IMG/VR virus record: IMGVR_UViG_3300017769_000053
Coordinates: 1-34,209 of that record
DNA length: 34,209 bases
Origin: a virus
Reading direction: 5' to 3' (one strand)
Shown one piece after another: positions 1 through 34,209 of the stretch; within the stretch, counting starts at the first letter, position 1; each line of letters begins with the position of its first letter. Position numbers and translations under genes: made by a program. Below the pieces are notes generated by a model. The model searched no databases, was not told the origin of the DNA, and saw only the letters and a list, made by a program, of their open reading frames with translations.

Positions 1-767
1 CGACGGGTGTACTTGGTTGCGGGGACACGGTAGGCAAGTTCGGTCTTTGGACGGTCCATTCCGTCCTGGGTCGGTTTGAAAAAGAAGGGATAATTAACTG
101 ATATGGGTACCACCTTATCTGTGAACATCTTCTTTGCATCAGCACCGGACTTGGATAATATACCATACCTACTGTCACTTGATATGGTTGCCAAGTTAAC
201 CACCTCTCCTGAGGCCATGAAAGAAAACCCGGAACGCCTGTTCTTAAGGTAACACATCCCATAGGATCGTGAATCTGCCTTACAAGCTTCCCAGAAAATA
301 AAGAATAATCTATTTGACTCCCTAAACTCTGGTGCCCCGACGTCAATCTTAGACCACTGCAAGTACATGTAATGAGTACCACTAATGTAAGTAGGAACGT
401 CTTTGTTATAAAACCAAAAACCTTCTTCCCTACGGATAAACTCATTATCGATGTAATCATACCACTTTTCTTTAAATTCTTGTGGATATTGTTTAAAATC
501 TAAAACATTTTTAATTCTTTCTAAAGGTTTTGGATATTCAAACTTTCCCCACTTGTTATTTTCAAATTTATATATATTTTTTTGTTTTGGTAAAGCTATT
601 TTAAGATTTTGTATCTCATATATCTCACCAATCATTCCCGTTTTACTTATAACGACAACGTCGTGCTCCTTATTATAGCCGTATTTCCACTTTTTTGCTT
701 TATTAAGCCTTTTAATCGTATTGATTTTTATAGGCTCTATAACGCTATATAATGATTGTTTATACAT
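1..767 (-). CDS. terL: Terminase large subunit, N-terminal ATPase part (partial, runs off left edge)
   Basis: The first 255 codons of a minus-strand gene are present; the rest lies beyond base 1. Large terminases are the ATP-driven motors that pack phage DNA into proheads. Residues about 126-140 (PTYISGTHYMYLQW) and the following 'LKNRRSGFSFMASGE' (about 174-188) fit the start of a terminase ATPase domain. The Walker A position reads KNRRSGFS, with no GKS/T lysine; the lysine instead sits at the front, as in the deviant Walker A of lambda gpA (KSARVGYS). The ATG overlaps the TAA of the upstream gene (TAATG). Walker B and the nuclease domain are not in the window. Family assignment is inferred from motif and position beside the small gene upstream. 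Confidence 0.75.
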   Translation of the reverse strand, partial: MYKQSLYSVIEPIKINTIKRLNKAKKWKYGYNKEHDVVVISKTGMIGEIYEIQNLKIALPKQKNIYKFENNKWGKFEYPKPLERIKNVLDFKQYPQEFKEKWYDYIDNEFIRREEGFWFYNKDVPTYISGTHYMYLQWSKIDVGAPEFRESNRLFFIFWEACKADSRSYGMCYLKNRRSGFSFMASGEVVNLATISSDSRYGILSKSGADAKKMFTDKVVPISVNYPFFFKPTQDGMDRPKTELAYRVPATKYTR

Positions 768-1042
768 TACTTAGATCTTCCTTCAGCAAACCCTTTAAAA
801 ACATTTTGTTTTTTAATTTCCTTAGGTTTATCATTTAACATATTTTCCTCTTCTTGTATTCGATTAAGTATTTCAAAAGCATCAAATATAGCTAGCTTTT
901 TAGTAGCGGCTGCATTTTTTAACCTATCAGCTGATATATCATCATCTGAATCTACAATAGCTTCTTTGGCAACCTTAATAAGTTCTTCGACCGCTCTATG
1001 TCCAGCTTGGATTATATTCTTTTTCGTTTCCTTGACGTTCAT
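767..1042 (-). CDS. Small helical protein upstream of terL, candidate small terminase subunit
   Basis: A 91-residue, charged, predicted all-helical protein (for example HRAVEELIKVAKEAIVD and a C-terminal stretch rich in E and K). It lies immediately upstream of the large terminase and is translationally coupled to it by TAATG. Size and position fit a small terminase subunit, which recognises phage DNA for packaging, but no helix-turn-helix is obvious, so the role is inferred from position only. Its start lies 47 bases inside the preceding gene. Confidence 0.5.
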   Translation of the reverse strand: MNVKETKKNIIQAGHRAVEELIKVAKEAIVDSDDDISADRLKNAAATKKLAIFDAFEILNRIQEEENMLNDKPKEIKKQNVFKGFAEGRSK

Positions 1043-1583
1043 ACTTAATAGATATTGAATTAGTTAATACTCTATACAATCTTTCACCGTTAACAATAAA
1101 TTCATATTCACTGCTCGGTGTAAATCCAACTAAATCTTCTTTATTTATATCTTTAAGCTCTTTATCAACATATTTGATAATACCCCTTAATGGAACTTCT
1201 TTTTCTAATAATATATTATTTGATTCAATTGGTTTAATAAAACAATAGCCCTTTGGCGAATACCACTTGTTATTTCTTTTATATAAAAATATTTGGTCTG
1301 ACTTAACAAAATATTTATTATCTTCCCAATAACTTCTGCTATTTTGTTCTACACCCCTAACATCATACCATCTTCTAAAAACATTATGATGTACAATAAC
1401 TTCATCACCTATTTTAATTTCGGTATTTTCTAGTTTAGGAGTTGATAAAACTACACCAACACGACTTACATATCGATGATCAGATATTTCTGAATTTAAT
1501 ATCAGCTCTTTATCATCGATTTGTTTTATATTGTCGTATCTTTTATTTTTTGGTTTGATTATAAAGTCAAAAACACTACGCAT
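996..1583 (-). CDS. Probable tandem Cpn10/GroES-like two-domain protein
   Basis: This 195-residue protein appears to hold two copies of a GroES-like barrel. Copy 1 (about residues 5-102) has the order FIIKPK, then a loop with ELILN, then SRVGVVLSTP, IKIGDEVIVHH and YFVKSDQIFLYK. Copy 2 (about 112-181) repeats it: GYCFIKPI, loop with NNILLEK, LRGIIKYVD, EDLVGFTPSSEYEF and GERLYRVLTNSISI. These follow GroES's VIVK, mobile loop, STRGEVLAVG, VKVGDIVIFND and EEVLIMSESDILAI. The reading is by eye. A separate, conventional GroES is encoded at 19306-19563. The gene is coupled to its neighbours by TAATG upstream and a 47-base overlap downstream, close to the terminase genes. It could instead be an unrelated SH3-like beta-barrel protein. 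Confidence 0.5.
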   Translation of the reverse strand: MRSVFDFIIKPKNKRYDNIKQIDDKELILNSEISDHRYVSRVGVVLSTPKLENTEIKIGDEVIVHHNVFRRWYDVRGVEQNSRSYWEDNKYFVKSDQIFLYKRNNKWYSPKGYCFIKPIESNNILLEKEVPLRGIIKYVDKELKDINKEDLVGFTPSSEYEFIVNGERLYRVLTNSISIKYERQGNEKEYNPSWT

Positions 1584-1801
1584 TAATACTCTAAATTATA
1601 TTCAACTGCAACAGCCATATTCTTATTAAAATCTTTCCAAGGTAAAACCTCGTTCTTTTTTTTAATAAAAATAGAAAATTTATTATCTTCTTCAATAATT
1701 GAATCTATTGTATGGCCACCGTAAACTTCTTGTCCAACGGAATAATGCATTGCATCATTTTTATAATCTCTACCTATACTAATCTTCCTTATTAGGCTCA
1801 T
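1583..1801 (-). CDS. Small conserved-looking phage protein, function unknown
   Basis: A 72-residue protein beginning MSLIRKISIGRDY, with a middle segment MHYSVGQEVYGGHTIDSI and alternating hydrophobic strands. The ATG at 1801 is chosen over an in-frame TTG at 1810. The gene overlaps the upstream coiled-coil gene by 23 bases and hands over to the Cpn10-like gene by TAATG. It looks like a small beta protein; I recognise the pattern from marine phage terminase neighbourhoods but know no function. No membrane segment or catalytic motif is visible. Confidence 0.6.
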   Translation of the reverse strand: MSLIRKISIGRDYKNDAMHYSVGQEVYGGHTIDSIIEEDNKFSIFIKKKNEVLPWKDFNKNMAVAVEYNLEY

Positions 1802-2045
1802 CTTCTTCAATCTCTTTTATGGTGCCGTCAGTTAAGTTAACTGAAACTTTACCATATTTCTCTTCAAGCGTTTTTTGTAACTCTCCTAATTGAGCTTGTG
1901 CTTGGTTAACTTGCATTACACCCATTTGTTTTTGAATTTCCAATCCACCAACTTGCATTTGCAAATTATTAATTTCTTGTACTTTTTCTTGAATTAGTTT
2001 TAATTCTTCGTCTGTGATTTTTAAATCATCTGTTTTCTTTGTCAT
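1779..2045 (-). CDS. Small coiled-coil protein
   Basis: An 88-residue acidic protein with a long heptad-like central helix (about residues 12-65: repeated I/L/Q/E, including LQMQVGGLEIQKQMGVMQVN) and an acidic tail. No enzyme motif is present. It starts after a 66-base gap that holds a perfect palindrome, so a promoter or processing point may precede it. The leader before the ATG is A/T-only (AATTAAATTTT), as in other genes here. It may be a scaffold-like or assembly factor; that is only a guess. Confidence 0.6.
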   Translation of the reverse strand: MTKKTDDLKITDEELKLIQEKVQEINNLQMQVGGLEIQKQMGVMQVNQAQAQLGELQKTLEEKYGKVSVNLTDGTIKEIEEDEPNKED

Positions 2046-2082
2046 AAAATTTAATTTTAATTGTTATTACTATGTTTATATC

Positions 2083-2101
2083 ATTACGTATTTTACGTAA
2101 T
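2083..2101. repeat. Perfect 8-bp palindrome with 3-base loop upstream of the coiled-coil gene
   Basis: ATTACGTA, TTT, TACGTAAT form a perfect inverted repeat in a 66-base gap. Read on the minus strand it is followed by GATATAAAC rather than a T-run, so it does not look like a terminator for the minus-strand operon. On the plus strand it runs into TTTTT. ACGTAAT followed by ATA also occurs at 21448-21457 before another minus-strand gene. It may be an operator or part of a promoter. Confidence 0.4.
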
Positions 2102-2111
2102 TTTTACTTTA

Positions 2112-2606
2112 TTAATTTAATGCTAAAGGTTCTTTATCGTAAGTTCTACCTTTAGGATCAAATTTTTCAGTCATCCAGAACATACCATCAGCTTTCCATT
2201 GTCCGTGCCATCTAGCTGATCCTTCATGTGGTTTACAATCAGGTTTTGCAAATTCCCATATTCTATTGCCTGTTCCTTTTATATCATCTAAAGACTTTAC
2301 ATAATACATGTCAAAGGGGCCTAACTTCATTGCTGCTTTCATTAAAACTGGTAAATTTTCATCAACTTCTCCTGTTATGCAAATATCTATATCAGTTGTT
2401 TTCCAGCCTTGTAAAAGACCTCCAACTAAATATAACTTATAATGTGCCCAATTCATTTTTAATAGATCGTCAATACAACCTTGGTATAAATCATCGTCTA
2501 AGCTTTCCATCCAAGGAACAAGTGTATATCCTCCGTTTACATATCTTACCTCTCCATCTGTTTTAAGATTAAGGTTTGCCGTGTTTAAATTTTCAAAATA
2601 TCCCAT
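2112..2606 (-). CDS. Pol-beta-type nucleotidyltransferase-fold protein
   Basis: The 164-residue protein carries VGGLLQGWKTTDIDICITG (about residues 61-79), matching the GG...DhD signature of the polymerase-beta nucleotidyltransferase superfamily; the metal-binding pair would be Asp72 and Asp74. The segment after it (VLMKAAMKLGPFDMYYV) continues the alternating alpha/beta pattern. Such minimal NTases transfer nucleotides to proteins, RNA or small molecules; the substrate here cannot be read. A C-terminal stretch rich in W, H and K (HEGSARWHGQWKADGMFWM) is unusual. The gene follows the longest tail-fibre gene with a one-base gap, so it is co-transcribed with late structural genes. Confidence 0.65.
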   Translation of the reverse strand: MGYFENLNTANLNLKTDGEVRYVNGGYTLVPWMESLDDDLYQGCIDDLLKMNWAHYKLYLVGGLLQGWKTTDIDICITGEVDENLPVLMKAAMKLGPFDMYYVKSLDDIKGTGNRIWEFAKPDCKPHEGSARWHGQWKADGMFWMTEKFDPKGRTYDKEPLALN

Positions 2607-2607
2607 A

Positions 2608-5600
2608 TTATATATCGTAATCTGTTAATTCTACTATAATTCCCATAGAAACTCCATCCCATGTTTTTCCTGACGCATTTTTTTGGTAACCAAAACTCAA
2701 TTCATCTCCTTCGGCGAATGTATTACTTGATGTTGGTGACCATGTTATTGTACTGCCTGAAATGGTTAACTCTGAGCTACTAGTCACCTGTGAACCATTT
2801 ACATAAAGGAAAAGCTGTGTTGTCATGCCGCTACTTGCGCTACCTGTTACGGTTCTCATAACAACTTTAGTTACTTTTCCAGCAGCGGGCATAGTTAAGT
2901 AATGATAATATGATTTACTAGAAACTGTTGCTTCATTATCATGTCTATTAAATGGCACTAGTAATATCGCGTTAGATGTTCCGTCATACCAATTACTATT
3001 AAACAAACAAGGTATGTCTCTATCTTCAATATCTGAAGACACTGTTAAACTTCCAGCAACTCCTACTTTTCCTGCATTTACATTTACATGGAGCATAGTA
3101 TTGCCTCCCGCTGCAAATTTCAGTGTATCAGCAGAATCTGAAAACATTCCCGTATTTGTATCTCCAGTAAAACTATATGATGCTGCACCTTTATTTCCTA
3201 ATGGAGCTATTACTACACCTGCAAAAGTTGCGCTATTTGCTGTACCATCAATTAATAAAAAATTTGTATTACCATTTCGAATCTCAAAGTCTCCATCAAA
3301 TCTTGATATTAAAGAATAAGTTTTACCTGTACCCGCGGTATTACTTGATATACTTATTGTAGGTGATGCTTGACCACTTGCAATAATATCTCCCGAAGCA
3401 GTTACAGAACCTGCAAAAGTTGCAGATAAATCACTAGCTAATGTTAATATATTAGATTCAGAAGTATTTTGTAATTTTATTGAGCTCGCTAATAATCTTA
3501 AATCACCAGCACCTACATCTTGTATAAAACTATGTGATCCGTTATGATATATTTGTAGATCTGGGTTATCACCAAATTTAGCTTTTTGTCCATCTCCTAA
3601 TAATACATCACCTGCAAAAGTTGCAGATTCGTCGCTTGAGTTTAATGTTAAAATTTGATTAGTGCTTTGTATATCTGTATGTGTAAAGTATAATTTTGAT
3701 GAGTCAGAGCTCATAAAAAATTGAGCATCACCAGAAGTTCCTCTAATAAAACTCAATAAACTTTGTTGACCTTTTAAAGCCATTTGTGCTGTTGATATAT
3801 CACCACCTCCAACACTAACTTTACCTGAAAAAGTTGCAACTGAAGCCGAAGCCGAAGAAGAGTCAGATGTAATACTTAGTAATACAGCGCCGCTGTTATC
3901 TGCTGTATTAGAAAATGTAAATCCATTACCTGTCTGACCTGTTGTAGCAGCCCATACACCAGAATAGTTTCTAAACGAATTACCTGAGTTTAGATACACA
4001 TTGCCTACTACTTGAAAACCATTTGAATCAAAATAACCTCTTTCCGAACCATCTACTGAAAACGCTAATCTATCATTACTACTGTGATCACGAGCATACA
4101 TACCAGTATCAGTTTTACCAGTAAAAGTATATGTTGGGGCTCCCGAGCTCCCAACCGCTGTTTGAATTCTATTTCCAACTACTACATCACCTGCAAAAGT
4201 TGCTATTGCACTACTTGAAGGACTTTGAGGGGTTAATGTTAGATTTGCTAATTGTGAACCTGTTCTATCATTTGTAAATAATAAATTATTATTGGTGTGG
4301 TTTTGTATGTACCAATCATCCCCATTGTCATCGCCCTCGTCTGTTCTTAATAATAATTTTGCAATTTCACCTTCTGTTGCGGTTATAATAAAAGTATCTG
4401 TACTTGCATATACATTACCTGTTCCATTTGGTGATAAATATATACTAGAATTCGATTCTGATGTTGTAACATTTAAACCTGTATTGTTATGTGTTAATCT
4501 AGCGTATTCAGTACCACCTGCTCTTAATACTACATCACCACCTCCTGCGTCTAACCTAAGATCATCTGGTGCATCAATAGTAAAATCACCATCACCACTT
4601 TGTACAAGTTCTACAAAATGATCATTATCACCACTAATTTGTAACTTACCAGCTACAACTTTTACATTTTGACTTGAATCAATTTGCAATGCTGTTGAGC
4701 TAGCTGTTTTTAATCTTATAACATCGTTAGCATCAAATCCAATTGCAGTCCCAGAATCACCAGTATGATTTATATATCCTGGTATATATAAGTCACCTTT
4801 TAAATCTAAATCTCCTTGTGTTATTGATTTATGTTTTGTTTGATATTCTGTTGGTATTGTTACTGCAGCTGGTGATGTTAAATTAAAGTTTTCAATTTCT
4901 TGCGCACTACCACCAAAATATTGCACTCTAACTTTTACAGAGTTACCATGCGAATTTATTTTATATATAGGTATATAATGTCTTTGTGTTGAAGGACTCC
5001 AAGCTAAATCACCGACAGTGAATGCATCGCCTATTCCACCTGTTGCTCTAATTGCTTTATTTGAGCCATTACCCCAAATACCACTACTATTTCCTGAGCC
5101 AGGATTAAAACCAAAAGGTATTATAACTTCAAGCTCACCTGTTATATTTTGATGAGAATAACTGCCGGATAAAGTTATTTTAAGCATACCCTGTATTGCA
5201 ACATTTTGTAATTCTAGAAGTATACCTAGATTAGATGTTCCATTTGCAAAATAACCTGATGTAAAAGTTCTTTCAGCATATGTTCCTTTTTGAACACCAT
5301 AGCCCCCATCAACAAAAAGTTTATTACTAATTGTTGTTGCTGAGCCTAATGTAATTGCTGAGCCAGTATCTGTAATAGTAGAATCATTGAAATAAGTTCC
5401 ATCAAATTTAACAACTTTATTTGTTACTATATTTGTAGATCCAAAAGCCGTAGCTGTAACAGCGCCTGTAAAAGTTGCATTACCATTAGAGGCAATGCGC
5501 AATTTTTCACTACCATTAGTATCAAAACGCATATAATTAGAGGTATTATCATATAATATTCTACCTTTATGATCTACACCTGAAACAGAAAAATCTATAT

Positions 5601-8600
5601 AACCACCAGAGGTACCATTTAATTGTATATAGCCATGCGTGCTATTATATAACCCCATTAAAACACCATTACCTGTGGGTGCATTAGTGTTAAACGGTCC
5701 AGAAACATGTAAAGCAGCTTGTGGACCACCTGATGGCATTGTGCCTATTCCAACATCACCTGAAAAAGTACCATCACCTTCAATAGTTACATTACCTGTA
5801 ATATCTTGTTGAAAAGCATTTGGATTACCACTACCGCCAATATTTAAAACTCCATCAGCGTCTTTCCATATTCTGTGGCTAGTAGCGTGACTACTTGTAA
5901 TAGCCATACCATTACCCGAACCATCACCGTTTTGTCTTAAAATAAAAGCACCTGTAGTTGATACCCCAGTACCACCATTAAGAGTTATAGCCCCTGTTGC
6001 TGTGCTTGTTGTGGTTATTGTTCCTGCAAAAGTTGCGTTACCACCCTCTGACATATCTAAGGTTAAAGCAGTTACAGCAGTACTTCCATCTGTACCAGTA
6101 AAGTATATATCTTTATCAGAAGCGTCATTTTTAAAGTTTAAATCTCCAGTACCTCCATTAATTATATGAGCATTAGAGCCATCGTGTAATAACCTTAATC
6201 CAGAAGTTCCACTTAAATAAATAGATTTACCTGTTCCTAATGATACATCGCCTGAAAAAGTTGAATTTGCACCATCCATTGTAAGGTTGGTAGCACCTTT
6301 TGATTTAAATATTGTATTACCAGCATTCGTTCTTACATCGAATTCAACGGATAAATCATTTTTTTGTACAATAGAAAAATAATCATTACCACTAAAATCC
6401 CCATTAGATGCGTCTAAGTACACACCAGCATAACCAGTTCCTGTAGCGCTTGCTTGAAGCATAGCGTTTTCAGTGCCAGCATTTGTTGCTTTTACAATAT
6501 TGTCAGCTGTTACTGTACCTGAAAAAGTTGCACTACCAGCTTTTATAGGTGCAAAAGCATAAGTTATATTACCAGTTGCTGCTGGGTTTGCTGTTGTTGT
6601 ACCAAATACAAAAGCGTCATCCCCTTCGTCCCATAAGAAAGCAGCATTATTACCTGTACTACCTCTTTCAATTATTAAACCTGAATCATTAGCATTTGAT
6701 GTTGATCCTCTATTTAAACCTATTATATTATCTGATACATCTAAATTTACAACATTAGTTGTTGTTGTTTCGCCACTAACTTGTAAATCACCACTAATTG
6801 TTACATCACCTGAAAAAGTTGCGTTACCCGCGTGAGCTAAAACACCTTGAGTATTTACTCCTGTTTGGTCTGCAACTATTCTAAAAGCACCGCTAGCTGC
6901 ATCAGCTCTGAAAACTTCACCAGTTGCAGAAACGACTTCTAATTTAGCATTAGAACCTCCCGCGACACCAACACCTACAGATCCTGTAAAATCTACATTT
7001 CTATTTGAATCAATTTCTATTCCTTTACCAGCTGCTGTATAAACTACAAAAGTGTCGTTACCACTAAATCCAAAATATGTATCGGTACTAGGATCACTAG
7101 CGTGGTATATGTAGCTTGGTATAGTTAAAGTTGAGGTAAAATGTGTACCAGCATTTGAAACGAGCATTGCTTCAGTACCTCCAACGTAAAATTTAAGATT
7201 ACTATCACTTTCTTCTTCTATATAAGTATGACCACCAGCACCATCTAATAATAATTTTCTACCTTGTGGTATAAAGAAATCAGTTGCTCCTACTACACCA
7301 ACATCACCAGTAATACTAAATCTATCACTACCACCTGTGTGTACTATAAAAGTATTAGCACCACTAAAACCAAACTGAGTATCTGAGTCGCCATCGTGAA
7401 TAATATAATTAGGCATAGTTAAACTGCCTTTAAAAGTTGCTGAATCATTATTACCGTCTAATATTAAAGTTTCAGAACCATTATTTGGCATTATTTTAAA
7501 CTGAGTGCCTACAGTTAGCAATCTCGTATATTTACTATTATCCTGTATTCTTATTTCTGCAATACTGTCTGTAGAAACAAATGATCCTAAAAGATTTTCA
7601 GTGCCGCCATTAATTGTTAGAGTACCTGTTGAAGTAGTTACATTACCTGCAAAAGTTGCATTACCTGTTCTACCTAAGGTTAATGAAGGTTCGTCTGTAT
7701 ATGTGTTACTTCTAGTGCTTCTTAAAAAAGCTAAATCAGATCCAAATTCCTCTCCACTAACAGTAGCAGGTGCAGCAATCATTGCTATAGACCACTTGTA
7801 TATATCTTCTTGATTAACAGAAGTTTGACCAGTCTCAAAAGTTAAATTAGATCTTTTAGTACCTACAGCCTCACTATCAACAGCGTTCCAACCTATCGTC
7901 GCGCTATAGTTACTACCATCATCGAATCCTCCCACTTGTATATTACCTGCAAAAGTTGCAGTACTCTCAACTGTTAAAGGTCCATCTATATTAAATAATT
8001 GTGTTGCTTCTAAAATAGTACTACTATTAGCGCCAGGATCACTAGATGATGTGCCTGAATGGCTCCATGTACCTGTTGATTTTCTTACTGTATAATAACC
8101 ATATTGAGAATGTGTTGGAATATACATATATAAATCATATACGTTGCTAGCTGAAGTTTTCCATACCAGCTCAATAAATGATGAATTTAATCCTGTTCTT
8201 TCGTACCAAGAATTAAAATTTTGATTATTAGGTCCGCCACCATTTCCATTAGATGTTTTAAAATATAGCTTAATAGAATAGTCTTGATTATTTGCAGCGT
8301 TATAACCTTGATGCCCTTCTATTTCTATAACAGCCACGTTCCCACCTTGCCCAAAGCTTGATAATGCACCTATTTTATACCAACCTGCAGTACCGCCAGT
8401 ACTTGGGATATGGTAAGGTTTATAATCAACATTCCCTGTAAAAGTTGCATTACCTTCATAGTCTATTCTTCCTGTTTCAGTTCCTCTACTCTTAAATATT
8501 ATATTTCTATAAGCAGTGCTACTATTAGAATCGCTATCAGCATTTAATACTAAGTTAACTACTGAATTTAAACTATGGTTTGTTGTGCTGTCAAAAGTTA

Positions 8601-9111
8601 TATTACCTGTTGTGTTTATATTACCGTCTTGGTTTAATCTAAATATAACATTACTAGTATCAGTAACGCCATCACCAACTTCAAAATAACTTGTAGAGTT
8701 ATTGTCATTACTATCAATATTAAATCTTATGTGATTATATGAGTTTAATGTAATACTATCTGTAAAGTTATTGCCATATGTGGATCTTAATGAATGGGAG
8801 TCATTAGTACCATAGCTATCACTGTCCCAAGTTAAATATAAACCGCCAAATCTATATAGTCTAGAACTTTGACCATCTACAGCCCTACCATAAATATGGC
8901 CATTACCAAGTATGTCATTATTAAAAGTTGCTAGACTACTAAAAGTTGCTGCATTAGCAACTGTACCGCCGCTAAATGTTGCAGCATTAATCCAATTAGT
9001 ACCAGTACCTGTAGAACTTAATATTTGTCCGCTGGATCCCGCATCTCCACTTGTATCTAGTAATTTATCTTTTACTTGTAATTCAGTTGATAATTTTTTA
9101 ATTTGTGCCAT
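2608..9111 (-). CDS. Giant repetitive tail-fibre-type structural protein (2167 aa)
   Basis: A very long, Ser/Thr/Gly/Asn-rich, beta-rich protein built from degenerate repeats, most beginning with an ATF-x-G core (NATFAGDV, NATFSGDV, SATFKGS). At least 15 occur, and the underlying DNA word is conserved. The N-terminus (MAQIKKLSTELQVKDKLLDT...GQILSSTGTGTNW) looks like a fibre attachment segment. Around residues 768-833 lies a module ending AAFLWDEGDDAF that is shared with the next two fibre proteins upstream. The last ~150 residues (from about 2020, IPCLFNSNWYDG to the end) are non-repetitive and likely a beta-sandwich tip for receptor contact. No S74 peptidase chaperone is recognisable. It follows the 1639-aa fibre gene by three bases. 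Confidence 0.75.
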   Translation of the reverse strand: MAQIKKLSTELQVKDKLLDTSGDAGSSGQILSSTGTGTNWINAATFSGGTVANAATFSSLATFNNDILGNGHIYGRAVDGQSSRLYRFGGLYLTWDSDSYGTNDSHSLRSTYGNNFTDSITLNSYNHIRFNIDSNDNNSTSYFEVGDGVTDTSNVIFRLNQDGNINTTGNITFDSTTNHSLNSVVNLVLNADSDSNSSTAYRNIIFKSRGTETGRIDYEGNATFTGNVDYKPYHIPSTGGTAGWYKIGALSSFGQGGNVAVIEIEGHQGYNAANNQDYSIKLYFKTSNGNGGGPNNQNFNSWYERTGLNSSFIELVWKTSASNVYDLYMYIPTHSQYGYYTVRKSTGTWSHSGTSSSDPGANSSTILEATQLFNIDGPLTVESTATFAGNIQVGGFDDGSNYSATIGWNAVDSEAVGTKRSNLTFETGQTSVNQEDIYKWSIAMIAAPATVSGEEFGSDLAFLRSTRSNTYTDEPSLTLGRTGNATFAGNVTTSTGTLTINGGTENLLGSFVSTDSIAEIRIQDNSKYTRLLTVGTQFKIMPNNGSETLILDGNNDSATFKGSLTMPNYIIHDGDSDTQFGFSGANTFIVHTGGSDRFSITGDVGVVGATDFFIPQGRKLLLDGAGGHTYIEEESDSNLKFYVGGTEAMLVSNAGTHFTSTLTIPSYIYHASDPSTDTYFGFSGNDTFVVYTAAGKGIEIDSNRNVDFTGSVGVGVAGGSNAKLEVVSATGEVFRADAASGAFRIVADQTGVNTQGVLAHAGNATFSGDVTISGDLQVSGETTTTNVVNLDVSDNIIGLNRGSTSNANDSGLIIERGSTGNNAAFLWDEGDDAFVFGTTTANPAATGNITYAFAPIKAGSATFSGTVTADNIVKATNAGTENAMLQASATGTGYAGVYLDASNGDFSGNDYFSIVQKNDLSVEFDVRTNAGNTIFKSKGATNLTMDGANSTFSGDVSLGTGKSIYLSGTSGLRLLHDGSNAHIINGGTGDLNFKNDASDKDIYFTGTDGSTAVTALTLDMSEGGNATFAGTITTTSTATGAITLNGGTGVSTTGAFILRQNGDGSGNGMAITSSHATSHRIWKDADGVLNIGGSGNPNAFQQDITGNVTIEGDGTFSGDVGIGTMPSGGPQAALHVSGPFNTNAPTGNGVLMGLYNSTHGYIQLNGTSGGYIDFSVSGVDHKGRILYDNTSNYMRFDTNGSEKLRIASNGNATFTGAVTATAFGSTNIVTNKVVKFDGTYFNDSTITDTGSAITLGSATTISNKLFVDGGYGVQKGTYAERTFTSGYFANGTSNLGILLELQNVAIQGMLKITLSGSYSHQNITGELEVIIPFGFNPGSGNSSGIWGNGSNKAIRATGGIGDAFTVGDLAWSPSTQRHYIPIYKINSHGNSVKVRVQYFGGSAQEIENFNLTSPAAVTIPTEYQTKHKSITQGDLDLKGDLYIPGYINHTGDSGTAIGFDANDVIRLKTASSTALQIDSSQNVKVVAGKLQISGDNDHFVELVQSGDGDFTIDAPDDLRLDAGGGDVVLRAGGTEYARLTHNNTGLNVTTSESNSSIYLSPNGTGNVYASTDTFIITATEGEIAKLLLRTDEGDDNGDDWYIQNHTNNNLLFTNDRTGSQLANLTLTPQSPSSSAIATFAGDVVVGNRIQTAVGSSGAPTYTFTGKTDTGMYARDHSSNDRLAFSVDGSERGYFDSNGFQVVGNVYLNSGNSFRNYSGVWAATTGQTGNGFTFSNTADNSGAVLLSITSDSSSASASVATFSGKVSVGGGDISTAQMALKGQQSLLSFIRGTSGDAQFFMSSDSSKLYFTHTDIQSTNQILTLNSSDESATFAGDVLLGDGQKAKFGDNPDLQIYHNGSHSFIQDVGAGDLRLLASSIKLQNTSESNILTLASDLSATFAGSVTASGDIIASGQASPTISISSNTAGTGKTYSLISRFDGDFEIRNGNTNFLLIDGTANSATFAGVVIAPLGNKGAASYSFTGDTNTGMFSDSADTLKFAAGGNTMLHVNVNAGKVGVAGSLTVSSDIEDRDIPCLFNSNWYDGTSNAILLVPFNRHDNEATVSSKSYYHYLTMPAAGKVTKVVMRTVTGSASSGMTTQLFLYVNGSQVTSSSELTISGSTITWSPTSSNTFAEGDELSFGYQKNASGKTWDGVSMGIIVELTDYDI
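3228..8448 (-). repeat. Dispersed 14-bp DNA repeat encoding the ATF-x-G fibre motif
   Basis: On the plus strand the word CCTGCAAAAGTTGC, or one- to three-base variants of it, recurs at about 3228, 3410, 3611, 3834, 4190, 5465, 5759, 6023, 6251, 6518, 6809, 7427, 7646, 7946 and 8435. It recurs in the neighbouring fibre gene at about 13088, 13274 and 13583. On the coding strand it encodes (N/S)-ATF-(A/S/T/K)-G. Codon choice is conserved as well as protein sequence, so the copies may be recent duplications or recombination points. Confidence 0.8.
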
Positions 9112-9114
9112 ATC

Positions 9115-12100
9115 TTATGCGTAAGTTGAATTTATATTGTGGCCTTCTGCTTCTACTTTTACTCTTGGGGTATAATATTGGGTTGATGATGTTGCTCTAA
9201 ATGTAAATGTAATTGTGGAACCATCAGCTGAAGCAGCCACGTCTAAATCATTAGTACCTTCATCTATAACTTTTTTAGTCCTCCATGTTCCAGAATCATT
9301 GTAACAAGCGTACACCACTTTTTGATATTTACCAGCTCCTCCAAAGCATGTAAATGTAAACCCACATGAACTACCATTTCCATTTGCATCTGCTGTTATT
9401 CCTGCCACTGCATTCCCAGATGAGTTTAATGAACCATAATTTTTTGTGTATGTAACAAATCCACTACCTGAAATAGCGCCTGCAACACTTAATTTATATG
9501 TAGGGGAAGTAGTGCCGATGCCGACCTGAGGCGTATTAGATGATCCACCTATAACTGTTAATCCAACGTCACCAGCTGGTGCAATATTTATTCTGTTTAA
9601 ATCTGTTGGGCTAACATATCCCGTTGCTATTGTGAAGGTGTTTTGGGAAGATTGGTCAAAAGTTAATGTCGCATTTTGTGTACCACCACTATTTCCTTCA
9701 AATCTAATTGAAGGTGCGGCGCTCCCACTAGGGTTTTTCATTAAAAGTTCACCCCCCTCAATATGTAGTTTTGCACTTGGGCTAGTAGTTCCTATACCAA
9801 CGTTGTTAGTAGTGTGTGCTATTGTTAAAGCTGGTGTAGTTCCAGCTTGATTACCTATTTGGAAATAAGTTTGACTAGTGACACCATATATGTTTTTACC
9901 TATAAGCCAATCAGCACCCGAACTAGCACCTATATATATTGCGCTAGAAGTTGCACCTGAGGTTTGATTTGAAAATTGGGCTGTAATATTTTGTGACCCA
10001 TTAGCCGAGCCAGCATCAATTACAGTTAATTTTCTAGTAGGGGAAGTTGTTCCGATACCTACATCACCAGATGTATCTATTGTTAATTTATTACTTGTAG
10101 CTAAATTAGTAGAGTCTGATATTTTAAATTTATCAGAGTCATTATTATCAATTCCTAATCTCCATCTCCTTGTACCTGAAAGCAGGAAAGACAAAGCAGC
10201 ATCGCCTGTACCATCTTGTTCTATAGTAACTCCAGCTGTTGTATCGTCGGCTGAATCATTTTGATAAACATGCAGTTTTGCTACAGGGGCAATTCCAACA
10301 CCTACGTTACCGTTGTTTAAAATAGTTGCATGAGTAATAAACGACCCAGAACCATTTCTTGTTTCAAAATTAAATGCTTGCGCGGTTGCAGATGAAGAAT
10401 CAACTGTTCTTATTCTTTGCCAGTAACTACCATCATTACTACCAATTTGCCAAGAAGCTTGTAGTTCTAAATTACCATTAACGTGCAGTTTTGCGGTAGG
10501 ATTACTCGTTCCGATTCCGACATCCCCTGAAGAATTAATCCTCATTCTTTCTGTTCCACCTATATTTGTTGATAAGAAATTATCGGTATGACTAAATCTT
10601 ATTTGATTAGCATATTCAGTCGCGCTATCATCTACTACATCTGAAAATAAAATATAAGCATTACCTGTTGTTGATGTGAGTATATTTATACCTGAAGCTG
10701 TATCACCAGTATCTCCAATGTTTAACTTATTACCTGACCAGCCTTCTTCACCTGTATCATTAATAGTTACTACTCCTCCTGATTTAATACGCATTCTTTC
10801 AGCGGTAGATCCATGCTCTTTAATAACTAAATCACAATTTACACCGCTATTAACCGGATTAAATGCCCACCCTCTATTAGGATATGAAGCGTTTTTAATA
10901 CCTAAAAACAAATTTTCTGAACCACTATCTGAAAAACTAGATATATTTCCATAAATAGTTTGACTACCATTTGAACCAACAGTATAATCATCAACTTGAA
11001 ATTTACTGCCTGGATTATGCGCTCCTCCAACTCCAACATTCCCGTTGTCTAATAAATTCATAGAAGAATTTCCACCAGTAGTTATTTGTATACCGCCTAA
11101 TGTAGTATTCCTTTTTATAGAATTATAACCAATATTACTATCTACAAAATCTATTGCTTGGCCTGAATCCATTCTAAATCCATTTGCAGCATTTACGTAG
11201 CCCGTAAAAGATGTGTTTGATGAATCTATTTTTATTGATCCATTATTTTGTGATCTTATTTCAAATACATGACCGTTTGCAGAAGTTCTAAAAGTTGCAG
11301 CATTATTTCCATTGCTACATCTTAAATGTTGAATAATACTCTCAGAAGCGTCTAATGCTTCAAAAACTGATTGTCCGCTAACATGTATACCATAATTAAA
11401 ATCCCAAGTGTCATTGCCTTCATCCCAAAGTATACTTGGCTGTGTGCTTGGTCCAGATACTTTTAACCCAGAACCACCTGAGTTTGCTTCGGATTGCCCT
11501 ACACCAACAGTTATTGTTTTATCTGAAACATCTAAATCAGTAACACTAACTGTGTTTAAATCACCAGTAACTGTTATATTACCAGTTACAATTAAATTAT
11601 CAAATGTTACATCATCAGTTGTTCTAAGATTTTGATTCATTAAATGAACCTCTGTAGCACCTTGTCCTGTATTAATTTGTGTTGCTGTTACACTTCCCGC
11701 AAATTCTGCAGCACCACCATTAATAAATTTAATGTTTGCAGTACCACTGCCATCAATAAATTCTAATCTATCAATATTAGTATCTTTATTATATTGTACA
11801 GCGTAACCATTTGCATTACCACTATTTTTACTATAAAACTGAATTTTAGAATTACCAGTTGAACTATTAACTACACCTAATGTAATAGTGGGTGAATTAC
11901 CTTGATTTAGTTTTACATTTCTTATAGATAAATCTCCTGCGCCAGAAACATCGTTAGTTGCAGCCATATTACCTGTTACATTAACACCTGTGTTTGAAGT
12001 TCTAAATTTTACAGAATTATCATATCTTAATTCTACATATTGGTTTTCTACACATCTTACCGCCCAAGAACCAGTACCGTCTAAGAAACCAATTGCAGAG

Positions 12101-14034
12101 GTAGCGCCTCCATCATAATATAAATAACCTTGTGTAGTATTGTCTCCATCATAAAAATGAATACCTCCATTAGCAGTACTTAATGATCTAAATCTTAAAT
12201 AATTATTATTGCCAGATCCATATAACTCTATACCATCATCAAAGGCAATTCTATCAACACCTGTAATATCATTATTACCCATAGCAATATCACCACTTAA
12301 AGTGCCTCCATTTAAATCTAAAACACTATCTGTATATGCTAATTCTTTTGGTGTTCCCCAGCTTGTAGCGGTTGCGCTGGCTTGATAATGATATATTTTC
12401 TTTTCACTTTTATCAAAAGCTAATAGGTTAGGATTACCACCTGAAGAATCAACATAAGAACTAATAAATAATGCGTCTTGCCAATTGCTTCCGACTGTTC
12501 CGCCTTCTATACCTGATTTTTCAACAAAGAATAATTTTAAATCATCACTAAAAGACATATCCTCTGGGGCCATATCTCTGTCATCAAAAGAACCCAAGTT
12601 ACTTGCTTCTGAAGATAATGCAACAGTACCATGTAATGTATCGGCATACACGTTTGAAAATCTTACAGAGTTAGTACCTATGTTATATGTTGAATCAGCC
12701 GCGGGTTCTATGTGCTTGTTAGTTCTAATTCGCGAAGTATTTATATTTAAAGCTTCTGCGCCACCAACAACAACTCTCCATGTATCAGATGCTTCAAATC
12801 CATAATAAGTATTTTCATCACCATTATGAACTACATAGTCATTTAAGTATAATTTATTTCCAGTAATAAAAGTTGAAGCTACATAAACCCCGTTACTATT
12901 GTATTCTTGTATTTCTAATTTACCGCCCTGACTTGCGCCTGTATTATTTTGTATTTGATAAGCGTTGTAACTAGAATCGTGTATATCACCATTGCTTGTA
13001 TCTCTATTAAAACCTAATCTACCACCAGCTGCGTCTTGCAGCATTATAGTATCCATAGTAATCTTAGTACCCGAAATATCTACATTACCCGAAAAAGTTG
13101 CATTTTGTGATGTATCTAATGTTAATACAGTGTTACTATTAGCCATTAAATTTAAATTATGACTACTATACGTACCAACTCTACCTACACTCCCTGCTAA
13201 CATTTTTACTGTTGAATTACCACTTTCTGAAACCTGTACAGTTGCATTGCTTTTTGGCCCAACAGCTATATCCCCTGTAAAAGTTGCATTACCAGTGCTA
13301 TTAACTTTTATAAGTGCTTGATCTGTTGCAGCGGCAGAAGTATCTATAGATGTTCCTGTTTTTCTACCTAATTGCCATTCATCTGCATCTTGGTATCTAG
13401 TACCCATGTACCATGTAACATCATCACCTTCATTAAACATAAATACACCCTGACCTCTGGCTTCTGGAGTATCTGTAGTTGAACTTTTAAGTATAATAGC
13501 GCCTTGTGTGTGACTGGTACCGGACCCAGTAATAGTAAGGCCTTGCCATCCAGTAGATGATGGGGGAGTTATTGATACTGGTCCTGCAAAAGTTGAGGTT
13601 CCTGTTCCATTAACATCTAAAATACCTGAAGTTGTTATATCTCCATTATCTAAAGCAATTGTAGACGTTACAGTTCCGCTTGCTTTAAATTGAATTTTAT
13701 CAGGTGTTCCTTCATCGTAAAAAATACCCCAATTAGTATATTGACCACTAACACGCCAAATTGTAGCGTCTGGCGCACCCGTAACTGCCCCTTGAAGTTT
13801 ACCTGTAAAAGCATCAGCTGCAATTACATTTTGGGATGAGTCTAGCGTTAAAGCTGTTGTAGAATTTGTTTGAAAAAATATAGAGCCAGAATTGGCAATA
13901 TTTTTGATAGTCATACCTGCAGAAGCCGAAGCTTGCCACAAATCATATTTTAAAAAGTTGTCGTTATGGCCAGTCCATAAATATACCTTCCCAGCGGATG
14001 GAAGTCTAATGTCAGAAAGAAATGGTATTGCCAT
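9115..14034 (-). CDS. Giant tail-fibre-type structural protein (1639 aa)
   Basis: The N-terminus (MAIPFLSDIRLPSAGKVYLW) shares MAIPFL with the 472-aa fibre just upstream, suggesting a common attachment signal. The middle mixes ATF-x-G repeats with several 'VGIGTTSPTAKLHV' repeats (coding about 9490-11030), a motif widespread in phage fibre stalks. A module ending SILWDEGNDTWDF (about 11400-11600) is shared with both neighbouring fibres. The C-terminus from about residue 1520 (TYTKNYGSLNSSGNAV to the end) is non-repetitive and cysteine-containing, a likely receptor-binding head. Length far exceeds common podovirus fibres. Confidence 0.75.
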   Translation of the reverse strand: MAIPFLSDIRLPSAGKVYLWTGHNDNFLKYDLWQASASAGMTIKNIANSGSIFFQTNSTTALTLDSSQNVIAADAFTGKLQGAVTGAPDATIWRVSGQYTNWGIFYDEGTPDKIQFKASGTVTSTIALDNGDITTSGILDVNGTGTSTFAGPVSITPPSSTGWQGLTITGSGTSHTQGAIILKSSTTDTPEARGQGVFMFNEGDDVTWYMGTRYQDADEWQLGRKTGTSIDTSAAATDQALIKVNSTGNATFTGDIAVGPKSNATVQVSESGNSTVKMLAGSVGRVGTYSSHNLNLMANSNTVLTLDTSQNATFSGNVDISGTKITMDTIMLQDAAGGRLGFNRDTSNGDIHDSSYNAYQIQNNTGASQGGKLEIQEYNSNGVYVASTFITGNKLYLNDYVVHNGDENTYYGFEASDTWRVVVGGAEALNINTSRIRTNKHIEPAADSTYNIGTNSVRFSNVYADTLHGTVALSSEASNLGSFDDRDMAPEDMSFSDDLKLFFVEKSGIEGGTVGSNWQDALFISSYVDSSGGNPNLLAFDKSEKKIYHYQASATATSWGTPKELAYTDSVLDLNGGTLSGDIAMGNNDITGVDRIAFDDGIELYGSGNNNYLRFRSLSTANGGIHFYDGDNTTQGYLYYDGGATSAIGFLDGTGSWAVRCVENQYVELRYDNSVKFRTSNTGVNVTGNMAATNDVSGAGDLSIRNVKLNQGNSPTITLGVVNSSTGNSKIQFYSKNSGNANGYAVQYNKDTNIDRLEFIDGSGTANIKFINGGAAEFAGSVTATQINTGQGATEVHLMNQNLRTTDDVTFDNLIVTGNITVTGDLNTVSVTDLDVSDKTITVGVGQSEANSGGSGLKVSGPSTQPSILWDEGNDTWDFNYGIHVSGQSVFEALDASESIIQHLRCSNGNNAATFRTSANGHVFEIRSQNNGSIKIDSSNTSFTGYVNAANGFRMDSGQAIDFVDSNIGYNSIKRNTTLGGIQITTGGNSSMNLLDNGNVGVGGAHNPGSKFQVDDYTVGSNGSQTIYGNISSFSDSGSENLFLGIKNASYPNRGWAFNPVNSGVNCDLVIKEHGSTAERMRIKSGGVVTINDTGEEGWSGNKLNIGDTGDTASGINILTSTTGNAYILFSDVVDDSATEYANQIRFSHTDNFLSTNIGGTERMRINSSGDVGIGTSNPTAKLHVNGNLELQASWQIGSNDGSYWQRIRTVDSSSATAQAFNFETRNGSGSFITHATILNNGNVGVGIAPVAKLHVYQNDSADDTTAGVTIEQDGTGDAALSFLLSGTRRWRLGIDNNDSDKFKISDSTNLATSNKLTIDTSGDVGIGTTSPTRKLTVIDAGSANGSQNITAQFSNQTSGATSSAIYIGASSGADWLIGKNIYGVTSQTYFQIGNQAGTTPALTIAHTTNNVGIGTTSPSAKLHIEGGELLMKNPSGSAAPSIRFEGNSGGTQNATLTFDQSSQNTFTIATGYVSPTDLNRINIAPAGDVGLTVIGGSSNTPQVGIGTTSPTYKLSVAGAISGSGFVTYTKNYGSLNSSGNAVAGITADANGNGSSCGFTFTCFGGAGKYQKVVYACYNDSGTWRTKKVIDEGTNDLDVAASADGSTITFTFRATSSTQYYTPRVKVEAEGHNINSTYA

Positions 14035-14052
14035 ATTACTTAATTGTATTGA

Positions 14053-14080
14053 ATATAGCGATACCTAAGCGCCGCTATAT
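14053..14080. repeat. 8-bp inverted repeat between fibre genes
   Basis: ATATAGCG and CGCTATAT enclose a 12-base loop in the 61-base gap between the 472-aa and 1639-aa fibre genes. On the plus strand it is followed by TTTTATTTTT, a terminator-like arrangement, although both flanking genes are on the minus strand. It may limit antisense transcription or stabilise or process the late mRNA. Confidence 0.4.
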
Positions 14081-14095
14081 TTTATTTTTATATTA

Positions 14096-15514
14096 TTAAC
14101 CTACTGTACTAATAAGAACACGAACATCTCCATTTGCAGGAGCAGATCCAAATGTCATTGTAACTTGCTTGTTATTAGTTCTTACAACATCAGCATAAAC
14201 AGTTTCATAAGAGCTAACATCAAATAATTGAACTATCACATCTTTTGAACCTAAATTATGGGTAACAGCTATTGATGTAGCCGAACCATCACCGATAGTT
14301 GTTGCAAATGTTCTAGGTATTTTATATGTAGTAAGGGCTGGGGTTGAGGCATGATCAAATGCTGTATATTCCCAATCATCATCAGTTTCATCCCATCTTA
14401 ATTCAACATTAGTTTGGTTACCTCTTTCAATTATAATACCAGCATCTTCAGTTGGTGTGCCAGTTACATTATCATTAAGAACAATTTTATTATCATCAAC
14501 TGTTAATGTTTCAGAATTTACAGTTGTTGTAGTACCTTCAACCGTAAGTGTACCTCTAACAACTACTACTGTATCATTATCTCCATCCCCAATATAAACA
14601 GTATCACCAGAATCAAACCCGGCTAATCTGCTTTTTAAATTTGCTTCACTAACATCGTCGTTTGGAGTTGTAAAAGAATCACCTAAGTTTCTTTCTGTTC
14701 CATTAACAGTCATACTAGAATTAGCTAAATGTACATTATCAACAGAACCATCAGTAATATGTTCTGAGTTAATAGCATCATCTTCAATTTTAGCGCCAGT
14801 AACAGCATCAGCAGCTAATTGTAATGTGTCTACCCCACCATCTGCAATTCTTATTCTAATTATATCATCTTGGGAAGCACCTTCAATTTTAATACCAGTA
14901 CCGTCAAATAATTTTAAAGTATCATTATTACTATCAGCCTCAAGGTTTCTTGTTGATGCAAAAGTAAGTGAGCCACTGTGCGCTGGGTTTGTTGCAACTG
15001 TTTTGAATATATTTTGACCAGAACCTTTGTCTGTATTTCTGAACTCTAAAGTAAAAGGATCAGTGTCCCCACCTGTACCAGTTCCAGTCCAGGTGATGTC
15101 AACTCCGCCACCTTCAGTAAATTTAACTTCTTTATTATGATTTATTGTTTTTTCGGTCCCCTCGCCATCTTCTAAGAAAAATTTCATTGCGGCAGCTCCA
15201 TCAATTGTAATAGCACCGCCTGATTCAGATAATGTTATATTTGTACCACCGATTAAGTTTAATGTTTCAGTAGCGCCAATTGAAGAACCATCTGCTTGAA
15301 CAGTTCTAAATGTGTTTGTATCTCCTGTTAATGAAACCCATTCCCCGGATCCACCATCTGGGTGTGAATAGTACTTTATTGTATTAGTTCCAGTATCGTA
15401 TATTAATTTACCCCTTACGTTTGCTGCTGCGCCAGAGGTTGTTTTATGTAAAATAGCGTTTTGCAGCTCTGATACATCTCGTAAGTCTAAGTGATTTAAA
15501 AATGGTATTGCCAT
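14096..15514 (-). CDS. Tail-fibre-type protein (472 aa)
   Basis: Starts MAIPFLNHLDLRDVSELQNAIL, then NVRGKLIYDTGTNTIKYY, the kind of N-terminal segment seen in marine phage fibres. The middle holds Gly/Thr/Asp-rich beta repeats. At about residues 315-384 lies a module (GTLTVEGTTTTVNSETL ... ELRWDETDDDWEY) shared with the 1639-aa and 2167-aa fibres. The C-terminal ~65 residues (SIAVTHNLGSKDVIVQLFD ... VRVLIS) resemble the C-terminus of the 113-aa protein next door, suggesting a common terminal domain. It probably trimerises as part of the tail-fibre system. Confidence 0.75.
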   Translation of the reverse strand: MAIPFLNHLDLRDVSELQNAILHKTTSGAAANVRGKLIYDTGTNTIKYYSHPDGGSGEWVSLTGDTNTFRTVQADGSSIGATETLNLIGGTNITLSESGGAITIDGAAAMKFFLEDGEGTEKTINHNKEVKFTEGGGVDITWTGTGTGGDTDPFTLEFRNTDKGSGQNIFKTVATNPAHSGSLTFASTRNLEADSNNDTLKLFDGTGIKIEGASQDDIIRIRIADGGVDTLQLAADAVTGAKIEDDAINSEHITDGSVDNVHLANSSMTVNGTERNLGDSFTTPNDDVSEANLKSRLAGFDSGDTVYIGDGDNDTVVVVRGTLTVEGTTTTVNSETLTVDDNKIVLNDNVTGTPTEDAGIIIERGNQTNVELRWDETDDDWEYTAFDHASTPALTTYKIPRTFATTIGDGSATSIAVTHNLGSKDVIVQLFDVSSYETVYADVVRTNNKQVTMTFGSAPANGDVRVLISTVG

Positions 15515-15518
15515 AGTT

Positions 15519-15860
15519 TTAGTTTAAGTATGCGTAACCGCTTTCTGCAGCCGCTAAAGTTATTGTTATAGTATTGTTGTTGTTGTATTTTACGCCAGCA
15601 AATGCGCCTACATTTTCATAGACTTCATCGCTGCTTGAGAATTTTAAGCTAACACTTGGAAAGGATTCAGTATCATGATTTATTGTCCAAGTATTTGATG
15701 CTGTATTTTGATGATGTGTATAAACAGACCCTTTTCTTATAAATTTTCTTAAATCTTCAATTTTATAATTTTTTGTTTGGCCAGTTGTACCATCTGTACC
15801 TAAAAGCTTATCATTATTATTGATAGTATTATCTACAGAAAGGTTTTTAATTCTAGGCAT
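15519..15860 (-). CDS. Short fibre-like protein sharing the C-terminal domain of the 472-aa fibre
   Basis: A 113-residue protein beginning MPRIKNLSVDNTI. A longer in-frame extension to 15947 is rejected because the ATG at 15860 is coupled (TAATG) to the holin stop and the extension lies within the holin gene. Residues about 20-40 (DKLLGTDGTTGQTKNYKIE) resemble fibre linker segments. The C-terminal part (TWTINHDTESFPSVSLKF ... ESGYAYLN) parallels 'VTHNLGSKDVIVQLFD ... ANGDVRVLI' in the 472-aa fibre. It is probably a short fibre tip or adaptor. Confidence 0.65.
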   Translation of the reverse strand: MPRIKNLSVDNTINNNDKLLGTDGTTGQTKNYKIEDLRKFIRKGSVYTHHQNTASNTWTINHDTESFPSVSLKFSSSDEVYENVGAFAGVKYNNNNTITITLAAAESGYAYLN

Positions 15861-16258
15861 TATTTTTTTCTTATTTTTTCGACTGATCGTCCGCCAAAAT
15901 ATGCGCCGATTACAGTTATTAAAACTAGCTGAAGTAAGTCTGTCCACTTTTCTTCAACTGTAAATTCTATAGAACCAGAATCAATAAAAACCATTAATAC
16001 AGTAGTTACAATTAAGAATACTAATACTAAAGGTCTAACCGAACGGGTTAACCAGTTTCCATGCTCCAAGTCTGCTTTCCATCTTTCGGTAACATTCTTT
16101 TGCATTTCTTTTTCTGCTTCTATAAATATTTGCGTCATTTCTTTTTCGAACTCAGCTTTTTCATCTTTAGTTCGTATAAACTTATCAGCAACGCCAGCCA
16201 GCTTGTCTACAACTACACCGCCAGCATTACCAAATAGTTTAGATAATATTTTAGACAT
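15860..16258 (-). CDS. Holin of the GTA-type three-TM family
   Basis: The 132-residue protein has a charged amphipathic N-terminal half, the family-typical segment RWKADLEHGNWLTRSVRPL (residues 59-77), and two clear hydrophobic segments: about 75-92 (RPLVLVFLIVTTVLMVFI) and 108-122 (LLQLVLITVIGAYFG), ending with a positive tail. This matches the 'holin of 3TMs, for gene-transfer release' family. Holins make pores in the inner membrane to time lysis. No endolysin is recognisable nearby. It sits between a secreted protein and the fibre genes, one base after the former. Confidence 0.8.
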   Translation of the reverse strand: MSKILSKLFGNAGGVVVDKLAGVADKFIRTKDEKAEFEKEMTQIFIEAEKEMQKNVTERWKADLEHGNWLTRSVRPLVLVFLIVTTVLMVFIDSGSIEFTVEEKWTDLLQLVLITVIGAYFGGRSVEKIRKK

Positions 16259-16259
16259 A

Positions 16260-16658
16260 TTATTTTATTTCTTTTCTAATAAGATTATGGGTTGCATGAT
16301 AATCACCAGTATAGAGCACTTCTATAATCGATTCATCTACAAATCTATATTCTGCATATACCACCCACTCATCAATATTTACATGTTCAATTTTTGTTTT
16401 TATCGATAGAGTGTCTATATCTTTATACTCATCTTCTTCATAAACTAGTATTAAATCGTTTTCAACGCTTAACACCTCTTCTTTGATTAAGTTATTCCCC
16501 GCAAAAGAAAAATTTGTAAACTCGTATCCATTTTTTTCATTATATGATATAGCTACATAATTGTCTTCTACTTGGGTATCAGCCCATAGTCCTTGATAGT
16601 CTTGACTAAATATAGTTCCGCTAAACAGCAGAGCTATTAATAAAATTGTTTTTTTCAT
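16260..16658 (-). CDS. Secreted protein with flavobacterial-type signal peptide
   Basis: Residues 1-19 (MKKTILLIALLFSGTIFSQ) form a classic signal peptide with the FSQ cleavage context frequent in Flavobacteriia. The mature ~113 residues are acidic and predicted beta-rich (alternating V/I/Y), beginning DYQGLWAD, with no lipobox cysteine and no second membrane segment. It would be exported to the periplasm. It lies directly upstream of the holin in the late operon, suggesting a role in lysis, envelope change or superinfection exclusion; none is proven. The leader before its ATG is a six-unit pentanucleotide repeat. Confidence 0.7.
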   Translation of the reverse strand: MKKTILLIALLFSGTIFSQDYQGLWADTQVEDNYVAISYNEKNGYEFTNFSFAGNNLIKEEVLSVENDLILVYEEDEYKDIDTLSIKTKIEHVNIDEWVVYAEYRFVDESIIEVLYTGDYHATHNLIRKEIK

Positions 16659-16660
16659 AA

Positions 16661-16690
16661 TTTAATTTAATTTAATTTAATTTAATTTAA
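16661..16690 (-). repeat. Pentanucleotide microsatellite (TTTAA x6) in a gene leader
   Basis: Six perfect TTTAA units (AATTA/TTAAA on the coding strand) end two bases before the ATG of the secreted protein. Change in unit number would change leader length by 5 bases and could tune translation in a host that relies on A/T-rich leaders rather than Shine-Dalgarno pairing. Confidence 0.85.
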
Positions 16691-16702
16691 GCAAAAATTT
16701 AC

Positions 16703-17500
16703 TTAATTTTGTTCAAAAGCATTTCGTCCTCTTTTAAAAGCCCTTTTAAGAACATTACTTGCATCTTCTTTTCTAGCTCGGCTAGAAGTTTGATCATCTC
16801 TATAAAATTTTGTTTTGAATTTTTTAAGATTACCCCCATCCATTTCTTGTGGGTTTTTCTGTAAATAAGGTGCATTCGTAGGTATATTACCTCCGCTGAA
16901 AAATTGTCCTGGGTATGGTTTTCTTTCTTTACTATAATTACCATCTGTAACGCCACTTCTTCTAAGATTGTACATTGTATGCGCTTTTAAGCTACTTAAA
17001 CCTTCAGGATTATTACCATATTTTTTAAAGTCTTTTCCTAAATCCTTGCCATACAATTGCTGAGCTTTAAATCCTTGGCCTTTGTTTACCATTGTTAAAG
17101 AATCTTTCACCATTCCTTTAATTACAGCATAATCTGCACTGGTTTGTTTTCCACCGCCAACAGCTTCTCTTGTTGGTATTTCGGAAGCTCTATTTCCCCT
17201 GCCTCCTAAATAATTTTTAGCCATTCTAGCTCCGTCATAGTTACTTCTTGTACTGGATATTTCTTTTCTATAAGAGTCAAATTTTTGTCTTACAAATTGA
17301 GGCTGACCACCTATTATTTCTGTTTTTTTGTCTTCAGGGTCTTGGTACATTACTTTGTCCATTTCCATTGCTGGGCTACCTGCTACTTTTGCCATATAGG
17401 CAACTTCAGGTGATTTCATTTTAAACACCTTATCAGCTGCAACGGGATCAAACCCGTTTGCTATAGCTTTTGCCTTGGCTTTTTGTTTTTTGTCTGGCAT
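16703..17500 (-). CDS. Basic hypothetical protein (265 aa)
   Basis: A lysine/arginine-rich protein (start MPDKKQKAKAKAIANGFD, end RKEDASNVLKRAFKRGRNAF) with glycine- and asparagine-rich low-complexity stretches (YLGGRGNRASEIP). No membrane segment, signal peptide or catalytic motif is visible. High positive charge and position in the late operon fit a virion-internal or DNA-associated protein, but this is inference. It follows the 165-aa basic protein by two bases. Confidence 0.6.
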   Translation of the reverse strand: MPDKKQKAKAKAIANGFDPVAADKVFKMKSPEVAYMAKVAGSPAMEMDKVMYQDPEDKKTEIIGGQPQFVRQKFDSYRKEISSTRSNYDGARMAKNYLGGRGNRASEIPTREAVGGGKQTSADYAVIKGMVKDSLTMVNKGQGFKAQQLYGKDLGKDFKKYGNNPEGLSSLKAHTMYNLRRSGVTDGNYSKERKPYPGQFFSGGNIPTNAPYLQKNPQEMDGGNLKKFKTKFYRDDQTSSRARKEDASNVLKRAFKRGRNAFEQN

Positions 17501-17502
17501 GA

Positions 17503-18000
17503 TTATTGTTTTTTGTTATTTATGTTTTTTATTAATGCTTTATCTCTTTTTACTTTAGCTTTTTTTATTTCGCTTTTTCTATTTTTTCTTGTTTGTTTTC
17601 TACTAGCATATTCCTCTTTAGTGCTACCGTCTTTATTTTTGTCATTTCTTCTTAATCTATTAGTAGCTCTAGACTTTAATCTAGCATCTTTTATTTCATT
17701 GTATGCAGTTACTTTTGCTTTAGTTTGAGCGCTTGGTGAAGTTTCTGCAGGATTTACAACATCTGAATTAGTAGGAGATTCGTTTGCATCAAAATTAGGA
17801 AATGTAATTTCGAAAGAAGGCTCTAACATTTCACTATTCATAGCTTGCTGTTCTTTACGTATATCTGCTTGCTGTTTATTAAAATCCTGTATTGTTAATG
17901 GTTTAAATAACCCGCCCATACTTCTACTTGGATCAATAACACTAGATATAGAGTTATCCATTTTAAAAGGGTGATTTTTAATTTTTTTTAAAAATTTCAT
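17503..18000 (-). CDS. Hypothetical protein with basic C-terminal tail (165 aa)
   Basis: The N-terminal ~60 residues are mixed (DPSRSMGGLFKPLTIQDF), the middle is acidic and Pro/Ser/Asn-rich (about 65-95), and the last ~70 residues are strongly basic and probably helical (RKQTRKNRKSEIKKAKVKRD). No family recognised. It starts one base after the 55-aa gene's stop codon. The segregated charge suggests an unstructured structural or nucleic-acid-binding protein. Confidence 0.55.
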   Translation of the reverse strand: MKFLKKIKNHPFKMDNSISSVIDPSRSMGGLFKPLTIQDFNKQQADIRKEQQAMNSEMLEPSFEITFPNFDANESPTNSDVVNPAETSPSAQTKAKVTAYNEIKDARLKSRATNRLRRNDKNKDGSTKEEYASRKQTRKNRKSEIKKAKVKRDKALIKNINNKKQ

Positions 18001-18001
18001 G

Positions 18002-18169
18002 CTATTTGTATTTATATGGGAAAAATTTATTCATAGCTTCTCTTCGGCCCTCACATCCACACGGGATATTCAATCCAGTTGATACTTTGTCTACAAAACC
18101 TTTTATTCCGGTTTTTGTTGTAAAATTTTCTATTGAGTCTCCAAGACCCTGTGGTTTGTTTCTATACAT
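18002..18169 (-). CDS. 55-aa small protein with CGC...FPY motif
   Basis: This short gene encodes MYRNKPQGLGDSIENF ... GIKGFVDKVSTGL ... PCGCEGRREAMNKFFPY. The C-terminal pattern CGC-x2-RR-x2-(M/L)N-x2-FPY is one I recognise from small proteins of many Bacteroidetes phages; its function is unknown to me. It fits exactly between flanking genes (two bases after the upstream stop, one base before the next ATG), which strongly supports it being real. The two closely spaced cysteines could bind metal with another chain. Confidence 0.7.
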   Translation of the reverse strand: MYRNKPQGLGDSIENFTTKTGIKGFVDKVSTGLNIPCGCEGRREAMNKFFPYKYK

Positions 18170-18171
18170 AA

Positions 18172-18465
18172 TTATCTGTGTCTACTGCAGCACCATCTTC
18201 TTCTAGCGGCTTTACCTCTTTCACCAGTCCAACTTCTTGATCTACTGCAAAATGCTTTTTGTCTTTTGTATGCTTTTGTACCTACTTTAACATCACATTT
18301 GGTAACTGCTGTTTTAAGCTTACTGCCCGGATTGTCTTTTCTGTATTTAGCTACACCTTTTTTAGTCATTCCCCCTCCAGCTGCTGCCCCTTCTTTCTTC
18401 TTATTTTTTACGGGGTTGTAATAACCAAGAGATTTTTTCTTTGATGGTGCGTTTTTATCTGCCAT
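18172..18465 (-). CDS. Small Lys/Arg- and Cys-containing protein (DUF5872-like)
   Basis: A 97-residue, very basic protein. Residues about 33-75 (MTKKGVAKYRKDNPGSKL, then KTAVT, KRQKAFCSRS) and a C-terminal ARRRWCC follow a phage/algal-virus family pattern of GxxxYRxxNPGSKLKTAVT, FCxR and ARRRWxC that I associate with DUF5872. Its function is unknown; conserved Cys and Arg residues suggest nucleic-acid or zinc binding. It precedes the 55-aa gene in the late operon. Confidence 0.65.
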   Translation of the reverse strand: MADKNAPSKKKSLGYYNPVKNKKKEGAAAGGGMTKKGVAKYRKDNPGSKLKTAVTKCDVKVGTKAYKRQKAFCSRSRSWTGERGKAARRRWCCSRHR

Positions 18466-18467
18466 AA

Positions 18468-18869
18468 TTAACTTAACTTTGTAGGTTTAAACCCTGTTGT
18501 ATTATACACAGGTTTTTCAATTGGGTTCTGTTCATGCCCATTAGGTATAACTTTGCCCTTAACTAATATTCCACTACCAACTCTTTTGTAAGTTTGTATT
18601 GGTTTACTTTTATCGGGTTGATGATAAACGTTATTACTATCAAACCAAGCCTCACCCTTTCTCATTTGCATAATATGCTCTTTTTCGTGTTCAACGGCTT
18701 TTTTCTTTTGATAGTTATTAAGCTTGCTGTTTATATGAATTGTTCTATCCATATTAGCATAACCCCAGGAGCCACCTAAATTTTCTTCAAATACTGGTGT
18801 ATCAGGTGTTGAAAGTTCTTTATTCATACCCAACATTTCCGATATGTTAGTTTTCATTTTGTAGCCCAT
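18468..18869 (-). CDS. Minimal HExxH (HEKEH) zincin-like protein
   Basis: The 133-residue protein contains AVEHEKEHIMQMRKGE (residues 58-73): His61, Glu62 and His65 form a HExxH zinc-metallopeptidase core. The preceding segment (DRTIHINSKLNNYQKKKAVE) gives the edge strand and helix typical of gluzincin-like folds, as in the eCIS-core/DUF4157 type. A third metal ligand is not certain. It could process a virion protein or be a catalytically weak structural relative. The ATG is coupled to the upstream winged-helix gene by TAATG. Confidence 0.6.
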   Translation of the reverse strand: MGYKMKTNISEMLGMNKELSTPDTPVFEENLGGSWGYANMDRTIHINSKLNNYQKKKAVEHEKEHIMQMRKGEAWFDSNNVYHQPDKSKPIQTYKRVGSGILVKGKVIPNGHEQNPIEKPVYNTTGFKPTKLS

Positions 18870-19309
18870 TATCTGTCTTTATCTTTAATCATATCATCTA
18901 TAGCTTTATTATAAACTTTATCGGTATATGATTTATTATTATAAAATACGCTACGCTCGCTAGTAGGTAAGTCTTCTTGCGCAAGCATAATTCTGTATAT
19001 ACGAGATATAAGTTGACTACATTTAAATGAGGTTTTGTATATACTGTATTTTATAGTTGTTCTATTGCGATTACGCCATACATCTATCCATCCGTCTTTA
19101 CGGAGTCTTTCCCATCGGTTTTTATCCCATGAATATGTATACGCGCCTTCTATAAATTCATTACGTGTAAATCGCGATTTGCAATCTAAATAGACTAAAA
19201 GTTCTAAATCTGCGTCTTTTAAGCCATAAGTTTTACAGGCCCATTTACGAATGAGCCTATAATACTTTAATAAATTTAATTCTCTTATGTCGCTAGGATC
19301 TAGTCTCAT
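18869..19309 (-). CDS. MarR-like winged-helix protein
   Basis: A 146-residue protein whose first ~85 residues follow a winged-helix plan: YYRLIRKWACKTYGLKDADL (helix 1 and helix 2 start), LELLVYLDCKSRFTRNEF (recognition region), then a wing with WRNRNRTTIKYSI. The later part is helical and ends SYTDKVYNKAIDDMIK. It probably binds DNA and could regulate late genes or act in packaging. The family resembles MarR-like proteins I associate with flavobacterial phages. It overlaps groES by four bases (ATGA). Confidence 0.65.
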   Translation of the reverse strand: MRLDPSDIRELNLLKYYRLIRKWACKTYGLKDADLELLVYLDCKSRFTRNEFIEGAYTYSWDKNRWERLRKDGWIDVWRNRNRTTIKYSIYKTSFKCSQLISRIYRIMLAQEDLPTSERSVFYNNKSYTDKVYNKAIDDMIKDKDR

Positions 19310-19563
19310 TCAACTAAAACTATATCGCCAAGCTTTAAAACATAATATAGCTGATCTTTCCATTCAATACCATGACCTGCTTGTTTGTCGTATCTAACTA
19401 TATCGTCTTTTTTTAGTACATCAGCCATTGGACCTGCTGATATTACTTTTCCTTTTAAATATCTTACATCTTTATTTTGATCCTCTGTAAGCTCTAAGCC
19501 ACCTACTTTCTTCGGTGCTTCCTTTATTTTTTCAACGACTACGTAATAATTAATTGCCTGCAT
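19306..19563 (-). CDS. groES: Co-chaperonin GroES (Cpn10)
   Basis: An 85-residue single-domain Cpn10: YYVVVEKIKE (first strand), KKVGGLELTED (mobile-loop region equivalent to GGIVL), LKGKVISAGP (STRGEVLAVG equivalent), LKKDDIVRYDK (VKVGDIV) and YYVLKLGDIVLV at the C-terminus. GroES caps the GroEL ring during ATP-driven folding. It is slightly shorter than cellular GroES (about 97 aa). It starts 14 bases inside the groEL 3' end, so the order is groEL-groES, the reverse of the usual bacterial operon. Confidence 0.9.
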   Translation of the reverse strand: MQAINYYVVVEKIKEAPKKVGGLELTEDQNKDVRYLKGKVISAGPMADVLKKDDIVRYDKQAGHGIEWKDQLYYVLKLGDIVLVE

Positions 19564-21112
19564 TTATTCTAATATTACTAATTACACAATCAGCAGAGAA
19601 TATAGTGTTGACAACACTTACTGCATTTTTAAGAGCCGTTTTAGTTACAAGCACAGGATCAATAATACCAGCATCTATCATATTAACAGGTTTGTTACAT
19701 ATAACGTTAAGACCTGTTCCTTTTTTACCTGTTTCCTTGTATTCTAAATTTGCATTATCTAAAATAGTTTTATAAGGTGACTTTATAGCTTCTAATAAAA
19801 TACGTTCGCCTTCATTTTCTGGCTTGATACTATAGTGTGCGTCTAATAAAGCAACTCCACCACCGGCAACAATACCCTCTTGTAGTGCTGCTTTTGTAGC
19901 ATATATTGCATCTTCAACCCTATCTTTCTTTTCTTTTAGTTCTATTTTTGAATTTGCCCCGACTTTAATCATTGCTACTTGTCCATTTAGCATAGCTAAA
20001 CGTTCTTGTAGCTTCTTCTTAAAGAACGGATTTTGTTCATCTTTAACTTTTTGTTCAACTAAATCAACACGCTCTTTTGTTACTTCACCTTGATTAGATA
20101 TTTGTAATACAGTGTGTGTTTCATCAGTTATAGCTTGTTTTGCTTCGCCTAGAACATCTGGTTGAATTAGATCTAAATCATCACCTAATTCTTCATTTAT
20201 GATTTTTGCTCCAGTTAATACCGCAAGATCTTCTACTGTATCTTGCTTAGTTGGACCGAATCCAGGCAGATCTACAACATTAACTTTTATATTGCCTTTA
20301 ACCTTGTTAGCTAATAAAGCTGCCATAGGTTGTTGTTCTACGCCTGCAACGATTAACAAACTCCTTTTCTTTTTAATAACAAACTCCAATACATTTTGTA
20401 TTTTACGGATATTTGGTATTGGCGATGTTACTATCAGTACGTACGGGTTATCTAGCACTGCCTTACCTTTATCCTTATCTGTCATAAAATGCGGCGATTT
20501 AAGTCCGCTACTAATTCTAGTGCCCTCTACGAATTTAACGTAGGTGTCATGGGTCTCAGACTCTTCCATAAGAACGACACCGTCCCCGCCTACTTTCGAA
20601 TATGCCTGCGATATTATATCGCCTAGAGCTTCATCATTATTGCAACTGATAGCACTTACGGATCTTAACATGTCCCCTTCGACCGGTAATGCTTCCTCCT
20701 GTAAGTACTCAGTCACTTTATCCAATCCTGATGATATACCTAATTTAATATCACGAATACCGTCAGAATCAATCTTAGCATACGCTAAATGCAACAATGT
20801 TTGCGCTAACACTGTCGCTGTTGTTGTGCCGTCACCAGCTTCTTTTACTGTATTTCTAGCTGCTTCCTTAATTAAAGTTGCGCCTATGTTTTCGACCGGA
20901 TCATATAAGACTACGCTTTCCGCAACGGTTACACCGTCTTTTGTAATGACCGGCCGGCCCATAGCGTCTTCATATATAACGCATTTACCGGAAGCACCAA
21001 GGGTCGACTTTACTGCATTTGCTAGTTTATCAACCCCGTGCATGATTTTTTCTCTTGCATCTGTCCCGAAAGACAGATTTTTTACTATCTCACTTGGGTT
21101 ATTATATTCCAT
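19550..21112 (-). CDS. groEL: Chaperonin GroEL
   Basis: A 520-residue GroEL with the expected blocks: PVITKDGVTVAE (about 54-65), the ATP-binding GDGTTTATVLAQ (about 93-104), apical SPHFMTD and LPGFGPTKQDTVEDLAVLTG, GQVAMIKVGA, RVEDAIYATKAALQEG (holding the ATP-hydrolysis Asp) and IVAGGGVALL. It lacks the C-terminal GGM repeats of bacterial GroEL. It folds proteins in a cytoplasmic double ring, here with the phage GroES next to it. Position in the late operon upstream of the giant fibre genes suggests phage structural clients. It follows a 95-aa gene after 27 bases. Confidence 0.95.
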   Translation of the reverse strand: MEYNNPSEIVKNLSFGTDAREKIMHGVDKLANAVKSTLGASGKCVIYEDAMGRPVITKDGVTVAESVVLYDPVENIGATLIKEAARNTVKEAGDGTTTATVLAQTLLHLAYAKIDSDGIRDIKLGISSGLDKVTEYLQEEALPVEGDMLRSVSAISCNNDEALGDIISQAYSKVGGDGVVLMEESETHDTYVKFVEGTRISSGLKSPHFMTDKDKGKAVLDNPYVLIVTSPIPNIRKIQNVLEFVIKKKRSLLIVAGVEQQPMAALLANKVKGNIKVNVVDLPGFGPTKQDTVEDLAVLTGAKIINEELGDDLDLIQPDVLGEAKQAITDETHTVLQISNQGEVTKERVDLVEQKVKDEQNPFFKKKLQERLAMLNGQVAMIKVGANSKIELKEKKDRVEDAIYATKAALQEGIVAGGGVALLDAHYSIKPENEGERILLEAIKSPYKTILDNANLEYKETGKKGTGLNVICNKPVNMIDAGIIDPVLVTKTALKNAVSVVNTIFSADCVISNIRINAGN

Positions 21113-21139
21113 TTGATTAAATTTGTGTTTAAGTGGTTA

Positions 21140-21427
21140 TTATTTAAAAGTTTTCACTACTTTAGGTCCATTTGCGAACTCCAGCTTCTTTTTATAGTGT
21201 TCGATGCTACCATCAATTGCTTTTTCAGCCGATTCTATGGTTTCACGTCTAGTAACGTCAACCCATTCTTCATCTTTTTGATATTCTGCTTGATAAAAGC
21301 CGTTAGGTAGTTCAACAATTCGCCAGTTTTTCTTTTCTGCTAAATGTTCCCAGAGTTTTCTGGTTTCTTCAGGTACTTCTTGGCTACTATTGTTCGCCCA
21401 GGAGTAGGTTTTGTAATAAAATGTCAT
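21140..21427 (-). CDS. Small hypothetical protein (95 aa)
   Basis: A soluble protein with aromatic-rich N-terminus (MTFYYKTYSWANNSSQ), a central NWRIVELPNGFYQAEYQKD beta segment followed by a helix (ESAEKAIDGSIEHYKKKLEF). The strand-strand-helix pattern is compact and domain-like but not recognised. It is the second gene of the left arm. The upstream gap (21428-21472) is A/T-rich and contains ACGTAATTATA, possibly a promoter. Confidence 0.55.
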   Translation of the reverse strand: MTFYYKTYSWANNSSQEVPEETRKLWEHLAEKKNWRIVELPNGFYQAEYQKDEEWVDVTRRETIESAEKAIDGSIEHYKKKLEFANGPKVVKTFK

Positions 21428-21472
21428 TGGTTTTGGTTTTATATTAGTATAATTACGTAAAATTACTGGTTT

Positions 21473-21703
21473 TTAGTACCCATAACGCGATCTAGTTTTT
21501 TCGTTTTTGGTACCACCTTTTCCCCCGGCTCTATTCTTAGAGGATTTTACGCATTTTTTGAGCCTATGGTCATAATCATAACCATCAGGACATGCTTTTT
21601 GCTGTGCAGTACGTTTTTTATACTTACCCCACTCACTCATAGCGTATCTCTTGTCCCTTGCTGCCTTTGCTCGGCGTGCTGTTGGTGATAATTTCTGTGC
21701 CAT
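21473..21703 (-). CDS. Small basic protein, first gene of the left arm (76 aa)
   Basis: A Lys/Arg-rich protein with the motif CPDGYDYDHRLKKCV (two cysteines 14 apart) and low-complexity basic tails. Function unknown. A GATAATATA element at 21707-21715 lies three bases before its ATG, the same geometry as the leaderless gene at 26340, suggesting transcription starts at or near the ATG. Confidence 0.6.
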   Translation of the reverse strand: MAQKLSPTARRAKAARDKRYAMSEWGKYKKRTAQQKACPDGYDYDHRLKKCVKSSKNRAGGKGGTKNEKTRSRYGY

Positions 21704-21706
21704 ATG

Positions 21707-21715
21707 TATATTATC
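21707..21715 (-). promoter_or_regulatory. GATAATATA element three bases before the first left-arm gene
   Basis: On the minus strand GATAATATA, then CAT, then the ATG. It is identical to the downstream half of the right-arm promoter, but the WTGCAR/ACGA box is absent at the expected -26 position (GTTCTT there). It may be a late-type variant using a different upstream contact. Confidence 0.5.
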
Positions 21716-21755
21716 ACTTGTATTATTAAAATTTTAAGAACGTGACGATAGGGTA

Positions 21756-21785
21756 TTACTATTATATACTAGTAGCTAATGTCAT
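21756..21785 (-). promoter_or_regulatory. TGACATTAGCTA...TATAATAGTAA element, copy 1
   Basis: On the minus strand ATGACATTAGCTA is followed by TATAATAGTAA. The match to copy 2 at 22616-22649 is clear, but TATAAT lies only 13 bases from TGACA here (18 in copy 2), so it may be an operator or a weak promoter rather than a standard sigma-70 promoter. Confidence 0.4.
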
Positions 21786-21949
21786 ATTAGATATATAGAG
21801 AAAATGGGTTACGCAATCGTATTTTACCTGCACCGCCTTTTCGGAAGCTGTTTTTATTTACCCAGTCCCCCTTGCGTTTTCCGTTTACGTTTCGAGGTTC
21901 TCAGGACTAGCAGGGTTGCCTCGACGCGACCAGCTAAGTCGTATAGCAT

Positions 21950-21984
21950 TTGCAGATTCATTACGAGGTTTTTTTGATAATATA
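21950..21984 (+). promoter_or_regulatory. Right-arm promoter P1
   Basis: TTGCAGATT at 21950, TTACGA ending at 21966, and GATAATATA at 21976, exactly 26 bases from box start. The conserved leader TGTAACAAATAAAAATA follows at 21987-22003. It drives the 101-aa gene at 22030 with a longer leader than the other copies. Confidence 0.8.
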
Positions 21985-22029
21985 AGTGTAACAAATAAAA
22001 ATAATAATATAACAATTAAATTTAAAATT

Positions 22030-22335
22030 ATGTCAAACACTAAATTAAATGAAGCAATCAGTAAATTAAGTAAGAAAGAATTAAAAGAAATCTTTCCACC
22101 GATAACACGTAAGAACTTCGTAGTAAGAAAGTCATGGTATGGTAGAGGTCAGATAATAACCTTTGTCAACAACAAAAAAGAAAAAGTAACTTACAACCAT
22201 GATGAAGTGCTTAAAGTAATGTTGCCTAAGCTAAGCATAATGCCATGCTGGTTGAAGCGAGGCTACTGGTCTCAGTCAACAGCAATGCCAAGCAACGTAA
22301 GAGATGTTGTACTCGAAAGAGTTGAGCTAGCGTAA
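22030..22335 (+). CDS. Hypothetical early protein (101 aa)
   Basis: Starts MSNTKLNEAISKLSKKELKE. An in-frame upstream extension to 21916 is rejected because it would run through promoter P1 and its conserved leader. The C-terminal half contains VTYNHDEVLKVMLPKLSIMP and CWLKRGYWSQSTAMP, conserved-looking but unrecognised. It is basic and soluble. It is the first gene of the right arm, flanked on both sides by copies of the control block. Confidence 0.65.
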   Translation: MSNTKLNEAISKLSKKELKEIFPPITRKNFVVRKSWYGRGQIITFVNNKKEKVTYNHDEVLKVMLPKLSIMPCWLKRGYWSQSTAMPSNVRDVVLERVELA

Positions 22336-22492
22336 GCAAAAGAGAAACAACAGAGGGAGAGTCATTAACATCGATTTCGAGACTCTTAAAAGAATGTGAA
22401 GAGCTAATAAGCAAACGATACAGTAAATCCCCAGCTATCTACACCCGAGCTTCGAGCCCCTACCAAAGGTCACTCAACAGCTGGGTGATGCT

Positions 22493-22522
22493 GTATAGCA
22501 ATGTATAGCATTGCGTATAGCA
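22493..22522. repeat. Three GTATAGCA iterons at about one-helical-turn spacing
   Basis: GTATAGCA occurs at 22493, 22503 and 22515 (steps of 10 and 12), with a further copy at 21941 beside promoter P1. Phased short direct repeats are typical of replication-initiator or regulator binding sites. Confidence 0.6.
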
Positions 22523-22619
22523 AAAATTGCGCCGGAAATTCACCGTATGCCGTATTGTCATATATACTTACTAACATGACAAGTTGTCTACTCGGTAAAT
22601 AGTGTGACAATTGCTTACT

Positions 22620-22649
22620 ATTATAACTAATATTACTAGCTAATGTCAC
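22620..22649 (-). promoter_or_regulatory. Minus-strand sigma-70-like promoter (GTGACA-18-TATAAT)
   Basis: Read on the minus strand: GTGACA at 22649-22644, an 18-base spacer and TATAAT at 22625-22620, a near-consensus housekeeping promoter. It shares TGACATTAGCTA and TATAATAGTAA with the element at 21756-21785. It would transcribe leftwards through the iterons and antisense to the 22030 gene. Confidence 0.5.
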
Positions 22650-22726
22650 TATTTTTACTTTATACAAAGAGAGACTTCAGATTATACCTACAATACTTTT
22701 TATACTATTAAACAATTGATATACTT

Positions 22727-22761
22727 TTGCAATTTAAATACGAAGTAATTTAGATAATATA
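22727..22761 (+). promoter_or_regulatory. Right-arm promoter P2
   Basis: TTGCAATTT at 22727, ATACGA ending at 22743 and GATAATATA at 22753 (offset 26), then TGTAACAAATAAAAATA at 22764-22780 and an ATG at 22787. Confidence 0.85.
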
Positions 22762-22786
22762 ACTGTAACAAATAAAAATAATAACT

Positions 22787-22999
22787 ATGTACTCAAAAAA
22801 AGTATCCAAAGAAGCTTTAGAATTATATAATTTATCTAAACTTCCACCAGCAAAACCTAGACCAAATCATAACTTTATAACATTAATGACTGAAATAGGT
22901 CACCAAATAGAGTGTCTAAATGAAGGAATTTCAGATAAAGACGAATTTATACAGGCAATTAATGAAATCCATGAATACCATAATACAACTATACTATGA
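22787..22999 (+). CDS. Small acidic helical protein, paralogue of the next gene (70 aa)
   Basis: The C-terminal half (LMTEIGHQIECLNEGISDKD, then EFIQAINEIHEYH) matches the pattern of the next gene (LLEELAFQMKMFENDMIDEQ, then DFMTALQEIHEHY). The pair is coupled by ATGA. Function unknown. It is expressed directly from promoter P2 with the conserved A-rich leader. Confidence 0.7.
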   Translation: MYSKKVSKEALELYNLSKLPPAKPRPNHNFITLMTEIGHQIECLNEGISDKDEFIQAINEIHEYHNTTIL

Positions 23000-23190
23000 A
23001 AAAATTACTAGAAGAACTGGCATTTCAAATGAAAATGTTTGAAAATGACATGATTGACGAACAAGATTTTATGACGGCATTACAGGAAATTCACGAACAC
23101 TATCACTATAGTTACTTTGAATATGACGGTAAGCCACCAAGATACACTAAAACATATAACGAAGCACTGAAGTGGTTCAAGAAAAGCTAG
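22996..23190 (+). CDS. Small helical protein, paralogue of the previous gene (64 aa)
   Basis: Shares a two-helix unit ending with (N/Q)EIHE(Y/H) with the previous product; after it comes a short aromatic tail (YFEYDGKPPRYTKTYNEAL). The four-base ATGA overlap indicates translational coupling. Probably a tandem duplication followed by divergence. Function unknown. Confidence 0.7.
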   Translation: MKKLLEELAFQMKMFENDMIDEQDFMTALQEIHEHYHYSYFEYDGKPPRYTKTYNEALKWFKKS

Positions 23191-23196
23191 AAAATT

Positions 23197-23370
23197 ATGA
23201 AAGTAACTAATATGAAAGAACTACTGAAATATGTAGAAAGTAAGAAAATAGAGAGAAAACACAAACACCGAGAAATATTAAAAGTTTATGGTGAGTGTAG
23301 TGGAATGGGAAATAGAAGATACAAAGTACCACAAAAACAAGTATTTAGTAAAAAATATTATGCAGTTTAA
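23197..23370 (+). CDS. 57-aa basic small protein
   Basis: An open frame beginning MKVTNMKELLKYVESKK and ending KVPQKQVFSKKYYAV. It has an AAAATT leader directly before the ATG and starts six bases after the upstream stop. Its last codons (TAT GCA GTT TAA) form the left box of promoter P3. It is lysine-rich and soluble, with no family recognised. Confidence 0.6.
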   Translation: MKVTNMKELLKYVESKKIERKHKHREILKVYGECSGMGNRRYKVPQKQVFSKKYYAV

Positions 23371-23394
23371 ACACGACCCACTCCAGATAATAAA
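23360..23394 (+). promoter_or_regulatory. Right-arm promoter P3
   Basis: ATGCAGTTT at 23360, ACACGA ending at 23376 and GATAATAAA at 23386 (offset 26), then TGTAACAAATAAAAA at 23397 and an ATG at 23420. The box overlaps the end and stop of the 57-aa gene. Confidence 0.85.
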
Positions 23395-23419
23395 TATGTA
23401 ACAAATAAAAAATATAATT

Positions 23420-23635
23420 ATGACTAAAATTAAATTCTTAAAAGACAACATTATTAAATTCAATAACACTTATTATAAAGGTTATACAGTTGGCAATTTA
23501 CCAAACTCATTTGGCTTCAAAGCTAAATACCTTGGCCAAGATGAAGATGACATACCACAATACAAATTTGGTAAATCACACTGGCTTAAATTCAAAGGTT
23601 TAACTTATATTGAAAAAACTATATTACCATGGTAA
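23420..23635 (+). CDS. Hypothetical small protein (71 aa)
   Basis: Beta-rich, Lys/Phe/Tyr-rich protein (FNNTYYKGYTVGNLPNSFG, then YKFGKSHWLKFKGLTY). No recognised family. It is expressed from P3 and overlaps the next gene by seven bases. Confidence 0.6.
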   Translation: MTKIKFLKDNIIKFNNTYYKGYTVGNLPNSFGFKAKYLGQDEDDIPQYKFGKSHWLKFKGLTYIEKTILPW

Positions 23636-23835
23636 CATTCAAAGATTTTGACCCAGTAAAAATAGCTAATAAATTAAAGCAAGTTGAAGAGTTTGAAGTA
23701 AAGTATGGCTCTAATGACTTATCAAAAGCATGGAGAAAATGGTGTACTGATTATGAGTACAGGAAAAAAGAGTGGGAGTGGAGACAAGCTCTTGCTAACG
23801 CAAATCAAGAAATATACGTAAAAAAAATATACTAA
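23629..23835 (+). CDS. Hypothetical small helical protein (68 aa)
   Basis: A charged helical protein with a Trp-rich segment (AWRKWCTDYEYRKKEWEWRQ). The ATG lies within the end of the previous gene and its stop overlaps the next ATG (TAATG), giving a tight three-gene unit. Function unknown. Confidence 0.6.
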   Translation: MVTFKDFDPVKIANKLKQVEEFEVKYGSNDLSKAWRKWCTDYEYRKKEWEWRQALANANQEIYVKKIY

Positions 23836-24032
23836 TGAGAAAATTTAATAGGTACAAAGAAAATTTAAGACGAGTAGGTAATGACATATGGTCTTACTCA
23901 ACTCACGTCGCAACGATAGAATATCCGGGAATGTTAGTACAACACGGATGGTGGAGTGTAACAACCCAAAAACATATTAACTATGTTGCGAGAGAATTAG
24001 GTTTAACAATTAAAAAAGACTACAATGAATAG
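23835..24032 (+). CDS. Small phage protein with WSYSTHVA...GWWSVTT pattern (65 aa)
   Basis: The sequence NDIWSYSTHVATIEYPGML, then QHGWWSVTTQKHINYVARE, follows a pattern I recognise from small phage proteins (possibly DUF8033-like) found in many unrelated phages. It has two short strands and a C-terminal helix. Function unknown. It ends with GAATAG, inside which the next small gene's ATG begins. Confidence 0.6.
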   Translation: MRKFNRYKENLRRVGNDIWSYSTHVATIEYPGMLVQHGWWSVTTQKHINYVARELGLTIKKDYNE

Positions 24033-24153
24033 AAAATTCCAACATTACGCTATTAAAATAGCATTAACAGGATTAACAGGATTAGCTTTGATTGGTTGGG
24101 TAAGTGTAGTAATACATTTACTAAATGGAGCAACACCTCATTATGGATTCTAG
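24025..24153 (+). CDS. Putative 42-aa single-pass membrane protein
   Basis: A short frame: MNRKFQHYAIKIALTG then a hydrophobic stretch of about 20 residues (LTGLALIGWVSVVIHLL) and a short tail ending HYGF. The basic N-terminus before the helix favours a cytoplasmic N-terminus. It overlaps the upstream stop by eight bases, the same architecture as other real gene pairs here. It could be an inner-membrane early protein; short length keeps confidence modest. Confidence 0.5.
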   Translation: MNRKFQHYAIKIALTGLTGLALIGWVSVVIHLLNGATPHYGF

Positions 24154-24174
24154 GTGCTATACACAAATGATAGT

Positions 24175-24209
24175 TTGCAGATTCAACACGACCATTTGTA
24201 GATAATATA
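24175..24209 (+). promoter_or_regulatory. Right-arm promoter P4
   Basis: TTGCAGATT at 24175, ACACGA ending at 24191 and GATAATATA at 24201 (offset 26), then TGTAACAAATAAAAATA at 24212-24228 and an ATG at 24234. Confidence 0.85.
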
Positions 24210-24233
24210 TATGTAACAAATAAAAATACGATT

Positions 24234-24467
24234 ATGAAAAATTTATATGAACAACTTAAACCAGAAGTAAAACTGGAACTAAAAAAACAACTAAGAAAAT
24301 ATCCTACATCAACTAGAGTTATTATTGCTGAACTACACAGGTGGACAAATTATAGTGACTTAACTATGAGAACTATAAAAGACCTATGTATCTATGCAAG
24401 TTTAAATGAGCATTCATGGGATGTATACGACTGGAAATACGGAGAAAAATTATTTAACAATGAGTAA
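24234..24467 (+). CDS. Hypothetical small helical protein (77 aa)
   Basis: Predicted helical, with TSTRVIIAELHRWTNYSDL in the middle and aromatic acidic C-terminus (HSWDVYDWKYGEKLF). No family recognised; the central region could be an HTH-like turn but is not convincing. It is driven by P4 and overlaps the next gene by eight bases. Confidence 0.6.
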   Translation: MKNLYEQLKPEVKLELKKQLRKYPTSTRVIIAELHRWTNYSDLTMRTIKDLCIYASLNEHSWDVYDWKYGEKLFNNE

Positions 24468-24678
24468 AATGAAAGAAATAGATAGAGTAGCAGAATACTT
24501 ACACGAAGTAATGCTAGAACAATTAGATGACTCAATTGACTGGGCTATTGATGGTATACCTGAAATGGAAAATTTAGAAGGTGACGAATACAATGCAATG
24601 AAGAATATGATAATGACAAGAACAATTGAGTATATGTTGAATTGGCTAGAAGCCAACGGAACTAGAGAAACAAATTAG
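24460..24678 (+). CDS. Hypothetical small acidic helical protein (72 aa)
   Basis: Starts MSKMKEIDRVAEYLHEVM. This ATG overlaps the upstream stop (AATGAGTAA); a longer reading from 24406 is rejected because it lies deep inside the upstream gene. The acidic helix continues to IEYMLNWLEANG. Function unknown. It is the last protein gene before the RNA region. Confidence 0.6.
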   Translation: MSKMKEIDRVAEYLHEVMLEQLDDSIDWAIDGIPEMENLEGDEYNAMKNMIMTRTIEYMLNWLEANGTRETN

Positions 24679-24912
24679 TGTTTGTTACACAGAGACGAGT
24701 AGCTTAATTAGGGGAAACCACATAAGTGAATGGCTCGTTTTAAGACCAGTAAGTTTAGCAGCGTGGTTCAAACGCGGTCGCGGTAAAATTCCGCAGGGTC
24801 TAAAAATATTATGGGTTAAAACACGAAGGACGGTAGCGGAAGCGCATATATTACAAGCGACTCGAGTTACCCCAGAAAGCGTGGGCATTGTGCACGATGC
24901 AACCCTCGAAAT
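24679..24912 (+). ncRNA. Candidate structured non-coding RNA upstream of the initiator tRNA
   Basis: This 234-base stretch is about 47% G+C (counted over 24721-24900), far above its AT-rich flanks, and has no plausible plus-strand gene. Complementary segments suggest a branched fold: AGACGAG near 24692 with CTCGTTT near 24735, AGACC near 24742 with GGTCT near 24797, GCGT/ACGC around GGTTCAA, GCGG/CCGC around TAAAATT, and GCATTG/CGATGC near 24886. I could not match it to tmRNA, RNase P, 4.5S RNA, group I intron core or a full tRNA. Strand is assumed from the downstream tRNA. Confidence 0.4.
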
Positions 24913-24987
24913 AGCGGGATGGAGCAGTTTGGTCAGCTCGTCGGGCTCATAACCCGAAGGTCGCAGGTTCGAATCCTGTTCCCGCAA
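24913..24987 (+). tRNA. Initiator tRNA-fMet (anticodon CAT)
   Basis: A complete cloverleaf: acceptor GCGGGA/TCCCGC, D-stem GAGC/GCTC, anticodon stem-loop TCGGG-CTCATAA-CCCGA, and T-arm GCAGG-TTCGAAT-CCTGT. Initiator hallmarks are all present: the 1-72 position is unpaired (A opposite A), three consecutive G-C pairs close the anticodon loop, and A11 pairs with T24. The discriminator is A and CCA is not encoded (CTA follows), so CCA must be added. It delivers formyl-Met at start codons, so this is not an elongator tRNA-Met. Confidence 0.92.
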
Positions 24988-25008
24988 CTAACTGAAAACC
25001 AATTAATT

Positions 25009-25467
25009 ATGGAAATTTTAACAGATGAAATAATCATCGAACATTTAGAAAAAGATGGCTTTATGGAAGAGCCTGATGGTCCTTGGATACTAGAATATAT
25101 TCAATCAGAATATGGTTGTAAATTAGATAATACAAGTGATTATATAGACGACAATTATACATTAAAAATATACAGTGAAATGACCTCTGATGGTTATGAT
25201 GTATTTTGGTGTACTCAAGAATCAAGACCGTATGTATCACAAGACGGTTATTATTATGAAGATTATTCTGACTGGTCAGATAAAGCAGTAGATGAATTAA
25301 CTCATGGTAGTGATGTGTGGGTAGAACCTAATATATGGGATGATATGGAGTATGATTTTAACCACAGATTAGAAGAGTGGTGGCAAGATGTATATGAAGA
25401 ATTAATGGACGAAAGAAGAGAAGAATTATTAGATTCAGGTAAATATAAATTAGAAGAAGATGAATAG
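25009..25467 (+). CDS. Hypothetical acidic protein (152 aa)
   Basis: The start at 25009 (MEILTDEIIIEHLEKDGFM) is used; an in-frame extension would begin inside the tRNA. The protein is strongly acidic and Trp/Tyr-rich (DGYYYEDYSDWSDKAVDE, then EWWQDVYEELMDE), which could mimic DNA charge as in anti-restriction or host-enzyme inhibitors; that is inference from composition only. The leader is AATTAATT before ATG. It overlaps the next gene by eight bases. Confidence 0.6.
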   Translation: MEILTDEIIIEHLEKDGFMEEPDGPWILEYIQSEYGCKLDNTSDYIDDNYTLKIYSEMTSDGYDVFWCTQESRPYVSQDGYYYEDYSDWSDKAVDELTHGSDVWVEPNIWDDMEYDFNHRLEEWWQDVYEELMDERREELLDSGKYKLEEDE

Positions 25468-25768
25468 TAGTAAAGCATATGAATTAGAACATGGTACGGA
25501 TATAAGACCGGGTCATGAAGGTAAGTCTATGAAAGAAATATTACAAGAGGCTTACACTGAAAAATTTGAACGCACTAAATATATATTTGTACTAGACTTT
25601 GATGAAGGCAAAGTATTTAAATATAATATTAGAGCATTATGTCATGAAGAAAACGAATGGAATCCAGACCATGAATCCTGTGAAGCATTCTTAATAGGTG
25701 CTGGTCACAGACTAGGTGATTGTGAATGGATGGTAACAAATAACGAAGATATAGAATATGGCAACTAG
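25460..25768 (+). CDS. Hypothetical protein (102 aa)
   Basis: Soluble acidic protein with a central strand pair (YIFVLDFDEGKVFKYNI) and GAGHRLGDCEWMVT near the C-terminus. The alternating pattern suggests a small alpha/beta domain, not recognised. It is tightly packed with neighbours (8- and 11-base overlaps), so it is probably co-translated. Confidence 0.6.
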   Translation: MNSSKAYELEHGTDIRPGHEGKSMKEILQEAYTEKFERTKYIFVLDFDEGKVFKYNIRALCHEENEWNPDHESCEAFLIGAGHRLGDCEWMVTNNEDIEYGN

Positions 25769-26312
25769 AAATTTAATTATGGTCGTAGATAGAAGACATG
25801 CAAGAGGTAGTTCTTACGGTCTTGCTATACACCCTGACCATGTAACTGAGCACAGCTATGTGCATATGTATCATCACCATGACGGTTATCCTGAATGGCA
25901 AGGTGTACAAATAGCTAATTGGTTAAATGTAAATAACAGACAAGACGGTTCAGCAATGGCATCTAAATTAGTATACGATATGTATTATGACAGTTGCTAC
26001 TTATATTCCGACGTAGATAATGTAGACCACCAATATACATATATAATATGGAGCGGTGATAAAGATAGAACTATGGTTGCTTGTCATGATAGATACACCG
26101 AGCAATGTATATTTGTTTTACCAGCTAATAAAATAATTGAAAGGTATAAAAGTGATATGGCATATACTGATTTTGAAAATGGTAAAACTAGATTCGGTGA
26201 TATACCAGAAATTCCTAAAGGTACATTTGATAATGCAAAAGAAGTAGCTATATATAATAAGGTTAGAAGTAATGCCCAACAGATTATAGACATATTAACT
26301 GATGCAAATTAA
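25758..26312 (+). CDS. Phage protein with HHHDGYPEWQG motif (184 aa)
   Basis: An alpha/beta-looking protein with YVHMYHHHDGYPEWQGVQIA (about residues 34-53), a motif style (H-x-DGYP) found in uncharacterised phage and plasmid proteins. The middle (YTYIIWSGDKDRTMVACHDR) gives beta strands and the C-terminal part is helical. His/Asp clustering could bind metal, but no enzyme family is recognised. Its last codons (GAT GCA AAT TAA) form the box of promoter P5. Confidence 0.6.
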   Translation: MATRNLIMVVDRRHARGSSYGLAIHPDHVTEHSYVHMYHHHDGYPEWQGVQIANWLNVNNRQDGSAMASKLVYDMYYDSCYLYSDVDNVDHQYTYIIWSGDKDRTMVACHDRYTEQCIFVLPANKIIERYKSDMAYTDFENGKTRFGDIPEIPKGTFDNAKEVAIYNKVRSNAQQIIDILTDAN

Positions 26313-26336
26313 ATACGAATAATAACTGATAATATA
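26302..26336 (+). promoter_or_regulatory. Right-arm promoter P5 (leaderless type)
   Basis: ATGCAAATT at 26302, ATACGA ending at 26318 and GATAATATA at 26328 (offset 26). The TGTAACAAATAAAAATA leader is missing and the ATG follows after three bases, so transcription should begin at or next to the ATG. Confidence 0.8.
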
Positions 26337-26339
26337 ACC

Positions 26340-26600
26340 ATGACAGATAAAGAATATAAAGCGCTATATAATCGTATTAAAAAAGATTTATACGAGGAGT
26401 TTCTTGACCCAGATACAGCAACATACGGGTTAGATATAATTAATGATGATATATATGAAAGTATTGAATCACCTAAAGATGATATTAAAAGTGAAATTAA
26501 AAATTTAAAATTAATATTACAGGAATATTTAATTACAGAAGAATACGAAAAAGCTGCAATAATAAACCAAAGAATTAACGATTTACAAGACAAACTATGA
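26340..26600 (+). CDS. Small acidic protein with UVR-like C-terminal motif (86 aa)
   Basis: The C-terminus (about residues 57-86: LKLILQEYLITEEYEKAAII, then NQRINDLQDKL) resembles the UVR motif that forms the helical hairpin joining UvrB and UvrC, with the core EEYEKAA followed by an (R/N)-x-R-x-x-x-L pattern. The N-terminal half is acidic and helical. It might bind a repair or translation factor, but the hairpin occurs in many settings. The ATG lies three bases after P5, implying a leaderless mRNA. ATGA overlap with the next gene. Confidence 0.6.
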   Translation: MTDKEYKALYNRIKKDLYEEFLDPDTATYGLDIINDDIYESIESPKDDIKSEIKNLKLILQEYLITEEYEKAAIINQRINDLQDKL

Positions 26601-27163
26601 ATATATTTTACTTACATGATTGCCCTAAGCGTGCCGCTTCATATGTTTATGATAAGCACAAAGTAAAGATGATATTGGAATCCGCACAAATGTTATGTAC
26701 TGCACACCATGTTTATAATAATGGCGACAATGTGCCCTATAAACAAGCTCACCTCAATCATCCATCTACTATATGGACACGCAGTAATACACACCATTAT
26801 TATTGGCTGTATGAACATATGTTGGCACTAGGCAATGAATATACTAAACGTTATGGCAAAAGACATTTAACTATTACTAAATGTGCTGAAGCTTTAATGC
26901 ATCCACCAGCTGGAATGCCAACCAAAGAATTTGAACGCCCACCACAGTGTATGCCAGATGAATATAAAATGGTAAATGCTATACACGGTTACTGGCGTTA
27001 TTATATTATAGATAAACGAAAAATATGCAATAAAAATGAAACACCTTACACACATGACACAATTCCTAGAGACGTTGTCGAAAATTATTATAGTGATATT
27101 GATAGCAATCAATTCTGCACTATTCACAGCGATATATATAAATTACAATCTACCGCTGGATAA
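26597..27163 (+). CDS. Phage protein of the pyrimidine-dimer-glycosylase-like family
   Basis: The N-terminal ~145 residues follow a family common in cyanophages and other marine phages: MNIFYLHDCPKRAASYVYDK, HKVKMILESAQMLCTAH, HLNHPSTIWTRSNTHHYYWL, and CMPDEYKMV with a YWRYYIIDK segment. Some relatives are annotated as similar to pyrimidine dimer DNA glycosylase, though activity is uncertain. The last ~40 residues do not look like the family's usual end, and they overlap another plausible gene in a different frame (27036-27163), so the C-terminus may be extended or frameshifted. Confidence 0.65.
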   Translation: MNIFYLHDCPKRAASYVYDKHKVKMILESAQMLCTAHHVYNNGDNVPYKQAHLNHPSTIWTRSNTHHYYWLYEHMLALGNEYTKRYGKRHLTITKCAEALMHPPAGMPTKEFERPPQCMPDEYKMVNAIHGYWRYYIIDKRKICNKNETPYTHDTIPRDVVENYYSDIDSNQFCTIHSDIYKLQSTAG

Positions 27164-27272
27164 TAATACACAAATAGTAAATAGATACCTAAATTACCCA
27201 GACAAATCGGTGTATACAGATAGCGATATACAATTGATTGTTTACGGTGATGTAAAATATACAAGAAAATGA
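27036..27272 (+). CDS. Putative small membrane-anchored protein overlapping the previous gene (78 aa)
   Basis: Begins MKHLTHMTQFLETLSK, then a ~20-residue hydrophobic helix (IIIVILIAINSALFTAIYI) and a polar C-terminal domain (YLNYPDKSVYTDSDIQ). The helix with a polar outer domain suggests a single-pass inner-membrane protein. It overlaps the previous gene by 128 bases in another frame; an internal ATG at 27054 would shorten this slightly. The part beyond 27163 has no competing gene and its stop is coupled by ATGA to the next small gene, which supports it. Confidence 0.55.
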   Translation: MKHLTHMTQFLETLSKIIIVILIAINSALFTAIYINYNLPLDNNTQIVNRYLNYPDKSVYTDSDIQLIVYGDVKYTRK

Positions 27273-27379
27273 GAAGAAGATTATATAAACATTTAATTGA
27301 AACTAATTATAGAAATATTGCCTCAGCAATAAAACAATTTAAGAAGCCTAGGGCGACAAAAGCTAGAAATAATAAATAG
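27269..27379 (+). CDS. Putative 36-aa basic peptide
   Basis: A short frame MRRRLYKHLIETNYRNIASA, then IKQFKKPRATKARNNK, starting with a four-base ATGA overlap with the previous gene and ending 10 bases before the next ATG. It fills the gap exactly. It is highly basic and could bind nucleic acid. Short length limits confidence. Confidence 0.4.
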   Translation: MRRRLYKHLIETNYRNIASAIKQFKKPRATKARNNK

Positions 27380-27389
27380 TAATAAGCAA

Positions 27390-28028
27390 ATGTCACATGA
27401 AAGAAATATGAAGTGGCTGAATGATAGGAAAGTAAATTACAGAAGAAATCCTATTACAGATGTTCCTACCGAAAGTACTGATCTATATGATTACTACGCA
27501 GGGGGTACATATGAATGCTATAGTTTATTTAGAAGTAAAGCTAAAATTACCACATACAAATCATTGAAGTGGCACTTCTTAGTTTTATATTATTTAAACT
27601 ATGACGGTATTGAAGGTGACGAATTGTCACTTGAAGACGACATGACGTCGGTATTTAAATTTATAGCAAATAAAGACAATGGCTTTGTTACATTTTTTAT
27701 TAAACAAAAATTACTTAATAATATGATTGATGAAGTTTTAGGTGTTGGAGATACTCCTCCACGTAATCGTATTCGTAAAGTAATATTTAAAGATTATACT
27801 GGTTTATCATTAAGTGAAAAACTAAGTATAGTTGGAAAACTAATTGGTAGAAGTAAAAAAGTATGTGAAGATGACATATACCAATGCATGATAGATTTAA
27901 ATGATAATAAAGAAAAAATAACTATAGCTAAATTAGCTAAGTCATTAAAGTGTACTACCCGTACTATATACAGAAACATGGGTAATCAATTAAAACAAGA
28001 AAAAGAAATACTAAATAAAGAATTATGA
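27390..28028 (+). CDS. HTH DNA-binding protein coupled to the sigma factor (212 aa)
   Basis: The C-terminal ~40 residues (KITIAKLAKSLKCTTRTIYR, then NMGNQLKQ) are a helix-turn-helix of the AraC/sigma-4-like 'KLAKSLGVSRRTIYR' type. The N-terminal 170 residues are helical and unrecognised, with TTYKSLKWHFLVLYYLNY. It overlaps the sigma-factor gene by ATGA, so the pair are made together, consistent with a regulator acting with that sigma factor or with a replication role. Confidence 0.65.
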   Translation: MSHERNMKWLNDRKVNYRRNPITDVPTESTDLYDYYAGGTYECYSLFRSKAKITTYKSLKWHFLVLYYLNYDGIEGDELSLEDDMTSVFKFIANKDNGFVTFFIKQKLLNNMIDEVLGVGDTPPRNRIRKVIFKDYTGLSLSEKLSIVGKLIGRSKKVCEDDIYQCMIDLNDNKEKITIAKLAKSLKCTTRTIYRNMGNQLKQEKEILNKEL

Positions 28029-28789
28029 GAAAATATAACATAGCTAATTATGTTAGATATAAAGAAGAATTAAAATCTTCAATAGAACGTGTTAAAAAAC
28101 CAGTAGACGGAGATTATACAAAGTTAACAGATGAAGAAATAGTAATTAATTTCCTTCCGCTAGTTGAAACATTAGCTAGGAAACAATCAACCTCTGATCA
28201 AGCTTCTGGTGTATTAAGTATAAACGATTTATTACAAGAAGGTGCATATGGATTGATTGCCGCTTCTAGTAAAATAGATAGAGAAACATTAAAGAAGTCT
28301 GACGACCAAGAAAAAACAATTAAGTCGTTTCTATCTAAAAGAATTAAGGGCGCGATACGGAGAGCCGTAGATATTAATAGAGGCGGAGTACGTATCCCTG
28401 AACATAAACTAAATGAAATAAGACGCAACCCTAATGACGAAAAGATGGTTGCTATGTTTTTTAATAGTGTATTTTCAAGTATTGATGATAAACCTAATGA
28501 TGATGAGAATATGGCATATCAAGTTATTGATAAATCAGAACCATATAATATACATTTACTCAATGCTTATTTATTACAACTAATGAAAAAACATTTAGAT
28601 TTTAAACAGTATGAGGTACTAAGATTAAGTTATGGCCTTGACTGTGACAAACACTCTGCAAATGAAATCGCAGGTAAATTAGATATTAATGTTAGTACTG
28701 CTCATGTACGTATTTCACAGATAAAACGGGATGCTATACAATGTTTAATTACTAATGTTGATTCTTCGCAAGTGCTTGATTACCTATAA
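28025..28789 (+). CDS. Phage-encoded sigma-70 family RNA polymerase sigma factor
   Basis: A 254-residue factor. Region 2 spans about residues 41-117: FLPLVETLARK, LSINDLLQEGAYGLIAASSK, and FLSKRIKGAIRRAVD. A short region-3-like segment (GGVRIPEHKLNEIRR, 120-134) follows. Region 4 is at about 190-242: YEVLRLSYGLDCDKHSANEI, then AGKLDINVSTAHVRISQIKR, an HTH for -35 contact. Sigma factors redirect host RNA polymerase. It is the best candidate to read the repeated WTGCAR/GATAATATA promoters around it, though these also precede genes upstream of it. Confidence 0.88.
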   Translation: MRKYNIANYVRYKEELKSSIERVKKPVDGDYTKLTDEEIVINFLPLVETLARKQSTSDQASGVLSINDLLQEGAYGLIAASSKIDRETLKKSDDQEKTIKSFLSKRIKGAIRRAVDINRGGVRIPEHKLNEIRRNPNDEKMVAMFFNSVFSSIDDKPNDDENMAYQVIDKSEPYNIHLLNAYLLQLMKKHLDFKQYEVLRLSYGLDCDKHSANEIAGKLDINVSTAHVRISQIKRDAIQCLITNVDSSQVLDYL

Positions 28790-28792
28790 GTT

Positions 28793-28809
28793 ACGGTGAA
28801 TATTACCGT
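28793..28809 (+). terminator. Hairpin after the sigma-factor gene
   Basis: ACGGTGA-ATA-TTACCGT forms a seven-pair stem including a G-U pair, four bases after the sigma stop codon and followed by TTAAGTTTAATT. It may be a weak terminator or an mRNA-stabilising hairpin before the ERF gene; the T-run is poor. Confidence 0.4.
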
Positions 28810-28843
28810 TTAAGTTTAATTAAAATTATGTAATTATATTATT

Positions 28844-29395
28844 ATGACCATATACCAAAGACTACAAAAAATTCAAACAAAATTTAAATCGAAGAAAAGT
28901 AGATTTAATTCATTCGGCAAATATTACTTTCGCTCTGCCGAAGACATTCTCGAAGCAATTAAACCGTTTAACGACGAGTTAGGAGTTACAGTAACAATTA
29001 ATGAAGAATTGATTGCTACCGATCCTATGCCTATTATTAAGACAACTGCAAAATTGCATGATGATAAAGGTATGTCTATTGAAGCTGTTGCTATTGTAGG
29101 TGTTGATCTTAATCAAAAAGGTATGCAAACACCTCAGCAATTTGGTTCAGCGTCGAGTTATGCTAAAAAATATGCGTTAGGAAACTTATTATTAATCGAC
29201 GATACGCAAGATAGTGATGCAACAAATAATCACGGCAAAGTTACAACTAAACAGAAAACAAAACAAATACTTAGTGATGTAACTAAAGCAATTGATTATT
29301 TAAAAGCAGGAGGTAAATTAGAAGCTATAAAAGCTAAATATGATTTAACACCTGGACAGCTTTCAACATTAAGTAAAGCAAAAGTTGCAAGTTAG
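28844..29395 (+). CDS. erf: ERF-family single-strand annealing recombinase
   Basis: A 183-residue protein. YYFRSAEDILEAIKPF (about 27-42) and GSASSYAKKYALGNLLLIDD followed by TQDSDA (about 101-126) are hallmark segments of the ERF superfamily, which anneals complementary single strands in phage recombination and genome circularisation. The C-terminal ~55 residues (KQKTKQILSDVTKAIDYLK, then a PGQLSTLSKA end) are a separate helical unit. It lies directly upstream of the exonuclease, the usual annealase-exonuclease pair. Its last codons (AAA GTT GCA AGT TAG) form the P6 box. Confidence 0.88.
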   Translation: MTIYQRLQKIQTKFKSKKSRFNSFGKYYFRSAEDILEAIKPFNDELGVTVTINEELIATDPMPIIKTTAKLHDDKGMSIEAVAIVGVDLNQKGMQTPQQFGSASSYAKKYALGNLLLIDDTQDSDATNNHGKVTTKQKTKQILSDVTKAIDYLKAGGKLEAIKAKYDLTPGQLSTLSKAKVAS

Positions 29396-29419
29396 ATACG
29401 AATCAATACAGATAATATA
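29385..29419 (+). promoter_or_regulatory. Right-arm promoter P6 (leaderless type)
   Basis: TTGCAAGTT at 29385, ATACGA ending at 29401 and GATAATATA at 29411 (offset 26), with the ATG beginning at 29421, one base after the element. Normal start-site spacing would place the 5' end at or just past the ATG. Confidence 0.8.
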
Positions 29420-29420
29420 A

Positions 29421-30152
29421 ATGAAAAAAGAAAAGGTTATTGAGAAGTTAAGAAATGATGAACATTACTATGGGGACTTTGGTAAAAAGTATTTAAGTAA
29501 TTCTGACATCGGAACTTTATTAACTAACCCCTTAGCCCTTGGACAACCATCCAAACCAAGCCCAGCGTTTTTAGTAGGCGGCTATTTTCACACAGCTATA
29601 CTTGAGCCGGATAAGCTTAAAAAGTTTAAGATAATAGAAGCGTCTACTAGAAACACTAAGGCATATAAAGAAATGTCAAACGGAGAGTTGTGTTTATTAC
29701 AACATGAAGTTGACAAGATTTATTTAATGACTGAAAAAGTATTGGAAAATGATATATGTCGCGAGTTAATTCGTGGTATTGATGTTGAGTATGAGAAGCC
29801 AGGTATTGCAGAGCTTGAAGGAGCGATGTGGAAAGGTAAGGCTGATATAGTTAATCATGATGATAAACTTGTGATTGACTTAAAGACTACCTCAGATATA
29901 AATTCTTTCAAGCGCTCTGCTTACCGCTGGAATTACGATTCTCAAGCATATATTTATAGTAAATTATTTGGATACGAGTTTTGTTTTATTGTAATAGATA
30001 AAAACACTCATCAAATAGCGGTTGTAGATTGTTCTCCTGATTTTTATAGGTCAGGACAAGACAAGGTTAAGAGAGCAGTAGAAGCTTACGATTTATTCTA
30101 CAAAACAGATGGATTTGACCCATCACAATATTTTATCAACTTAACATTATAA
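29421..30152 (+). CDS. PD-(D/E)XK exonuclease (RecE/Cas4-like)
   Basis: A 243-residue nuclease: YLSNSDIGTLLTNPLAL, GGYFHTAILEP with a conserved His57, KGKADIVNHDDKLVIDLKTT giving Asp142, Asp153 and Lys155 of the D...DxK core, and YRWNYDSQAYIYSKL (motif with Gln175). This is the phage family that resects double-stranded ends for the annealing protein encoded just upstream. The ATG at 29421 is one base after P6; if transcription starts just beyond it, a later Met would be used, but the N-terminal motif YLSNSDI supports this start. Confidence 0.88.
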   Translation: MKKEKVIEKLRNDEHYYGDFGKKYLSNSDIGTLLTNPLALGQPSKPSPAFLVGGYFHTAILEPDKLKKFKIIEASTRNTKAYKEMSNGELCLLQHEVDKIYLMTEKVLENDICRELIRGIDVEYEKPGIAELEGAMWKGKADIVNHDDKLVIDLKTTSDINSFKRSAYRWNYDSQAYIYSKLFGYEFCFIVIDKNTHQIAVVDCSPDFYRSGQDKVKRAVEAYDLFYKTDGFDPSQYFINLTL

Positions 30153-30159
30153 TTAAATT

Positions 30160-30339
30160 ATGGCAAGAACTAGAAAAGCACAAACAAAAATTTGTACAGT
30201 AACAGGATTAGAAACTTCAGTAAATAATTTTTACAAGAATCAAAATCATTTAAAAGCTGTAGATAATTTTAGAAGAGTAACAGGTGCTAATAAGGACCAG
30301 TTACAAAGAATGTTTAACCAAATAAATCAATACGCATAA
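30160..30339 (+). CDS. 59-aa basic small protein
   Basis: A short frame MARTRKAQTKICTVTGLETS, then VNNFYKNQNHLKAVDNFRRV and an end of RMFNQINQYA. It sits seven bases after the exonuclease stop with an AATTAAATT leader, and its TAA overlaps the next ATG (TAATG). The ICTVTGLETSVNNFYKN segment looks like the first half of a small Zn-less treble-clef-like unit; no family is certain. Its position fits a recombination or ssDNA accessory protein. Confidence 0.65.
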   Translation: MARTRKAQTKICTVTGLETSVNNFYKNQNHLKAVDNFRRVTGANKDQLQRMFNQINQYA

Positions 30340-30644
30340 TGGCAAGTATTATTAAAACAAGTATTAACCTTAACAATATTGACAAGTCAAAAATTATTGA
30401 CGGCAAGAAAGGAAAATACTTACCTATTACAATTACGATTAATGATGAAGTCGACCAGTTCGGAAATCAAGGTCCTGTTGTAGTAGCTCAAACGAAAGAG
30501 GAACGTGATGCTAAAGTACCTAAAGTTTATTTAGGTAATGTTCAAGTTGTTTGGACAAATGGCGATAACGTAGACGCTGCACCTCGAACTGATCAACCGG
30601 CGGCAGCACCAGTATCACAGCCGGTAGATGATTTACCATTTTAA
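30339..30644 (+). CDS. ssb: Single-stranded DNA-binding protein-like (acidic DDLPF tip)
   Basis: A 101-residue protein with an OB-like strand pattern in the first 70 residues (KGKYLPITITINDE, VYLGNVQVVWTNG), a Pro/Ala/Gln-rich linker (about 80-95) and a C-terminal DDLPF. The D-D-(I/L)-P-F tip is the protein-docking tail of bacterial SSB. It coats ssDNA and recruits partners. It is shorter than typical SSB (about 110-180 aa), so the fold assignment is inferred. It lies between the recombination pair and the primase-helicase. Confidence 0.75.
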   Translation: MASIIKTSINLNNIDKSKIIDGKKGKYLPITITINDEVDQFGNQGPVVVAQTKEERDAKVPKVYLGNVQVVWTNGDNVDAAPRTDQPAAAPVSQPVDDLPF

Positions 30645-30654
30645 ATTAAATTAA

Positions 30655-32376
30655 ATGCAAGTAAACAACGCGGAGATTAATGGATTCTTAATCGACCAGT
30701 TTAACCAGCATGATTTGAAGGTTGGTGCAACGCAGGGGATTTGTCCCCTGTGTTCACATAACCGTAAGCCTGAAAACAGGAAACAAAAATGTGCTAGTTA
30801 TGATTGGGAGCGTGGTCTTGGTACTTGCCACAACTGTAACTCAACATTTCAATTACATACTTATCAACGTAAAGGCGGCGGGGATAAAGAATATATTAAA
30901 CCAGATTATTCTACAAAAACGCATAAGCCAGTTAGTAGTAAAGTAATTGAATGGTTTGAACAGCGAGGCATATCAAAAAATACATTAGAAGAAATAAATG
31001 TATCTGAAGGCCCGGAATTCATGCCACAAACAGGCAAGGTTGAAAATACGATTAAGTTCAACTACATGATAGGTGATGAGCTTATCAATATAAAATATAG
31101 AGACGGACGTAAGCATTTTAAATTATATAAAGGTGCTGAGAAAGTCTTTTATAATATTAATAGCATAGTGGGTTATGACACTTGTGTTATTGTTGAAGGT
31201 GAGATGGATGTATTATCTTATCATGAAGCGGGAATAAATAATGTAATATCTGTACCAAACGGAGCTACATTAAATCATAACAACTTAGATTATCTAGATA
31301 ATTGTATTGATTACTTTGAGGATAAAGAAAAGATAATCTTAGCAGTAGATGCTGATGAAGCTGGTATAGCATTGCAGACAGAATTAATTAGAAGGCTAGG
31401 AGCGGAGGTTTGTTTCTTAGTTAACTTTATTGATTGTAAAGATGCTAATGAATATTTATTAAAATATGGTAAAGAGGATTTAGCAAAAACAATTGTGGAA
31501 TGTAGACCAGTTCCATTAGAAAATGTAACAACTTTTAAAGATATAGAACATGAAGTTACTGACTTTGTACAAAACGGTTTTAAGAAAGGGTACCAAATTG
31601 GTATTAAAAACTTCGACGAAATATTCAGCACTTATACTGGACAGTTTATTACTGTTACTGGTATCCCTAGTAGTGGGAAGTCTGATTTTGTCGATCAAAT
31701 GGTTGTAGGGTATAATAATAACTACGGCTGGAAAACAGCATTTGCATCACCAGAAAATGCACCTACATATTTACATGCGCATAAATTGATGCGTAAAGTC
31801 TGGCAAGATATGCCGCGAAAATCTGATATTGGCACAGCTAAATGGAAACAAGTAGCAGAACACGTTAACGATAACTTTTTCTTCATCGATATGGAGCGTT
31901 ATACTCTTGAAACAGTATTACGTAAAGGAGCAGAATTAGTTAAACGTAAGGGTATTAAATGCCTTGTTATAGACCCATTTAATAAGATTAGAGACGTAGA
32001 TTGCAAGACTGAAGATGTAAATAGATATACAATGGAATACTTAAGCAAAATTGAAATGTTTGCTAAAAAGTATGATGTATTGGTTTTCATAGTAGCACAT
32101 CCAACTAAAATGTATAAAACAAGTGATGGTAAAATTGAAGAGCCAACAATGTACAACATTAAAGGTGGTGGCGAATGGTATGATGCAAGTTATCACGGTT
32201 TATTAGTTCATAGGGATTATGAAGCTAAAACCGTTAAAGCTAAAGTTTTAAAAGTTAAGTTTCAAAATCTTGGTGAGAATGGTGCTGAGGCACACTTTAC
32301 GTGGGAGCCACGTTCAGGTTGCTTTATACCACACGAACCATTACAATTAGAAGCGGAACCAATGCCTTGGGAATAA
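30655..32376 (+). CDS. Bifunctional DNA primase-helicase (T7 gp4/Twinkle type)
   Basis: A 573-residue replisome protein. A zinc-binding domain has Cys30, Cys33, Cys58 and Cys61 (ICPLC ... TCHNC). TOPRIM motifs are CVIVEGEMDVLSYHEAG (Glu181) and ILAVDADEAG (Asp232, Asp234). The RecA-like helicase has Walker A GIPSSGKS (336-343), Walker B CLVIDPFNK (436-444) and VLVFIVAHPTKM with a following GGGEWYDAS segment. It primes and unwinds DNA at the fork. Length is close to T7 gp4 (566 aa). No DNA polymerase is seen in the window, so that gene lies elsewhere. Confidence 0.93.
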   Translation: MQVNNAEINGFLIDQFNQHDLKVGATQGICPLCSHNRKPENRKQKCASYDWERGLGTCHNCNSTFQLHTYQRKGGGDKEYIKPDYSTKTHKPVSSKVIEWFEQRGISKNTLEEINVSEGPEFMPQTGKVENTIKFNYMIGDELINIKYRDGRKHFKLYKGAEKVFYNINSIVGYDTCVIVEGEMDVLSYHEAGINNVISVPNGATLNHNNLDYLDNCIDYFEDKEKIILAVDADEAGIALQTELIRRLGAEVCFLVNFIDCKDANEYLLKYGKEDLAKTIVECRPVPLENVTTFKDIEHEVTDFVQNGFKKGYQIGIKNFDEIFSTYTGQFITVTGIPSSGKSDFVDQMVVGYNNNYGWKTAFASPENAPTYLHAHKLMRKVWQDMPRKSDIGTAKWKQVAEHVNDNFFFIDMERYTLETVLRKGAELVKRKGIKCLVIDPFNKIRDVDCKTEDVNRYTMEYLSKIEMFAKKYDVLVFIVAHPTKMYKTSDGKIEEPTMYNIKGGGEWYDASYHGLLVHRDYEAKTVKAKVLKVKFQNLGENGAEAHFTWEPRSGCFIPHEPLQLEAEPMPWE

Positions 32377-32661
32377 ATGAAAAGTATATACGGTAAAAGA
32401 AAAAATTATAGAATGCCACAATATCTTCCAAGTGAAGAAGAACGGAAGGCATATAATTATTGTGTTAGAAATAACATAAGAATATCACCAGTAGGAATGA
32501 AAGAAGATGCTCAAGCTTGGAAAATAGAAATTAGAATGGGACCATATAAAAGAGGCGAAAGAGGAAATATATCGCCGTCTATTTATGACAAACACACAAT
32601 ATGGTCTGAATATTATAGAATGTGTAAATATTATTATGACAAATATAGAAAATCAATATAG
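32377..32661 (+). CDS. Hypothetical basic protein between helicase and TS-like gene (94 aa)
   Basis: Very basic, Tyr/Arg-rich protein (MKSIYGKRKNYRMPQYL at the start; IEIRMGPYKRGERGNISPSI in the middle; YYRMCKYYYDKYRKSI at the end). Begins immediately after the helicase stop codon (TAAATG) and overlaps the TS-like gene by 26 bases. Function unknown. Charge and position suggest nucleic-acid binding. Confidence 0.6.
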   Translation: MKSIYGKRKNYRMPQYLPSEEERKAYNYCVRNNIRISPVGMKEDAQAWKIEIRMGPYKRGERGNISPSIYDKHTIWSEYYRMCKYYYDKYRKSI

Positions 32662-33478
32662 AGCTTTAATGGCAAGTTTATTACATGCCCCTACAAAAGA
32701 AGACAGAACCGAGGTTGGTACTAAATCTTTATTTGGTAGACAATTAGAACACGATATGTCTGTAGGCTTTCCTTTATTAGTTGGGAAGAAGATATATTTT
32801 AATCATGCTATTACTGAATTATTATGGATATTACAGGGTAGAACCGACCTAGGTTATCTACATGATAATGGTGTACATTATTGGGATGATGATTATGCAA
32901 GGTCTGGCCGTAAAGATGGAAAGCTTGGACCAGTTTATGGTGCACAATGGCGTGACTTTAATGGATATGATCAGCTGATGAACTTAATATATAATATTAG
33001 TGTTAATCCATCATCAAGAAGACATATTATAAATGCTTGGAGAGCAGACAAATTAAAGAATATGGTATTACCACCATGTCATTATGGTTTACAAGTTAAT
33101 ATAAATAATGGTAAAATGGATTTAATATGGATTCAACGTTCTGCAGATGTATTTTTAGGTTTACCATATGACATTGCAATGTATGGTATATTACTTGAAT
33201 TGCTTTGTCATAATACGGAATATAAACCAGGAAAACTTATTGCACAATTAGGTGATTGTCATTTATATCTTAATCATATTGAAGCCGCAGAAGAATATGT
33301 ATATAGAGATGTAAGTAATATTGAATTACCTAAATTAAAAATAACTGGTGACGGCATTATATATAAGGGTGGACACAGAAGTAATCCTGGATTAAAGATA
33401 CCAAATAAAAAACAATTTAAAATACTTAATTATAATCCTTTGCCTCCAATAAAGGCAAAACTAAACGTTGGAAAATAA
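32636..33478 (+). CDS. Thymidylate-synthase-fold enzyme, predicted dCMP (hydroxy)methyltransferase-like
   Basis: The 280-residue protein has all core TS motifs: LEHDMSVGFPLL, LWILQGRTDL, SRRHIINAWRADKL, LPPCHYGLQ (nucleophile Cys148), QRSADVFLGLPYDIAMYG and LGDCHLYLNH. The residue that is Asn in thymidylate synthases (E. coli Asn177, in PFNIASY) is Asp179 here. In the TS family that Asn-to-Asp change marks dCMP specificity, as in T4 dCMP hydroxymethylase (Cys148/Asp179). So dCMP rather than dUMP is the predicted substrate, with product 5-hydroxymethyl- or 5-methyl-dCMP. The start at 32636 is preferred over 32585 because it matches the TS N-terminus; the longer form lies in the previous gene. 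Confidence 0.85.
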   Translation: MTNIENQYRALMASLLHAPTKEDRTEVGTKSLFGRQLEHDMSVGFPLLVGKKIYFNHAITELLWILQGRTDLGYLHDNGVHYWDDDYARSGRKDGKLGPVYGAQWRDFNGYDQLMNLIYNISVNPSSRRHIINAWRADKLKNMVLPPCHYGLQVNINNGKMDLIWIQRSADVFLGLPYDIAMYGILLELLCHNTEYKPGKLIAQLGDCHLYLNHIEAAEEYVYRDVSNIELPKLKITGDGIIYKGGHRSNPGLKIPNKKQFKILNYNPLPPIKAKLNVGK

Positions 33479-33852
33479 TGTATTATATTTATCACATACC
33501 TGGTAAAAAAATTGGCGTAACACGTAATCTTAATAATAGAGTTACGCTAGCGCAGGGCTACAAGCCTGGAGAGTACGAAGTTCTTGATCAGTCAGACGAT
33601 ATAGATTATATATCGGATAAAGAGATAGAACTTCAACAGTCTTATGGATATAAGATTGATAATAAACTTTATAAAAATTTATTTAAAATGAAAATAAACG
33701 TAACCGAACAAACCACAACATTCCCAGTACCTGTTAATAAACTTAAAGGTAGATTAATGGATAGCTTGGGAATGACTTGGGAAACTGAGTTTGGCAAAAT
33801 TGTACTAGATGAAGAAATATCTAGATGGATTGAAGACAATGCTCATATCTAA
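33478..33852 (+). CDS. Divergent GIY-YIG-like protein (124 aa)
   Basis: The first ~65 residues (MYYIYHIPGKKIGVTRNLNN, RV..AQGYKPGEYEVL, then a helix DKEIELQQSYGYK) fit a shortened GIY-YIG nuclease fold: YIY for GIY and KIG for YIG, with Arg in TRNLNNR. The C-terminal part (TTTFPVPVNKLKGRLMDS, then WIEDNAHI) is separate. It may be a nuclease or a degenerate binding domain. Its ATG is coupled to the TS-like gene by TAATG. The open frame of the next gene continues in the same frame after its TAA. Confidence 0.55.
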   Translation: MYYIYHIPGKKIGVTRNLNNRVTLAQGYKPGEYEVLDQSDDIDYISDKEIELQQSYGYKIDNKLYKNLFKMKINVTEQTTTFPVPVNKLKGRLMDSLGMTWETEFGKIVLDEEISRWIEDNAHI

Positions 33853-34209
33853 AGATTTAATAGCGAAAGAAGCTATGTATATAATAAAGCTTTATGGGAA
33901 GCATTTAGCAATTTTAATAGCTTAGAAGTTTTACAAGACTATATTGATTCTAAACAAAGTATATTTGATTCAATCAGAAATTGGGCCAAAGTAAGAGGTA
34001 TATATGAAAATGGCGATGCCAGAACTCAATATATTAAATTACAAGAAGAAGCTGGTGAATTGGCTAAAGCAATGTTAAAAGATGATCAAGCAGAGTTTGT
34101 TGATGCAATAGGCGATATGGTTGTTGTATTAACTAATTTAGCTGAGCAGAAAAACGTTAGAATTGAAACGTGTATAGCATCAGCATATAATCAAATACAA
34201 GATAGAACA
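33853..34209 (+). CDS. MazG-like NTP pyrophosphohydrolase (partial; start unclear)
   Basis: An open frame of 119 codons runs to the right edge. Residues NWAKVRGIYENGDARTQYIK, then LQEEAGELAKAML (EExxE motif) and AEFVDAIGDMVVVLTNLAE (ExxD motif), identify the all-alpha MazG family, which hydrolyses (d)NTPs to monophosphates. No in-frame ATG occurs before AKAMLKD, inside the core. The frame is continuous with the upstream GIY-YIG-like gene past its TAA (33850-33852). An ATG at 33839 in another frame reads only 28 codons (MLISKDLIAKEAMYIIK...). A non-ATG start, an indel, or a recoding event is needed. The C-terminus is missing. Confidence 0.7.

Follow-up and report, generated by a model that had tools for sequence, protein, structure and literature searches.

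A thymidylate synthase (TS)-family gene in a probably marine phage (positions 32636 to 33478, plus strand; 280 amino acids and a TAA stop; PF00303) belongs to a clade in which the residue that reads the pyrimidine base is aspartate. The best-supported mechanism for this locus, which we consider probable, is a retargeted TS that acts as a dCMP methylase, is coupled to an adjoining MazG-family enzyme and would give DNA containing 5-methylcytosine.

The window, the whole stretch of DNA analysed here, is a linear virus record of 34,209 bases with a G+C content of 34%, and is probably a fragment of a larger genome. Pfam and PHROGs searches recognise tailed-phage genes for terminase, GroEL, GroES, Erf recombinase, exonuclease and primase-helicase. 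By its primase-helicase the phage comes nearest, among isolates, to Cellulophaga phage phi10:1 (44%), which makes a host from the marine Bacteroidota likely. The DNA primase-helicase gene (Toprim plus DnaB-like; 30655 to 32376, plus strand; Pfam and PHROGs) lies upstream of the TS gene in the same operon, and a primase-helicase is present at 45 of the 49 loci of the window’s clade (clade 1) among the Asp-type matches listed. The gap between helicase and TS holds a 94-residue ORF to which no function is assigned (32377 to 32661, plus strand), with similar ORFs there in the relatives G004 and G008. In long relatives, the operon runs in the order primase-helicase, TS, MazG, small ORF, DUF1064 nuclease-like gene, small ORF, NrdB, small ORF and NrdA. 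Elsewhere in the window are a phage GroEL gene (19550 to 21112, minus strand; phrog_5725, E 8e-136), a gene for a GroES-like protein about 18 kb from it (996 to 1583, minus strand; phrog_13932), a gene for a sigma-factor-like protein (28025 to 28789, plus strand; phrog_351, with Sigma70_r4 slightly below the Pfam cut-off) and a tRNA-Met (CAT; 24913 to 24988, plus strand) that overlaps the start of an ORF at 24919 to 25467.

The TS reading frame opens at 32585, and the homology of the relatives, which start MTNIE or MINIE, begins at the ATG at 32636; the coding part without the stop is 32636 to 33475. The initial annotation had recognised a TS homologue here, and the encoded protein scores 254.8 bits against PF00303 (cut-off 24.3), reaches E 2e-89 against phrog_160 and lies above the TIGR03284 cut-off. 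The PF00303 score, the catalytic Cys, the phosphate-binding Arg residues, Tyr94, Glu58 and the modelled fold place it in the TS superfamily. In the numbering of E. coli TS (EcTS), all the TS residues checked are kept (R21, K48, E58, W80, Y94, R126, R127, L143, P145, C146, H147, Q165, R166, S167, D169, L172, G173, H207 and Y209), and the protein retains the C-terminal folate-closing TS tail, IKAKLNV, followed by GK. The pairing with the active site of T4 gp42 that had been noted from the letters alone holds in the alignment: the nucleophile Cys148 (33077 to 33079, plus strand) aligns with EcTS C146 and T4 gp42 C148, and Asp179 (33170 to 33172, plus strand) with EcTS N177 and T4 gp42 D179. Asp179 is predicted to recognise cytosine and to protonate N3, a role taken from that of the T4 residue (PMC6400193). 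An AlphaFold2 model built on a deep alignment (pLDDT 96) has the TS fold and matches solved TS structures, including that of L. casei N229D TS with dCMP (1njc). The model confirms the predicted fold, and bears on fold, not substrate.

The mark of a dUMP-specific thymidylate synthase, Asn at EcTS position 177, is absent, with Asp179 in the window and Asp in 53 of 53 clade rows. This swap is a known determinant of dCMP preference (PMC8670742, PMC6400193, PMC5175136): E. coli and L. casei TS with the engineered change methylate dCMP, and contigs with modified cytosine are enriched for Asp177 TS genes (PMC8670742). Because the Asp stands at the position that discriminates uracil from cytosine, dCMP rather than dUMP is well supported as the predicted substrate, as had been proposed from the swap and in keeping with its conservation in the clade. 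MetaGPA ranks positions 147 and 177 as the two most discriminating (PMC8670742), and His147, which the window clade retains, counts against our reading; in most of the remaining Asp-type enzymes examined, this residue is Tyr, Phe, Pro or Thr.

As to the product, a published signature (PMC6400193) tells hydroxymethylases from TS at two sites: the residue three positions ahead of the catalytic Cys (Cys-3) is Asp or Glu, and the one two positions ahead of the catalytic Tyr (Tyr-2) is Ser or Thr. In the alignment, T4 gp42 fits at both sites, with Asp and Ser, and the Asp of SPO1 gp29 agrees with the first half of the rule. The window protein carries Leu145, the TS-type residue, at Cys-3 (33068 to 33070, plus strand) and Pro99 at the second site, and the signature occurs in 0 of 53 clade-1 rows (all Leu at the first site; Pro or Lys at the second). 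Since the signature is absent and the TS hydride-transfer machinery is kept, 5-methyl-dCMP is a likelier product than its hydroxymethyl counterpart. Asp177 together with TS hydride-transfer residues is the residue pattern of a dCMP methylase, a rule that rests on engineered enzymes because AXL1, the natural comparator discussed below, is itself divergent.

The initial annotation had instead proposed hypermodification by analogy with T4 dCMP hydroxymethylase, and this analogy is probably wrong. An enzyme of the gp42 type, making 5-hydroxymethyl-dCMP that is possibly decorated further, is unlikely here, even though Cys148 and Asp179 match gp42 and the MazG partner resembles the logic of gp56 and gp42. 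Against it stand the clade-wide residues at Cys-3 and Tyr-2, the inactivity of the T4 D145N mutant (PMC6400193), and the C-terminal tail and H147 of the window protein, in which it differs from gp42; as a class assignment, the T4-type hydroxymethylase was rejected on the signature, and while Asp177 is present, so is the TS tail that this class lacks. One long relative, G004, carries between NrdA and the lysis genes (oriented positions 22218 to 24779; loci L037 to L039) a JmjC gene, a cupin-like gene and two glycosyltransferase-like genes that would suit further decoration; the JmjC gene is confirmed by Pfam, and the others were assigned by reading, the glycosyltransferase-like pair without Pfam or PHROGs confirmation. 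G002, G005, G007 and G008, the four long relatives compared with it, lack the set. Among the 69 proteins of G002, no base-modifying transferase appears in the best 25 of 28 Pfam families or the best 25 of 77 PHROGs families. The suggested search for a dNMP kinase and a glycosyltransferase found no T4-type dNMP kinase in 19 long relatives and no obvious base glycosyltransferase set.

A scan of IMG/VR recovered 21 viral relatives at 76-98% identity, in all of which the Asp, LGLPYD, PPCH and the C-terminal LNVGK are kept. For tree building, motif scans supplied about 110 sequences each of Asp-type TS (the matches listed) and Asn-type TS. The window protein falls in a clade of at least 53 members, all Asp-type, extending down to about 52% identity (FastTree support 0.997; SH-aLRT 97-98). 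Conservation in 21 of 21 close relatives and 53 of 53 clade members means that the Asp is not a chance event, and it appears to be derived from ordinary ThyA, because the sister group consists of three Asn-type genes (L303, L226 and L276). In a second Asp clade, of at least 50 members, residue 147 is Tyr or Phe. The trees suggest two independent Asn-to-Asp origins, but a topology with one Asp clade is not rejected by an AU test from which the trait columns were left out (p 0.485). Tyr178 of the window (33167 to 33169, plus strand), at the position of EcTS F176, is shared widely: Tyr is found there in 103 of 108 Asp-type rows among the matches listed versus 2 of 106 Asn-type rows, so that Phe176Tyr accompanies N177D as a companion change.

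The best homologues of the window protein in the phage collection, at 40-43% identity, are TS of T4-like, Geobacillus, Arthrobacter and Bacteroides phages, and the best match of the relative L116 reaches 47%; since these values lie below the internal identity of the clade, no cultured phage seems, as judged by identity, to be a member. A plasmid search gave no close relative. AP013540 (L307), an uncultured fosmid phage, is similar to the second Asp clade. The same clade-1 TS occurs on two contigs (L063 and L064) of a single Rickettsiales MAG, MED657, both probably phage sequence binned into that genome. Five Asp177 enzymes that keep Phe176 (L171, L160, L143, L176 and L070) stand as single rows amid Asn-type TS in the tree; by reading, two of them adjoin DHFR-like genes and one a dCMP deaminase-like gene. 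Three further Asp177 homologues (L150, L130 and L068) have Asp at Cys-3 and Thr at 147, residues that suggest true hydroxymethylases.

The MazG-family gene (33478 to 34209, plus strand) comprises an N-terminal domain and an all-alpha NTP-pyrophosphatase domain, is truncated by the contig end, and overlaps the TS stop by 1 nt (TAATG). A MazG-type enzyme had been placed about 0.4 kb downstream of the TS gene, a distance that fits the Pfam-detectable part (33877 to 34209; PF01503, 30.7 bits; PF03819, 24.1 bits) but not the gene itself, which starts at the TS stop. The profile match and the EExxE...ExxD motif (EEAGE, read directly as the metal-binding motif at 34045 to 34059, plus strand; EFVD) identify an all-alpha NTP pyrophosphatase. 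An in-frame TAA at 33850 to 33852 splits the N-terminal from the pyrophosphatase domain. A frameshift was considered and rejected, as the DNA alignment shows TAA against TCA in the nearest relative, L002 (TS 98% identical), and MazG in relatives is one ORF of 257-269 residues. The TAA is possibly a nonsense variant or a sequencing error; if it is real, the individual window phage may lack its partner enzyme.

The proposal that a MazG-type pyrophosphatase is the partner gains strength from its distribution. Scored with an HMM of the window’s own MazG family, and with the Asp-type loci taken from the matches listed, MazG adjoins TS at 49 of 49 clade-1 and 48 of 50 clade-2 loci (97 of 99 Asp-type loci pooled) versus 0 of 108 Asn-type loci, nearly always directly downstream and on the same strand. 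With 600 bp or more required on each flank, again for the matches listed, the counts are 43 of 43 and 41 of 41 versus 0 of 87 (84 of 84 Asp-type loci; Fisher p 6e-51, a value that ignores relatedness). A motif-only scan for pyrophosphatases near TS found 24 of 43 and 32 of 41 Asp-type loci and 5 of 87 Asn-type loci; it is insensitive, and the HMM result is therefore relied on. At about 12 clade-2 loci the MazG ORF has only some 100-125 codons, mostly the pyrophosphatase domain, which therefore seems to be the linked part. The linkage in both clades may reflect one ancestral cassette, given that the AU test does not reject one Asp origin.

Pyrophosphatases outside this HMM family adjoin other Asp-type enzymes (AXL1 gp64, AP013540 and L150). 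The L150 TS is flanked by a MazG-like pyrophosphatase and a dCMP deaminase-like gene. In AP013540, an uncultured Votkovvirus, positions 7173 to 9194 encode an NTP pyrophosphatase, a P-loop kinase annotated as dTMP kinase, an Asp177 TS and a dCMP deaminase, a gene set in which the predicted pathway is more complete. In modified contigs, PF01503 and TS are also found together (PMC8670742), and a cyanophage MazG favours dGTP and dCTP (PMC6850273). The window-family MazG, whose specificity is not readable from sequence, is most likely a putative dCTP hydrolase that converts dCTP to dCMP.

Scans of 19 long clade-1 records (47-68 kb, all possibly incomplete) found exactly one PF00303 gene per record and no ThyX or second TS, dCMP deaminase, T4-type dNMP kinase, thymidylate kinase, 5-methyl-dCMP kinase, DHFR or family A polymerase; a single AAA_18 match, below cut-off, lies inside an open frame of 2849 residues. 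With no phage kinase found, phosphorylation of 5-methyl-dCMP would rest on the host, and this host-dependent phosphorylation and incorporation is the weakest link of the model.

That step leaves room for a rival that we consider doubtful, in which MazG hydrolyses dCTP to dCMP, the TS homologue methylates it, and host dCMP deaminase converts the 5-methyl-dCMP to dTMP, so that the genome stays unmodified and dCTP is traded for dTTP. Such a route would suit the AT-rich genome, the MazG partner, the ribonucleotide reductase genes of the operon, the lack of a dedicated kinase and the dCMP deaminase of some other Asp-type operons; against it, no deaminase gene was found in the 19 long relatives, and Asp-type TS has been linked to contigs with modified cytosine (PMC8670742). 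Equally doubtful is an ordinary dUMP thymidylate synthase that tolerates the Asp, or a dual-substrate enzyme, supplying dTMP to an AT-rich phage (window G+C as above), for although the protein is TS-like except at position 177 and a few neighbours, and the single PF00303 gene and lack of ThyX in each relative leave no separate phage supply of dTMP, every clade member has the Asp, which goes together with F176Y and MazG, and the N-to-D change is known to set dCMP preference (PMC8670742, PMC6400193, PMC5175136).

In the dCMP methylase reading that we favour, N177D, with F176Y, would retarget thymidylate synthase from dUMP to dCMP, and the enzyme would convert dCMP and methylene-tetrahydrofolate to 5-methyl-dCMP by the ordinary TS route: Cys148 would attack C6, the one-carbon unit would pass to C5, and hydride transfer would release dihydrofolate. 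The adjoining MazG would hydrolyse dCTP to dCMP, both feeding the enzyme and depleting the normal competitor. The 5-methyl-dCMP would then be phosphorylated to the triphosphate by host kinases and built into DNA by a host polymerase, no phage family A polymerase having been found. Phage Xp12 has 5-methylcytosine DNA, and by analogy the DNA of the window phage may withstand many restriction enzymes.

Several known systems share parts of this arrangement. The engineered dCMP methylases (E. coli TS N177D; L. casei TS N229D, PDB 1njc) likewise have a TS scaffold in which the base-reading Asn is changed to Asp, with the His and TS folate residues kept; the window version differs in being natural, conserved and MazG-coupled, and adds F176Y, I79Y and a Gly-Lys extension after the C-terminal Val. 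The Xp12-type comparison was made with its kin, Stenotrophomonas phage AXL1, whose gp63 shares Asp177, Tyr176, an adjoining PF01503 pyrophosphatase and a ribonucleotide reductase in the genome, but is only about 27% identical, has Pro at 147 and Asn at Cys-3, and lacks a TS-like tail; the AXL1 genome further carries genes for DHFR and dCMP deaminase, neither of which was found in the window clade. These residue differences indicate that natural dCMP methylases need not resemble the window enzyme. T4 gp42 shares Cys148 and Asp179 at about 22% identity, whereas its Asp145, Ser94, Thr after the Cys and missing tail correspond to Leu, Pro, His and a tail in the window. The MetaGPA Asp177 TS of modified contigs also co-occurs with PF01503, but there position 147 is discriminating too, and the window clade keeps His147 (PMC8670742). 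In the Z-cluster of S-2L (PurZ, MazZ and DatZ), where MazZ feeds PurZ (PMC8342488), a MazG-like enzyme beside a base-synthesising enzyme similarly supplies the monophosphate, although the pathway is that of purines (dGTP to dGMP) and the synthase is unrelated.

The class is known in outline from Xp12 and MetaGPA, and the MazG linkage of the clade is new evidence. Few natural dCMP methylases are known to us, Xp12 being the example, and the clade would offer many natural versions of an enzyme best known hitherto from protein engineering. Tentatively, and with somewhat less confidence than we place in the mechanism itself, we propose a large uncultured, marine-looking clade in which paired N177D and F176Y changes turned ThyA into a dCMP methylase locked to a MazG dCTP hydrolase, and in which most cytosine would become 5-methylcytosine through the nucleotide pool, with reliance on the host in place of a phage kinase or DNA polymerase, or, in its most unusual form, the methylate-first route to dTTP would operate. 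Two sequence determinants are open to test: Leu or Asp at Cys-3, which should tell methylases apart from hydroxymethylases, and the accompanying F176Y. Asp177 with an adjoining MazG could then serve as a genetic rule for spotting, in metagenomes, phages with probable 5-methylcytosine DNA.
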